64,000 nt of DNA from positions 27,130,983 to 27,194,982 of the forward strand of contig CM067298.1 of assembly GCA_034231615.1 (NCBI GenBank). Direction: 5' to 3'. The number at the start of each line of letters is the position of its first letter. The stretch's first letter is position 1. Both the position numbers and the translations under genes were made by a program. Origin of the DNA: Meghimatium bilineatum. Lineage: Eukaryota; Mollusca; Gastropoda; Stylommatophora; Philomycidae. The notes under the pieces are model-generated. The model had not been told where the DNA came from. It did not search any database and saw only the letters and a list, made by a program, of their open reading frames with translations. Positions 1 to 64,000 of the stretch are shown piece after piece.

Positions 1-39
1 AGAACTGTTGGAACAATGTCTGTGGTCAAATAAATTTAA

Positions 40-180
40 AAATTCAGACTGAAATGGTCTTCTACTTAATCAGAATAACCCGTATTGGTCAAATGCAAGA
101 GTATTCAAGATGAAAAAGGAAACAACAAAATGAAGTGGAAGACCAAAAAAGGTGGATTGAAGGAGTTACCAACATTCTGA
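40..180 (+). mobile_element. LINE reverse-transcriptase C-terminal tail, decayed
   Basis: In shifting frames the text reads as the usual end of LINE reverse transcriptases: a degenerate GHL-x-RM-like block, then GRPKK followed by RWIEGVTNIL. Stops and frameshifts are present. It resembles the relic near 43.6 kb. Confidence 0.5.
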
Positions 181-547
181 AACATCTCAATATTATTATA
201 TAACAAGCAACCAAACATGCAATAGCCCGACAACCGATCGTCAATCAATCCTGCGATGCATTACAGCAAAAACAAAAAAGGCCCACCAAATCTTACAATG
301 CATAGATCGTATTGCGACTGCATATTGTGAGAAGTGTTTAGTGCAGAAGGTGACAATTTGTCTTGAACAGTGGATCTGATTGATATTTATTCGTGTGGAA
401 CGTGGCCAAAATGCATGTTGTGTGTTAGTTCTTTGGAGCTCCAAGTATTATTTGATATAGTATCTGGCCGGCGTATATAATACTTTTATATCAGCCTGGC
501 AGGCCAAAATAAATATTATGGTTTTCCATCATTGGATCACATTTTAG

Positions 548-915
548 CTACCACTAGTTTAGTATTTTACCCACAGATAATTTAGTATTTTACCCACAAC
601 TAATTTAGTATTTTCCCCACCACTGGTTTAGTATTTTACCTATCACTAGTTTAGTATTTTACCCACAACTGGTTTTGTAGTTTACCCACCACTTGTTTAG
701 TATTTTACTATAGTAGTATTTTACACACAAATAATCAGTACTTTACTCGCCAATTGTTCAATATTTACTCACAACTCACAACTAGTTCACTATTTTACCG
801 ACCACTAGTTTAGTAATTTACCAACAACTAATTTTGTATTTTCCCACACTAGTTTAGTAGTTTAGTATTTTACCCACCAAAAGTTTAGTATTTTACTCAC
901 CATTCATCTAGTATC
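548..915. repeat. Degenerate minisatellite, ~24-bp unit
   Basis: About 15 diverged units built on TTTAGTATTTTACCCAC with a variable linker such as CACTAG or AACTAA. Units vary in length and sequence, so this is an old array. Confidence 0.8.
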
Positions 916-929
916 TCTGCACAATTTAA

Positions 930-2520
930 ATGCAAACCAAGCTCTTATAAGGAAACTCAGCGTTTCTCTTTTCGATGCAAATTGAGTATAGAAAAATGTA
1001 GCCCGCTAACGGACACGGCAATTACAGCAAAGTAACACTACAAAACATACGAAATACAAGAAACGAACAACATTAAAATGAATAAAACATCAAACGCTAA
1101 CACAAAAATTATATCATGAAATGAGGAAAAGCGCAGCTATATAGCAACAATGTAATAAAATATAACACAAGCTGTCGAAGATTACGATCTATAATTCAAA
1201 AACTTAGTTTTCAATTGAAATATTCGTATTGAAAGCACCGACATAATTTATAGTATTACTTAGAGTGAAGAGTGAGTGATTAAAAGATGGAGGGAGAGAG
1301 AGAAAGATGGTTGAAGAGTTGAAAATAACCATAAACTGTCAGTCTGTTCAGAAAATGAGAACAATTTCAATCGATTGCCTGTGAAGATTATTAATCCGCA
1401 CAAAGTAGTTATCGGTTTGTTTCCATTCTAGTTGTCTGCTTCTAACCGACTGTCTTCAAGGGCTACTTCTAATTTCAGAGAAATATTCACTTAGTCAGCT
1501 TTGGTATTGAACATTCTCATGTGATCTAAGATCAGCATACACGTGGCGGCTAATGTGAATCAGATAGTATCTATTTATGGTCACAATAAGTAGAAAATGC
1601 ATAGTATCATTTCATAATTAGTAGCAAACATGGAGTCGATCACTTCACAATATTAAGCAGATTTGATAGCCAGCCGAGGACATTTTTTTAAATCTCAAAA
1701 GATTAACTGTTTACGAAGTCAAGCTTTTGTCACCTCCACCATCGACCACTAAAAGTTGATGGAGGACACTATCTTTGGCAATCTATTTCGTTTCTGAACT
1801 TTTTTTAGCAAGTAACAAAATAAAACGTCTAATGTAATCATTTTCTTCTTATTTCTTCATCGTTTAGTTTGTCTAAGATTGGTAAGACGCGCTAGACCCG
1901 CTACTTGGGCAATGGGTTTTTTTGTGAGGAAACCATTGTCCCAGTCTTCTTGGCTGTTTTTTTTTATAGTTGTGTTGTCTTAATTGGTTTTTGTTTCTTG
2001 ATAAAAGTCCCAATTGGACCGACACGTCGATAATTGACTTTGTTCTATGTTTTACTGTTATTTCTTATTATTTTATGTTATCTACAGTAACCTGTATATT
2101 TAATTTAGTATTTACCTCTAATTTGTCTGGTTACTGCAGCACTTTCCATTTTGTCGGACATCCTTCGATATTTTGGTTATTTATATTTGTCTAAAATAGA
2201 TTGCGATTTAATTATATTTTTTGGGCTCAAGGGCCAGTGTAGACTTCTAGAGAAATTTGAAATCAGCTGTGCCGGCATGTAAAAAATAGCGTGACGGGCC
2301 GTATTTGTGTCGCGGGTTGAATTTTGCCCAGACCTGATTTAGAATATTTCACTTCCTTCGGTGTGTAGTTGTGGATTAGCAATGAGAGATCGTCGATAAT
2401 ATCTAAATCGTTTAGTTCTTTGGTCAGGACATGTTGAATTTCAAATGTCTTGCTGTTTTTGATTTCTTAAATTAATCTATTGATAGTAAAAATCTTAAAC
2501 TGCGACAATCGCACCTCGAC
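930..2520. other. AT-rich non-coding stretch
   Basis: No convincing exon, RNA gene or element. The short ORF at 1970-2194 has no recognisable domain. At 2285-2345 a GC-rich block (gacgggccg ... ttttgcccagacctg) resembles one end of a hAT element, but no partner end was found. Confidence 0.4.
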
Positions 2521-2524
2521 TCTA

Positions 2525-2715
2525 GCATAAAGCACCGTTCTATGTTTCTTTTGCGCTATTCCTGAACTCCTAACGTATCGCTCTTGTAGCAGCACAATGG
2601 TCATACTAGATTCCGGTCAAATGACCAGAGAACGGGGATGTGTTGTTTTGCCGTTGTATTTACGTCATTGGCCTGATACATCCGATGACATTTCACTCAT
2701 TTCTAAGGCTGCTAG
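2525..2715 (+). repeat. Dispersed repeat family D, copy 1
   Basis: Shares an ordered series of blocks with 3580-3720 and 34610-34780: a TTCTTYTGCG-like start, an ATACTAGATTCC-like block, GACCAGAGAACGG, GTGTTGTTTTG, and GGCCTGATACATCCGA. The copies are diverged. The class is unknown; it is probably a transposon tail. Confidence 0.6.
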
Positions 2716-2813
2716 GTTTGTGAATTTTGTTAGAACTACAAAACGTTTCAATAACTTCTAAGTCTAATATCTGGAATATCATATAAGCCCTACGTTTACA
2801 GTTCACAATCCCT

Positions 2814-3345
2814 GCGTAGAATATAATATGTTATGAATAGATGCTTACGTAGAATATATTGTTATGTATAATATATCTACGTGAAATATTATAAACGTAC
2901 TGTGTAAAATATGCTATTTTATGAATTAATGTCTGTGTAGAATATAATATTTTATGAATGGATGCCTACGTAGAATACACACTTTTATGTATGGATGCCT
3001 TCGTAGAACGTAATATTTTATGAATGTTACCTTCGTAGAACGCAATATTTTATGAATGTTACCTTCGTAGAACGCAATATTTTATGAATGTTACCTTCGT
3101 AGAACGCATTATTTTATGAATGTTACCTTCGTAGAACGCAATATTTTATGAATGTTACCTTCGTAGAACGCAATATTTTATGAATGTTACCTTCGTAGAA
3201 CGCAATATTTTATGAATGAATGTCTTCGTAGAATATAATATTTTATGAATGGATGTCTTCGTAGAACACACAATTTTATGAATGGATGTCTACGTAGAAC
3301 ATACTATTTTATGAATAGATGTCTGCATAGAATATAATGTTTTAA
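2814..3345. repeat. Minisatellite, 32-33-bp unit
   Basis: Units contain TCGTAGAACGCAATATTTTA followed by TGAATGTTACCT. Six or seven central units (about 3010-3215) are nearly identical at 32 bp; flanking units are older and carry ATGGATG-type linkers. Confidence 0.9.
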
Positions 3346-3579
3346 TGGTATAATGTTACCACGACTAACAAATATACTAGCAACCAGTAAAAACACATCA
3401 GGATATTTTTACATGAGCCACTGCACGTGTTGAATACAATTAACTGAAATTTTTGTTTTTACATTTAGAAACTATTTTCTGAAGCAAATCTGCAGTAGTT
3501 AAACAGTAAAACTTGGCCAGGGAATATTTTGATGGGCCTAAGCCAGTTATATGGTTATGTGGAGTCTATTAAGAATAGC

Positions 3580-3870
3580 ACTAATCGTCTTCTTCTTCTG
3601 CGTTCGTTCTCAAACTTCTGCAGATTGGCAGGATGTAGTCTGAAGAACGGAATGCGTTGTGTCATGGTTTACAGCATTACTGAGATATCTGCGCCTTTCG
3701 GCCTGACACATCCGACTTCAGCATGACTTTGGTGACTGACTCTATATGGCATAGGACAGCCAACTCCATCACATAACCTCCTTAGTCGCCTTTTACGACA
3801 TGCGTGGAAGGTAAACAGTGTTACTATTTTTTGCTCCCCTTTCGGACCCCGGCAACACACGGGCGAGTAT
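3580..3870 (+). repeat. Dispersed repeat family D, copy 2, longest
   Basis: Contains GAACGGAATGCGTTGTGTCA and CTTTCGGCCTGACACATCCG in the same order as copies 1 and 3. It continues into CTTAGTCGCCTTTTACGACA and TTTCGGACCCCGGCAACACA. The last blocks resemble sequence I recall as widely dispersed in mollusc genomes, which I cannot verify. Overlapping short ORFs are not gene-like. Confidence 0.55.
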
Positions 3871-4229
3871 AGCACTAATGATATGCTTCTTTTTTTGCAA
3901 ACAAGAGGAGTGAAGTCTCCTTCGCACTGTTTTTGTGATAATAAGCCTTTGTATGAGCTGCTATCAGAGTTGCTGTTTGTAAGATACACAGATGCATCTG
4001 TACAATATGATGATCTGGACCCAGTGTTGTTACACAAGGTTCAGCACGACTGGTGTGATCCTTGGTGGGACGTGTCGAGATGAATCGTTGTCGTTGGTGC
4101 AGCCTTACTATAGTGGACTGATCACAAATGAAATGTCCCGCAATTTATCTTATCGTCATTCCGCTGACAAGCATACCATCAGCTTGCCATCGCTCTCGAA
4201 ACGTTAGTCGAATTGTGGAAAAACATTTA

Positions 4230-6350
4230 CAGATATTGTTTGGATAAAATCCAGATTATACCTTTGACTCACCTAAATTTGGTTAATGTGTGTGCCAAAC
4301 TTGAACTTGTTTCGACTTTTAATAGAGTCAGTAATTGTCCATGTGCTAATTTGTACTTGACGTACGAAAAATTCTAAAGAAACATCACATCAGCAAAGCA
4401 CTACAACTAAACGAACGTCATCATTTGCACGTGTTCTGGGTTTAAGAATTGCTCACGTAATTAAACATTTTAAGCGTGAAAATAAATCACGTTGCGGCAC
4501 AAACATCAACAAATTGAACAGAAACGAATGAGTCATACTATTTCGACAGATAACGAAACACTGACGACTTAAAGCACACTTACACATCATCGACTCTGCG
4601 GCCAGCATCTGCGAAGCAACAACAATGGCACCAGAACATATACTACTGGACTGCTCAGTGACATAAAACAAAACTCTTTGTACACGAATATCTCTTATAA
4701 ATCAGATATATATAGTGTGTGTTTTTTTCTAGATGTTGAATAAGAATATGTACATTTTATTACTTTTACAGGAAAATATTCCAGTGTTGAATTAATTTAT
4801 TATTATGTAGATGATTTCTATTAATATGTTTAGGCATATGACCATTTCCCTATATAAACATCAGTGTTTAGGACAGGCCGATTCAGTGACATTTATCGTT
4901 CCCTGATTTTATGAAAATTAGGTAACTATGGACCGCGAGAGATTTTAATACAATAGAAAACTATGGGAAACTGAAAGGTGTATTAATAAAACGCAATGTG
5001 TATGCTGAAAGTCACGACAGACATGTTTATGATTTAGCAGATAAATAACAGAGGCAATGCTTAAAGTAATTTTAGTTAGAACTACCAGTGTGATTGAAAA
5101 TGCAAAGAAAAAAAATTAATATGCACACCAGTGCTCATTTCAATAACAAAACTATAGAAAAGAAGGCAATATAGGGTGAGAGAAATACTAGGAATTAATG
5201 TAATGATAAATTGTGCGAAATTTAATGATGAAATCGTGATACTGGACCGGAATACAAAACCAGGACCAGATTTTCGTATACGCTAAACAAGCTATAGCTT
5301 AAGGCTCCCGGTGTTTTGGGGGCCTCAAAAAAATTATATCTGGCACTGATATATAATATATGGACTTATAAAGGGCCCCCCATATCTCAATTACCATATG
5401 GCCTTATCAAGTCTAAATACGGCACTGATTAAGTCAGAAAGTTTTCAGCTGTAGTGAATATCTATACAATAGATCGTGTTCAGTATATTGCTATTATGCT
5501 CTGAACTGTCCAAATGACCAGCTTCCTGCAGCTTAATTTTAATTTTAATCTGATATATGATTAAATCTAGGCTACGTATATTATGTATATACATATATAC
5601 TCATGATAAAATCAAATATGTAGTATCTTCATTCAATAATTGTTATATATTTGTGTGTTGCCATTATATCTATTTCATCGTTAAACGTCGCGCAGTTTAA
5701 CATTACTCTCATCCCCAGTATTTCTCTCTTCCTATCTTGCTCTCAGTTTCATAGTTATGTTATAGAAATGTTAGCTGGAGTATATATTAATTTTTTTCCC
5801 CTGTGAATCCTCAATAACACTGGTAGCTCTAACAATTGAAATTACTTTACTCATTTTTCCTGTTATTTGTCTGCAAAATTCTAAACATTTCTATCGTGTC
5901 TTTCAGTTTTCACATTGAATTTGTTCATTACAGCCTTATGTTTTCCCATAGACTTCTATTGTTTCAAAAGTAATCGCTGCCTTGGTTACCTAATTAAACT
6001 AAAATCAGCGGCAGATAAGTAAAATGAACGGTACTGAACTGCCACGCTGGGCTGTAATATACATACATGTTTTCCGTAACGGGTTTGTCTAAATAAAATG
6101 TCCTTCGTACGTTTAATATCTAAACACCTCCATTTGAAGAAAAATGTAATGGTCTTTTTTGTGTTAAAAATACACAAAGAGGGGGGGGGGGTGGTTTAAC
6201 CCACATTTTGGTTTAGTTTCTAGTGCTAAAAGTCGTGTTATGATTTGATGAAGGGAAGATATCTGAACACCTCACACCCCCCCCCCTCATATTCTACGGG
6301 CTTCACTATATTATATCTACACAACAGACTATTCGATAAAGCTGAAATAA
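4230..6350. other. AT-rich non-coding stretch with a possible MITE remnant
   Basis: No exon recognised. Around 5285-5425 there are CTATAGCTTAAGGCTCCCGG, GGGGGCCTC and GGGCCCCCC blocks, possibly a decayed MITE, but no terminal repeats or target duplication can be shown. Poly-G (6180-6190) and poly-C (6277-6285) runs occur nearby. Confidence 0.35.
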
Positions 6351-6374
6351 TTCTTAACTTTTAAACAAATAATC

Positions 6375-6571
6375 CCGAAATGTGACGGTATGGTACAGAT
6401 CTTGTCCGTCATGGCCAAGTTAAATGGTTCACATCCCACCGTATATAATTGTGCATCAGGACCGTTCAGAAAGCAATGTCAAACAACAGATTGTATTCAT
6501 ATTGCCAAGAAAATCACTACAATCAAAAAATGTGAGATTGATGGCTACACCCTGAATTGTTATGCTACCAA
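6375..6571 (+). mobile_element. tRNA-derived SINE family S1, copy with target-site duplication
   Basis: A 197-bp body flanked by a perfect 16-bp direct repeat, TTTTAAACAAATAATC, at 6359-6374 and 6572-6587. The head is a decayed tRNA-like region: GACGGTATGGTACAG as A box and TGGTTCACATCCC as B box. The body has AGGACCGTTCAGAAAGCAAT and TTGCCAAGAAAATCA, shared with copies at 23322-23474 and 56113-56312. The flanking duplication is the mark of LINE-mediated integration. Confidence 0.85.
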
Positions 6572-6599
6572 TTTTAAACAAATAATCATGAAGTGTCTA

Positions 6600-7360
6600 T
6601 GAACATCTTCAGTATTAACACATGTTTACTGTGATACTTTTCAAAATCTTAACATTTGAAAACATGCAAGTTAATTACCTTTTCTTTTAAATTCTTGAAA
6701 CTATATGTGCAACCTAATAATCATGATCTCCACATATAGAAGGTTTTTTTTCAGTAAAAATAAACAACAAAATTCCATAATCTTCTTTTGTTCACTACAT
6801 AGATATAAAATAACAATACACATAATCTTTCTCTAAATTATATATATATTTACAGTGTATTCATTGTCTATATATTTTTCATTCAAAATAATTATAGTAT
6901 CTTCATAGATCAAAGGAAATTACCGATGTACGTAAACGGCAATCGCAACATAGCTTTAATTATCAAATTATATAGGAGAATGGAGAATATAAAATATAAT
7001 GCACAAAATCATATTATTTCGAGAAGTCTAATAATATATTAAAATGCAATATGTCGTTAGATATTTTGAAGTACACTATAATACTAAATTCCATGGATTC
7101 TGCAGAGAGCGTTTCCAACACATCCATGTAGAATGTTCTCTTTTTCCTTTTAGTCATGACATAGGCACAATTCGCGAATTTTAGAGATTTGTTTGTTTTG
7201 TTTATTTGTTTAGGTTTCTAGGAATTACGAGCGATGAAGCTATTGTTTGTTATAGACAATAGACATTTCTTCAGAGCTGTTTTCATCTGACACGACTTCA
7301 GCTCATCAATATGCAAAACCTATTCGGAAAGAAGCATTTTATGCAGACGAGAGTCTGTAT
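6600..7360. other. AT-rich stretch, no feature seen
   Basis: Low-complexity A/T sequence with no recognisable exon or repeat. Confidence 0.4.
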
Positions 7361-7368
7361 GTGATACA

Positions 7369-7850
7369 TCAGACATGTTCCATCATCACGTGACATATTT
7401 TTTTTGAAGTTTGTTTTGCAATTGATGTCCTGAACCTGAATCTATCCTCTGCCAATCTGCATACATCCTCCAATGATGTCTTCATGCAGTTTTCGGTCTT
7501 ACCTGTCCATCTCCTTCTAGGTCTACCTCTTTCTATACTTTCCGGAATTCTGCCTTCTAATATGTGTATTTCCATGTCATTGTGTCTTTTTATATGTCCG
7601 AAATATTTCAGCTTCCTATCTTAAATTGTATTCACCAGCCATCCTTCCTCTATATGCAGCATACTCAAAACCTCAATAGTCCGTATCTTTTCTGTCCAGA
7701 ATATTCTTATATTGTCCAATATTATTCGAAATCCGATATTATTTTCGCCGTTGTTGGTTATTTTATTTTTTAGTCCGTTCGGGGTTATTTCTTCCTCTGT
7801 ATTTAGGAGTATTCTAAATTTATAATCCATCTCAATATTATATTATTGTG
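7369..7850 (-). mobile_element. LINE reverse-transcriptase C-terminal tail
   Basis: Reading leftwards: IRIFWTEKIRTIEVL, KYFGHIKRHN, EIHILEGRIPES, then RGRPRRRWTGKIEN-like and EDVCRLAEDRFRFR. This is the conserved end of non-LTR reverse transcriptases (GH-x-RH, GRPRRRW, A-x-DR). It is split by frameshifts, so it is a relic. Confidence 0.85.
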
Positions 7851-7971
7851 CAAATATCTAGGCACAATATTCCCGTATGTCGCCGGTTATTTCGGAAATC
7901 TGATTAGTTGAGTACCGATATGAGAACACATCCATGCTTGTTGGCCATTTTGACAGATGGCATGTTCTAAC

Positions 7972-8485
7972 ACTGTATATTCAGACATTCAATAACTGAA
8001 GAGTTTGTGTGTGTTAACATTGTATATTGAGACATTCAATAACTGGAGAGTTCGTGTGTGTTAACATTGTATATTGAGACATTCAATAACTGGAGAGTTT
8101 GTGTGTGTTAACATTGTATATTGAGACATTCAATAACTGGAGAGTTTGTGTGTGTTAACATTGTATATTGAGACATTCAATAACTGGAGAGTTCGTGTGT
8201 GTTAACATTGTATATTGAGACATTCAATAACTGGAGAGTTCGTGTGTGTTAACATTGTATATTGAGACATTCAATAACTGGAGAGTTTGTGTGTGTTAAC
8301 ATTGTATATTCAGACATTCAATAACTGAAGAGTTCGTGTGTGTTAACATTGTATATTGAGACATTCAATAACTGGAGAGTTCGTGTGTGTTAACATTGTA
8401 TATTGAGACATTCAATAACTGGAGAGTTCGTGTGTGTTAACATTGTATATTGAGACATTCAATAACTGGAGAGTTTGTGTGTGAT
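7972..8485. repeat. Minisatellite, 47-bp unit
   Basis: About 11 near-identical units containing ACATTGTATATTGAGACATT, CAATAACTGGAGAGTT and CGTGTGTGTTA. The first unit and one internal unit carry the same two changes (ATTCAGACATT and AACTGAAGAG), pointing to block duplication. Confidence 0.95.
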
Positions 8486-8489
8486 GCAT

Positions 8490-9320
8490 CAATTACCAAT
8501 TAGTTAACATTTTATGAACTTGTATTTCTGTTTGTTTTTCTACATGGTTCTCAGCAAGATTCTAGGACTACCGGGGACATATTGCCCACGTGAAGAACCA
8601 CCGGTCTAATCAGCAAGATCAGAGTTAAAAAAATTAACCTTTTTTGCGGTGTCTCTCGTCGCTATCAACATAGCCACAGACGCCCAAAGAACAGCATGCT
8701 TATTTAGTGAGGATTTACTAGAAACATTTCACCCATATAATTATGTTTTTACTTCTTCAAAACGAGAGTCAACATTCGTTGAGGAGACAGCACTTGATGA
8801 TGATAATCCTCTCAGTAGGAGACTTCGTTTGAAGGTATTGCACACTGCTAGAAGTTAGAATCTTCTGGCTGTGAAATAAAGATCAGGAAAAACCTCTCTA
8901 TTGCATAGAAGGGTTTCAAAGTTGTATTGCTCGCAATTCCTTAGGATCGAAATAAACACACTAACATATTATCAGACCTGGTAACTGTCAAATGTACACA
9001 GAATAAACTAGTCAAGTGTGATATGAAATACTTGATAAACGTGGTTAGAGTTGTTTGAATAATGTATAGGTGGTCAGATAGTTTAAATGAGATATTCCTA
9101 TGTTGAGTTAACTAGAATATGATATTGATCTGGTGGGATACATTGAATATGATAATTGTTGTTGTGAGATAGCTTGAATATGATAATTGCTATTTTGAGA
9201 TAGACTGAATAACATATCCATTTGGTGATATGATATGAAAAGATTATCCCATTCATGAGCTAATGCGTTATATGTTTAAGGAGAGTTACGTGAAAGAACA
9301 GTACGATATGAAGACACATG
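8490..9320. other. AT-rich non-coding stretch
   Basis: The ORF at 8649-8858 has no recognised domain. At 9080-9240 there is a weak repetition of GAATATGATAATTG and GAGATAG motifs. Confidence 0.35.
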
Positions 9321-9324
9321 TGAT

Positions 9325-9545
9325 AGAATATGCATATCATACAAGAACTCATCGAGAAACAACATAATAAGTGGCTTAGGATCTTAATTATAATGTTTTC
9401 TAACCAACTACCAGCTTACGCCTACGAAAGAAGATTCTGCTACATGACTAGTGGAAGACACATGGATAGACAATATCAAGAATATTCTGCACAAGTTTTA
9501 TCTCACAATGAGAGAAATGCATTTTACACACCTTGTTTTGAATGT
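9325..9545 (+). mobile_element. Probable LINE RT tail, decayed
   Basis: Reads HNKWL, SNQLPAYAYERR, SGRHMDRQ in a pattern like the QxKWFGHL, LPxxAY, GRPxxRW end of LINE reverse transcriptases. Similarity is weaker than for the other tails. Confidence 0.45.
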
Positions 9546-9949
9546 TTGAATCACAATTTATTAAGCGTAGCAGCACATATGAAACATCCGTCTGTAGTTA
9601 GATAAGATATTGACATATCCTCACTATTTTTATTGAATTGTATGATTTTTAGCACTCAATGTTTTGAATGTTTGAGTGTATGTAATATGTTCTGAACACT
9701 AATTGACTTTTCAAACGTTTTCCTATTTCCTAGACAGAGAATTCCAAAATCGACAGAGCTTGGTGAACTCAATTCTGCTTCTATTAATTGAACCAACCGT
9801 AATAAAGATTGTTCCAAGTTCTGATCGATATGGATGCTTAGATTGGCAATGTTTCCTTCCTAATTAATATTCATAGATGCTCATGGCTGGACCCAGCTGA
9901 GGAGAGGAAGGACAGAAAGTGAAGGAAGCATTGAAACACACACAAAATT

Positions 9950-10100
9950 AGAAGTTCTTGAGACTAACGGTAATTGAACCAGTGCGTTCAACGGCACCAA
10001 ATCGCCTAGCAACTATTGAACACGCGTTCTTCCGTACTTGACTAACCGCATCTCCCAAAAAAAAGATGCGATTTCATCAAGCCTTTCAAACCGTGCACAC
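9950..10100 (-). repeat. Possible tRNA-like SINE head; short motif repeated at 10342
   Basis: TTCTTGAGACTAACGGTAAT followed by TGAACCAGTGCGTT recurs at 10342-10375 with two changes. On the - strand GGTTCAATTACC resembles a pol III B box and TTGCTAGGCGATTTGG a loose A box. No tail or target duplication was found. Confidence 0.4.
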
Positions 10101-10288
10101 AAAGTCACCAGAACGGACCAATCGAGACAAGGACTATTACAACAACAACAAACATCCCGTACAGGTATTGAAATATCCTCAGTAACAACAAACTTATAAC
10201 ATAATATCCGTATTAGTTATACAAGGGTCTATAGGTCTTCGTGTAAACATGGATAACATATATACAGACAATACAATTTTGCTTCGAG

Positions 10289-10325
10289 TAATTGTTTATA
10301 CAAGTAAATTTAAGTAGGAAGCCAG
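10289..10325. repeat. Short dispersed repeat shared with 34483-34515
   Basis: TTGTTTATACAAGTAAATTT followed by AAGTAGGAAGC occurs here and, with one substitution, at 34483-34515. The class is unknown. Confidence 0.6.
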
Positions 10326-10379
10326 AGGACAATTTTTTAAAATTCTTGAGACTAACGGGAATTGAACCAGTCCGTTATA

Positions 10380-12000
10380 TTATATATATATATGGCTAAT
10401 TCCGTAAATCTATATTCCTGTCGATCTGTATGGAAATCTTAACGTCATCATCGATTCTAATGAAATTTGACACGGCGAATAATTGGGTAATAATCTTGCA
10501 GGTAGTCAATATGAGACATCTTATATATATATATATGTCTATGAGTGAATCGCATGATAATGTTTATATCTTCATTTCCTGTTTATGTAAAAAAGATCAA
10601 TTTTACGACCTCTATCGTCTGTCTCGGTAAGCTCATGTGATAGCAGTTGGAGTCCGTTTCGTACTATTTCTGTTTCTGGAATTTGATCCTAGAACCTGAC
10701 GTTGGTTTAATTATTTTTAGATCCGTAGGTCTACACAGATGAAAGTCGTTTGTGCATTTGAATAATAATACACCTCTATTCTTTATGTATGTCTTATATT
10801 TTAAACGTATTCCTTCAAATAACAAAGGCGTGCTGCATGTAGGGGCATAACTGGATACCATTTTTCTATTCTTAACCTATCACGATGGAAACCATAGACA
10901 ATATTAATTATGTTTTCGTATTATCTCCAGGGCAAAGCCGGGTATTGCTTCTAGTGACAAATATGTTCGTTGATGATATCTTTGATACGAAAATAAATCA
11001 AAATTGCTATATAGTCTCAGTTATAAAAAAGCACCATTTGCTTACTTCTATTCATATATGACTGTATGACCGCTTGAGAAATATCTGATGATTTCACAAG
11101 TAGTTTACTAGAATAATTACAGTGCAACAGTATAGAGGTCCATTAATAGTCAATGATTTTACCAAGTATGGACCCCCATCTGCGTGCCATGACTGTCTAG
11201 AAAATAATGACCCCCTCCGCTTTATAATTATGTAAAAACAAAATCGTAATATTTACCACCCCTCCCTCCAATGCAATTCATCATAAAGAGTATGAAAAAC
11301 GACAATACACTTTTTTAATTCATCCCCCAAATTCCTAAAGTGTATCCGCAATTTTATCAATCACTTTACAACTAAAAATGTTGGGATAACAACAGCTGTG
11401 ATTGAAAAATTGTGAGCAATGTGTACACTTTACAAAAGACTTCATTTGTTTTATATAGTCAGTTACTCATTACATTGAACAAGAATATGAGCAACTAAAA
11501 ACAGAGGGATCATATTTGTTAATCTAATGAGCTTTGGAAAAGTGCGTTATTTATTTCATGACATTCAGGAAAATCTTTGTGCATTGTTTCTGAAAACATA
11601 GAATTCCGAGAATATGGTTTGTCTGGAACATCGTAAACTCATTAATTGTAAGGGACATTTGCTGTCAATAGGACTAGAGGACCAATAGATTTTTGAAATT
11701 AAATAATACTGTTCTGAATATTCTAGAATAGAAAAGTAAACTGCATTATGAAAGAGAATACATAGTTCTTTTATGTCATAGCACATACCTTTTTCATGCA
11801 TTTTTAGTCGACGCTGCCATTCATCTCAATATTCTAAATATAAATTGCTGGGTAAGAGCAAAGTCTGTCTTAGCTTAGTAAATTATTTCGTCGCAACTAC
11901 AAGCAAATTACAAGTGTTTAGATCTCATTAGATCTCATTTGAAAGAAAGGAGCGAAATTAATGCAGCTAATGACAACTTTTAGAATATATTGGGGAAAAA
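10380..12000. other. AT-rich non-coding stretch
   Basis: Short ORFs at 10430-10630, 10664-10861 and 11565-11801 show no domain, coding periodicity or splice context. CAGGGCAAAGCCGGGTATTG at about 10929 may be an old transposon fragment. Confidence 0.35.
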
Positions 12001-12007
12001 ATGATTG

Positions 12008-12083
12008 TAAACGTCATTTAATAGTAGATAGGTAGACGTCATTTAATAGTAGATAGGTAAACGTCATTTAATAGTAGATAGGT
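12008..12083. repeat. Short tandem repeat, three 25-bp units
   Basis: Three copies of GTAAACGTCATTTAATAGTA plus GATAG, the middle one with GTAGACG. Confidence 0.9.
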
Positions 12084-12739
12084 AGTTAATGAGTTTGCCT
12101 CTCTTTTGGAGAGGCGTACGCCTTTCAAGCAGCGGACAAAGTCCAATTAGGTTATACCAGTACACACTACCATAAAATATTAGAGGTAACAGAGACCCCC
12201 AAGGTTATTGTCATTTAAAAGTAGTTTTTAGTGATTTTGTAAAATACGAACACCACCATACTAGCATTTCTATTGATGAGAGCAATCTGACGATGACTAG
12301 TAAAATACAAATGTACTTACTTGCAAACAGACTCACTATTTAATTTTATATTTGATGAACTCCCTTCAGTCCCAAATGATTCTGACAATTAATTTTTGAC
12401 GATCAGTACACCTTGTGAATATTCTCCAGAATTAATCAAATATAGTACTATGATGGCAGTTCAACCCCCTTGCGCCAATTAACGCATACCTCTGTGATTA
12501 TTTCCCTTTCCTATGTTTTTCAGTTTATGTTTTTCATTTATTTCTTTAAATATAATTATATTAAGGTTAGGGTTAGTTATATAAAACATATTAGGTAAAT
12601 ATTTAAATTAATTATTGATTATTTATTGATATAATATTTGAATATATTCTCCAAAAATTATGTAGGTAGGCACTAATGAGAAGCAAGAACGAAAACAGCC
12701 GTTGGTTTGCGATCATAGTACCGAAAATATGTCATGTGA

Positions 12740-13030
12740 CGTATCCTCTCAAAACATTGTCTGCCCAATGAACTTCCTGAACCCCTCTTTGTCTTGGGCG
12801 ATGCGGCTTACATCTTGCTGAAAATCTAGTAGGACCATTGTCCTGTTACAAGGGAGATCCAGCAGAAGTTTGAAAATGAACGCTGAAGAAGAAGACGAAG
12901 AGGAAGTCAGTCCATCGTCTTCTTGGTCTGCTTTACCTACTCCGTCCCGGAGTTCTGCCCTCCATTATCTGTCTTTTTAAACAGTTGTGTCTCTTTATAT
13001 GACCAAACAGGTGCGGTTTTCTTTACCAAA
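12740..13030 (-). mobile_element. LINE RT C-terminal tail, decayed
   Basis: On the - strand, in two frames: SYKETQLFKKTDNGGQNSG, a PRRRW-like block, then DVSRIAQDKEGFRKFIGQ. The order matches the GHIKRH, EG, GRPRRRW, A-x-DR tail of the relic at 7369-7850. Confidence 0.6.
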
Positions 13031-13499
13031 TATATACTCAATTATAAATATTATTTTGAAATAACGTACAGAAGTGAACAAGAATTTGCATCCATTAAAT
13101 TGATTTAAAAACTAAACTGAAATCGATTTCATAATTCACATTTAAATGAAACTCGGCTGCTCTCGACGTCAAATTCACCTCTAAGCATTACAGTGATAAC
13201 AAAATCTACACTAAAAAATCTTATTAAAGTAAGTCGGCTTTTTTTGTATCTTGTCTTTATATAAATAATGTTATATAACAATGCTTCATATGAACATATT
13301 TTTAAAGAACTGAATATATGTACTTGTGTCGAGTGCCTTTTTTCAACTAAAGATATATTTTTAAATGGAAATGAATGGGCGTACCAATGAATGTAAAAGG
13401 TCCACCACTGTTCTATGAAATGATGTGACAACATAATAGGCTTATCTTACAGTGAAAATATTTCCAAGATTCATCTCTAAACTTAGAAATGCTTCAAGT

Positions 13500-13957
13500 T
13501 GTATATGCTGTTGTCTCCCACGCATAGGTTAACATGTTATATGTGCTGTTGTCTCCCACTCATAGGTTAACATGTTAAATGTTCTGTTGTCTCCCACTCA
13601 TAGGTTAACATGTTGTATGTGCTGTTGTCTCCCACTCATAGGTTAACATGTTGTATGTGCTGTTGTCTCCCACTCATAGGTTAACATGTTGTATATGCTG
13701 TTGTCTCCCACTCATAGGTTAACATGTTATATGTGCTGTTGTCTCCCACTCATAGGTTAACATGTTAAATGTTCTGTTGTCTCCCACTCATAGGTTAACA
13801 TGTTGTATGTGCTGTTGTCTCCCACTCATAGGTTAACATGTTGTATATGCTGTTGTCTCCCACTCATAGGTTAACATGTTGTATATGCTGTTGTCTCCCA
13901 CTCATAGGTTAACATGTTAAATGTTCTGTTGTCTCCCACTCATAGGTTAACATGCAC
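13500..13957. repeat. Minisatellite, 38-bp unit
   Basis: Twelve units containing GCTGTTGTCTCCCACTCATA, GGTTAACATGTT and a variable GTATG, ATATG or AAATG. The AAATGTTCTG variant recurs about 190 bp apart (five units), then 153 bp (four units), so the array grew by multi-unit duplication. Confidence 0.95.
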
Positions 13958-14427
13958 ATCTTGTGGTTTCTGTCGGTCATTTTTTAATTTGTAGCTATGG
14001 TTTGAATTTACCAAAACCTTTAATCCTGCTCTCGTTAATTTCTATACTGTGTTCAATTACCGTACCTGTTGATATCTACAGGATCGAACATTTCATTAGA
14101 ACGCATTTGCGCGCTTGATTTCCTGTTCGAACGTAATTTTTCGACCTAACTTCTAACTAAAACGCACAGAACGTATTTGAACGACCGAATTTCTGTCTAT
14201 ATGTCATACTGAAACGAAGGACGTCTGAGTAGGATGTGATCTACGTTACCAAATTTTGACTAGAATGTTGTCACATCACACAAATTGTGTAATTAAAAGC
14301 AGTGTGTATGACCTAACTTCTTGCAAAAACTTCTATTCACGGCCGAATTTCTGCGAAGAACGAATTTACACGACCCAACTTAAGATTATAGTGTATTTAC
14401 AAATTACTCGAAAATCTTACATAACAA

Positions 14428-14676
14428 CATACTCGATACTTGGCATCAACAAGATAGTAGATAGAACAACATACCCGATACTTGGCATCAACAAGATAGT
14501 AGATAGAACAACACACCCGATACTTGGCATCAACAAGATAGCAGATAGAACAACACACCCGATACTTGGCATCAACAAGATAGCAGATAGAACAACACAC
14601 CCGATACTTGGCATCAACAAGATAGCAGATAGAACAACACACCCGATACTTGGCATCAACAAGATAGTAGATACGT
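14428..14676. repeat. Minisatellite, 42-bp unit (open in several frames)
   Basis: Six units of GATACTTGGCATCAACAAGA, TAGCAGATAGAACAAC, ACACCC. The period is 14 codons with no stop in at least three frames, giving spurious ORFs on both strands (+ frame PILGINKIADRTTH). Confidence 0.95.
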
Positions 14677-14679
14677 TTT

Positions 14680-16090
14680 TAGTACATATATAATAAATAT
14701 GAATAGAAAATAAGATGACCAGGAATATAGTGTTATCAAGGTCATGCGACCGGCTGTCCATGCATTGCGTCAACAATTAGGAGGAAGAAGGGGACGGAAA
14801 AAGTCTTGGCAGTTGTTGACGAGGAGAAGAGTATTGGAAAACTGAAATAACTACCTTCAAGAACTAAACATGCATCATCTTCTGTGTCTTTTTACTTATA
14901 CGAAATTTACTTCCCAGATCTCTCGTCATTTCATGAGAATGACAGTCTTGGAGCACAATGTTCTATTTTCAGCTTTTCTTCACTACATTGGCTCATGTTT
15001 GTCTGACCAAGTTTCAGTATATTGTATAGATGGCAGTTGAGTCCCTCATCATTTACTATGGTAGACTGAGCAACAATAGGTCTGCCCGAAGTGTAATAGT
15101 GTCGGTTCATTGTCAATAACCAATTCAAAATATTGTAATCTGGTCTCTTTTTGACAGTGAATATTATGTATCTCTTGAAAAATTTTCCGAGTGTTCTCCT
15201 TTAAAAAACGTACAATTAAAGATCACCCGATATTTACAAAAACTGCATTGTCACATTTTCAAAAGTCACCAAATGTTCAAACAAGCGCACGGATATATGT
15301 ACTAAACACACACAACCCTATATAACATATTCAATTTATCGATTAATGTTATGTCTTTGAAGCACGCAGCATCAGACGTAAGATAAAGTTAATCATACCA
15401 TATTTTTGTTTAAATACACTCTTGGCATGCTATTTTCATACATACTTAGAATGTCATCTCATTTCTACTTTCAGTATTTTCACCGATTATCATTCTGATA
15501 GCCTAAGGCAGGCAGCAGCGTAAGTTCGTTGTTCGGGTAAATCTTTTAATCATTTACATCGACAGTGAAGTGATAACATGAGAAACAAACTAGGAACTGA
15601 ATGCAAGTATGAGATAATAAACGGAATCATCGCTCCAATAGTGCACACTACACAGATTAGTCAAAGTTTTCTATATTTACAAGAGTTACAAGTAATATTT
15701 GACGCAATTTAGTAGAAAGTAAATGTATATATTTATATAATATATTCCTGGATATAAGATAATAACATTTAATTTTTCAATTACTTTATACAATTTTATT
15801 TCCGTTGTTTCTGGTTACTAGTACTATTTTTTAATACTAGATTTTAATACTATTCCGATGTCCAGACATTGTGCACTTTATTATTAAATTACCGACACAT
15901 CTCGATAAAACAAATGGGGACATAATGGAAGTATCCTGATTTCTCACTAAAATATTGATTATTTATTTCTTATAAAGCATGAAAATACTTGACTAGCTAA
16001 TAAACATGACAGACTTGAAGCTATTAGTTGTCATATCACTATCACAGCTTTCCATACAATATAACAAATAAACATTTATTTCTATGTAAT
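14680..16090. other. AT-rich non-coding stretch
   Basis: No exon, RNA or recognisable element. The short - ORF at 14931-15128 has no domain. Confidence 0.35.
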
Positions 16091-16094
16091 CGTC

Positions 16095-16320
16095 TAATAG
16101 TTAAATGTTTCGGCCACAGAACCAGACAGAAAGAGCAAAGTATTATCCAAGAAACCCTTTACAAACGATACGAAAACAGTAGACATATTGGACGACCTCG
16201 TAAAAGGTGGATAGATAGTGTATTAGAGACACTCGGAAATATAACAGCAGAAGAGGCAAATAGAAGAGCAAAAGACCTTACACTGACTCTCCCTTCAACA
16301 CCGAAAGGTACATGAGGACA
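16095..16320 (+). mobile_element. LINE RT C-terminal tail
   Basis: Reads LIVKCFGHRTRQKEQS, IIQETLYKRYENSRH, IGRPRKRWIDSVLETLG, then AEEANRRAKD: the GH-x-x-R, GRPRKRWIDSV, A-x-x-R-A-x-D end of a non-LTR reverse transcriptase. The upstream RT is absent, as expected of a 5'-truncated insertion. Confidence 0.85.
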
Positions 16321-16504
16321 GAAAGAAGAAGAAAAAAGAAAGAATAATTGGACAGTTACTAATCGTCTAATGCTGATTATTGCCTTTATTAATTATATAT
16401 AGTAACGTATGTGTGTTTCCCAGAAGCCATGATAAAGTCGGATGAGTCAGGTCGACAAGCGTAGATAACTCAACAAAGTTGAAAACAAAAACAACGACAC
16501 AATG

Positions 16505-16605
16505 CATTCTGTACTCCGGATTAGTTCGCAGGAATATGTGAACGAACGTAGAAGACGAATATTAAGATACCTCGACCATATGCGAAGAATGAATAATCAT
16601 ATCCT
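16505..16605 (+). mobile_element. Possible small LINE RT fragment
   Basis: Reads RRRILRYLDHMRRMNNH, like the RxLRWxGHxxRM block of LINE reverse transcriptases. Too short to classify. Confidence 0.4.
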
Positions 16606-17008
16606 ATAGTAAATATTTTTTGGCAAACTTTCGGAACTTCAGACCACTCTTGACATGCAAAGATCTATGCAATGTCTTAGAATGAAAGACTTTTCTATTA
16701 TGTTTTCTATTATGTTGCCCAGAAGCTACAATAACATTAACTACAATAACATGGTAAATGTGACCCAAACCCGAACTGTATAGAAGCGAAGCAAACATTG
16801 CACAAACATGCAGAAACGTTTCACTGTTGAGAGACATGATTTAACACAAAGCACACACACATTCACACGCACGCACGCATGCACACAGACAGTTGTTGTA
16901 TTTTTCGTGTAATTCTTGTAAAACAAGAAACTAAATAAATCACACTTTAATAGTAAAAATTGTGTAGATAATTAACTTATTTATAATAAATAAATAGGTC
17001 ATGTTTGT

Positions 17009-17515
17009 TTTGATGATAAAGTAACACATTTAGATGTGAGTATGTAACTCTTGACAGATGATGATGATGATAAAGTAACCCATTTAGATGTCAGCAGGTA
17101 GTTCTTGACACATGATCATGATAAAGTAACCCATTTAGATGTCAGCAGGTAGTTCTTGACACATGATCATGATAAAGTAACCCATTTAGATGTGAGTCGG
17201 TAGCTCTTGACACATGATCATGATAAAGTAACCCATTTAGATGTCAGCAGGTAGTTCTTGACACATGATCATGATAAAGTAACCCATTTAGATGTGAGTC
17301 GGTAGCTCTTGACACATGATCATGATAAAGTAACCCATTTAGATGTCAGCAGGTAGCTCTTGACACATGATCATGATAAAGTAACCCATTTAGATGTGAG
17401 CAGGTAGCTCTTGACACATGATCATGATAAAGTAACCCATTTAGATGTGAGTCGGTAGCTCTTGACACATGATCATGATAAAGTAACCCATTTAGATGTG
17501 GGCAGGTACATCTAG
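17009..17515. repeat. Minisatellite, 51-bp unit
   Basis: About ten units containing GATAAAGTAACCCATTTAGA, TGTCAGCAGGTAG and TTCTTGACACATGATCAT. Two types, GTCAGCAGGTAGTTC and GTGAGTCGGTAGCTC, partly alternate. The first unit has an extra GATGATGAT. Confidence 0.95.
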
Positions 17516-17900
17516 ACAGCGTATAGTATTTCTTACTATGGGCCCAGCATTTCATAAATACCAGAAAGGGCTGACTTTTATGTTAATTTGTTAATTTTAC
17601 TTCTAATACTCATTTCAACATGTACCTTGTCTACTAATCTATCTTAACATATAATTTGTGATTTATATGTTTTATTCTACTATACTTCTATATAATTCTC
17701 ATATGGAAACATAGATGTTTATATGTTTATTTAATTTAATTTTTCATAAATTCTACTTCCATTTGTTGTCTGTTTCTTTTTCTTGACACAGGCCTTCTGG
17801 TCGAAACAATGATTCTGCATATATGTGAGAATGAATGTGTATCATTTTCTTTTAAATATTTGTTTATTTAGAGTACCACATAGTTCACATTTATCTACAG

Positions 17901-18311
17901 CAGGGGTCGGGAACCCATGGCTCGCGAGCCAGATGAGGCTCTATTGTTGGCTGCATCTGGCTCGCAGACAAATGTTCGATTATTAAAAAAATGTTTTTTA
18001 TACTCCTTTGATCTACGTATTAATTGCTTATCAATATTTCATTCTACAAATGAGCTAAAGTCTACTGCAGCTCAGCATCAGAAATCGCATTAATGGTAAG
18101 AAATACTCATTACTGATTAGCAACAGCATAACAATGTTATTAAACAGAATTCAGAGACATAAGTAATGCACTTTTAGTGTTGAAATTACACAAAATGCAC
18201 ACATTTACTTGATCTTTTCGGTTTTAAACATGATGTATGGCTCTCACAGAATTACTTTTCAAAATATGTGGTGTCCATGGCTCTCTCAGACAAAAAGGTT
18301 TCCGACCCCTA
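17901..18311. mobile_element. Non-autonomous hAT element (MITE) with 8-bp duplication
   Basis: 411 bp. The left end CAGGGGTCGGGAACCCATGG and the reverse complement of the right end (TAGGGGTCGGAAACC, then GAGAGCCATGG) form imperfect terminal inverted repeats. Flanks are ATCTACAG (17893-17900) and TTCTACAG (18312-18319), seven of eight bases equal, the hAT duplication length. The GGCTCGCGAGCC block next to the left end is typical of hAT ends. No transposase is present. Confidence 0.88.
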
Positions 18312-18539
18312 TTCTACAGTGCTTCTTTCATTTATACATTCGACACTTGCAAAGTATTGACATTCTTGTACCACTCCAGAGCATGAATCATGACATGGGT
18401 TCCTGGAAAAATTTACTGGTCGTTGGGTGAGTCAATAGAATGTTTTTTTTTTGTTGGTATTTTTTTCAAATCACTGGTGATGAGTGCACTCTAAACCAGA
18501 ATCAACTGGTCGGCGGGTGGTTGAGTAACTTAGACACTT

Positions 18540-18850
18540 CCTTTCCGAGGTTTCTAGAATATTAAAGGTTAAGGTAGGTCCCATGGCAGCAACCTTCAGT
18601 CGGGGATCAAGATAACTCTTCGTGTACTAAGCTGCAGCAGCTATTAGGTGAGGTGGCCAATTCACTTCCTTGCTGTGTTTGCCTCCCCTAAGCCATGGAA
18701 CAGATACTCATTTACAGCTGAGTCGACTGGAGGAGTGGTCGTGTCAAGCAAGAAATCCCAACCCGGATTTTTTTTGTCCGAACGTAGTTTCGAATCTGGC
18801 ACGCTGTAACCCGGTGATATCAAGTAAGCTCACTATCAACTAATCTCCGC
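18540..18850. repeat. Probable dispersed repeat with tRNA-like (B-box) segment
   Basis: Locally more GC-rich, with GAGTCGACTGGAGGAGTGGT and, on the - strand, AGATTCGAAACT resembling a B box and TAGTTGATAGTGAGC a loose A box. It looks like a decayed SINE or LINE 3' end; no boundaries or duplication were found. Confidence 0.35.
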
Positions 18851-19109
18851 GCTTCCCATTTCGAATATTAAGTGTTGTTCAAAATCGAATTTTTGTAAAA
18901 TTACATATGTGTTCCAAATTTGTTCATGTAAAATTACATATGTGTTTAAAATTTTTGCAAATCGTATTTCTATAAGATACTAGACTTGTTGCAAATATAC
19001 TTTCTGTGACGCGCTATTGTACAACAAATCTAAGATTGGTGGCATCCTACAAAAATATTGAAGCTGTACAAACTGGCAATAAAATAAATCATTTCTGTGA
19101 CATCTGTTC

Positions 19110-19285
19110 ACTGAAATGTTTCCACCCGCCTTTACCACATATCATTGTCGATATTTATATACTGAACCAGACACCACTACATATCATTGTAGAGATACGC
19201 ACACTGAACCGGACGTCACCACAAATCCTTGTAGAGTTATGCATACTGAACCAGAAGTTACCACAAATCCTTGTAGATTTATGAC
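19110..19285. repeat. Degenerate minisatellite, 42-bp unit
   Basis: Four diverged units: ACCACAAATCCTTGTAGAG or ACATATCATTGT forms with CATACTGAACCAGA. The 14-codon period leaves two frames open, explaining overlapping ORFs of 92 and 77 codons. Confidence 0.8.
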
Positions 19286-19739
19286 TTATTTCACGTGCAC
19301 TTGTTCAACACCTGACCTTAAAATCATATCCGTAAGCCTTCTGTTGTAACAGTAAAATTGGGTTCATTTATTCTGAACTTCTTAACGGTAGACTTACCTT
19401 TTTTTCGATTATTTAAGATATAATTGTTGTTCTGTACTATAAACATGCTGACCTTCAATGGTTTGACATATAGAAGTATTTATACATGTCTCCTACCATT
19501 TCCTACTGCATCTAGATTCCAAGAGCGCAGGGGGTATTTAAAGTCGGCATAACACACATTTTCCACTTTGCTGGATTTCTGTCTGTCTGTGATACTGTTT
19601 CACGTGTCACGATACTGAGACCTGGATTTATATATTGTGTAAGTCCACGTTACTAGCTTCTCTTGTATCGGGTAAGTTTGAAAATGTTGATTTACGAATA
19701 AAACACCAATTAATGAACATATTATACTCATAAGATATT

Positions 19740-20690
19740 AAATATTGTAATGCGGTGATAGAGTAGATTAAATATACTTACATATTATAATGCAGTGTTT
19801 GAGTAGATTAAATATACTTAGATATGGTAATACCGTGTTTCAGTAGATTAAATATACTTAGATATGGTATTTCAGTATTTGAGTAGATTACTCTTTTACT
19901 GGGTAAATTTGAAAATATGTATTTAAGAACACGACAACAATGAATGAATAATTTATAAAAGCGAGACTAGACAGATATGATTTTTCTTTGATTAAACATT
20001 TTCAGATAAATGTTTAACAAATGAATGTTCGTGCTAAAGTTCAGTGATAAGCGAAGAAGATCAATACCGCAGTTATGAAAAAGGAAAAGATGTTTGGGTA
20101 GTGTATCATTATTACAGATAAGAAATAATATGTTTTAGAAGGTACTTTATGAATAGAGCACATTAAACATACTTAGTGCAGCGCTGTGATTGAGTAGATT
20201 AGTCATACTAAGATAGTGTAGTGATGTGATAGAGTAGATAAAACATTCTTAGTGTAGTGTCGCGATAGAGTAGATTAAGCATACTTAGCGTAGTGCTGAG
20301 ATAGAAAGTATTAAGCATAATTAGATTAGTGATGTGATAGAATAGATAAAACATTCTTGACAATGCCGCGATAGAGTAGATTAAGTATACTTAGTTATGT
20401 TGTAATAAAGTAGATTATGCATGCTTAACGTAGTGCTGTGATGGGTAGAGTACATATGTTCAGATGTGCTAGTCATATGATAGAATAGATTATACATTCT
20501 TAAATAATATAGTGTGATAATTGAGTAGATTTAATAAGGTTAGATATTGTAGTGTAGGGAATTATTAGATTAAACATACTTATATTGTCCAATGCAGATA
20601 ATTAGTATATTATAAACATACTTAATTATGGTAATATAGTGTTTGAGTAGATTAAGCATGCTTAGTAATACGCATTGAAGACTAAGAAAG
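19740..20690. repeat. Old, degenerate tandem array, ~43-bp unit
   Basis: Repeated GAGTAGATTAAATATACTTA and AGTAGATTAAGCATACTTAG with GTAGTGCTGTGATA-like linkers, about 18 recognisable units with many indels. Confidence 0.75.
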
Positions 20691-20699
20691 AATATAATT

Positions 20700-21825
20700 A
20701 TAGAGATTGTAATAGAATGTATGAAAATATATGATTAATATGATGAAAAAATACAATTTACATAACATAGATAGTGTAGATCTGAAATAAATATTTATTA
20801 ATATTTGCCACAAACAGAAAAAAATGTAAGTAAACTCGGTAGTTTACATGATAATGTGTCCACGCTTTTAACGAAACAAACCATACATTATTTAACGAAA
20901 CGAAATTCCGCTAAAGGCGCATACAACGCAGTATCCATCGATTTGCGCGCAACGCACAGAGAGGTTCGCTTCTCCCTTCCCTGAAAGACCTTTTTTGGTA
21001 GCGGATGCTGCGTGTTTTTTTTAACTTCGCGTCACGGATGCTGTGTGCAATCAAGCCTAATATTAAAAAGTTGGAATGTGTGTGGAAACATTAGACCATA
21101 ATATATCGTAAACTCTAACACCTGCTCTATCTCCCAACAAGCGAAACTTCAAACATGGTAATGAAGTTTAAGTTTCGCTGGTAATGTGCATAATAACATG
21201 CACAAATATTTTCGTGTGTTATTACGTGCGTTACCAGTGATTAGCAAAATAATCAGTCCAAATTTTCAGTCCAAACGTTATATAAAATATTTTGTTGCAG
21301 TTAATACATATTATCCATCTTTCAATAACAATATGTTTCTATCGCCAGGTATCCATTTTCTATTTATATTTTTGGGGATTTTGAAACAGTTTGGATTTAT
21401 CATGTATTTATGATACCAAAATAAAATTGATTTCGAGAAAGAGTACGTGTTTCTAAAATAATAGCCGACTTTAAAAATGTGTCTACAAAGGTTTACATGA
21501 ATAAGATGTAGTAGTTTCGTGCTTGGGAAAAAAATATGAGTACTCATATCTATTCGTCACTCTATCTTGTGCCAGTTCTGATACAAATTGTATATACACG
21601 AGCTCCTTATAATCATAACCAGTCATTGTGAATTGCGATGAATTATTGCAAATTGTTCAAACGAAATTTTTTCTTCTTCTTCCTCTTTCGTTCACTTGAA
21701 ACATGTCTATATCTGTAATTCTGTCTCATTAATAAAACTCAGTCTTTTGAAGTTCATACAGTGTCCCATAGAACCTTGATTCCAATGTTGTTTCCTCTGG
21801 CCAATATGTATGCCTCGGCGTTTCA
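20700..21825. other. AT-rich non-coding stretch
   Basis: No exon recognised. A small imperfect hairpin at 21138-21180 pairs AGCGAAACTT with AAGTTTCGCT. A moderately GC-rich block (20890-21050) is unexplained. Confidence 0.35.
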
Positions 21826-21828
21826 TAC

Positions 21829-23190
21829 TCAGAACAATATTGAAGTATATGCTTGGCACTCTGTGCTGCCTGTCCACATGACTGTGTTGCCAATCTTGTA
21901 CTTTGTGTACATGTGAATGCGGAGTTGGTTGTGTCCCGTTCTGAGGCGTAGAATTACAACTTGTTCTGATCTATTCATAATGTGATAGTCACCTTGTGTT
22001 GATGTTTGTGGCTTTGTTATTGACTTGATCATCTGTTTTTTTCTGATGGTAGGTGATCTGGTTGGTTTTCGCACCACCTTCCCTAGCCATTTGGTCTGAT
22101 GTTTCATTTCTGGTATTCAACAGTGAGAGGGTATCCTCTGCATGGTTACCCTACACTGGTAAGACAGTAAGTAGTTGTTGCAAGTCTGTTAGTTTTCCAG
22201 ACTTGAGAGCTTGAAACACTGACCTTGTATCTATCAGGAATACCACAGGCTGTAGGCCAGGATTGGAGTTCAGCAGTTTTTCAGTTGCCACCCTAATTGC
22301 CAGAATTTGTGCATCATAATTATTACAGAATTTCCCTGCTGGTGTTCTGATCGTATCTCTAGGCTTGTGTGAATATTCTCTATATACACCTGCACCTCCA
22401 TTCCTCGCTGCATTCTGTGCTGACCCATCTGTGTATACTCTGACCCATATGTCTTGTGAATATTTCTATTCCAAATAACTGAGAGTGACTGTTGGTCGCT
22501 GCACACTGTTCTGCTCGTTCTCGCTTAGTATTCATTTCACGTGGGTCTCAATGTATATTGACATTCCATGTCTTTCACTCCAAGGAGTTTGTTCTGGTAC
22601 AGACATTAAGGGGCTGTCAACTTCAGGTAGGTCTATAAGTTGTCTACAGAGTTGTTTAGCTTTGTGGATAAAGCTTTTTCGTGGCAGTCGCCCCAGTGCT
22701 AGATTTTGGAATCTTTCCTTCATTGGGTGACTTGGCATACACTTAAACTCTTCTGCTTGTATTAGCAATTTTGTGTCTCAATTTTGCGTTAGCCATGTGT
22801 TTGCATTCTTTAAATTTTCTGCTTTTCCACTATGAGTGTTGATTTCATTGCTCCCAACATTATCCTAAGTGCATGATTTTGCACTTTATCTAGATCTTGT
22901 AATGTGGTATTTGATGCAGGATACCATGCAGCCGAACCATATTCCAGGTGTGGTCTTATGCCTTGCTGATACACTTTACGGAGTATATTCCCACTGGCTC
23001 CCTATGTTGCTCCACTTAGTATCTCAGAATAGCTAACTTCCTCCTGGTTTTTGTTGTTGCTTTGTTTATGTGTTGTTTCCATGTCAGCTTATCATGAAAA
23101 GTAACTCCGAAGTATGTGGGTTGTTTGTCTTCTTTCAAAAGCTCTCCATCTAGTTCAAACGAAATAGACAAACTAGTGTTACGTTGATTA
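21829..23190 (-). mobile_element. Non-LTR retrotransposon relic: RT thumb and RNase H
   Basis: Reading leftwards: RT end (ELLKEDKQPTYFGVTFHDK, LTWKQHINKATTKTRR), a connector (HPMKERFQNLALGRLPRKS, LCRQLIDLPEVDSPLM), then RNase H (VYTDGSAQNAARNGGAGVYI with catalytic D, and FLIDTRSVFQAL where the second site reads DTRS instead of DSRS/DSLS). It ends EQVVILRLRTGHNQLR followed by a GNT-x-MWTGSTECQ remnant of the CxC zinc-like tail. This order is that of Jockey/I-superfamily LINEs with RNase H. Several frameshifts and stops: dead. Confidence 0.85.
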
Positions 23191-23321
23191 TTTCAATTGT
23201 ATATTTTATTTTATTTTTAGACATTTCTCATATTAATAAAGGCAGCTTTGCTTGAATAATTTGCATTCTATAATTTTGGCTCCATATAAAATAATTGGTA
23301 GAGTATATTCAGAATTTGTTT

Positions 23322-23474
23322 GGCTATAGTGATTTTCTAGGTAATATAAATTATGTCAGTAGTTTGCCATTACTTTCTGAACGGTCCAGATGCACAATTG
23401 CCTGCGAGGCTATTCGAACCCGTTACATTGGTTATCACAATGTGCACTGTACCACTCCGCCAGAGCCTGACAAA
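23322..23474 (-). mobile_element. tRNA-derived SINE family S1, copy 2
   Basis: On the - strand: GGCTCTGGCGGAGTGGTACA (A box region), ACGGGTTCGAATAGCC (B box GGTTCGAAT), GGCAATTGTGCATCTGGACC, GTTCAGAAAGTAATGGCAAA, ACCTAGAAAATCACT. Same order as the copies at 6375 and 56113. No clear target duplication. Confidence 0.8.
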
Positions 23475-24229
23475 TAGTATAAAAACAAAACACCACGGAA
23501 AAATAATACGTCGTCTGCTCTATGCCAACACATTTTGCTGCACACGCCAATGTACACACGTTTCCGAAGTTGGATATTATTTAATGGGAACACATACCCG
23601 ACATAGAAAATTTCAACATTAACTTTTAAAATGTTTCAATGTGCTTGTCATAGAAGTTAGAATGCAAAACGGAGTCAAGACGGAGGCAACCAGCCAAAGG
23701 GCGTACAATTATTCAGAATGCACAGAGTGCCAAAATTATACTTCAAGAGTGTTCTGAGCATGAAACAATGAGGCAGACATATTGGCCAGAGGAAACAACA
23801 CTTGAATCAACGCTATATGGGCCACTATATGAGCTTCAAAAGACAGTGAGTTTTATTCAGGAGACAGAATTACATATATATGTATATTTTCTTCAAGTGA
23901 ACGAAAGAAGAAGAAGAATGCATTTTATATATATATATATATCATATCACAGTGTGGTGTTTTAGTTTTGCTATATCAAACAGAGGTACATGAATGATAT
24001 ACGCGACAAATGTTATATATATGGATTACAGCAATGTTATAAAGTACTTTGAAACTAAATAACACAATACAATTTCTTAAAAAAATTGCGGGTATTAGTC
24101 ATTTCGATTGTGTTCAAATTATTAATCGATGGCATCAATTATCTACAGTATATTTCTACCAACACTGTGTTACCAGTGCCAAACCGGGTCTCTCTTGTCT
24201 TCACATTACAGAAAGATAGTGACTTGAAA

Positions 24230-24600
24230 TGAAATGCTTGAGAAAAGCCGCCGGGGTCACCGGGCTCGATAGATTACGAAATGACGATATCAGGGAAAGA
24301 ATACCTTGTGCAGATTGCATATAAAGACAGCAGATCAAGCGCTTTGGCCTCATTATGAAAATGCATTACAACAAGTTGCCCATACAGGCATATAACGAAA
24401 TGAGATCAGGGTTCAAAGCCAGAGGAAGACCACGGAAAAGATGGATAGAAAACGGGACATCTTGAACAGACACTACCGTAACACGGTCGAGGCCACAAAT
24501 CTGGCTTTATAACGCAAGCTCGAGCTCCAATCACCCCTACCCTTAACGGCAAGAGTGGATAATAAACCACCTGGGTAAAGACAATATACATTAATTATTA
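24230..24600 (+). mobile_element. LINE RT tail, family L1 copy 1
   Basis: Reads KCLRKAAGVTRLDRLRNDDI, QQIKRFGLIMKMHYN, KLPIQAYNEMRSG, RGRPRKRWIENV, then KLELQSPLPL. It shares structure and a GTAAAGACAATA-like end with copies at 26520-26930 and 37640-38090. Frames are broken. Confidence 0.8.
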
Positions 24601-24609
24601 CACATGGAT

Positions 24610-25425
24610 GTACTAAATGTATTGTATCACTGTAAGCAGAGCATAACTGCCGAAACAAGAGTTCACACCAATACATGTATCAATCATATATGTGAGAATT
24701 TATGTGGCGGCATCGTGTTAAAAATAGATAACTAGACAGTTCAATACTATAATCATTGATTTTCTTGTTTTTGATAACCTAGATAGGTACTAATATTGTC
24801 ACATTATTAGATATTAATCTTCTTTCATGGCAAGCGTGTTGGGACATTTTTCAGTTTATACATTCTCTTCCTGGAAAGTACACCTAGAACTAATTGGTAT
24901 CTGGAGCAGTCTTCATTAGGTTCGTCAGTACAAAGACTGAAATTGAAATTATATGATCGTGTCAATGTTCCCCTTATTCTTTCTCATCATAAATCTGGGC
25001 TCTAATTTTCTTGCGTGCCGGTGTGATGTAGTTGTTTCTTGATTATAGATAATCATCTTCTTTTATCTTCAAACTTTGTTATCGAATACTCTTAATAGCA
25101 GGCAACCTCGTCTCGCACTATTATCAATACATCATATCTACGTTTATACTCCTTATTATTGTGTCTGCTTCGCCTTATGTCTTTGAGAACTTAGATATTT
25201 GAAAATTCTTCTTTACAACTCACTCTTTTTTTCTCTGAAATCAACACTTTTCAATGTCTTTCTTCCTTTTTGCGTAGGACGCATGTTTTATGATTTGTAT
25301 AGTGGATTATACACATGCTAGAGAATTTGAACATCGACAATAAGAATTTATGAATCATCAAGAGCATGTACTGGCAACAAATAACAGCAACAAAAGTAAG
25401 AAATTAATTTAGCCCTTTTCAACAA
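24610..25425. other. AT-rich non-coding stretch
   Basis: No exon or clear repeat recognised. Confidence 0.35.
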
Positions 25426-25429
25426 ATAA

Positions 25430-26220
25430 AAGAAGGCGTTAGACAGGGATGTGTACTTTCCCAGACCTGTTCTATTTATACAGTGAAAACATACTGCGAG
25501 CAATATAGTTGATGTCCCATGAATATTAGTGGGAGAACATAAAATAAATAATTTGAGATATTTGAATGACACTGTTCTGATTGCTAAAAGTGTGGAAGAC
25601 TTTCAAAAATTAATTAATATAGTAGTCGCAGAAATTAAAGAGAATTTCTTCTTAAATATAAAGAAAACAGAAGTAATCGTTATTTGAAAGAAGCAAAATA
25701 CCACACTTTGCAAGATCAAAGTGAATGATATTGTATTAAAATAGATCGAACAATTCAAATATTTAAGTACAAAGATTACAGCAGATGGAAGAAGTTCAAC
25801 AGAAAGAAAAAACAGAATAGGGCCGGCAAAAATAACATTAAGAAAAATGAAAAATATATTGTGCAAGATGACCTTCTCATTAAAGTTGAGAAAGAGAGTT
25901 ATTCAGTCCTATATAACTCCTATACTAACATATGGATGCGAGTCTTGGACAATAAACAAACTGGAAAGTGTGAAATTAGAGGCAGCAGAGATGTGGTTCT
26001 ACAGAATAATGCTGAGAATACCATAGACTGCCAGAAAAACGAATGTGCAAGTGTTTAAAGAGTCAAATGAGAAACGGACCTTAATCAATAATATAAGAAA
26101 AAAGGCAATCTTCATTTTTTGGCCACTTCATGAGAGAAGGAGGTTTGGAGAACATAGTAACAACATGCAAGATTGAAGGCAACAGAGACAGAGGACAGAG
26201 AATTTTAGATTTAATTTCAA
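25430..26220 (+). mobile_element. LINE reverse-transcriptase relic (palm to C-terminus)
   Basis: Across shifted frames: EGVRQGCVLSPDLFYLY, a decayed catalytic YADD region (RYLNDTVLI-like), NIKKTEVIV, LTYGCESWTINKLESVKLEA, AEMWFYRIMLRIP, then FGHFMREGGLENI and GNRDRGQRI. Order matches non-LTR reverse transcriptase. Many stops: a pseudogene. Confidence 0.85.
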
Positions 26221-26400
26221 TATGTTTAGGTTTTAGGTTCTGTTTATGGCTTTTGTTAGGTTTAGGTTTTAGGTCAGAGGTAGGTTTAGAATTAGTTAGA
26301 GTTGGTATGAGGTTTAGGGTTTAGCTTAGGACCAGGTTTATGATTAAAGTTAAAATTGTGTTAAGTTTAAGTTTAGGACGACGAATGTTAAGAGTTTAGG
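26205..26400. repeat. Degenerate TTTAGG-rich stretch
   Basis: Repeated GGTTTAG, TTTAGGTTTTAGG and TAGGGTTTAG forms, about 200 bp. It is low-complexity; any resemblance to telomeric TTAGGG is loose and the array is irregular. Confidence 0.5.
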
Positions 26401-26519
26401 TCTATGTTCAGGGATATGTTTAGTTCTCCTTCATATTTTGGTCGTAGACTTACATATACAAATATCAGCATAACATAACAGATTAACATAAATGATGAAC
26501 ATTTTTGACCACCAATAGA

Positions 26520-26930
26520 TAAAATGATAAAATGTGAAATGAAGTGTCTGAGAAAAGTTGCAATGGTTACCAAACAAGATAAAATAAGAAATGAATAAAT
26601 CAGGAAAAGAGTTAGTATAATATAATGTATCGAAAATATTGAGAGACAGCAAGTAAAATGGTTCGGTCACCTTATGAGAATGAAGTCATACCAAATACAA
26701 ATAAGAGCATTAGCAAAAGAATATCCGGGCGGAAGGCCAAAGGTAGACCCATAAAACGGTGAATAGATAATATCAAGATAGCCTTGAACAAACATGGACT
26801 AAATGCAACCTCGGCGACACATCTGACCCTGGAATAACAGCTTAAGCTCCCACCCCTACGCTTAACGGTGTGAATGCGATCAATAATCATTCACCTGGGG
26901 AAAGACAATAGACAATAGATAAAATATTGT
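26520..26930 (+). mobile_element. LINE RT tail, family L1 copy 2
   Basis: Reads KCLRKVAMVTKQDKIRNE, QQVKWFGHLMRMKSYQIQIR, ALAKEYPGG, GRPIKR, DNIKIALNKHGLNATSATHL, with in-frame stops. It ends GGGGAAAGACAATAGACAAT, the family's shared 3' end. Confidence 0.85.
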
Positions 26931-26999
26931 TATTCCCTTATAAATGACATGTTAGTCTAGCAGCCATGTGACAGCAGGAATATACATGACAACTCAAAT

Positions 27000-27900
27000 A
27001 TAAACTCAAGCATTCTCTCAATTAACTCAAAGACATTCTTCTACCTCAAACATTCTCTCAATTAACAAAAATTCTCTAAACTAACAAAAATTATCTCAAT
27101 TAACAAACATTCTCTCAACTAACAAACATTCTCTCAACTAACAAAAATTCTCTCGACTAACAAAAATTCTCTCAATTAACAAACATTCTATCAACTAACA
27201 AACATTCTCTCAACTAACAAACATTCTCTCAACTAACAAACATTCTCTCAACTAACAAAAATTCTCTCAACTAACAAAAATTCTCTCAATTAACAAACAT
27301 TCTCTCAACTAACAAACATTCTCTCAACTAACAAAAATTCTCTCGACTAACAAAAATTCTCTCAATTAACAAACATTCTATCAACTAACAAACATTCTCT
27401 CAACTAACAAACATTCTCTCAACTAACAAACATTCTCTCAACTAACAAAAATTCTCTCAACTAACAAAAATTCTCTCAATTAACAAACATTCTCTCAACT
27501 AACAAACATTCTCTCAACTAACAATAATACTCTCAACTAACAAACATTCTCTCAACTAACAAAAATTCTCTCAACTAACAAACATTCTCTCAACTAACAA
27601 ACATTCTCTACATTAACAAACATTATCTCAACTAACAAAAATTCGCTCAATTAACAAACATTCTCCCAACTAACAAACATTATCTCAACTAACAAATATT
27701 ATTTCAACTAACAAACATTATCTCAACTAACAAACATTCTCTCAACTAACAAACATTTTCTCAACTAACAAACATTATCTCAACTAACAAAAATTATCTC
27801 AACTAACAAACATTCTCTCAACCAACAAACATTCTCTCAACTAACAAACATTCTCTCAACTAACAAACATTCTCTCAACTAACAAATATTCTTTCAACTA
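27000..27900. repeat. Minisatellite, 19-bp unit with 190-bp higher order
   Basis: About 47 units of AACTAACAAACATTCTCTC with single-base variants. A variant string (CTCTCGACTAAC, CTCAATTAAC, CATTCTATCAAC) recurs exactly 190 bp apart (about 27151 and 27341), so ten-unit blocks were duplicated. Units after 27590 are more diverged. Confidence 0.95.
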
Positions 27901-28020
27901 ACTGAAACTACAATGAAATTTAAATAGGGAAAACGAAGAAGAATTAAATAAAAGAAAGGACAAAACCCCAGGTAGTAATGTTAGAATATAAGAGTATATA
28001 TGTGGTCGAATTGTTCCATC

Positions 28021-28022
<2 letters not shown>

Positions 28023-28109
<87 letters not shown>
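28023..28109. repeat. (TA)n microsatellite
   Basis: About 43 uninterrupted TA dinucleotides, causing a spurious Tyr-Ile ORF. Confidence 0.98.
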
Positions 28110-28112
<3 letters not shown>

Positions 28113-28496
28113 CACACATATATTTCTGTGTAAGCGTGAGTGATTCGTCTCAATTCAAGACTTATTATATTTCACTTTTGCAGTGTCTGATATAGGTCGA
28201 TATTATCTTAATATCTGGTATCACTTTGTACCATGAAAACATGTTCAATTATTAATAGTAAAACACAAATTCTTTTAAAACAGTAAAGAGTATTTCAGTT
28301 AGTTTATTTGGGTTTTAAGCGTTGGTAAGCGAAAATTAAGTGCTTCATAATCAAACCAAAAGTGCGTCTGGTGTTAAAACTGTAGAACAATAGTACTTAG
28401 TAAACCACAAGCTTGATTAGTTTACAATGAACGAGTATACTATCAGGCTATAAACTATTGGTAAAATATAATCAAACAAGTAACAGTATACAAGAC

Positions 28497-28910
<414 letters not shown>

Positions 28911-28970
28911 GTCGGATCATAATTATTGAAAACTGGACACGTCCATAGTTGCTCCGATTTCTCCCTGAGT

Positions 28971-29870
28971 TTATCCGCCATTACACTTCTGCTGACAGTA
29001 CTGGTCCTCTGCTAGATTGACCATCATTCTTCTGCGCCATCCAAAATTTTTACTCTTAGCAACACTGTATTTCAAACCCTGTACTTTAATCCTGGCCATT
29101 GAAAAGGAATCATCATCCACACTAGTTTCACTCTCGCGTGCTATATCTCTTATGGAGTTCAAAACGTCAGCTCGATCCATTGACCAATCGCCCTGTGTCA
29201 CAATCGCGCATGACGCCAGTTGATCTGTTCTTTCATTGCCTCGAATACCCACATTTCCCGGCACACACAAAAATATAGCTACTTCGAGTCTCGCCTTTCT
29301 CAAGGCATCAATCCACTGTTCACGAACGAGACCCACTTGTACCTTCCTAATCATACTCATAGAGTTACTCAAGATGTATACTTGTGTTACCTCCTGTGTG
29401 CCTAACCACTCAAATGCCATCGTCTCCGCCATAATCTTCATGGTCTTGCGAAAAGAAAACTCGTTGTCACAGCAAAGGCCCTATTCTTCTCCCTAATCAT
29501 TTTACCTGCGCACTGAGCTGTGAAGACGCAATCACTGCCAACATATCTAATCACAGGTCCATCAGTGAATATAATCACACCCCTTCTTTGGTATTCTCAC
29601 TGACCAAAGCATGCATTTCTTGCTCCACAGCCGTGTGACACCATTCTCTGCATTCCCTGCTAAGTGTTATTACTATTCACAAACAAGTTTCGAAATCTGT
29701 GGGTAGACCTATTCATTCCGCACCTGCTACCACATCATGCAATCTGCTCACACTTTGTAGGACATCCTCAGCAGTCCCATCCACGACTTCCCTCTCTCAA
29801 GTCTGATATCTTTAACTTTCTGCATTTCGTAATGTAGTGCTAAATCATTCTAAGGCATTCGTGACTTCGT
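28971..29870 (-). mobile_element. LINE RNase H domain relic
   Basis: Reading leftwards from about 29830: IRLERGKSWMGTAEDVLQSV, EWCHTAVEQEMHALVSENTK, FTDGPVIRYVGSDCVFTAQC (catalytic D of TDG), then ETMAFEWLG, VYILSNSMSMIRKVQVG (DSMSM decayed to NSMSM), FLCVPGNVGIRGNERTDQLA (PGHxGxxGNExAD with H lost), and GDW. It matches the RNase H of I-superfamily LINEs. The strand is opposite to the RT part at 29889. Confidence 0.88.
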
Positions 29871-29888
29871 TTTCCTTGAAAGATACCA

Positions 29889-30315
29889 ATGCCACGTGTT
29901 TCGTTGGTAGAGATGAGTTTAGAAAGAACCAGCACAATGAGATATATGGGTGTGTGTTTTGACAGAAGTCTGCGTTTCATGGTTTATGTTGGCCAAGTTA
30001 TCATAAGGGCAGGCAAAAGCTTAGCAGAAGTGAAGGTTATGGCTGCTGCGCAGTGTCAGCAGAGGTTGTTATTTCTTTTGTACCAGAGTTAGATTGTGGC
30101 TGTGGTGGAATATGCACTGGCAATTCTGATTCTTAGCTAAACTCAGATCGAAAGACTGGATATAATTCAGAATGCAGCAATGCCCATCATTATCGGATGC
30201 ATAAGAGATAAATCGACAAGAACTATGCGGTACCTACTCAACTGCACTACGGCAGAGCACAGATTACTGGTTTGCCATGCACTGGCATACCTTCAGATAC
30301 ATGCAAATAAGGAAC
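29889..30315 (+). mobile_element. LINE RT thumb relic (same type as 28971-29870)
   Basis: Reads LERTSTMRYMGVCFDRSLRF, RAGKSLAEVKVMAAAQCQQR, LLFLLYQS, stop-free continuation VVEYALAILIL, TQIERLDIIQNAAMPIIIGC, RDKSTRTMRYLLNC, HRLLVCHALAYL. This is the thumb that normally lies just before the RNase H in one element. A stop at 30090 and another in the LS*TQ block show decay. Confidence 0.85.
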
Positions 30316-30319
30316 ATGC

Positions 30320-31790
30320 ATTGCATATAAGACAGTTTCAACCTTAAGGTCCTTTTTAAATAAAACACATGACAAACAGTGAATAAACATTAAAACAGTA
30401 GCGGCACAATTATAAAATATTAAACGGCAGAGATTTAGCAGCAATGACATCCAGAGTAACAATGGCGTACGTATACACAAGTATTGTCATAGAGAGGCGC
30501 ATTAAAAAGCATGGGGAATTAAAACAAAATAAAACAGATTTGCCTGAAAACAAAATGAACGACAACGCATCAAAGGCTAAATCTAAATAAATGAACGATT
30601 GGTATTAAAACGGCATGGCTTAATGGTACCAAACTGCAATATTTAGTGATTTTTAATGGCGTACCTAGCTCTGTTGTCTGTAGTGCAAGATTTTACGGCA
30701 GGAACCTGAATATCAGACATTCGGTTCACTGTCTTAATATAAAACACAAGACAAACTTACCAAGATACATTGACTAATACTTAGAGTAACGCTCTTCTGA
30801 TAGAGTTAAACTTGCCCACACTTTTCATCCTCATAGCCCTACTGTTTGCAAAATCTTGTTCAAACATTATTTCATCTCCATTCTGATCCTCAAACTCGTG
30901 CCATTTTCCATGACGCTTCTGATGGCCTATAGAAGTGAAAAAATCTTAAGATTTTGTTCCACACTCACCTCAATGATAATGTTACAGACCATTTTAGCAC
31001 GGTTCGTTGCGGATTCCGGCGTTGCTACACATTTCCTTATGTAGTGTAGATCTGCTCCGTTTAATTTCCAAAGGCCACTGCCACCATCGACGATGCTAGT
31101 ACATGTGAAATTCCGTAACGCCCTTTACGTTATCATTTGCAAACGATGTGACACACGAAATAAATATGTGAAACTGACAAAAGACTAAGTGACCGTTTCT
31201 GTCGACATCTTCATGCGATTAACCAGAGAATACATACTCATGTCGTTATACATTTCAATTGCGCTGATCATCGTGCTGTCCGTGATATTCAGGTCACAGC
31301 CTTAATATCTTGCACCACAGACGATAGAACTTGGTGTGTCCTTGAAAATCGATATATATTATAGTACTCTTATGCCATTTGGTCTTAATCTTAATACCGA
31401 TCATTCATTTATTTGGAAATGGATGTGTGGAACCCTTGCTATGTTGCCATCCATGTTCTTGTCAGGCACAGTTGTTTGATTTCATTATCATTCCGAATAT
31501 TTATGTAATGCACGTCTATATAACAATACTTGTGTATACGTAGTATACAATTTTTACCCGGATGTCTCTGTTGCTAAATGTCTGCCGTCTAACGTTTTTG
31601 TTAGTGTCACTAATTTTACTGTTTTTCTGCTTGTTCACTGTTTGTCTTTTGTTTTCTTGAAGAATAAAATTATCTTAAGGTTGAAACGAAAAAAAACTGT
31701 TTTGTATACTATTATGTGTATGTTCTTTTAATACCATTACTCTATAGTCTGTGTGTTAATTATAAAGCTAATCTAATGTGTTTTACATGA
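30320..31790. other. Non-coding stretch, probably repeat-derived in part
   Basis: No exon recognised. Adjacent to a LINE relic and may include its 3' portion, but no motif supports this. Short ORFs at 30247-30480 (-) and 30856-31044 have no domain. Confidence 0.35.
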
Positions 31791-31829
31791 GTACTATTGT
31801 TATACAGCTCTACATCACTCTACATCCAT

Positions 31830-32035
31830 TGTTTGATTATGAACCACTTTATTTTCGCTTACAATCCAAAAGACCTAACTGAACTACTCTTTGCTGACAA
31901 TCAGAGCATATTCCACAGTTCATGTGAAAAGCTGCAAAATGAAATAAACCTACTCAACGAAAGTTGTCTCAATCACAGCATAAAGAACAATACAGAAGAA
32001 AAGAAAGCAGAAGTAATATATATATATATATAGGT
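31830..32035 (+). mobile_element. LINE RT palm fragment
   Basis: Reads ELLFADNQSIFHSSCEKLQN, EINLLNESCLNHSIKNNTEE, KKAEVIYI: the catalytic FADD block (mutated to FADN), then the L-x-x-L-N and KTKVM-like region. It ends in a short (TA)n. Confidence 0.7.
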
Positions 32036-32039
32036 ATAT

Positions 32040-34160
32040 ACCCAAAGCAATAACATAAAGATAAATGATCATTTACTGAATTAAGTATAAGAATGTGTGC
32101 ATGTTGTTGAGACTCATAGACTCTTAGGTGGTTGTTCTGCGAATAGTCTCTTTTGGTCTTCCTCTTTTTCTTTTGTCATATGATTTTAATGATCGCTAGT
32201 AGCAATATGTTTTCATTCATTCAAGTACATCTCCGATATAAGTCCGTCGTTTTCTTCTTATGGTTGTATCGTTTGTATGATTACTATGTGGTGATTTCGG
32301 TTCAATACAAGAATCAGTGGTCAAATCAGTCCACCTTTGTAATTTCATATGTTATTGCACCGAGCTTGTGTTTCTCGATTAATGTAAGAAATGTGACTAA
32401 AGAAATTGATCTAGCGATTTGCGTGCAACACACTGGACAACCACCCACAATCAGTGTGTAGCGCGCATACCGACTCTCATTACTAAACGTGGATAACGTT
32501 GGCTGTGTCGCAATATGTCTTTTTCAGAATTTCGTTCCGTTTAATTATGTTAGCTTTTTGTTCCGTAGAAAATTGTCCACTGATTCTTGTATAGTACCGT
32601 TATTTCTCTTACTTGAACCTCAGGGATATATTGCTCCGGAGTCATCTCAAACCTGACGTTCCTAATCATTTTAGTAACACCGCTGCAAACGTAGTAAATG
32701 TTGCAACTGTTCCTCTGTGATCCACACCCTATCACATGCCCTAAAGAACACTTCACAAATGAAGAGAGCTTCACATGTGTGTCCCACAACGTCTTCTATG
32801 CCACCATCTGCATGCATTGCATTATGACGTACATATATGAGCCTGGAATGAGGCTCGCAGACTGATTCTTTGAAATTCTGTACCGCATTAATAAAAAAAC
32901 CAGACTGGTACTCCTGTTGCTGACCACTTCAATAACACGAGCCATGTTATTCAAGTGACTGCCATTACGTCGTGCTTCTAAGATGACCAGAACCGACACG
33001 TGCTTGTGAACCGTTACATATATCTATTTGGCAGGATTAAGCCCTTTGGGATCAATGTTCGGCAGTCCTACGGATGGTATCATATTGTTCCTTCATTTTT
33101 CTGTTTGTTTTATTTTATCATATTTGTTTTTGTGCGTCTATTTTCTGTTCGTATCGTTTCACATCTGACATTCGAGTTTTATCCTTCCGGGATGTATTGT
33201 ATTTAAATATAGCCAATAGTGCCGTTCTTACTCGTCATATTATGTTGTGAATGTGTTCTTGTTAAATGCCTTGGTCGATAAGTCGAAATGTGTGGTTGTG
33301 TGTGTGTTTGTGTGTTTCTAGTGATTATTAAAACTTGATTACCGTGTTTCAATCTACTTGACATATACAATATGTGTAGGCAAGCTATAACTTGCCTACT
33401 AAGGGCACAATACTCTCAATGTTGAAGAATATTACAGATAAAATGAAATACATTTATTGATTAAATAGCACTGTTGGATGTTAAAATAGCAGAGGCTATT
33501 ACTACAAGACTAGATAGTTTGTCACCGAACTGAAAGTTCCAGTTTTAGACTCCTGTTAGCAGTGCCTCTTTGAGGATAGTTTATACAATGTATGTTACAT
33601 AGGCATATTGTATTGGTTTTTGGCTCCCTGTTGCTTACATATCTGAATAGGACACGTGTCGCCACTGATAGACAGTGTTACACTACGGTGTCACAAAGTA
33701 CATACGTATTTCGAGCCATTTGCAGCATCTTCAAGACCTAGTTCTACCTGACTTACACTTCCAAACTCACTAAGTTTCAATTAATCTTGACAAGCAACCC
33801 GGCCGATGTCATGACAGTGTGTTTCATTTGTCTTTTATTGTTGTTGCACACGTTTGTTTCCAATTAAATTCCCATTTATAATTAATCCATTTTGATTTGA
33901 GCGGATCTTAATGTTAATGTATTTCAAATTAATCAAAGTTATTGCTCTGTTATGTGAGAATCGATTGTCTCATTGATAGTTTTGTGTTTGGGATGGAGTA
34001 CTGGTTATTATGTCCATTTGAGCGTGAGGAAACATTTGCAGTGTATTTGTTCTAATCAATCATGTAAATAATTAAATTTACTCCAGATAATCATTTAAAT
34101 AATATTTTAACATTTGTATGCGATTTTTACTTCAATTAATAATTTAAATTGTTTAATTTA
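32040..34160. other. Non-coding stretch
   Basis: ORFs at 32153-32461 (+), 32550-32789 (-), 32796-32999 (-) and 33000-33206 (+) were read; none shows a known domain or supported splice structure. Confidence 0.35.
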
Positions 34161-34609
34161 CATCAGGTGAGAGCTGCGGTAGTGTAGGGTCAAGTCACTC
34201 TCCCGCCAATCAGCAGATTTGTTATTTGTTGTTTGTAATAAAAATTACTCAAGTTGTTCATTCAGAAGGAAATAGGGTACTAGGGCTCATTATTTAAGAA
34301 GTCGAGTAATGACGCCATCACTACGGAGCACGTAGTCAAAGCTAGTCAAGCGGTTTCTGGTCTGCCACTGACTAGGTAGCCGAGCAAATATGAGTAAACT
34401 GTGTGCTATTACTGGTTCATAAATTAGATAAATTTACCTTTTCCTATCAGGTAATGATTTTAATAGTGCACCGTGTAACGATTGTTTATACAAGTAAATT
34501 CAAGTAGGAAGCATGAAGGTAAATGATAATAATTTGTTTTGACTTGATTGTTAGGTTGCCAGTCTTTTGTTCAAATCGTGTTCAGTCATTGGACTTTTTT
34601 CTGTGCTGA

Positions 34610-34780
34610 AAATTGTGTTTATTTTTTCTTCTTGTTCAGCGTTCATTCTCACACTCCCACTAGGTCACTCTTGTGGCAGATCTATGGTTCTACTAGATTT
34701 TAACATGATGTAGCCAGAGAATGGAAATACGTTGTGTCGCGGGTTTTTTGCCCCAAGGCCACACTAATCCGTCTTTTGTT
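34610..34780 (+). repeat. Dispersed repeat family D, copy 3
   Basis: TTCTTCTTGTTCAGCGTTCA, GGTTCTACTAGATTTTAACA, TGATGTAGCCAGAGAATGGA, ACGTTGTGTCGCGG and CCAAGGCCACACTAATCCG follow the same order as the copies at 2525 and 3580. Confidence 0.6.
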
Positions 34781-34799
34781 GACTATTTAAATTGCATGA

Positions 34800-36160
34800 T
34801 CTTCAAACAATCGAGTTCGTGTTTATAACAGTGAAATTTCTTCAAAGTTTTTTGTTTCATACATTTAGTGCTCGAACTCTCAGCTGTGTCCATTTCTTTG
34901 CGATGAAACCTTGTACTTGGACGAATAAAACATAATTTTATAAGTCAAACAGTAAATTATTTCCACAAGAGAATTGACTCACTATATATATTATTGGTAC
35001 ATGGTGAGAAACTTTTTGTGCCGGATTCAAGATTTTCAGTGTGGGAAGGGATCAGCACGTTTGTGCTAGTCCTTCCGAGAACAAGTGGTATCATCTGAGC
35101 TCATTTGCTGATGCATATACTAGTTTTCAGCATTTCGGGTCTGTAAAATGACTTCCTGGGCCTGATTGATCCGCGGGCCGCATTTTTTTCGCTCCCCACC
35201 CCTTCGTTTATTGCTATATATGTTATCTAGATTTACTGGTAAATTAATAATCCTACATGTTGCAATTCTTATGCAAAGAGGCCTTGATTTTTAAATTTTT
35301 AAATTCTGTTTTCAATTCTCCAGATCTCCCTATTAACTATGACAGAAATACACGCAATATCGATGTTCTGTTTTTTAATGGTTTCGACAGTAACAAAATC
35401 AACCAGTGGATATAATGATGATAGGTCACAAACATGCAATCACAAAAACGGTAGGGTCTGTTGAAAAAAAATGCATGTGAAATATGAATAACAAACTAAT
35501 ATAAATTATTGTAATAATAATGTGATATATACAACTCACTCTATGTTTGCCCGAACCGTACACGGATTGTGTGTTTACTATGTTTTGTTTGATGTGTCTA
35601 TTAACCTAGGTATTTACATACCTGTGAAATTTGTCTCTCGCAGTGTTTGTACATAAATACTAGTCTGATTTTAAAGTTGCGACATGGGTTGAAATAACAA
35701 TGGCACAAATTACATTCTTTTATGTTCATGTTATTGGTTAAGTTACTATAGGAAATGTCTTCCAAAGAAAAAGCGGAGTTTCTAATTTAACGGACCAGGT
35801 TCGAGTCTTGTTTTGCTACATTCTAGTCATTTTTTTAACAGTGGGATAAAAATGCATGACTTATAATAGTTTGCATTCCCTTCTCCAGATAAAATCATGC
35901 TGACCAGCAAGAGTTTGAAAGTTGACATAGAAAAAGAAAAATATTACTGTGTTTTTATCATTGTAATTGGCGCAGAGAGAAAACTTGCTGAATTGTTTGG
36001 GAATAAAATATACACGTTTGTCAACCATATATTCAAGTCATTCTCTTTACATGAGAGCTTATTGCCATTACACATATGGCAGTTCGAAGTACAGATAATT
36101 TTAGAAAGATGACCTCAATAATAGCGAATGCAGGAAAAGTCACAATGACATTGTTTCAAT
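34800..36160. other. Non-coding stretch with a possible hAT end
   Basis: 35140-35200 (CTTCCTGGGCCTGATTGATC, CGCGGGCCGCATTTTTTTCG) resembles the end of a hAT element, without a matching partner or duplication. ORF 35897-36112 has no recognised domain. Confidence 0.35.
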
Positions 36161-36167
36161 ATTGCTA

Positions 36168-36217
<50 letters not shown>
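36168..36217. repeat. (AAT)n microsatellite
   Basis: About 16 uninterrupted AAT/TAA units, giving a poly-Ile artefact on the - strand. Confidence 0.97.
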
Positions 36218-36218
<1 letters not shown>

Positions 36219-36219
36219 T

Positions 36220-37235
36220 AACATACTTGTTGAAGAGAAATCATCAGTATCCAGTTAAGGTAATGATAAATTGTAGAAAATGGAGATGTAAGAAACAACC
36301 TAGATAGAAGCCTGACAACATTATCAGACAGGCCTTGGGTTGTGGTGCGTAGGGAAGTGGATACTTGGTAGATCGGAAAACACCAGAAGAAAATTTCAGG
36401 AGAGAACAAACAAATTAGACTTTGTGTGCACAGTTGTAGAAATCTCTAGCACATACATCGTTGGAGAGACACACGTACAGCGATAGTTTGCAACCCTATG
36501 TTCTACTAGGAATGGACAGAAATGAAAAATTATAAACAAATTTATAAACAAAATATGCAATACCGGCGTTGCTCGGGGAAGAACAAAACAAAAAAGAACA
36601 TATAATAGATGTGAATATTTTCTTATAATGTAGCGATGTATTTGGTATGTTTCAGTTTACACATGTTAACATTTTCTCTGGGAGCGAATACCCCACAGTT
36701 CCTTCCATAATCTGCTTCGCGCTCGTATGAAGTGAGCTATTCAGGACACACGAAAGACAGTAAAAACTATAGTTTTATAAATGTTGTGTACTCTTATGTG
36801 ACGTATTCTTTCTATAACGTAGTGACAACATTGTTTACCGGATAATTCAACGACGGATACATATACGTTTAAAAACACGGTGTAAAAAACAGTCTACCAT
36901 TTGCTCATAGACAAATATATACAGGACATTATCAACATGTAAGAAGAAAGAATAATTAAGCTGTTAAAATTGAGTAAAAGTCGAATGAAATGCAACCATT
37001 TAGAGCTATTTTATTTGTTTTTAATTCTTTGACATTTTACAGCGGTCAGTGGTAAGAGGTTCACCAATCGTATCAATGGTAAGATTTGCCGGACAACAGG
37101 ATAATTTTTAAGATTTCTCATATCAACCACGAGAGATATTATTATCTAATTAGTCCAACGTGCCAAATATCAGTGGAATCTGTCAGGCAGTTGAGATATA
37201 CATATACTGGGTAGACACGACGCAGAGTTGAGAAG
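36220..37235. other. AT-rich non-coding stretch
   Basis: No gene or element recognised. Confidence 0.35.
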
Positions 37236-37240
37236 CTATC

Positions 37241-37377
<137 letters not shown>

Positions 37378-37639
37378 GGTTTCTCTCCACCCTGCCGATA
37401 ATTTTAACAATATTAAAAGATTCACAAATGAGTTGTGCATTTAAAGTTCTTGAAGTATGATTTTTAAGCGTATAGTCACCATCCTGGTTTGCAAACAAAT
37501 GTCAACGTCGAACTAATAGTTAATCCAGTTTAGGAAGAAATTTGAAGCTTTTTACCGCAATCAGGTACACTCAGCTACTTGTACATCATCGTCAGACACG
37601 TTGCCGTGTACCTAGAGGTGTTACTGCCACATGGGAAAA

Positions 37640-38090
37640 GAACAGGGTTCAAGGTGTCAAATCTAAGCTCTGTAACATATCTATTGTCTATTGTCTTTCC
37701 CCAGGTGGATAATGGTTTATATTATCCACACTTGCCGTTATGCATAGGGCTGGAAGCTTCAGTTGTTGTTCCAATACCAGGTGTGTCGCCTTGGTTGTTA
37801 AATATTGTCCATGTTTGTTAAATATTATCTTGATGTTCTCTGTACACGTTTCTTGGTCTACTTTTCGCTTTATGTCAGGATATTCTTTTGTTATATGATA
37901 TTATTGGTATTTTGTTTGACTTCATTCTCATCAGGTGACCAAATCATTTAACTTGTTGTTTTTCTGTATGTTAAATACATGGTATTATACCAATTCTTTT
38001 CCAAATTTGTTCATTGCTTAATATATCTAGTTTAGTAACCATAGTCTCTTGTCTTAGACACTTCATTTCTCATGTAATGATTTTCCTTTG
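37640..38090 (-). mobile_element. LINE RT tail, family L1 copy 3
   Basis: On the - strand: MRNEVSKTRDYGY-like start, a decayed KWFGHLMRM block (MIWSPDENEV after frameshift), a TKKRVQRTSR block where GRPKKRW is expected, and the shared 3' end, seen on the + strand as CTATTGTCTATTGTCTTTCC. Same family as 24230 and 26520. Confidence 0.65.
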
Positions 38091-38284
38091 CTGCGAGACT
38101 GATATGTCTGACATTGATAGCAGAGTGTTGGTATAAATTTGTAACTGGTGAGGGTTAAATGTCAGAAACTTGAGATGCTTCAACACAATGGATGTTTTTT
38201 TAACTCTCGGCAATCATTTACGTGTTGAAGAGATGCATGTTTGCTTACGAATACTCAAAAAATCTCGAGCGGGGTTTCAGAAAA

Positions 38285-38465
38285 CGTTACATAAGAGATC
38301 GGAGTTGTGACATAAGAGATCGGAGTTGTGACATAAGACATCGGAGTTGTGACATAAGAGATCGGAGCTGTGACATAAGAGATCGGAGTTGTGACATAAG
38401 AGATCGGAGTTGTGACATAGAGATCTGAGTTGTGATATAAGAGATCGGAGTTGTGACATGAGAGA
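38285..38465. repeat. Minisatellite, 21-bp unit
   Basis: About eight units of GATCGGAGTTGTGACATAAG plus A. The 7-codon period is open in several frames (+ frame IRDRSCD), giving four overlapping artefact ORFs. Confidence 0.95.
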
Positions 38466-38469
38466 CCAA

Positions 38470-39500
38470 AGTTGATTGTGCTGCCTTTCATTACTTTTCT
38501 GTGTGCACTGCCCCTTTTGCTTTTCTAAAGATGTTTAGTCATCATTTCCGTCAAAACGACGTCTTTGAATGTATTTTAGTAGTTCAATACTGGCGCTTCA
38601 ATTGTGAATCTTAATGATATACTATGCCTCGCCACCAGTAAATATTCAACAATTACATTGCTACTTGATGTCCAGTCAGCCTGTATTTTCTGGTAATTTC
38701 TCTGTACTCATTACACTCGGCATAGGCTTCAGGGGGGACAAATCCGGTGATGGTGCATGCGAAAGTCATGGTGCTCAATGATGATAACACCGCAGAAAAT
38801 AATATCATAATCTACAGTATGGGTCAGTATTTTCCATCAACGCTGCTTTTGGACGTTTTAGGGATACCTTGCACGTTTAGGTGGGAAAACTGTCAACGAA
38901 TCGAACAATGAATTCACCACAATCGTGAGTAGTCTTACAACGTAGCAAAAAACTGACAGAACCACTGACATGGCTGATGTTACAAAGTTAAAGCGGTAGT
39001 CGTCCACCGTTAGTGGATAAAGATGATTACGATGACCCGAAATATTCGTGACCGGACAACAAGCGTGTTCATAATAATTAGCGAGCCGATACACTGACGA
39101 AATAAACAAAAATAGGTAGATGTGTTACCAAAATAAAACATCAAACAAACTAACAACGAGATACAGGGACATACCAAGTTTCGACTAAAACGTCTTCGTC
39201 AGGACGAACAAACGACCACAATGAAAGAAATCTTACATGAAGACAAATAGGGTTATAATAAGGAGGATAGGTGGACAATAGCAGATAGGTAATGGAGGAA
39301 GCAAAGGTGTAGCAGCATGACAGGGAAGAAGAAGGTTTGGGGTGAAGATAGTAGTAAGTGGGGAGGGGAAATTGGACAGAAGAAAGTGAGGTGTAAAAAA
39401 GGAAAATATATAATAGCAAGTAAATTCAAAGTAAATTTAAAATACTTACCTCAAAAGTGAAAACAGAATATACAATGAGCATACTTCTTATTCAGGTATC
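38470..39500. other. Non-coding stretch
   Basis: No exon recognised. ORFs at 38858-39109 and 39150-39419 (- strand) have no domain. The second reads through a purine-rich run of GGAGG/GAAG words. Confidence 0.35.
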
Positions 39501-39504
39501 TCAT

Positions 39505-41567
39505 ATCGTTTAGAGTATTCTTCAGTCTATGAGAGTATTCTTCAGTCTATGAGAGCATTCTTCAGTCTATGAGAGTATTCTTCAGTCTATGAGAGTATTC
39601 TTCAGTCTATGAGAGTATTCTTCAGTCTATGAGAGTATTCTTCAGTCTATGAGAGCATTCTTCAGTCTATGAGAGTATTCTTCAGTCTATGAGAGTATTC
39701 TTCAGTCTATGAGAGTATTCTTCAGTCTATGAGAGTATTCTTCAGTCTATGAGAGTATTCTTCAGTCTATGAGAGTATTCTTCAGTCTATGAGAGTATTC
39801 TTCAGTCTATGAGAGTATTCTTCTGTAAAAGCATTCTTCAGTCTATGAGAGCATTCTTCAGTCTATGAGAGAATTCTTCAGTCTATGAGTATTCTGCTGT
39901 CTACGAGAGTATTCTTCTGCCTATGAGAGACTTCTTCAGTCTATCAATATTCTGCTGTCTACGAGAGAATTCTTCTGTCTATGATAATATTCTTCTGCCT
40001 ATGAGAGAATTCTTCTGTCTATGATATTATTCTTCTACCTATGAGAGAATTCCTCTTTCTATGATAGTATTCTTCTGTCTATGAGAGTATTTTTTCAGTT
40101 TATGAGAGTATTCTTCTGTCTATGAGAGTATTCATCAGACTATGAGTATTCTTCTGTCTATGATAGTATTCGTCTTTCTATGAGAGTATTCTTCTGTCTA
40201 TGAGAGTATTCTTCAGTCTATGAGTATTCTGCTGTCTACGAGAATATTCTTCTGCCTATGAGAAAATTCTTCTGTCTATGATAGTATTATTCTATCTATG
40301 AGAGTGTTATTCTGTCTATTAGAGTATTATTCAATATATGAGAGTGTTCTTCAGTTTATGAGAGTATTCTTCTGTCTATGAGAGTATTCTTCTTTCTGTG
40401 AGAGTATTCTTCTGTCTGTGAGAGTATTCTTTAGTCTATGGGAGTATTCTTCTGTCTATGATAGTATTCTTCTATCTATGATAGTATTCTTCCTTCTATG
40501 ATAGTATTCTTCTGCCTATAAGAGATTTCTTCTGTCTATGATAGTATTCTTCTGCCTATGAGAGAATTCTTCCGTCTATGATAGTATTCTTCTGCCTATT
40601 AGAGAATTCTTCTGTCTATGATAGTATTATTCTATCTATGATAGTATTCTTCTGCCTATGATAGTATTCTTCTGTCTGTGATAGTATTCATCTGTCTATG
40701 ATATTATTCTTCTGTCTATGATAGTATTCTTCTGTCTATGATAGTATTCTTCTGCCTATGATAGTATTCGCCTGACATGAGAGTATTCTTCTGTCTATTA
40801 GAGTATTCTACAGTTTATGAGTATTCTGCTGTCAACGAGAATATTCTTCTGCCTATGAGAGAATTCGTCTTTCTATGAGAGTATTCTTCTGTCTATGAGA
40901 GTATTCTTCAGTCTATGAGTATTCTGCTGTCTACGAGAATATTCTTCTGCCTATGACAAAATTCTTCTGTCTATGATAGTATTATTCTATCTATGAGAGT
41001 ATTATTCTGTCTATGAGATTATTAATCTGTCTACGAGGGTATTCTTCTGTCTATGATAGTATTACTCTGTCTATGAGTACTATTCTGTATATGAAAGTAT
41101 TATTCTGTCTTTGAGATTATTATTCTGTCTACGAGAGTATTCTTCAGTCTATGCGTATTATTCTGACTATGAGAGTATTATTCTGTCTATGAGATTATTA
41201 TTCTGTCTACGAGAGTATTCTTCAGTCTATGAGTATTATTCTGACTATGAGAGTATTATTCTGTCTATGAGAGTATTATTCTGTCTATGAGAGTATTCTT
41301 CAGTCTTTGAGTATTATTCTGTCTATGAGAGTATTATTCTGTCTATGAGAGTATTATTCTGTCTATGAGAGGATTATTCTGTCTATGAGAGTATTATTCT
41401 GTCTATGAGAGTTTTCTTCAGTCTATGAGAGTATTCTTCTGTCTATGAGAGTATTCTTCTGTCTATGAGAGTATTCTTCTGTCTATGAGAGTATTCTTCT
41501 GTCTATGAGAGTATTCATCAGTCTATGAGTATTCTTCAGTCTATGAGAGTATCTTTCTATCTATGAA
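39505..41567. repeat. Large minisatellite, ~100 units of 20 bp
   Basis: Unit GAGAGTATTCTTCAGTCTAT. From 39505 to about 39820 units are almost identical. The middle (39830-41200) mixes variants: CTTCTG, TTATTCTG, GATAGTATT, and 17-bp shortened units (ATGAGTATTCTGCTG). The right end is homogeneous again. A multi-unit block with ATGAGTATTCTGCTGTCTAC recurs near 40220 and 40917. Confidence 0.97.
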
Positions 41568-41569
41568 AG

Positions 41570-43550
41570 GAATCTCTAGAGAAACCAACAAGTGCACATA
41601 GGAAACATGATCTTCAAATGCTCGTAATTTCGAGCATGATGTATAAACAAACATATAACATTGTTTAATCAAATATAAATCCAACATCTTCATAATAAGT
41701 AAATCTGTGTTGGTTCCTACTGCAACAGTGAGTCTGTTCAAATTTATTTACTACGTAATCCATATATTGCCTCAACAAGCATGTGGGAAAGGAGTGATTG
41801 GGGGGGGGGGGGGTCCGGATAAAGTAAATTTGACAGTTATTGATAGGGGGAAGAGGGGGTTGGAGAATGTCGAAAATTATTGATGTCAACAACAACAATG
41901 TTTATATACCGATTAAATTGTTTGAATTTGCATTTTCTTCTCAATCATTGATTTTCTTAGTTTTTCAAAATGTATTTTCATAGACTAGGAAACAGCAAGG
42001 TTATTTCCATGACGGATTGTCTAGGAGAAAGAACTAGGTAACTGTTTAGAAATAATTTGAAGCTGTCGGTGGCTTTGATTGACAGTAGTTAGGGTGCAGG
42101 ACAAATCGAATATCTGAGAATTCAGCACCGTAATGAATGGGATGTCGGTGTAGTTAGTGATGATCGGGAAATGCCTGTTTGGGAATTCTGTTGAGAATGC
42201 TTGTAATCTGTGATAGTATTACCGTGTGTTTTGTACTTTATATTTGTTTAATAACAGGATTATCTGAGATATCTTGCATGTTTTTTTGTGTATTTGCACT
42301 GTGTGAATAGTAAAAGTGTGTATTGTGCGGTTGTCCTGTGTGGAGGTGTGTGCGCATATTGTGTGTACAAAGTTATTATTGATACACATTTAAGCAGTGT
42401 ATGTGTGTACATACACCGCGTTAGAAGTGTGATTGTATACTGTGAATATGAACTGTGTCAGCAGTGTGTTTGACTATGTGCGGGTACTCTGTGGAGTAGT
42501 TTATGTACTTTGTGTAAGTACTGTTTGTGAGTACAATTAAATTGTGGTATTTCCACGTGTGCTTAACAACAGGGTTCAGTAAATCATGAAACGTTGATAA
42601 AATAGTTATATCACTTTCCATGAAATTTGAAGTGTGTTTTAAGGCTCCTCCTGTGATCAGATTAAAAAAAATACGACAATGACCATTTAAACTTATCACA
42701 ATGAATATGTGCATGTGATCTTACATTTAATATGACGTTATGATATTATAATTCATATTATACTTTTGCAGATACTGTCGTTTTCTTAAACCAGTAATTT
42801 TCTTTTATCTTTGCCAGGGAAATAATTATTTTAACCACATAATTTATATTTTCTTAATTTATTCACTTTTGGGTAGTCGCAGGCTTGAAATAAGTAAACA
42901 TTCAGGCTCATTATAAATTTTACACAGATAAAAAATTTTGAAAAAAAACTAAAGAATATTCTCATGATAAACGGTAACAGAACACCGAGAGTTGCTATCT
43001 AATTACTAAACTTGAGTACAATTTATTGTAAGTTCAGTCAATCGGAAAAAACCCAAAAAGAGAATGAAATTTATGTTTTCTTTATTACAAATCAAATGAG
43101 CCATTCTAAAATACTATAAAACTTTAAATTGTACACTAGTCTCATGTACTCATTTTTCAAGCCACAAGTAAAAAAAAAAATTAACAATTGTTTGTTTCAA
43201 CTAAACAAACTATCATCAACGTCTTGATCACTAATAGATACAAGAGCCACTTGTATGTTTATCTGTATGTGTCCAACGGCTCATATGTCACTCAAGCATA
43301 TGAAATGGGTACTATATCTACTGGAAAAGCAACGCAATGTGGGCGTGATGTTGACTACACCAACCTTACGTACGATGTTAGTCAATAAAACAGAAGTCTA
43401 GCATGGTAATCTATAATTCAACTAAATGGCGTGGGAAAGGGAAACTTGACTTCCATCTATCTATCGTTGTCTTTTTATCTACTTTTGATATTAGGTTTCA
43501 CATGATTGAATGACGATCGATGTTCTGGCTAGCACATTTAGTCGCTTGAT
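41570..43550. other. Non-coding stretch
   Basis: Contains a 12-bp poly-G (41801-41812) and a GTGTGT-rich patch (42290-42500). No exon or element recognised; ORFs at 41541-41741, 41665-41898, 42421-42714 and 43188-43388 show no domain. Confidence 0.35.
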
Positions 43551-43559
43551 AAGAAGTAA

Positions 43560-43715
43560 AACTGTGACCTTTAAGAACTTCAGTAACTCCTTTTAATTCA
43601 CCTTCTTCATGGTCTTCCTTTGCTTTTTTGCTGTTTCCATTCTCATGTAGTGTGCTCTTGCTACTAGCCAATATGGGTTCATTCTCATTAAATGGTCCAA
43701 CTATTTAATTTCCGT
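43560..43715 (-). mobile_element. LINE RT tail fragment
   Basis: On the - strand reads LDHLMRMNPYWLVARAHYMR, METAKKQRKTMKKVN, ELLKFLKVTV. The GHLMRMNPY block is characteristic; the fragment at 40-180 carries the same NPYW arrangement. Confidence 0.65.
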
Positions 43716-43719
43716 TTAA

Positions 43720-45915
43720 CTCAGTGTTTAAATGGGCGTGTTTAAATACTCGAAAAATTGCATACCCGTGAAATTTGTATGTTAATTTCTGTGTCTCGTA
43801 TATAGTGGGTTTATATCAATATCATACACTATTTAACTAAAACCGTATTTTTGTATTTATGGATGCCATTTGGTTTAAGTAACAGAAGCTTGCCACGTTC
43901 CACCACTATCAAGTGTTCTTGCTGACCTGAAACCCTACCTCTATGACGTGTTAAAGTCACAGAAACTTGCAAAGTTTCGCCATTAACTAGAAGTGCTCTT
44001 GTTGACCGAAAAAAACATTTATTTTGTTTCTCAAATTATACATTGTTTTTACGTTCTGTTTTTAATTGTTGCTGAATATTTTCCTGAAAAGTTTATTTAA
44101 AATAAAACCTATATTCACTCCATTTCCGATGTAATAGTCCAACACTCACATACGTACACAATAATAAGTACAATTAAATATTTGTATAAGTTGATATTCA
44201 CTTCTGTACAGATTCTACTTATCCATCGAGTGTTCATTTTAAATATTGCAGCTGAGGCCATTTAAATTATAATTTTCATTTATTTGCTACTGCTGTTAGT
44301 GCTGTTCGTATAAGACTCAGTCTAACAATACATATTGACCATTTTCAAAATCAATATCTTTTGATTATTACCGAATACGTGCTTATGATATATTAAAATG
44401 TACTTTTATATATATATATATATATATACACGATGATACCACTTTTTTTATTTGTGGGAAATCTGAGTTAATAGTTACAGGCTTAACAATTACTATAATT
44501 CGTGAGTTAATTATTACTAAATTGTTTCTTATTCTATGCTAATGTGTTTTTGTCTTTAACAGCAACATTATTTGCTTTCTTCAAATAGGTTGGTCAAGTC
44601 GTCAAGTATATTTATATAATTCAAGTTACAAAGGATCCTTCATCATTGTCATAAAATAGTCGTATGGACATATATACCATCACCTTCACTGCTACCATCA
44701 TGGCTGATGATAACATCGTCACAAGCAGTCATATCGGCACATGTATCTAGTGATCTGATAATTTTGCATATAGATATGTAGTCAACAACAGGTACATTTG
44801 TATCGCATCAACAATTTCTGATTATTTCGCATCATGTTCTGGATAAATGCAATATTCGATAATTAAGAATTTACTCACGAGCTCCAAAAAATTCCAGAAT
44901 TTGATAAATTTACAGCAACAAACATAAATCTGAAAATCCAGCCACAAAAAAGATTTGAACATTTACTCAAGTCAAGAATAATAATAACAACCATTAATGT
45001 ACACATGTACATTGGATACACTTTTGAACCATGTTAATTGGGATGTGTTATGATTGACTTTTTGTTGTAGATCATTGGTCACTCAATCTGTTTTTAGATG
45101 CCATTAATTTGATAGAAATTCCACACGTATCAGTGAAGAAATTTAACTGAAGTTAACAATATGAAGAGGACATATGATTTCATGAAGCTATGCACCAGCG
45201 GTACACAGGACATGAAAATACATTGAAGTCATGAGCTGTGGCTAACGGTTAGTGAGCAAAAGCGTAACAATCCCATCGTACGTGACTCCGATGAGCTGCT
45301 GAAGACAGGAAGCAGATAGCTTTGTACAATTATTTTTACATAAGTCTACCGGACCGTTAAGAAACATTGTCAGCCAAGTAAATATAATTATTGCATAGAA
45401 AATCACTGTCTCATTGCTGGGATAATTGCAACATCCAATAAATGTCATGTCCGACTTGCAAGTGCAACTTGAAGCATCCAACATATTCTATTTCTGAATA
45501 AACGTCATGCATGATGCTGTTTATCTAAACGACTTTCATATTGAGAGCTTTGAAACCAGATTGGATTATAATCTGTCCTTCTGTTTAATTGTGTGGCCGC
45601 TTAGAACTATAACTAGTATATGCGATATGTAAGTTTTTATTATATTAGAACCTATATTTACGGTGTACTTGATATATCAGCGACGGAAAGTAAATAAGGA
45701 TATTACCCACAACTCAATGTGAGTTATGAAATGGAAAGTGTGTGGATTTCATGTAATCATCAATTTTGTAATTTATTTCATGAGGACATTGTAATGATCA
45801 AGTTTTTGATGATCACGATTGAGTGATCAAGTTTGTCAATAGTTGATGGAAGTGTTGCTTCTTGGCAGTCTAGCTTCTGACACATCTCTGTGGAAATAAT
45901 TTAAGTTGCCTGATG
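43720..45915. other. AT-rich stretch upstream of the GPCR start
   Basis: May hold the GPCR promoter and any 5' non-coding exon, but no TATA box or splice donor could be assigned with confidence. A short (TA)n lies at 44407-44428. ORF 45242-45484 (-) has no domain. Confidence 0.35.
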
Positions 45916-45921
45916 TAGAAA

Positions 45922-46089
45922 ATGGCCACCACAACATTGCACGTTAATTTGACAAACTCCAGCGATTTCGTCAAAGTTCAAGATTGGAAGTCTTTGTATT
46001 ACGTTCTTTCTCAACTGGCACCATTTTCTCTGGCAGTTGATCGATATGTTACGCCCCTTTGGTGTGTCATCGGTGTACTGGGAAATCTT
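45922..46089 (+). CDS. GPCR coding exon 1 (N-terminus and first half of TM1)
   Basis: The ATG at 45922 is preceded by an in-frame TAG at 45916-45918, so no coding sequence continues upstream in this exon. It encodes 56 residues: an extracellular N-terminus with glycosylation sequons at N9 and N12, then the start of TM1 ending in GVLGNL. The donor gtaggt follows directly. Continuing into the intron gives only Val-Gly-stop, while joining to 55089 gives GNL-ISVRIW, the expected TM1 continuation. Confidence 0.88.
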
Positions 46090-49000
46090 GTAGGTTAACT
46101 TCATTGTCATTTAAATATTATTAACATTATTCGTGAGTTAATTATTCCATTAATATATTAGCAGCATGTGTACAATAGTAGTAACATTTGTAATTTTGAA
46201 GTAACATTTTTATATTAAATAACATTTGTACATTTTAGATTACATTTTTACATTAATATTTACACTTCTACATTAATATTTACATGTGTACATTAATATG
46301 TATACTTGTACATTAATGTTGACACTGGTGCATTAATATTTATATTGTACATTAATATTGACACTTGCACATTAATATTGACACTTGTACATTAGTATTG
46401 ACACTTGTACATTAAAATTGACACTTGTACATTAATATTTACACTTGTATATTAATATTTACACTTGTACATTAACATTTACACTTGTACATTAACATTT
46501 ACACTTGTACATTAATATTTACACATTTATATTAATATTTACACTTGTACATTAATATATACACTTGTACATAAATAGTTACACTTGTACATTAACATTT
46601 ACACTTGTACATTAACATTTACACTTGTACATTAATATTTACACTTTTATATTAATATTTACACTTCTACATTAATATTTACATGTGTACATTAATATGT
46701 ACACTTGTACATTAATATGTATACTTGTACAGTAATGTTGACACTTGTACATTAATATTGACACTTGTACATTAATATTGACACTTGTACATTAATATTG
46801 ACACTTGCACATTAATATTGACACTTGTACATTAAAATTGACACTTGTACATTAATATTTACACTTGTATATTAATATTTACACTTGTACATTAACATTT
46901 ACACTTGTACATTAACATTTACACTTGTACATTAATATTTACACATTTATATTAATATTTACACTTGTACATTAATATATACACTTGTACATAAATAGTT
47001 ACACTTGTACATTAACATTTACACTTGTACATTAACATTTACACTTGTACATTAATATTTACACTTTTATATTAATATTTACACTTGTACATTAATATAT
47101 ACACTTGTGCATAAATAGTTACACTTGTACATTAACATTTACACTTGTACATTAATATTTACACTTTTACATTAATAGGAACATTGTGTATATTAGGATT
47201 TTCCAACTTTGTGGATTATGATATTATTGTTCAGCTATAGGAAACATAATCTACGATTCATGGCGTTCTTGGGAGTTATTCATACGACTAATCTGAGCCA
47301 CAATGAATTGTTACAGTATGTACAAGGAATTATATGCCCCCTTGTACCATTGTGTGCTATTGTGTGTATTCTCAGTAGTGCAGCCATTAATTAACAGATA
47401 TCACTATATCCTTTGTCTTTCAAAAAAGGGTTCAAAGGCCATAGAGGATTGACTTCATTGTACTCGGTTTCCTATATGTACTCTTTCACTCTCAACGAAA
47501 CGGAATGCCACTTGCCGAGAGTGCCAGATCATATGTTGGGCAGTTCATGTGTTAGGCAGATCATATGTTGGGCAGATCATATGTTGGGCAGATCATATGT
47601 TGGGCAGATAATATGTAGGACAGATCATATGTTTTGCAGATCATATGTTGGGCAGATCATATGTTGGGCAGATCATATGTTAGGCAGATCATATGGTTAC
47701 AGTGATTGAATTCGGATGTCACATGGATAGGTCACAAGTGTACAAATCATTTGTACCATTCTTGTATTTGTGGTATTGGTGGCGACATAATCTGATAAGT
47801 CATAGGCGAATCACCTGCTTCCTTTGTGAAAACAGAGTGTAGGCATTATTTGCTTTAAAATTTGACCTGCGTGCTCGCGTTCCCACTTTGATTTGAGAGT
47901 TGTTTTAAAATGTTGCTATAGCTACCTTATACGTATTTATAAGTCACTCTGTTGCAATGTTCACCCTTCTTTCATTGGTTTATCTATAGCTTCATTTCCT
48001 GGGATGTTGCAATATGCAACCTTCTTTCGTGAATTTCTCTACAGCTTACTTTTCCGGGATGATACAATGCCCAACCTTCTTTCACGGGTTTGTCTATAAC
48101 TTAATTTCTCGGGATGTTGCAATGTGCAACCTTCTTTCATTAGCTTGTCTACAGCTTCATTTCCTTAGATCCAATGTGATGGTAATCTCTTGTAGCCCGG
48201 GCTAACTTTTCTAGTGAGTATGCCAATTCACACTAAGGGAGGAGTTATAGCAGAGAAGTGGTAGCGTTACTAAAGAGAATTCAATTTTAAAGTTATAGCT
48301 CTCAAATTTTCACATGACATACACATCTTTATGAAAACACACGTTTCTTGGATTCATGTCTAAATATGCTGGAAGAGGAATTATTTTAAAAATAAAATCT
48401 GCATTAAAAATGATAGTATACTTGTGTGAGAAATTGATGTAATTTCTAACATAACTTTAAGAACAAAATTATGTCATACTCAACTAACTTCAACAATCCT
48501 ATACATAAATGGAACATGCTGGCAAGAACTAAGGAAAATAATATATATTAAATACATTTTTGTTTACATCATGCTAACTATCACGCTTTTTTAACTTAAA
48601 ATTTCTAAATTTAAAGTATATAAAAATTAAACTAATCACGTTACAACAATTGCTTCAGTCTGTGTCATAAGCAGCTATACAGTAAACAAACATAAACAAT
48701 TTCAGTCAGATTGATTAATATTTGAAAACGTTATGGTGTAATACAGTGTTTCCCAACCTTTTTTTCTTCCATGCCCCACCCAAGTCTTTTTAAAATTATG
48801 ATGTAACATATACATATTTTTTTATATTCAAAAATTGTATTATTCCACCAAATATTTTCGAAATTGTCCCCATGAACAATCAAATTGCCCCTCTGGGGGG
48901 CATGCGCCCCACGTTGGGAAACACTGGTGTAATACGTACTATGAAGTTTTATTTTTCGTTAAAGTTTACGGCATATTTATACAAAACATTTGGATGCAAT

Positions 49001-52000
49001 CTGGTTACATAGAATTTCGAGGGAAGAAATTGCTTTTGGGTCTCCCTGAGACCCGTGTTCTAGGTTCATTCTACTGAAAGGTATTACCTAACTTTTTCAG
49101 TGTGATTGGGCATGCGCAGCGTGTGATTGAATGAGGGGTAGGGTTAGAATTAGTATTTAGAAATAGGGTAGGATTTGGATGTGCAGCAGTTGTGATATTT
49201 AACCTACTTATGTTGAGTTTTCTAAAAAAAAAAATATCGTCTATGTCGGGTGATGTGACGTCACGACATCCATCGATTTCATTTGTCTTCCACTGAAATC
49301 CGTGACGTCACGTAATTGAAAAAATGTAAACAGTGTGTTATTTATAGCGCAGTGAAGACCTAAAAGCAGTTTTAACCGATTTCAAGATCTATTATTGACT
49401 AATTCTGTAACCTATATATTCATTGTGACTACATTATTCATTGCTTATTGATTCTTTCAAATATGTAGGCGTATTTCAACCAGTAAGTCCATGTCTTTCA
49501 TTTTCATAGTTGAAAGACTGTGAGTGGGTGTGGCACTTTCAATTGTAGATTCCTTAGTAATTGGATAATTCACATAATTTTTCACTATTATAAATATTAT
49601 TTTTTCACTAATCCCTGTTATATCTTCCCCCATAATAATTATGTCGCTGCTGATCTGGCTCTGTAGTGGTTCTATTTCTGGCCATCTTTAAGAATGACAA
49701 GTCTTTCCACTTTGAGATTCAATGAGAGTGTTTGCTGCATGTTTCAGGGCTTCCGTTTTGTTTCGAAGTTCCTGCGGTATTTCCAGTAGCTATTGATAAT
49801 GATACTCAAAAGGTATAGAGGATTGACTACATTTTACTCGGTTACCTCATATGCACTACATCTCTCTCAATGAGGTGTCGTTTGCGAAAAGTACCACTCC
49901 ACTGATAGTGAGATTTTCTTTATATTTTTAAATCCAATCTTCTTCTATATTCAGGTATTTGTGACTATCTACATTTAAATGTTTCTCTGTCATTGCCTAT
50001 TATGACTTTTCGATAACATTTCATTTCAATTGCTGCTATTTTGCTTTCCATATTGGATGTCGTTGTCCAGTTTTCACAACCATATGTAGCCACTGGGAAT
50101 CGAGTTATTATTAATAGTTGCAACTTTCTTGTCCTTCTCGCTATAAATATTTCATATGTGATGCATTTATAGGTCCATTCGTAATCTATTCCTGATCTCT
50201 ACTGAATAATCTCATTTATAGGTCCATTCGTAATCTATTGCTGATCTCTACTGAATAATCTCATTTATAGGTCGATTCGTAATCTATTCCTGATCTCTAC
50301 TGAATAATCTCATTTATAGGCCCATTCGTAATCTATTCCTGATCTCTACTGAATAATCTCATTTATAGGCCCATTCGTAATCTATTCCTGATCTCTACTG
50401 AATAATCTCATTTATAGGCCCATTCGTAATCTATTCCTGATCTCTACTGAATAATCTCATTTATAGGTCCATTCGTAATCTATTCCTGATCTCTACTGAA
50501 TAATCTCATTTATAGGTCCATTCGTAATCTATTCCTGATCTCTACTGAATAATCTCATTTATAGGTCCATTCGTAATCTATTCCTGATCTCTACTGAATA
50601 ATCTCATTTATAGGCCCATTCGTAATCTATTGCTGATCTCTACTGAATAATCTCATTTATATGCCCATTCGTAATCTATTCCTGATCTCTACTGAATAAT
50701 CTCATTTATAGGCCCATTCGTAATCTATTCCTGATCTCTACTGAATAATCTCATTTATAGGTCCATTCGTAATCTATTCCTGATCTCTACTGAATAATCT
50801 CATTTATAGGTCCATTCGTAATCTATTCCTGATCTCTACTGAATAATCTCATTTATAGGCCCATTCGTAATCTATTGCTGATCTCTACTGAATAATCTCA
50901 TTTATAGGCCCATTCGTAATCTATTCCTGATCTCTACAGAATAATCTCATTTATAGGCCCATTCGTAATCTATTCCTGATCTCTACTGAATAATTTCATT
51001 TATAGGCCCATTCGTAATCTATTCCTTATCTCTACTGAATAATCTCATTTATTAATGTTTGAGATTATATTAAAAACTAGCGACTTTGTCTAGTCATTCA
51101 TTGTCAATAGTTCTTGCAACTATAAGTCCCCTTCATGTAGCTGTAAGTCCCTTTCCTGTAGCTATAAGTCCCATTATTACAACTTTAAGTCCCCATATTG
51201 TAGCTGTAAGTCCCCATATTGAAGCTGTAAGTCCCCATATTGTAGCTGTAAGTCCCCATATTGTAGCTGTAAGTCCCCATATTGTAGTTGTAAGCCCCCA
51301 TATTGTAGTTGTAAGCCCCCTTCTTGTAGCTGTAAGCCCCCATATTGTAGTTGTAAGCCCCCTTCTTGTAGCTGTAAGTCCCCATATTGTAGCTGTAAGT
51401 CCCCATATTGAAGCTGTAAGTCCCCATATTGTAGCTGTAAGTCCCCATATTGTAGTTGTAAGCCCCCTTCTTGTAGCTGTAAGTTCGCTTCATGTAGCTC
51501 TAAGTCTCCATATCGTAGCTGTAAGTCTCCATATTGTAGCTGTAAGTCCCCTTTCTGTAGTTATAAGTCCCATTCTTACAATTGTAAGTCCCCATATTGT
51601 AGCTATAAGTCCCCTTCTTGTAGCTCATTTCTTTTTATCGTAAGAATATTGGCAAATACGCTAAAAACCCTTTCCACAAGGTATGAAGATGGAAAAGGTA
51701 TCAAATTCGTTCTTACGATAGTCCATCAGGAACAGGTATATCTCTCAGAAACTAGACATGTTGATACCCCTTTCTGAACTGTACTTTAAGTTTTACGTTT
51801 GTGCTTATTCCGATCAGCCTTCTTGTAATATGACATCCAATTATTCCATGTCACGTATGAATTGATAATCCGCTGTGAAATTTCCATAGTCAAAGAATTC
51901 TAAACCAGGTTTAAAAATCCGTGTGAAGGACCGTTAAATTTTGAACGTAGACCAACACGTCATCTTCCTCGCCGTTTGTCAGTGACACCTTAGGAAACTG

Positions 52001-55000
52001 GAAAAATTGGCTCCCTCCAAATGTTTTGCAACATGAGGTTCATTCTGGCAAGAAACGCTGCAATGATTGGCTTGTTTTTATTAAATTCTACGGTCACCTT
52101 GTAACTGCAAGTTAAGCTCATTCAATTTAGACAACAAATCTGTTAAATAACCAATGTCTGGTTTTCATTAGATTAAATTTCCTTTGAAAATGGGATCTGT
52201 AGCATCCACAACCCTAAAACGATCTCAAATGGTGAAAATAATCTTATCGAACATAAGCCTTTTGAGAACCAAATTGACGAAAGCCATCGTCATTTTCTTG
52301 ACACAACTTCACAAATAACCTAGAATTCAATACGCTGCTACGAATTATGTTTACTGTGTTTATGACGAATTGAAGAGATTGATGCAATCTGGAGGGGTGC
52401 AAAGGTTCTCGCGTTGCTCTCCTGTGAACCAATCCTTAGCAGATAGACAAGATCCTAAAAGTACCTGACGTCTGGGATCTAGGGACAAATTCCTATTCTC
52501 ACAAATAAACAAAGTTATACTACAATCCGCACAGAAGGCAATCCCAGGGGGGCAGTCGAAGAGAATACAAGTCTTATTGGAGTGAGACTAGAAAAATTGT
52601 ATAACGAGCTGAATGATGCAAGACATACAATGGAGTACAACCCTACAGCAGAAAATACAAAGAAACACAATGAAATCAAACACACGTCAGAGAAGAACAG
52701 AGATACAAAAGAACTGGCATGAAAAGACCAGCAGTCTAAACATGACAAAAGACACAAGTAAACTATGGAACCTTACAATAACTCTAAATGAAGAAACAAA
52801 GAATTCACACTACAAGACTGTCATCGAAGAAGAGGGAAAATTCCACACAGGGAAAATGGCAGCAAACATTTTAGCTGACTTCTAGAAGAAAGAAAGCACA
52901 ACAACACTCTCTCATACACGTATCAAAGAAGTCAAAAAAGAAATTAAAAGAAAACTGAAGAATCAAAATCCAGAGCCCTGCATGAAGACACCCTTATCCA
53001 TCGCAGAACTAAATGGTGCCATAGGAAAACTAAAAACCAAAAAGGCCCTAGGAAAAGACGGCATAACCAATGATATGATCAGGAACCTAGGGCCAATCAG
53101 CAGAAACAAGCTCCTTACCATCTTCAACCAATCATGGAAAACTGGTAAAATTCCAGACTTGTGGCGTGAAGCTGTCATCATCCCAATTGGGAAAAAACAA
53201 AAAGGAAAAACAAGCAAGTCAAACTACCGACCAGTCAGCCTCTTGAGTTGCATAGGGAAAACAAATGGAGAGAATGGTCAACTCTAGACTGATAAAATAC
53301 CTAGAAGAAAACATAGGGTAGTAATGGAATGGTCTTTCTACACGAGAAACAGCTCGCTGGTTGCAAAACGCCTCGTCGTCGGAAAGTCAAACAATGGGTG
53401 ACACAAGCAAACTATCAGTTCGTCTCGCAACATATACCCTGAGTAGATGGCTCCTTCAATCAATTACATTAAGCCGAAAGCTGAAGTATCATTGGTATGA
53501 AAGAAAGCTAAGAAAAACCACTCCACTGCACATAGAAAATAATAGCTAATCGCTGGCAATTCCTGATGTTATTAACAAAAAACACAAACAACATGCAATC
53601 TGGCACTCGGATTTTTAGCTACTAAATTGTGTCCATGAATGACGTAGTGCATTGCAAACACCCGAGATACATTGGATTTGAATGGCTTAAGAACCGCCAT
53701 AGCGGCCTAACATGGATGATGCTCATCTTCTACTTCCGACATTATATTTGAGAAAGGGGTCGCTTTCTCCCTGAAATAATCTTTTAAAACATAGAATTTT
53801 GTATTTGCCTGTACTGTCTGTTGTCAAAGTTCTCTCAGTTTTTCTTGAATTTCTTGGTACATAACGAACATGTACCAATAATAGTGATTCATTACGAATC
53901 ATGTACCAATAATAGTGATTCATTACGAATCATGTACCAATAATAGTGATTCATTACGAATCATGTACCAATAATAGTGATTCATTATACGGCAAAATTG
54001 ACTCTTCGAGTTGAATTGATAAATGGTTCATTTGCAGATAAACATACAAGAGGATTTCAACACCATGACTCATTTCATCAATATGTGTTTGAACCGTGTT
54101 GCTGCTCTAAACAATTCATTTGAGTCTACCATATGAAAGCTTCTGTAGACCTGATTTTAAACCTCTTCAACAGCTGGAACAATCAGCTGTTCTTCAATAG
54201 TATGAGACTTTCCTAATTTTGCTAGTGGTATTGGGGATATTGTAAGGCGCCCGCAAAGCATTATTGTCTCTAATTGAAATTGAAGCGATCATACTGTCCA
54301 CCGTGGTTCTCCTCTGACGTTTTAAAATGTTATGTGGGGTAACTGTGTTTAGTGCAAGTTTTATACACACGATACGTTGATGCTTGCATGAACACTTTTT
54401 TAACCCTGCGCATAAGCGTAGACACACAAAACGAACTTGATAGGTACTTGAACAATTTTATAAAATATAATTTATAAACATATACATATAAAGTAATTGC
54501 TATGTCTATTAAAAGTATTATGTACATACTATCTGTTTTATTTGTAATATGGCATTTACAGAACGGCTAAATGTTGATGATGATCTGTCTTAATGGGGTT
54601 CGCTCTCGTGGATCCCCATTTACATCTCGTGCACCCACATTTTTTTTATCGTTGACATAGTCCCCTTTTAAGTTGAAATCGACGCCTGTGGATCTATATA
54701 GACCACTTTGGAAAACACAGGTCTAGATTATTGGTTTAATATGAAATAAAAGTTACTAGATGGTCATTAACTTCGGTCTATTGTTGGTAATATTGGTAAA
54801 TGTGAGATGAAAGTTACTAGAATGTCACTAACATTTGTAAAATATTGAGTCTAATGTTTAAGAAGTGTCATTAAAATCACATGGCGGAAAGAAATTCTGT
54901 TTACTGCCGAACAAGTTGCACAATGGCTAGTATTATTCGCATAAAGCCATTGCAATATTGATCATATTTTATTAACATCAGTTCTGAAACTTATTGTTTT

Positions 55001-55304
55001 CTCACACCAGAAGCGCCCATAGACAGTGAGATTCACATAGCAGCATGCATCATTTATTCATAATATTACAATATTTTCCATTTCACAGATTTCTGTTCGA
55101 ATATGGACATTACGACGCATGCGCAAGTGTAACAGCTCTGCAGCTTATCTGGCTACGTTAGCTGTGTCGGATTGTCTATTTTTGATACTTATAGTTGGTA
55201 ACGAACTACAGTATCCATGGATGGTGGGAGTTTTGGATCTCCAGGTTAGTTTATTTACGTGTTCCCCATCCCCGACTGTTAGTATTAACTAATGCAACAA
55301 TGTG

Positions 55305-55402
<98 letters not shown>

Positions 55403-58400
55403 CGAATGGTAGTGAGGTATAGTCTTAAACCATATATATATGGTTATGAGTCTCAGGCAATGACATCGGCAATGGAAAAAAAAATTTATGAAACAGAATG
55501 TTCTAGAAACGCCCTAATAATATAATGGACAAAAAGACTATCCCACAAATATGTACACACGTTCGTGAGGACTTGAACATAGACGAAGATTGCCATCTCA
55601 AAACTATTTCCCCCAAAAACGTGGGTTAACATATTTTAGACATATAACAAGATACAATGGTTTCTAAAGATTAATCTTGGAAAAAATGTTCCAAGAAAGA
55701 AATGTTCCAGGAAAAAGAACAAGAGACAGATTAAGACTAATATGGACACAGCATATCGAAAGAACGTCTGAATATGACACTTATAAGAGGCTAAACAGAG
55801 TGCACAGTACTGAAAGTCTTACACATTGGCAGTGAGGACAACGTTATGCAAAGAACACGGCATATATATAAACAGTCGCGCACATCGAGGTCCATATAGG
55901 TTTCACGACACAATAACTGTTATAATGCATGGAATTAATGGATGATCAAATGAGTGATTGCACCTGACTTTCAATTTTCTAATTAATGATTCCACCTTCT
56001 CATCGCCTCATCCATTTTAGAATAGCGGTGGGCAAAATATAGCCCGCACGTCAAATCCGTTCCACCAAGCTATTGTACTGACCCGTCATGATTATTTAGA
56101 AGTAATATATTCCGGTTCTGTGGCAGCGTGGTAGAGAGCGTCTGTGACGGAAAAGGTACTAGGTTCGAATCCCTCCGCAGGCAATTGTACATCCGGACCG
56201 TTGAGAGAACAATGACAAAGTACATAACTTATTTATATTGCCTAGAAAATCATCCCAGCAAAAAAATTATCGGTTGATGGCTACGTCCTGAATAGAATAC
56301 GCTACCAATAAATATGCACTGAGCATCAAGCTTTAAAAAAACACATTACATGGATCTTCAACAGACTAAAGAAAAAAGTCTTTCGGCTGCTTACTACACG
56401 AAATCAGCTAATCCTGCTCGGTATCTAAGACGTTAATCTCTTAAATAGATCTTTTACCAACACCTCGAGTAACTTCCTTTATTCAGAGCTAACGTCTACA
56501 CTTTAGGTAACACTATTCATTCAGAGCGTACGCATACAATGCATATAGTTGACTTAATACAGAGCTAACGCATACACTTCATACAGTTACTCTCATTCAG
56601 AGCTAACTCCTATACTTCAGACAACCCATCTCCCCTTCGAGCTAATTTTAAGATATAAGATAGCCAGCTCCACTTAGAGCTTACACTCATTCCTCATAGA
56701 ACCTCATTTGTTAATAAAACAATATAATAATAATAATATTAATAAGACTCATAACCCGTCAGGTGCCACAATGGAGACATAACCCGTCAGACGTCATTCT
56801 GGAGACATAACCCGTCAGATGTCACAATGGAGGCATTACTCGTCAGACGTCATACTGAAGACATAACCCATCAGGTGCCACACTGGAGACATAACCCGCC
56901 AGACGTCATACTGGATACATAACCAGTCAGACGTCATACTGGAGACATAACCCGTCAGATACCACACTGGAGGCATAACCCGTCAGATGCCACACTGGAG
57001 ACATTACTCGTCAGACATCATACTGGAAACATAACCCGTCATATGCCACACTTGAGACATTACTCGTCAGACGTCATACTGGAAACATAACCCGTCATAT
57101 ACCACACTGGAGACATTACTCGTCTGATGTCATACTGGGTACATAACCCGTCAGGTGCCACACTGGAGACATAACACGTCAGATGCCCCACTTGAGACAT
57201 TACTCGTCAGACGTCATACTGGATACATAACCCGTAAGACGTCATACTGGAGACATAACCCGTCAGATACCACACAGGAGACATTACTCGTCAGACGTCA
57301 TACTGGATACATAACCCGTAAGACGTCATACTGGAGACATAACCCGTCAGATACCACACTGGAGGCATAACTCGTCAGATGCCACACTGGAGACATTACT
57401 CGTCAGACGTCATACTGGAGACATAACCCGTCAGATGCCACACTGGAAACATTACTCGTCAGACGTCATACTGGAGACATAACCTGTCAGGTGCCACACT
57501 GGAGACATTACTCGTCAGACGTCATACTGGAGACATAACCCGTCAGATGCCACACTGGAGACATTACTCGTCAGACGTCATACTGGAGACATAACCTGTC
57601 AGGTGCCACACTGGCGACATCACTCGTCAGATGCCCCACAAAAGACATCAGCACAAAAAACATTCCAAACATCTCTATCCTCGGCAATTCTGGGGAGTGT
57701 AGAAAATCATGCCCAGACCATTCCTTGATGTTCTAAATCAAGGATTTTCTTACCGTTTCTTCTTCTTCTATACCAGCAAGTTCCTTCTAAAGTAATTTTG
57801 GAAAGTGAATCGTGTCTCGTTACATGTCCAAGCCAAAAATGTTTACGCTGTTTCAGCACTGCTAAATGTGAGTTGATAACCTGCAAGCTTATTTATTTGC
57901 TTCTGGAGTAATATATTTGTCTTGTGTGCTATAAAACTAATTCCTAACAAAAATCTGTAGAATTTGTTTTTCAAAAGGCTGAATTCTTCTTACTCTGTTT
58001 CCATTGCGTATCCAACTTTCACATCCCTATAAAAGTATACTTAGCACTATGGCTCAGAATAGATTGATAACTGTAATACTGATCTTACTTTTCCAAATCA
58101 TATTTAACCTTCCCTTTGACAGCCACCGCCATCTCGAGTCTTAGCTTAATCTCATTTCTCGAGTTGCCATCATCACATATTTGTGAGCCGAGATATTTTA
58201 AGGTAGGAATTTCTTCAAGTTTGTGTCCGTTAATACAGGAAGAGGATCTGACTTACGGTCAAAATGGTGTAGAATAACAAGTTTATCTGCTTACAGAAAC
58301 GCCACGTTTAGGAGAGGATTTTGGCGCCGTCGAATAAAATTATACCGATGGGAAATGCTACGCTAGAGTATCGGCACAAATGCAAAATATTCAAAAGTAT

Positions 58401-61208
58401 AGATCCACTTCAAACACCACCTCCATTTAGTTTAGAGATTAGACCCGAACATCTCAGTCTTGTTTCCTGTCGTACGCAGTATTTTGTCCTTCAATCTTGC
58501 GCAATAAAACGACAGTTAGAAGGTGATTGCTGTCATTATCGAAAATGTATCTCAAACATGTGTTGACAGTGAAAATGTTAGACATAAATTATGTATGCTT
58601 GTTTGTAGTTGCTATTTTTATTCTTGCACGCTGTTTGACATTTGTAGCACTCTGTGTTCTCATAATATCCAAATGACCTTCCAAGATAATGCTTGTAGAT
58701 TTAGATGTTGTCAACTGAAATCAAAGTTAGTGAGTTCTTGGCCAAATATTAGAGAGAAAAATTGCATATGCACTCAATATGAAAAAAAAACTGTCCTTCT
58801 GTGATATTTGTAGATGTTATGATGTATGTTTTCGATACGACCTGTTCATGTGTCTTTGGTTATTTTCGTTTGTCATCTTCGATAATACTTTATTTACTTG
58901 ATCTTGTTTCTATTTACTGATGCATATATATCTTCTTCTTGCATCAGTGTCTTTATATCCTTCGCTTGTTCCTCAAAAATGTCGTGTTCGAAATAGTATC
59001 ACCATAAGGGAATATAAATGAATTATCTCCTTAAATAAGGAAACGTCCATGAATTATGTTCTTGAATAAGGGAACGTCCATGAATTATCTTGTTGTGTAA
59101 GGGATATAAATTACATCACCAAATTTTTTCTATTTCTTCCCCCCCCCACTCACAACCTTGTCAACACTTGTCACTAATTCAGGGACCCATCCTACTAAGT
59201 ATGTGAACACAAATTTAACACCTCTCTCCAAATAATGAATAGATAAGGCCTTAGCGAAAAAGACACGAAAAATCAATAAGGTTTGTTTCACACATTTAGA
59301 AACAACGTTACAGAATTGCAATAATTTAAATTTAATTTATGTGTAAACAAAAATTGTGTTGTGACGTCAAATGTAAATACCTCTTGTGAACAAATATCAA
59401 AGTTTTTTATGGTCCATCTTTCTCTCCCCCCCCCCAGTTGTTGAAATAATGTATGATGAGATCCTAAAGAAGAGTACTGACTTTTGAAAACAAATGTTAC
59501 AGACAAATGATGTTCATCCGTTGTAATCGACGATGACCAAAACTCAACCAAAATAATAATAGTAACAAGTAATAAAAGATAAAGTTAATAGTGCGTTTTT
59601 AAATGACTAACAAGTCCAATGAATCACAAAAAGTTCTTTCACACAAGTGACAGCTGTAGAAAGTGTCTATGGGACGTTGAGATATTTTGTCTTTTCTACT
59701 TGCCCGCTTCTGTCTTGCAGTATCTTGCCTGGACTCTTCCGCCGCTAGTACTCCAGCTCTGAGACTGTAACTCCATGATGTTCTATCCTAAGCGAGGATC
59801 TCCGAAGAGACTGCGTCAATTTTAAGATGTTTCAGTGAGGGCTTTAGTGTGTCTTTTAAATGCCTTTTCTGTCCACCAACTTTTCGAAGTCCTGTCTTGA
59901 GTACTCCATAATATATTTCTTTTGGTAGACGCGAGTCCTCCATACGCACACGATGACCTGCCCAGCGTGCTTACGCTTTCATAAGCAATTGAAAGTGGAA
60001 GAAGAATTGAAAGGAAATAAGAAATTTGGATTAATAATATTAAAGACTGGACAGAAATAAGATTATCTGAACTTGACTTACAACAAAGAGGAGACGCGAC
60101 ATATTTTTTTGTTTCCAGAGTGGCTTTAGGCAGTGAGGCGACTATGAGGAGGACTTAGACCTTCATGGGATTATGAGTTTGATGATGGTGATAAATTACG
60201 TCAACCGTTATTGTACAAACATTAATTGTTATTTTCGTAAATGAATAAGAACAATTAGTTGATTTTTAGATTTAACAAGCTTATATTCATGTGACATTAA
60301 TCAACATAATAACTGTGACTGTAACATACCTGTGCTCTGGTTGTCAGATATATTGTCATTAATTATGCTATCTACAATCGGTCACAACAATAATCTAATA
60401 TTTTGTGTATTTTTCTCATCTCCAGGGCTGGTGCCAGATTTGGAATGTCCTGCAAATAATGTGTCAATACATCTCTGTTCTGCTTGTTTTTGCATTCACC
60501 GTTGAACGATTCATTTCAGTATGTCGACCATTCTCATGCGAGAAATTTTCTAAAACTTCCAGATGGTCTAAGATCATCACTGCGATATTATGCATTTCTG
60601 TCATTCTTGCCTTGCCCCAAGCATTTTTCTGGAACGTCAGCCCTGACACAGGAGAATGTGCTGTTAGAAAATCATTTAACAATATCTACGTTGTTTGGAA
60701 CTGGACTTCGGATCTGGTTATGTTTGGAGCAGTTCCCATTGTAGTTTTTTTACTTAACGTGTGTGTTCTCAAACAGATTAGAACTGTGGGAAAGTTGTAT
60801 ATTACAAGCGAAACACTGCATAGACACGCGGGTACAAGATGTACATCCACAACAGCCACACTCATGTGGATCTCCTTCTACCTCATCTTTAGCAAACTTC
60901 CTGTGACAATTATGTTCACCATGCAGTCCAGCGTACAGTTTGGGGATGACATGAGCATTGACGCCATGAAAAGTGACGCAACATGGCAGAATTATTTGAC
61001 ATACTTTACCGCGCGGAAACTTATAGAAGAGCTGGGTATTTCCCATCATGCTTTCAATATATTTATTTACGCTGCCACCAGTAAACAATTCCGGACACAT
61101 CTCACAGCACTGTTATTGCGGACGTTCTGGAGAAAGGGTATGGCTCCCAGGAGTTCTCCGTCACAACCAGTCAGACCAAGACAAAACTGGTTGCATTCCA
61201 AAGCTTGA
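45922..61208 (+). CDS. Rhodopsin-type (class A) GPCR, three coding exons
   Basis: Spliced gene: exons 45922-46089, 55089-55244 and 60426-61208, introns 46090-55088 and 55245-60425. Donors read gtaggt and gttagt; acceptors end ttcacag and ctccag; both junctions are phase 0. The product is 368 aa. TM1 is about residues 43-65 with GNL (N55 = N1.50), TM2 about 74-92 with LAVSD (D84 = D2.50). TM3 follows GWC (C111, partner of C186 in extracellular loop 2) and ends E135-R136-F137 instead of DRY. TM4 is about 157-177, TM5 about 200-223 (P212), TM6 about 250-271 (P267). TM7 ends N319-I-F-I-Y323 instead of NPxxY. The N-terminus has NLT and NSS sequons and no signal peptide. Class A receptors sit in the plasma membrane and couple to heterotrimeric G proteins. 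The ligand is unknown; it resembles invertebrate peptide receptors (FMRFamide/TRH-receptor-like), which is inference. No frameshift or internal stop is seen. Upstream non-coding exons may exist. Confidence 0.9.
46150..47180. repeat. Intronic minisatellite, 20-bp unit with 420-bp higher order
   Basis: About 50 units of ACACTTGTACATTAATATTT. The variants ATTAAAATTG (46411 and 46831), ACATTTATATT (46523 and 46943) and ATAAATAGTT (46571 and 46991) all recur exactly 420 bp apart, so a 21-unit block was duplicated. It begins about 60 bp after the exon 1 donor. Confidence 0.96.
47428..47545 (-). mobile_element. SINE family S2, 3' part only
   Basis: Matches 63510-63605 of the S2 copy: GGGTTCAAAGGCCATAGAGG, TTGACTTCATTGTACTCGGT, TTCCTATATGTACTCTTTCA, CTTGCCGAGAGTGCCA. 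The tRNA-like head is missing; the sequence runs straight into the 16-bp array. Confidence 0.75.
47524..47697. repeat. Minisatellite, 16-bp unit
   Basis: About eleven units of GGCAGATCATATGTTG with variants (TAGGACAGATC, TTTTGCAGATC). The first unit overlaps the end of the SINE fragment (GAGTGCCAGATCATATG). Confidence 0.93.
47955..48185. repeat. Tandem repeat, four units of ~56-60 bp
   Basis: Diverged units with CTTCATTTCCTGGGATGTTG, CAATATGCAACCTTCTTTC and a GTTTGTCTATA-like block. Overlapping 68- and 63-codon ORFs arise from the repeat. Confidence 0.8.
48190..48735. other. AT-rich intronic stretch, no feature seen
   Basis: Part of GPCR intron 1; nothing recognised. Confidence 0.4.
48744..48926. 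mobile_element. Short hAT-type MITE with perfect 8-bp duplication
   Basis: 183 bp. Left end CAGTGTTTCCCAACCTTTTT; reverse complement of the right end CAGTGTTTCCCAACGTGGGG, a 14-bp perfect terminal inverted repeat. Flanked on both sides by GTGTAATA (48736-48743 and 48927-48934). CAGTG termini and 8-bp duplication define hAT. An ORF at 48835-49077 crosses the right end and is not a gene. Confidence 0.93.
48940..49800. other. Intronic stretch with paired TGACGTCA palindromes
   Basis: TGACGTCA occurs at 49256-49263 and 49303-49310, each within GTGACGTCACG. No exon recognised. Confidence 0.45.
49804..49905 (-). mobile_element. SINE family S2, 3' part only, diverged
   Basis: TATAGAGGATTGACTACATT, TTACTCGGTTACCTCATATG and GCGAAAAGTACCACTC match the corresponding blocks at 63515-63612 with several changes. 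The head is missing. Confidence 0.65.
49920..50160 (-). mobile_element. LINE RT fragment
   Basis: Reading leftwards: EIFIARRTRKLQLLIITRF, PVATYGCENWTTTSNMESK, IAAIEMKCYRKVI, then SQIPEYRRRL. The YGCExW and EMKCYRR blocks are diagnostic of non-LTR reverse transcriptase C-termini. Confidence 0.85.
50165..51055. repeat. Minisatellite, 49-bp unit
   Basis: Eighteen near-identical units containing AATAATCTCATTTATAGGCC, CATTCGTAATCTATTCCTGA and TCTCTACTG. Variants are TAGGTCC/TAGGCCC and ATTCCTG/ATTGCTG. The left edge abuts the LINE fragment, whose last bases (CATTTATAGGTCCATTCG) already resemble the unit. Confidence 0.96.
51110..51640. repeat. Minisatellite, 21-bp unit (185-codon artefact ORF)
   Basis: About 25 units of CCCCATATTGTAGCTGTAAG plus T. 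The 7-codon period has no stops, so a 185-codon + frame (SPHIVAV repeats) and a 102-codon - frame (YSYNMGT) are both open. Nothing around it looks like an exon, and it lies inside GPCR intron 1. Confidence 0.93.
52500..53325 (+). mobile_element. Jockey-type LINE fragment (pre-RT and RT fingers/palm start)
   Basis: In shifting frames: AIPRGGSREYKSYWSETRKI, NWHEKTSSLNMTKDTSKLWN, LTITLNEETKN, GKMAANILADF, stop, then TPLSIAELNGAIGKLKTKKA, LGKDGITNDMIRNLG, NKLLTIFNQSWKTGKIPDLW, REAVIIPIGKK, NYRPVSLLSCIGK. This is the canonical pre-RT and first RT blocks. It breaks off before the YADD catalytic block. Opposite strand to the surrounding hAT relic. Confidence 0.88.
53870..53990. repeat. Minisatellite, 31-bp unit, inside the transposase relic
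   Basis: Four units of CATGTACCAATAATAGTGAT plus TCATTACGAAT. On the - strand one phase reads YNESLLLVH, the conserved transposase block, so the array grew from transposon coding sequence. Confidence 0.9.
54725..55088. other. Intronic sequence upstream of GPCR exon 2
   Basis: No element recognised. It ends in the polypyrimidine-like tract and TTTCACAG acceptor of exon 2. Confidence 0.5.
55089..55244 (+). CDS. GPCR coding exon 2 (end of TM1, TM2, extracellular loop 1)
   Basis: A 156-nt exon of 52 codons with no start codon of its own, so a simple ORF search will miss it. The acceptor is a pyrimidine-rich tract ending ttcacag; the donor is CAG|gttagt. It encodes basic intracellular loop 1 (RRMRK), then NSSAAYLATLAVSD, the TM2 signature with the conserved Asp, and loop 1 ending VLDLQ. 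It joins in phase to GWCQIW of exon 3. Confidence 0.88.
55307..55400. repeat. (TA)n microsatellite
   Basis: About 46 TA units beginning 60 bp after the exon 2 donor, in GPCR intron 2. Confidence 0.97.
55480..55845 (+). mobile_element. LINE RT C-terminal tail, decayed
   Basis: Includes a YFRHITRYNGF-like block (GHITR), NVPGKRTRDRLRLIWTQHIE, RTSEYDTYKRLNRVHSTESL, THWQ. The GKRTRGRxRLxWxxxIE pattern is that of LINE reverse transcriptase ends. Confidence 0.7.
56015..56100. other. Possible solitary hAT end
   Basis: AGCGGTGGGCAAAATATAGC followed by CCGCACGTC resembles a hAT terminal repeat; no opposite end or duplication is seen. Confidence 0.35.
56113..56312 (+). mobile_element. tRNA-derived SINE family S1, copy 3, best head
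   Basis: The head keeps both pol III boxes: TGGCAGCGTGGTAGAGAGCG (A box) and AGGTTCGAATCCC (B box). CTGTGG at the head pairs with CCGCAG after the B box like an acceptor stem. The body has CATCCGGACCGTTGAGAGAA, ATTGCCTAGAAAATCA and TTGATGGCTACGTCCTGAAT, as in the copy at 6375. It could be mistaken for a tRNA gene. Confidence 0.85.
56320..56740. other. Intronic stretch with weak periodic CAGAGCTAA words
   Basis: Between 56480 and 56690, TTCAGAGCTAAC-like words recur about every 45 bp with much divergence; possibly a very old tandem array. Confidence 0.4.
56743..57640. repeat. Minisatellite, 28-bp units in 56-bp dimers
   Basis: About 32 units. Two types, ACATAACCCGTCAGATGCCA and ACATTACTCGTCAGACGTCA, each followed by CACTGGAG or TACTGGAG, often alternate to make 56-bp dimers. 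Open in one + frame for 71 codons by chance. Confidence 0.95.
57640..58320 (-). mobile_element. LINE RT C-terminal part
   Basis: Reading leftwards across frames: INGHKLEEIPTLKYLGSQIC, DDGNSRNEIKLRLEMAVAVK, GKVKYDLEK, then KHFWLGHVTRHDSLSKITLE, GTCWYRRRRNGKKILD, EHQGMVW, LPRIAEDRDVWNVFCADV. The YLGSQI, GHVTRHDS and EDRDxW blocks are those of a common molluscan LINE type (family known to me; not checked). Broken by indels. Confidence 0.88.
58320..58985. other. Intron 2 stretch, no feature supported
   Basis: ORFs of 81 and 93 codons (58321-58566, 58523-58804) overlap in different frames, have no domain and lie between confirmed GPCR exons. Confidence 0.4.
58985..59100. repeat. Short tandem repeat, three ~36-bp units
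   Basis: Three units built on AAACGTCCATGAATTATGTT or GAACGTCCATGAATTATCTT with TTGAATAAGGG linkers. Confidence 0.75.
59100..59685. other. Intron 2 stretch with C-runs
   Basis: Poly-C runs at 59139-59147 and 59427-59435. The ATAAATTACATCAC and GTGACGTCAAATG words resemble the TIR element at 61999-62254, but no boundaries can be drawn. Confidence 0.4.
59690..59990 (-). mobile_element. LINE RT C-terminal tail
   Basis: One frame of the - strand reads ARWAGHRVRMEDSRLPKEIY, YGVLKTGLRKVGGQKRHLKD, TLKPSLKHLKIDAVSSEILA, stop, DRTSWSYSLRAGVLAAEESR. The RWAGHxxRMxDxRLPK and G-x-RK-x-GGQK-x-R-x-KD blocks define it; a single stop replaces the residue before DR. Confidence 0.88.
60000..60170 (+). mobile_element. 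LINE RT tail, short
   Basis: Reads EIWINNIKDWTEIRLSELDL, QQRGDATYFFVSRVALGSEA. The W-x-x-NIKDWT block and following residues match LINE reverse transcriptase ends. It is head to head with the previous tail, 10 bp away. Confidence 0.65.
60180..60425. other. Intron 2 end, before GPCR exon 3
   Basis: AT-rich; ends in ATTTTTCTCATCTCCAG, a good polypyrimidine tract and acceptor. Confidence 0.6.
60426..61208 (+). CDS. GPCR coding exon 3 (TM3-TM7 and C-tail)
   Basis: 260 codons plus TGA. The open frame extends back to an ATG at 60405, but those seven codons include the splice acceptor (tttttctcatctccag), so 60405 is not the real start. It carries the TM3 cysteine, ERF, the loop-2 cysteine in GECAV, TM5-TM7 and the TM7 motif NIFIY followed by SKQFR, the usual start of helix 8. 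The C-tail is short, basic and Ser/Pro-rich. Confidence 0.92.
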   Translation, partial: GWCQIWNVLQIMCQYISVLLVFAFTVERFISVCRPFSCEKFSKTSRWSKIITAILCISVILALPQAFFWNVSPDTGECAVRKSFNNIYVVWNWTSDLVMFGAVPIVVFLLNVCVLKQIRTVGKLYITSETLHRHAGTRCTSTTATLMWISFYLIFSKLPVTIMFTMQSSVQFGDDMSIDAMKSDATWQNYLTYFTARKLIEELGISHHAFNIFIYAATSKQFRTHLTALLLRTFWRKGMAPRSSPSQPVRPRQNWLHSKA

Positions 61209-61828
61209 TTTGATTTCTTCACGTATTGTTAATGTGTATGTGTGTGTTATATAGGAATGTGTTAATATATTCGTATGTGTGTATGCATGTGTTTGTTTGA
61301 TCGAGTTTGCGTGTTCATGTGTAAATGGGTGCATGTTTTCGTATATATGTGTACGCTACATGGGCTCTACATTTAAAAAGGGCACATCATCTTCTGAAAG
61401 GATGAGAAATGGAACAGCTCGATAACGGAGAGTAACTAGAAAGTCATGATTATACCAAAATCCGTTTACAGGGGTAATTCCATGTCCAAACAGTCCAAGG
61501 GGTTTTACAGCTCTAATGGGGTTTATTAGCCATCTACGAACTACTAGACAGGGGGATAATTCAGACTGAATTTTCAACAACGGATGTAATAAATGGTCAT
61601 CATCACTTGTGATGGACGAACACACACAAATGTGTAGGCATATGTTTGCATGTGTGTACATGGTTATCGTATGTACATTGTACTTTGTTTTCAATGTTGT
61701 CATACCTCTATTCATTTTCTTATTGCTTATTATTTCCTTATATATTTCTCTATGTTGTCTTTCTCTATGTTGTTTTATAGTATTTATTCTTAACATTAAA
61801 TATCACGTTTTACTTCTTGTAAACACGC
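61209..61828. other. GPCR 3' flank
   Basis: Holds the probable 3' UTR with GTGTGTATG-rich sequence (61230-61350) and a candidate polyA signal. The - strand ORF 61356-61796 has no recognised domain. Confidence 0.4.
61588..61593 (+). promoter_or_regulatory. Candidate polyadenylation signal for the GPCR
   Basis: An AATAAA hexamer about 380 nt after the GPCR stop codon. In AT-rich DNA this hexamer is common by chance, so it is only a candidate 3' end. Confidence 0.3.
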
Positions 61829-61930
61829 CGTGCGTGTGTGTGTGCGTGTGTGTGTGTTCGTGCGTGTGTGTTTGTGTGTGTGTGTGTGTGTGTGTTTGTG
61901 TGTGTGTTTGGGTGGGTGCGTGCGTGTGGG
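61829..61930. repeat. (TG)n microsatellite
   Basis: About 50 TG units with TGCG, TTTG and GGTG interruptions; makes a Cys-Val artefact within a 172-codon ORF. Confidence 0.96.
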
Positions 61931-61998
61931 CTCAATGTGCTAAGAATTATTTAGTTTATATTCAAATTATCCATGTGTTCTGTACGACATTTGTTTGG

Positions 61999-62254
61999 GA
62001 TGTCCATAAATTACGTCAACAATTTTGTACCCAATTCCTACCTCTTCATCAACGACTGTCTAGAATTCATGGACCACAAACCCTTGCTAAATTATGTCAA
62101 ACAATTTTAACACCCGCATTCCCATAAACCATTTATTTTAGCAGAAATAGTATTGTTGACGTCAACTTTTGTCAAAACGACCTACCCCCTTTTCAATAAC
62201 TTTCAAACCTTCACAGACCCCCCCCCCTCATTGTTCACGCGGCTTATGGACAGC
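61999..62254. mobile_element. Probable DNA-transposon MITE with terminal inverted repeats
   Basis: Left end GATGTCCATAAATTACGTCA; reverse complement of the right end GCTGTCCATAAGCCGCGTGA. Inverted match over about 20 bp with five differences. No clear target duplication. The internal sequence is C-rich near the right end (62218-62227). Superfamily unknown. Confidence 0.65.
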
Positions 62255-62264
62255 TCTGTATTTG

Positions 62265-62340
62265 AAAACACATAAATTGTGTGTGCAGAGTAACATTTGA
62301 AAACACATAAATTGTGTGTGCAGAGTAATATTTGAAAACA
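62265..62340. repeat. Two-unit tandem repeat, 35 bp
   Basis: TTGAAAACACATAAATTGTG plus TGTGCAGAGTAACAT is repeated twice, with a third partial copy. Confidence 0.85.
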
Positions 62341-62407
62341 AACACATCAACGACATATTCAGGATAATGTTCTATAACTAAAAATAGACACATCCATTTT
62401 GTGTTAT

Positions 62408-62865
62408 TTCTTTTTTCTATTGTTATACTCAAGCCCTTTATGTCAATGACATGTTTCCTATTGTTATACTCACGCTCTGTATGTGAATGACATGTTCCCT
62501 ATTGTTATACTCACGCCCTTTATGTCAATGACATGTTTCCTATTGTTATACTCACGCCCTTTATGTCAATGACATGTTCCCTATTGTTATACTCACGTTC
62601 TGTATGTGAATGACATGTTCCCTATTGTTATACTCACGTTCTGTATGTGAATGACATGTTCCCTATTGTTATACTCACGTTCTGTATGTGAATGACATGT
62701 TTCCTATTGTTATACTCACGCTCTGTATGTGAGTCAGATGTTCCCTATTGTTATACTGACGCTCTGTATGTGAATGACATGTTCCCTATTGTTATACTGA
62801 CGTTCTGTATGTGAATGAAATGTTCCCTATTGTTATACTCACGCCGTGTATTTGAATGGCATGTT
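62408..62865. repeat. Minisatellite, 41-bp unit
   Basis: Eleven units containing TCCCTATTGTTATACTCACG, TTCTGTATGTGAATGACATG and single-base variants (CTCTG, CCCTTTATGTC). The CCCTTTATGTCAATG type is confined to the left part. Confidence 0.95.
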
Positions 62866-62869
62866 TTCA

Positions 62870-63490
62870 GCGTATAACCCCTACATTAGTATGTAATTTT
62901 AACATGCTTCACCGATGTCTTGCGCTCTGCTTACATATAACATCACTAATCTTGGCTGATCATACTCGTCAATGACTTAAGACACAGCACAAAGTGGGCA
63001 ATGAAAAAACACGGATCAGCCAACATGCTTAGTGTTGTTTGTCAGCAGCGCGCTGTAGCAATCTAGGGATGGATTTGTAGTATTTGCAAGCCAGTTAATG
63101 AGGGGGGGGGGGAGGAAGAGGTTCAAATCTCTCCTACCTTAGGAAATCAACATAACATTAGAAAGTGAGCGCACCCCTTTTTCCTCCCTATTTGTTTTTT
63201 TTAAGGGAAGAATAAAATATGTTCCCCCAAAACATGTTTAAAACAAACATTGCAACAATGAAGTAATTACCCACGAAAACTATAAAATAATGTATGGGAC
63301 CCCCCCCCCGTCCCCCTAATCTCCATACAGCGATGTACCCTGGGTATTTGTAATCTGTCACGTTGTCTAATCATAATGTGGTTTACTGAGTTCAAGTATT
63401 CTTATAGTTATTAGCTGAAAACATAATCATTAATGTGTACAGTTATTTTTAGTAGTAACAAATCTACAACGCAGGCAAGTTATCATTTTA
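62870..63490. other. Non-coding stretch with poly-G/poly-C runs
   Basis: Poly-G at about 63101-63110 and poly-C at 63301-63309. No gene or element recognised. Confidence 0.4.
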
Positions 63491-63499
63491 AGATCAAGA

Positions 63500-63762
63500 G
63501 TTTACCTCTAGGGTTCAAAGGTCGTAGAGGATAGACTTCATTGTACTCGGTTTCCCATATGTACTCTGTCACTCTCAACAAAGACGTACGCCACTTGCGG
63601 AGAGTACCACTCATGGCGAGTAACTCCGTTGCTTCAAGTGATAACCCACAGGGATATCCGAAAAAAATCCACCATTTAAACAAGACGATACGAGCTGGAT
63701 TCGAACTCATGACCTCTTTGAATGCAAGGCGAACAGCTTAACCACTACCTCAAATGATGATG
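63500..63762 (-). mobile_element. tRNA-derived SINE family S2, near full length
   Basis: On the - strand the head reads GAGGTAGTGGTTAAGCTGTT (A box) and GAGTTCGAATCCAGC (B box) about 35 nt apart, as in tRNA genes. The body ends with ACAGAGTACATATGGGAAAC, CGAGTACAATGAAGTCTATC and CTCTACGACCTTTGAACC. The 3' portion recurs without the head at 47428 and 49804. It lacks tRNA folding downstream, so it is not a functional tRNA. Confidence 0.82.
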
Positions 63763-63769
63763 AACCGCG

Positions 63770-64000
63770 GACCAACTTGGTCCAACCGTTGATCCAACTT
63801 GGTTATATCAGAATGTATGAGAAACAAAAACAATGAAGCTCGCAGTTCAGATTATTCTGGCACCCGACCTCCGGGTGTTAGTGCCTTCCCATTCTCTCTT
63901 TCTCCTGAATATATAATTAAGTTGGTATTGTAATAATTGTTGATCTTCTTAAAACATAATGTAAAATAATAATTGTATTGTTCTCTAGTGAGAACATCAT
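63770..64000. other. Window edge, no feature seen
   Basis: A short GC-richer patch, GGCACCCGACCTCCGGGTGT, contains an 8-bp hairpin (ACCCGACC/TCCGGGTG, imperfect). Nothing else recognised. Confidence 0.35.

What the first reader, a model, noticed from the sequence alone, without database searches (positions are those of the whole stretch)
45922..61208. A complete GPCR assembled from three phase-0 exons, two of them too short for ORF calling
Exons of 168, 156 and 783 nt join without changing frame and restore TM1 through TM7 in order, with consensus splice signals and an in-frame stop just upstream of the ATG. The short exons contribute GNL, LAVSD and the loop-1/TM3 junction, which a random match would not give.
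Basis: partly seen in the sequence, partly recalled or inferred. Interest (0 to 1): 0.75.

Follow-up and report, generated by a model that had tools for sequence, protein, structure and literature searches.

The report
Land-snail orphan neuropeptide-like receptor gene

Summary
Confirmed. Exons 45922-46089, 55089-55244 and 60426-61208 (+) join by GT-AG introns in phase 0 into a 368-aa receptor. Biomphalaria P0002 is 71% identical over 100% of it, and tblastn of P0002 on the window gives three collinear hits at these exons and no other at E 0.1. Among GT/AG pairs within 60 bases, the proposed junctions score best at both introns. The model has seven helices plus helix 8. The tree pairs the gene with Bradybaena (100/97), so the source is probably a stylommatophoran snail or slug. 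It belongs to a gastropod orthologue group within a spiralian family that includes Platynereis 'Orphan G-protein coupled receptor 50'. Public names conflict and none is shown to be orthology. Proline of the TM7 NPxxY motif and tryptophan two before the TM6 proline are almost always missing in the family. Five of 35 hits start at the exon-2 methionine and lack TM1. Splicing is inferred, ligand unknown; a neuropeptide is my guess. Low interest: a new member of a known, uncharacterised family.

The parts
45916..45918 (+). In-frame TAG stop six bases upstream of the start codon
45922..46089 (+). Exon 1 (168 nt, residues 1-56): N-terminal tail with NLT and NSS sequons, most of TM1, ends ..GVLGNL
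   Evidence: tblastn P0002 1-58 on 45922-46095, 66%, E 1e-20
46090..55088 (+). Intron 1 (8,999 nt, phase 0), CTT|GTAGGT ... TTTCACAG|ATT; holds tandem arrays and, by eye, a LINE-like fragment
   Evidence: best-scoring of 84 local GT/AG pairs, 24 of them open; repeats
55089..55244 (+). Exon 2 (156 nt, residues 57-108): end of TM1, ICL1, TM2 with LAVSD, ECL1
   Evidence: tblastn P0002 57-108 on 55089-55244, 79%, E 4e-23
55245..60425 (+). Intron 2 (5,181 nt, phase 0), CAG|GTTAGT ... CATCTCCAG|GGC
   Evidence: best-scoring of 26 local GT/AG pairs, 10 of them open; an acceptor at the same residue is suggested by ORFs P0007, P0010, P0022
60426..61208 (+). Exon 3 (783 nt with TGA, residues 109-368): TM3 (GWC, ERF), TM4-TM7 (NIFIY), helix 8, C-tail
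   Evidence: tblastn P0002 107-370 on 60420-61205, 70%, E 8e-127
61588..61593 (+). AATAAA, first candidate poly(A) signal, 380 nt after the stop codon
   Evidence: pattern only

Best explanation
An intact, spliced three-exon gene of a land snail or slug (Stylommatophora, from its pairing with Bradybaena in the tree) encodes a 368-aa class A (rhodopsin-type) G-protein coupled receptor. It is the orthologue of the receptor annotated 'GPR142' in Biomphalaria and belongs to a spiralian orphan family that includes Platynereis 'Orphan G-protein coupled receptor 50'. Shown: gene structure at sequence level, conservation across gastropods, predicted seven-helix architecture, conserved TM3 and ECL2 cysteines, R3.50, N1.50 and D2.50. 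Inferred: it is spliced as drawn, sits in the plasma membrane, binds an extracellular ligand, most likely a neuropeptide (the best solved sequence matches are peptide receptors), and couples to a heterotrimeric G protein. Because tryptophan two before the TM6 proline and proline 7.50 are almost always missing in the family, its activation switch should differ in detail from the textbook CWxP/NPxxY mechanism.
For: Full-length homologues spanning all exons; junction enumeration; Pfam 7tm_1 67.5 bits joined versus 53.6 for exon 3, 13.6 for exon 2 and nothing for exon 1 alone; model pLDDT 81.2, pTM 0.77, helices 34-62, 72-97, 110-141, 153-170, 190-235, 243-277, 293-326 (broken at 318) and helix 8 at 328-346; invariant N55 and D84 in 15 rows, invariant R136 and C186 and nearly invariant C111 in 24 rows; tree that follows gastropod systematics with WIN+Bradybaena 100/97; profile search with a drop from 253 to 120 bits between family and arthropod receptors; neurotensin receptor 1 as the best solved chain by sequence and fold, ghrelin receptor with the more distant profile.
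Against: No transcript, expression or ligand data. Matches to solved structures are weak (about 20% identity), and the TM5-TM7 half alone has no convincing solved match (best 17.8 bits, E 0.025; single sequence E 0.88). Receptors for non-peptides score close behind the peptide receptors (LPA6a 55.7 and histamine H2 52.9 bits against TRH receptor 55.5). Exon 3 has a sub-threshold match to the nematode chemoreceptor profile Srg (16.5 bits, cut-off 22), and some other family members match Srx and Srw, which leaves a chemosensory role open.
Confidence: 0.85

Rival explanations
1. The mature product starts at the exon-2 methionine (residue 67, MRKCNSS..) and lacks TM1; exon 1 is not part of the main transcript.
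For: Five of the 35 database proteins (Bradybaena P0003, Physella P0005, Lymnaea P0006, which is marked partial, Aplysia P0008, Patella P0016) start at exactly this methionine; the bryozoan P0062 also starts at the equivalent methionine.
Against: Exon 1 is conserved in sequence with full-length models of Biomphalaria, Plakobranchus, Littorina, Batillaria, Haliotis, Lottia and others, which a non-coding stretch would not be; a receptor without TM1 would be unusual. The short models look like a missed short exon thousands of bases upstream (inference; those genomes were not read).
Confidence: 0.05
2. It is a pseudogene or unexpressed copy.
For: No expression evidence was available.
Against: No stop or frameshift in 368 codons, GT-AG at both introns, 68-83% identity to the six named heterobranch orthologues, terminal branch of only 0.089 in the tree.
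Confidence: 0.03
3. It is a chemosensory receptor rather than a neuropeptide receptor.
For: Of the 15 rows of A3 (the window not among them) 6 match Srx and 2 match Srw profiles; exon 3 has a sub-threshold Srg match; several bivalve proteins appear to share a contig, as chemoreceptor clusters do.
Against: In the tree the gastropod orthologue group tracks the species tree, though copy number per genome was not tested. The Aplysia AcCR chemoreceptors are mostly intronless, clustered and carry ERC (PMC2700072, passages); here ERF, two introns and no second copy in the window at E 0.1.
Confidence: 0.25
4. It is the gastropod orthologue of vertebrate GPR139/GPR142 or of the related protostome MIP/FMRFamide/myosuppressin receptors, and would respond to aromatic C-terminal amide peptides.
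For: Public names 'GPR142' (Biomphalaria, Physella, Haliotis), 'GPR139' (Watersipora) and 'FMRFamide receptor-like' (Mercenaria, Babylonia); degenerate TM7 motif also reported for MIP receptors (PMC8514136, passages); the GPR139 chain aligns over nearly the full profile (48-354 of 379, 58.8 bits).
Against: GPR139 scores below neurotensin (73.6), ghrelin (69.4) and neuromedin U 2 (64.2) receptors in the same search, and 49.2 against 86.2 for ghrelin receptor with the distant profile. MIP receptors carry QRY at TM3 by PMC8514136, here ERF. No MIP, FMRFamide or GPR139/142 sequences could be put in a tree.
Confidence: 0.3

Closest known systems
Biomphalaria glabrata 'G-protein coupled receptor 142' (P0002, 370 aa)
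   Same: 71% identity over the whole length, all three exons collinear
   Different: Sequence divergence only; the vertebrate-derived name is not shown to be orthology
Platynereis dumerilii 'Orphan G-protein coupled receptor 50' (P0118)
   Same: Same spiralian family by profile and tree; shares the altered TM6 (LTTLP) and TM7 (NFFIY) motifs
   Different: Lies in another branch of the tree, with annelids, bivalves, a bryozoan and two gastropod rows; still named orphan in the database
Neurotensin receptor 1 / ghrelin receptor (solved structures)
   Same: Class A fold; best sequence and fold matches
   Different: About 20% identity over the fold. The neurotensin match ends near residue 180 for the single sequence and at profile position 265 at most; the ghrelin match runs to about 310. 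Arthropod pyrokinin-type receptors, relatives of these by their names, fall outside the family; 31 of the 36 outgroup rows with letters there have NPxxY
Aplysia AcCR candidate chemoreceptors (PMC2700072, passages)
   Same: Molluscan class A receptors of similar length
   Different: Mostly intronless or one intron, clustered, ERC motif; here two introns, ERF, no second copy in the window

Membership tests
Class A (rhodopsin) GPCR | Pfam 7tm_1 above gathering score | tested here: met
   67.5 bits versus 30.5, residues 62-286
Class A (rhodopsin) GPCR | Seven TM helices and helix 8 | tested here: met
   AlphaFold2 model, pLDDT 81.2; prediction only
Class A (rhodopsin) GPCR | GN in TM1, LAxxD in TM2, Cys at TM3 start, E/DR in TM3 | tested here: met
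   GNL 54-56, LAVSD 80-84, C111, E135-R136
Class A (rhodopsin) GPCR | CWxP in TM6 and NPxxY in TM7 | tested here: not met
   FSKLP and NIFIY here; family counts in the full report. These motifs are usual, not universal, in class A (recalled), so the fold and profile decide membership; the departure is real
Gastropod orthologue group of the Biomphalaria 'GPR142' gene | Clade with heterobranch, caenogastropod, vetigastropod and patellogastropod members | tested here: met
   13-row clade 99/96, 7-row heterobranch clade 100/100; names of the higher groups recalled
Spiralian 'Orphan GPCR 50' family | Profile similarity well above other receptors, shared TM6/TM7 motifs | tested here: met
Vertebrate GPR139/GPR142 | Orthology in a tree with GPR139/142 | tested here: inconclusive
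   Only PDB scores were available: GPR139 58.8 bits, below NTSR1 73.6 and GHSR 69.4
Neuromedin U / pyrokinin receptors | Grouping with arthropod pyrokinin/CAPA receptors | tested here: not met
   The six arthropod outgroup rows lie on one side of a branch (91/84), one of them very long; molluscan NMU receptors were not included
Aplysia AcCR chemoreceptors | ERC motif, none or one intron, clustered genes | tested here: not met
   ERF, two introns, no second copy in the window at E 0.1
Neuropeptide receptor (function) | Activation by an endogenous peptide | not testable with these tools
   no assay data

The most novel reading that the evidence does not exclude
The gene is a land-snail member of a spiralian-specific receptor class that has lost both standard class A activation switches (W6.48 and P7.50) across molluscs, annelids and bryozoans, and that answers an as yet unknown molluscan signal peptide.
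Probability: 0.3. Interest if true: 0.45.

Novelty: new member of a known kind. Interest (0 to 1): 0.22.

Why it matters
It shows that a split gene with two short exons can be read correctly from raw sequence. It also points to a correction for public records: five gastropod models of this receptor start in exon 2 and lack TM1, probably because the short first exon was missed. The family is conserved across gastropods and beyond, carries contradictory names, and I found no known ligand for it, so a correct full-length sequence is what an expression and ligand assay needs.

Tried and rejected
Naming by best public name was rejected: the hits carry names as different as GPR142, CCR1-like, LPA6-like, TRHR-like, CX3CR1-like and CAPA receptor-like. 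Placing the family with TM5-TM7 alone failed: the single sequence gave one hit at E 0.88, the profile gave GPR183 first at E 0.025. Rfam at gathering threshold, tRNA and bacterial promoter/terminator scans of 45700-46000 found nothing; one search is not apt for an animal gene. The 2015 Platynereis deorphanization paper is not held, so what it did with Orphan GPCR 50 was not seen. Literature searches (listings) showed me no paper about this family, but I opened passages of only seven of the papers listed; two listed papers on Biomphalaria/Schistosoma receptors (PMC9114394, PMC10783048) were not opened and might treat it. Paralogue count and synteny in the window's own genome could not be examined.

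Full report
Observation. Their lengths are 168, 156 and 783 nt, all multiples of three, and the introns of 8,999 and 5,181 nt begin with GT and end with AG. Joined they give 368 residues. A TAG stands in frame at 45916. I enumerated every GT within 60 bases of each donor against every AG within 60 bases of each acceptor, one intron at a time with the other fixed, and scored the open products by global alignment to the better of two proteins (Biomphalaria P0002, Plakobranchus P0004). The proposed pair scored best at both introns: 1447 versus 1422 for the runner-up at intron 1 (84 pairs, 24 open) and 1447 versus 1426 at intron 2 (26 pairs, 10 open).

Homology across the exons. A search of 5.8 billion proteins gave 35 hits at E 1e-3 or better. 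The best, P0002 of Biomphalaria glabrata (370 aa), is 71% identical over 100% of the query; P0004 of Plakobranchus is 68% over 98%. On the window, tblastn with P0002 at E 0.1 gives three hits and no more: residues 1-58 on 45922-46095 (66%), 57-108 on 55089-55244 (79%), 107-370 on 60420-61205 (70%). Nine query proteins were used in that call; eight gave hits on exons 1, 2 and 3, and the ninth, the distant Mizuhopecten P0029, gave exons 2 and 3 only. The small overruns at the ends have a plain cause: intron 1 begins GTA (V) where orthologues have V or I or similar, and intron 2 ends CTCCAG (LQ), the same six bases that end exon 2. The GT-AG rule resolves both.

Further support for a junction comes from three database ORFs from short contigs, P0007, P0010 and P0022, which run from non-homologous residues into ..Q|GWCQIW. 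I read these as unspliced genomic ORFs, an inference since their DNA was not seen; they would place an acceptor of the form CAG at the same residue as here. Five of the 35 proteins (P0003, P0005, P0006, P0008, P0016) start at MRKCN, the methionine in exon 2, and so does the bryozoan P0062 at the equivalent place. I read them as models that missed exon 1; P0006 is marked partial, and transcripts without exon 1 are not excluded.

Protein. Pfam 7tm_1 scores 67.5 bits for the joined protein, residues 62-286; 53.6 for exon 3, 13.6 for exon 2 and nothing for exon 1. So exon 1 rests on the orthologues, not on Pfam. The AlphaFold2 model (A1, 24 rows: the query and 23 of the 35 hits) has mean pLDDT 81.2 and pTM 0.77, with seven TM helices, short strands at 177-179 and 186-188, and helix 8 at 328-346; residues 1-13, 232-244 and 347-368 have pLDDT under 50. 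Intron 1 falls near the cytoplasmic end of TM1 (after residue 56), intron 2 just before TM3 (after residue 108). Of 1,791 fold matches the 50 listed are class A receptors, neurotensin receptor 1 first at 20% identity.

Motifs. Among 60 rows (the window and 59 family proteins, partial ones included) the second position of the TM7 motif is never proline in the 58 rows with letters there, and the residue two before the TM6 proline is never tryptophan in the 59 rows with letters. In a wider regular-expression count over 138 rows (the window and 137 hits taken as family), TM7 matched in 121, of which 2 read NPxxY and 14 read KFxxF; TM6 matched in 127, none with tryptophan there; 17 and 11 rows were not matched. 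In the 56 outgroup rows 31 have NPxxY, 20 are gaps and 5 vary. The TM6 register rests on taking the proline as 6.50, and MAFFT offsets the outgroup there by two, so the W6.48 statement is less firm than the P7.50 one. TM3 of the window carries ERF. The position numbers 1.50, 2.50, 3.50, 6.48, 6.50 and 7.50 are recalled conventions applied by me.

Family. A profile of 15 proteins found 109 proteins at E 1e-10 or better; the scores drop from 253 bits (P0066) to 120 (P0067, an ant protein), then mostly arthropod pyrokinin-type receptors. A profile of 23 more distant members found 320, of which 120 were listed and read. In each of these two searches only the roughly 8,000 candidates sharing most words were scored. 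Named members include gastropods, bivalves, annelids (Paralvinella, Platynereis, Capitella, Lamellibrachia), a bryozoan (Watersipora) and Octopus. The tree uses 51 of 193 database proteins, chosen by hand mainly for named species, plus the window. The window groups with Bradybaena (100/97) inside a five-row pulmonate set (99/94) inside seven heterobranch rows (100/100), next to Littorina and Batillaria, then Haliotis, Gigantopelta, Lottia and Patella (99/96). That Bradybaena is a stylommatophoran, and these group names, are recalled. A second gastropod lineage of 16 rows (Haliotis, Gigantopelta, Lottia, Patella, Littorina, Batillaria, Bulinus, Lymnaea, Candidula, Bradybaena, Elysia, Plakobranchus) sits apart, but its deepest fork is weak (84/39). 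The two together form a clade of 29 rows at 100/98. Octopus, Watersipora, Mactra, Sinanodonta and two outgroup rows have long branches and unsure places. How many copies each genome holds was not tested.

Function. The best solved sequences by profile include neurotensin receptor 1 (73.6 bits), ghrelin receptor (69.4), neuromedin U receptor 2 (64.2), motilin receptor (59.5), GPR139 (58.8), the non-peptide LPA6a (55.7), TRH receptor (55.5) and histamine H2 (52.9); with the more distant profile ghrelin receptor leads at 86.2 and GPR139 has 49.2. The TM5-TM7 half gives no convincing match. A peptide ligand is therefore a reasoned guess. Thiel et al. 2021 (PMC8557429, passages) describe a protostome group of W/Y/Famide receptors sister to GPR139/142; whether this family belongs there could not be tested. 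PMC8514136 (passages) reports degenerate TM7 motifs and QRY in MIP receptors; the window protein has ERF. PMC2700072 (passages) describes Aplysia chemoreceptors that are mostly intronless, clustered and ERC; this gene is not like them. PMC7749107 (passages) reports a slug neuromedin U receptor with five exons over about 9 kb, so split receptor genes with introns of kilobases are known in slugs.

Verdict. The thing is an ordinary, intact receptor gene, a new member of a family already annotated in several molluscs under conflicting names, with no ligand known to me and a near family-wide change in two activation motifs.

Noticed in passing
P0003, P0005, P0006, P0008, P0016 (database proteins): Public models of the orthologue in Bradybaena, Physella, Lymnaea (marked partial), Aplysia and Patella start at the exon-2 methionine and lack TM1; probably a missed first exon.
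   Followed up: partly
52886-53287 (+), inside intron 1: ORF with sequence that looks to me like a LINE reverse transcriptase fragment (recalled pattern); Pfam gave no reverse-transcriptase hit at E 0.1.
   Followed up: partly
22151-22465 (-): RNase H-like ORF, E 1.8e-4, 22.1 bits, below the gathering score of 25.8; probably a retroelement remnant.
   Followed up: partly
28971-29480 (-): 169-aa ORF that looks RNase H-like by eye; no Pfam hit at E 0.1.
   Followed up: partly
46240-47177, 50164-51052, 51123-51625, 56750-57639: Large tandem arrays inside the two introns (20-, 49-, 21- and 28/56/84-bp units); the first starts about 150 bases after exon 1. The 28/56/84 series looks like a higher-order repeat.
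   Followed up: no
55307-55400: Perfect (AT)47 run that starts 63 bases downstream of the last base of exon 2.
   Followed up: no
39512-41566 and 27047-27902: Very long minisatellites: 104 copies of a 20-bp unit and 45 copies of a 19-bp unit.
   Followed up: no
55239-55244 and 60420-60425: Exon 2 and intron 2 both end in CTCCAG, so a translated search alone leaves the junction ambiguous by two codons; only the GT donor settles it.
   Followed up: yes
database proteins P0061, P0125, P0160, P0170 (Mactra) and P0150, P0157, P0164 (Sinanodonta): Several family members per bivalve are listed on a contig of identical length, which suggests local gene expansions in bivalves.
   Followed up: no
database proteins P0046, P0047, P0051, P0172 and others: A second, paralogous gastropod lineage of the same receptor family, with Lymnaea and Bradybaena rows in both lineages.
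   Followed up: partly
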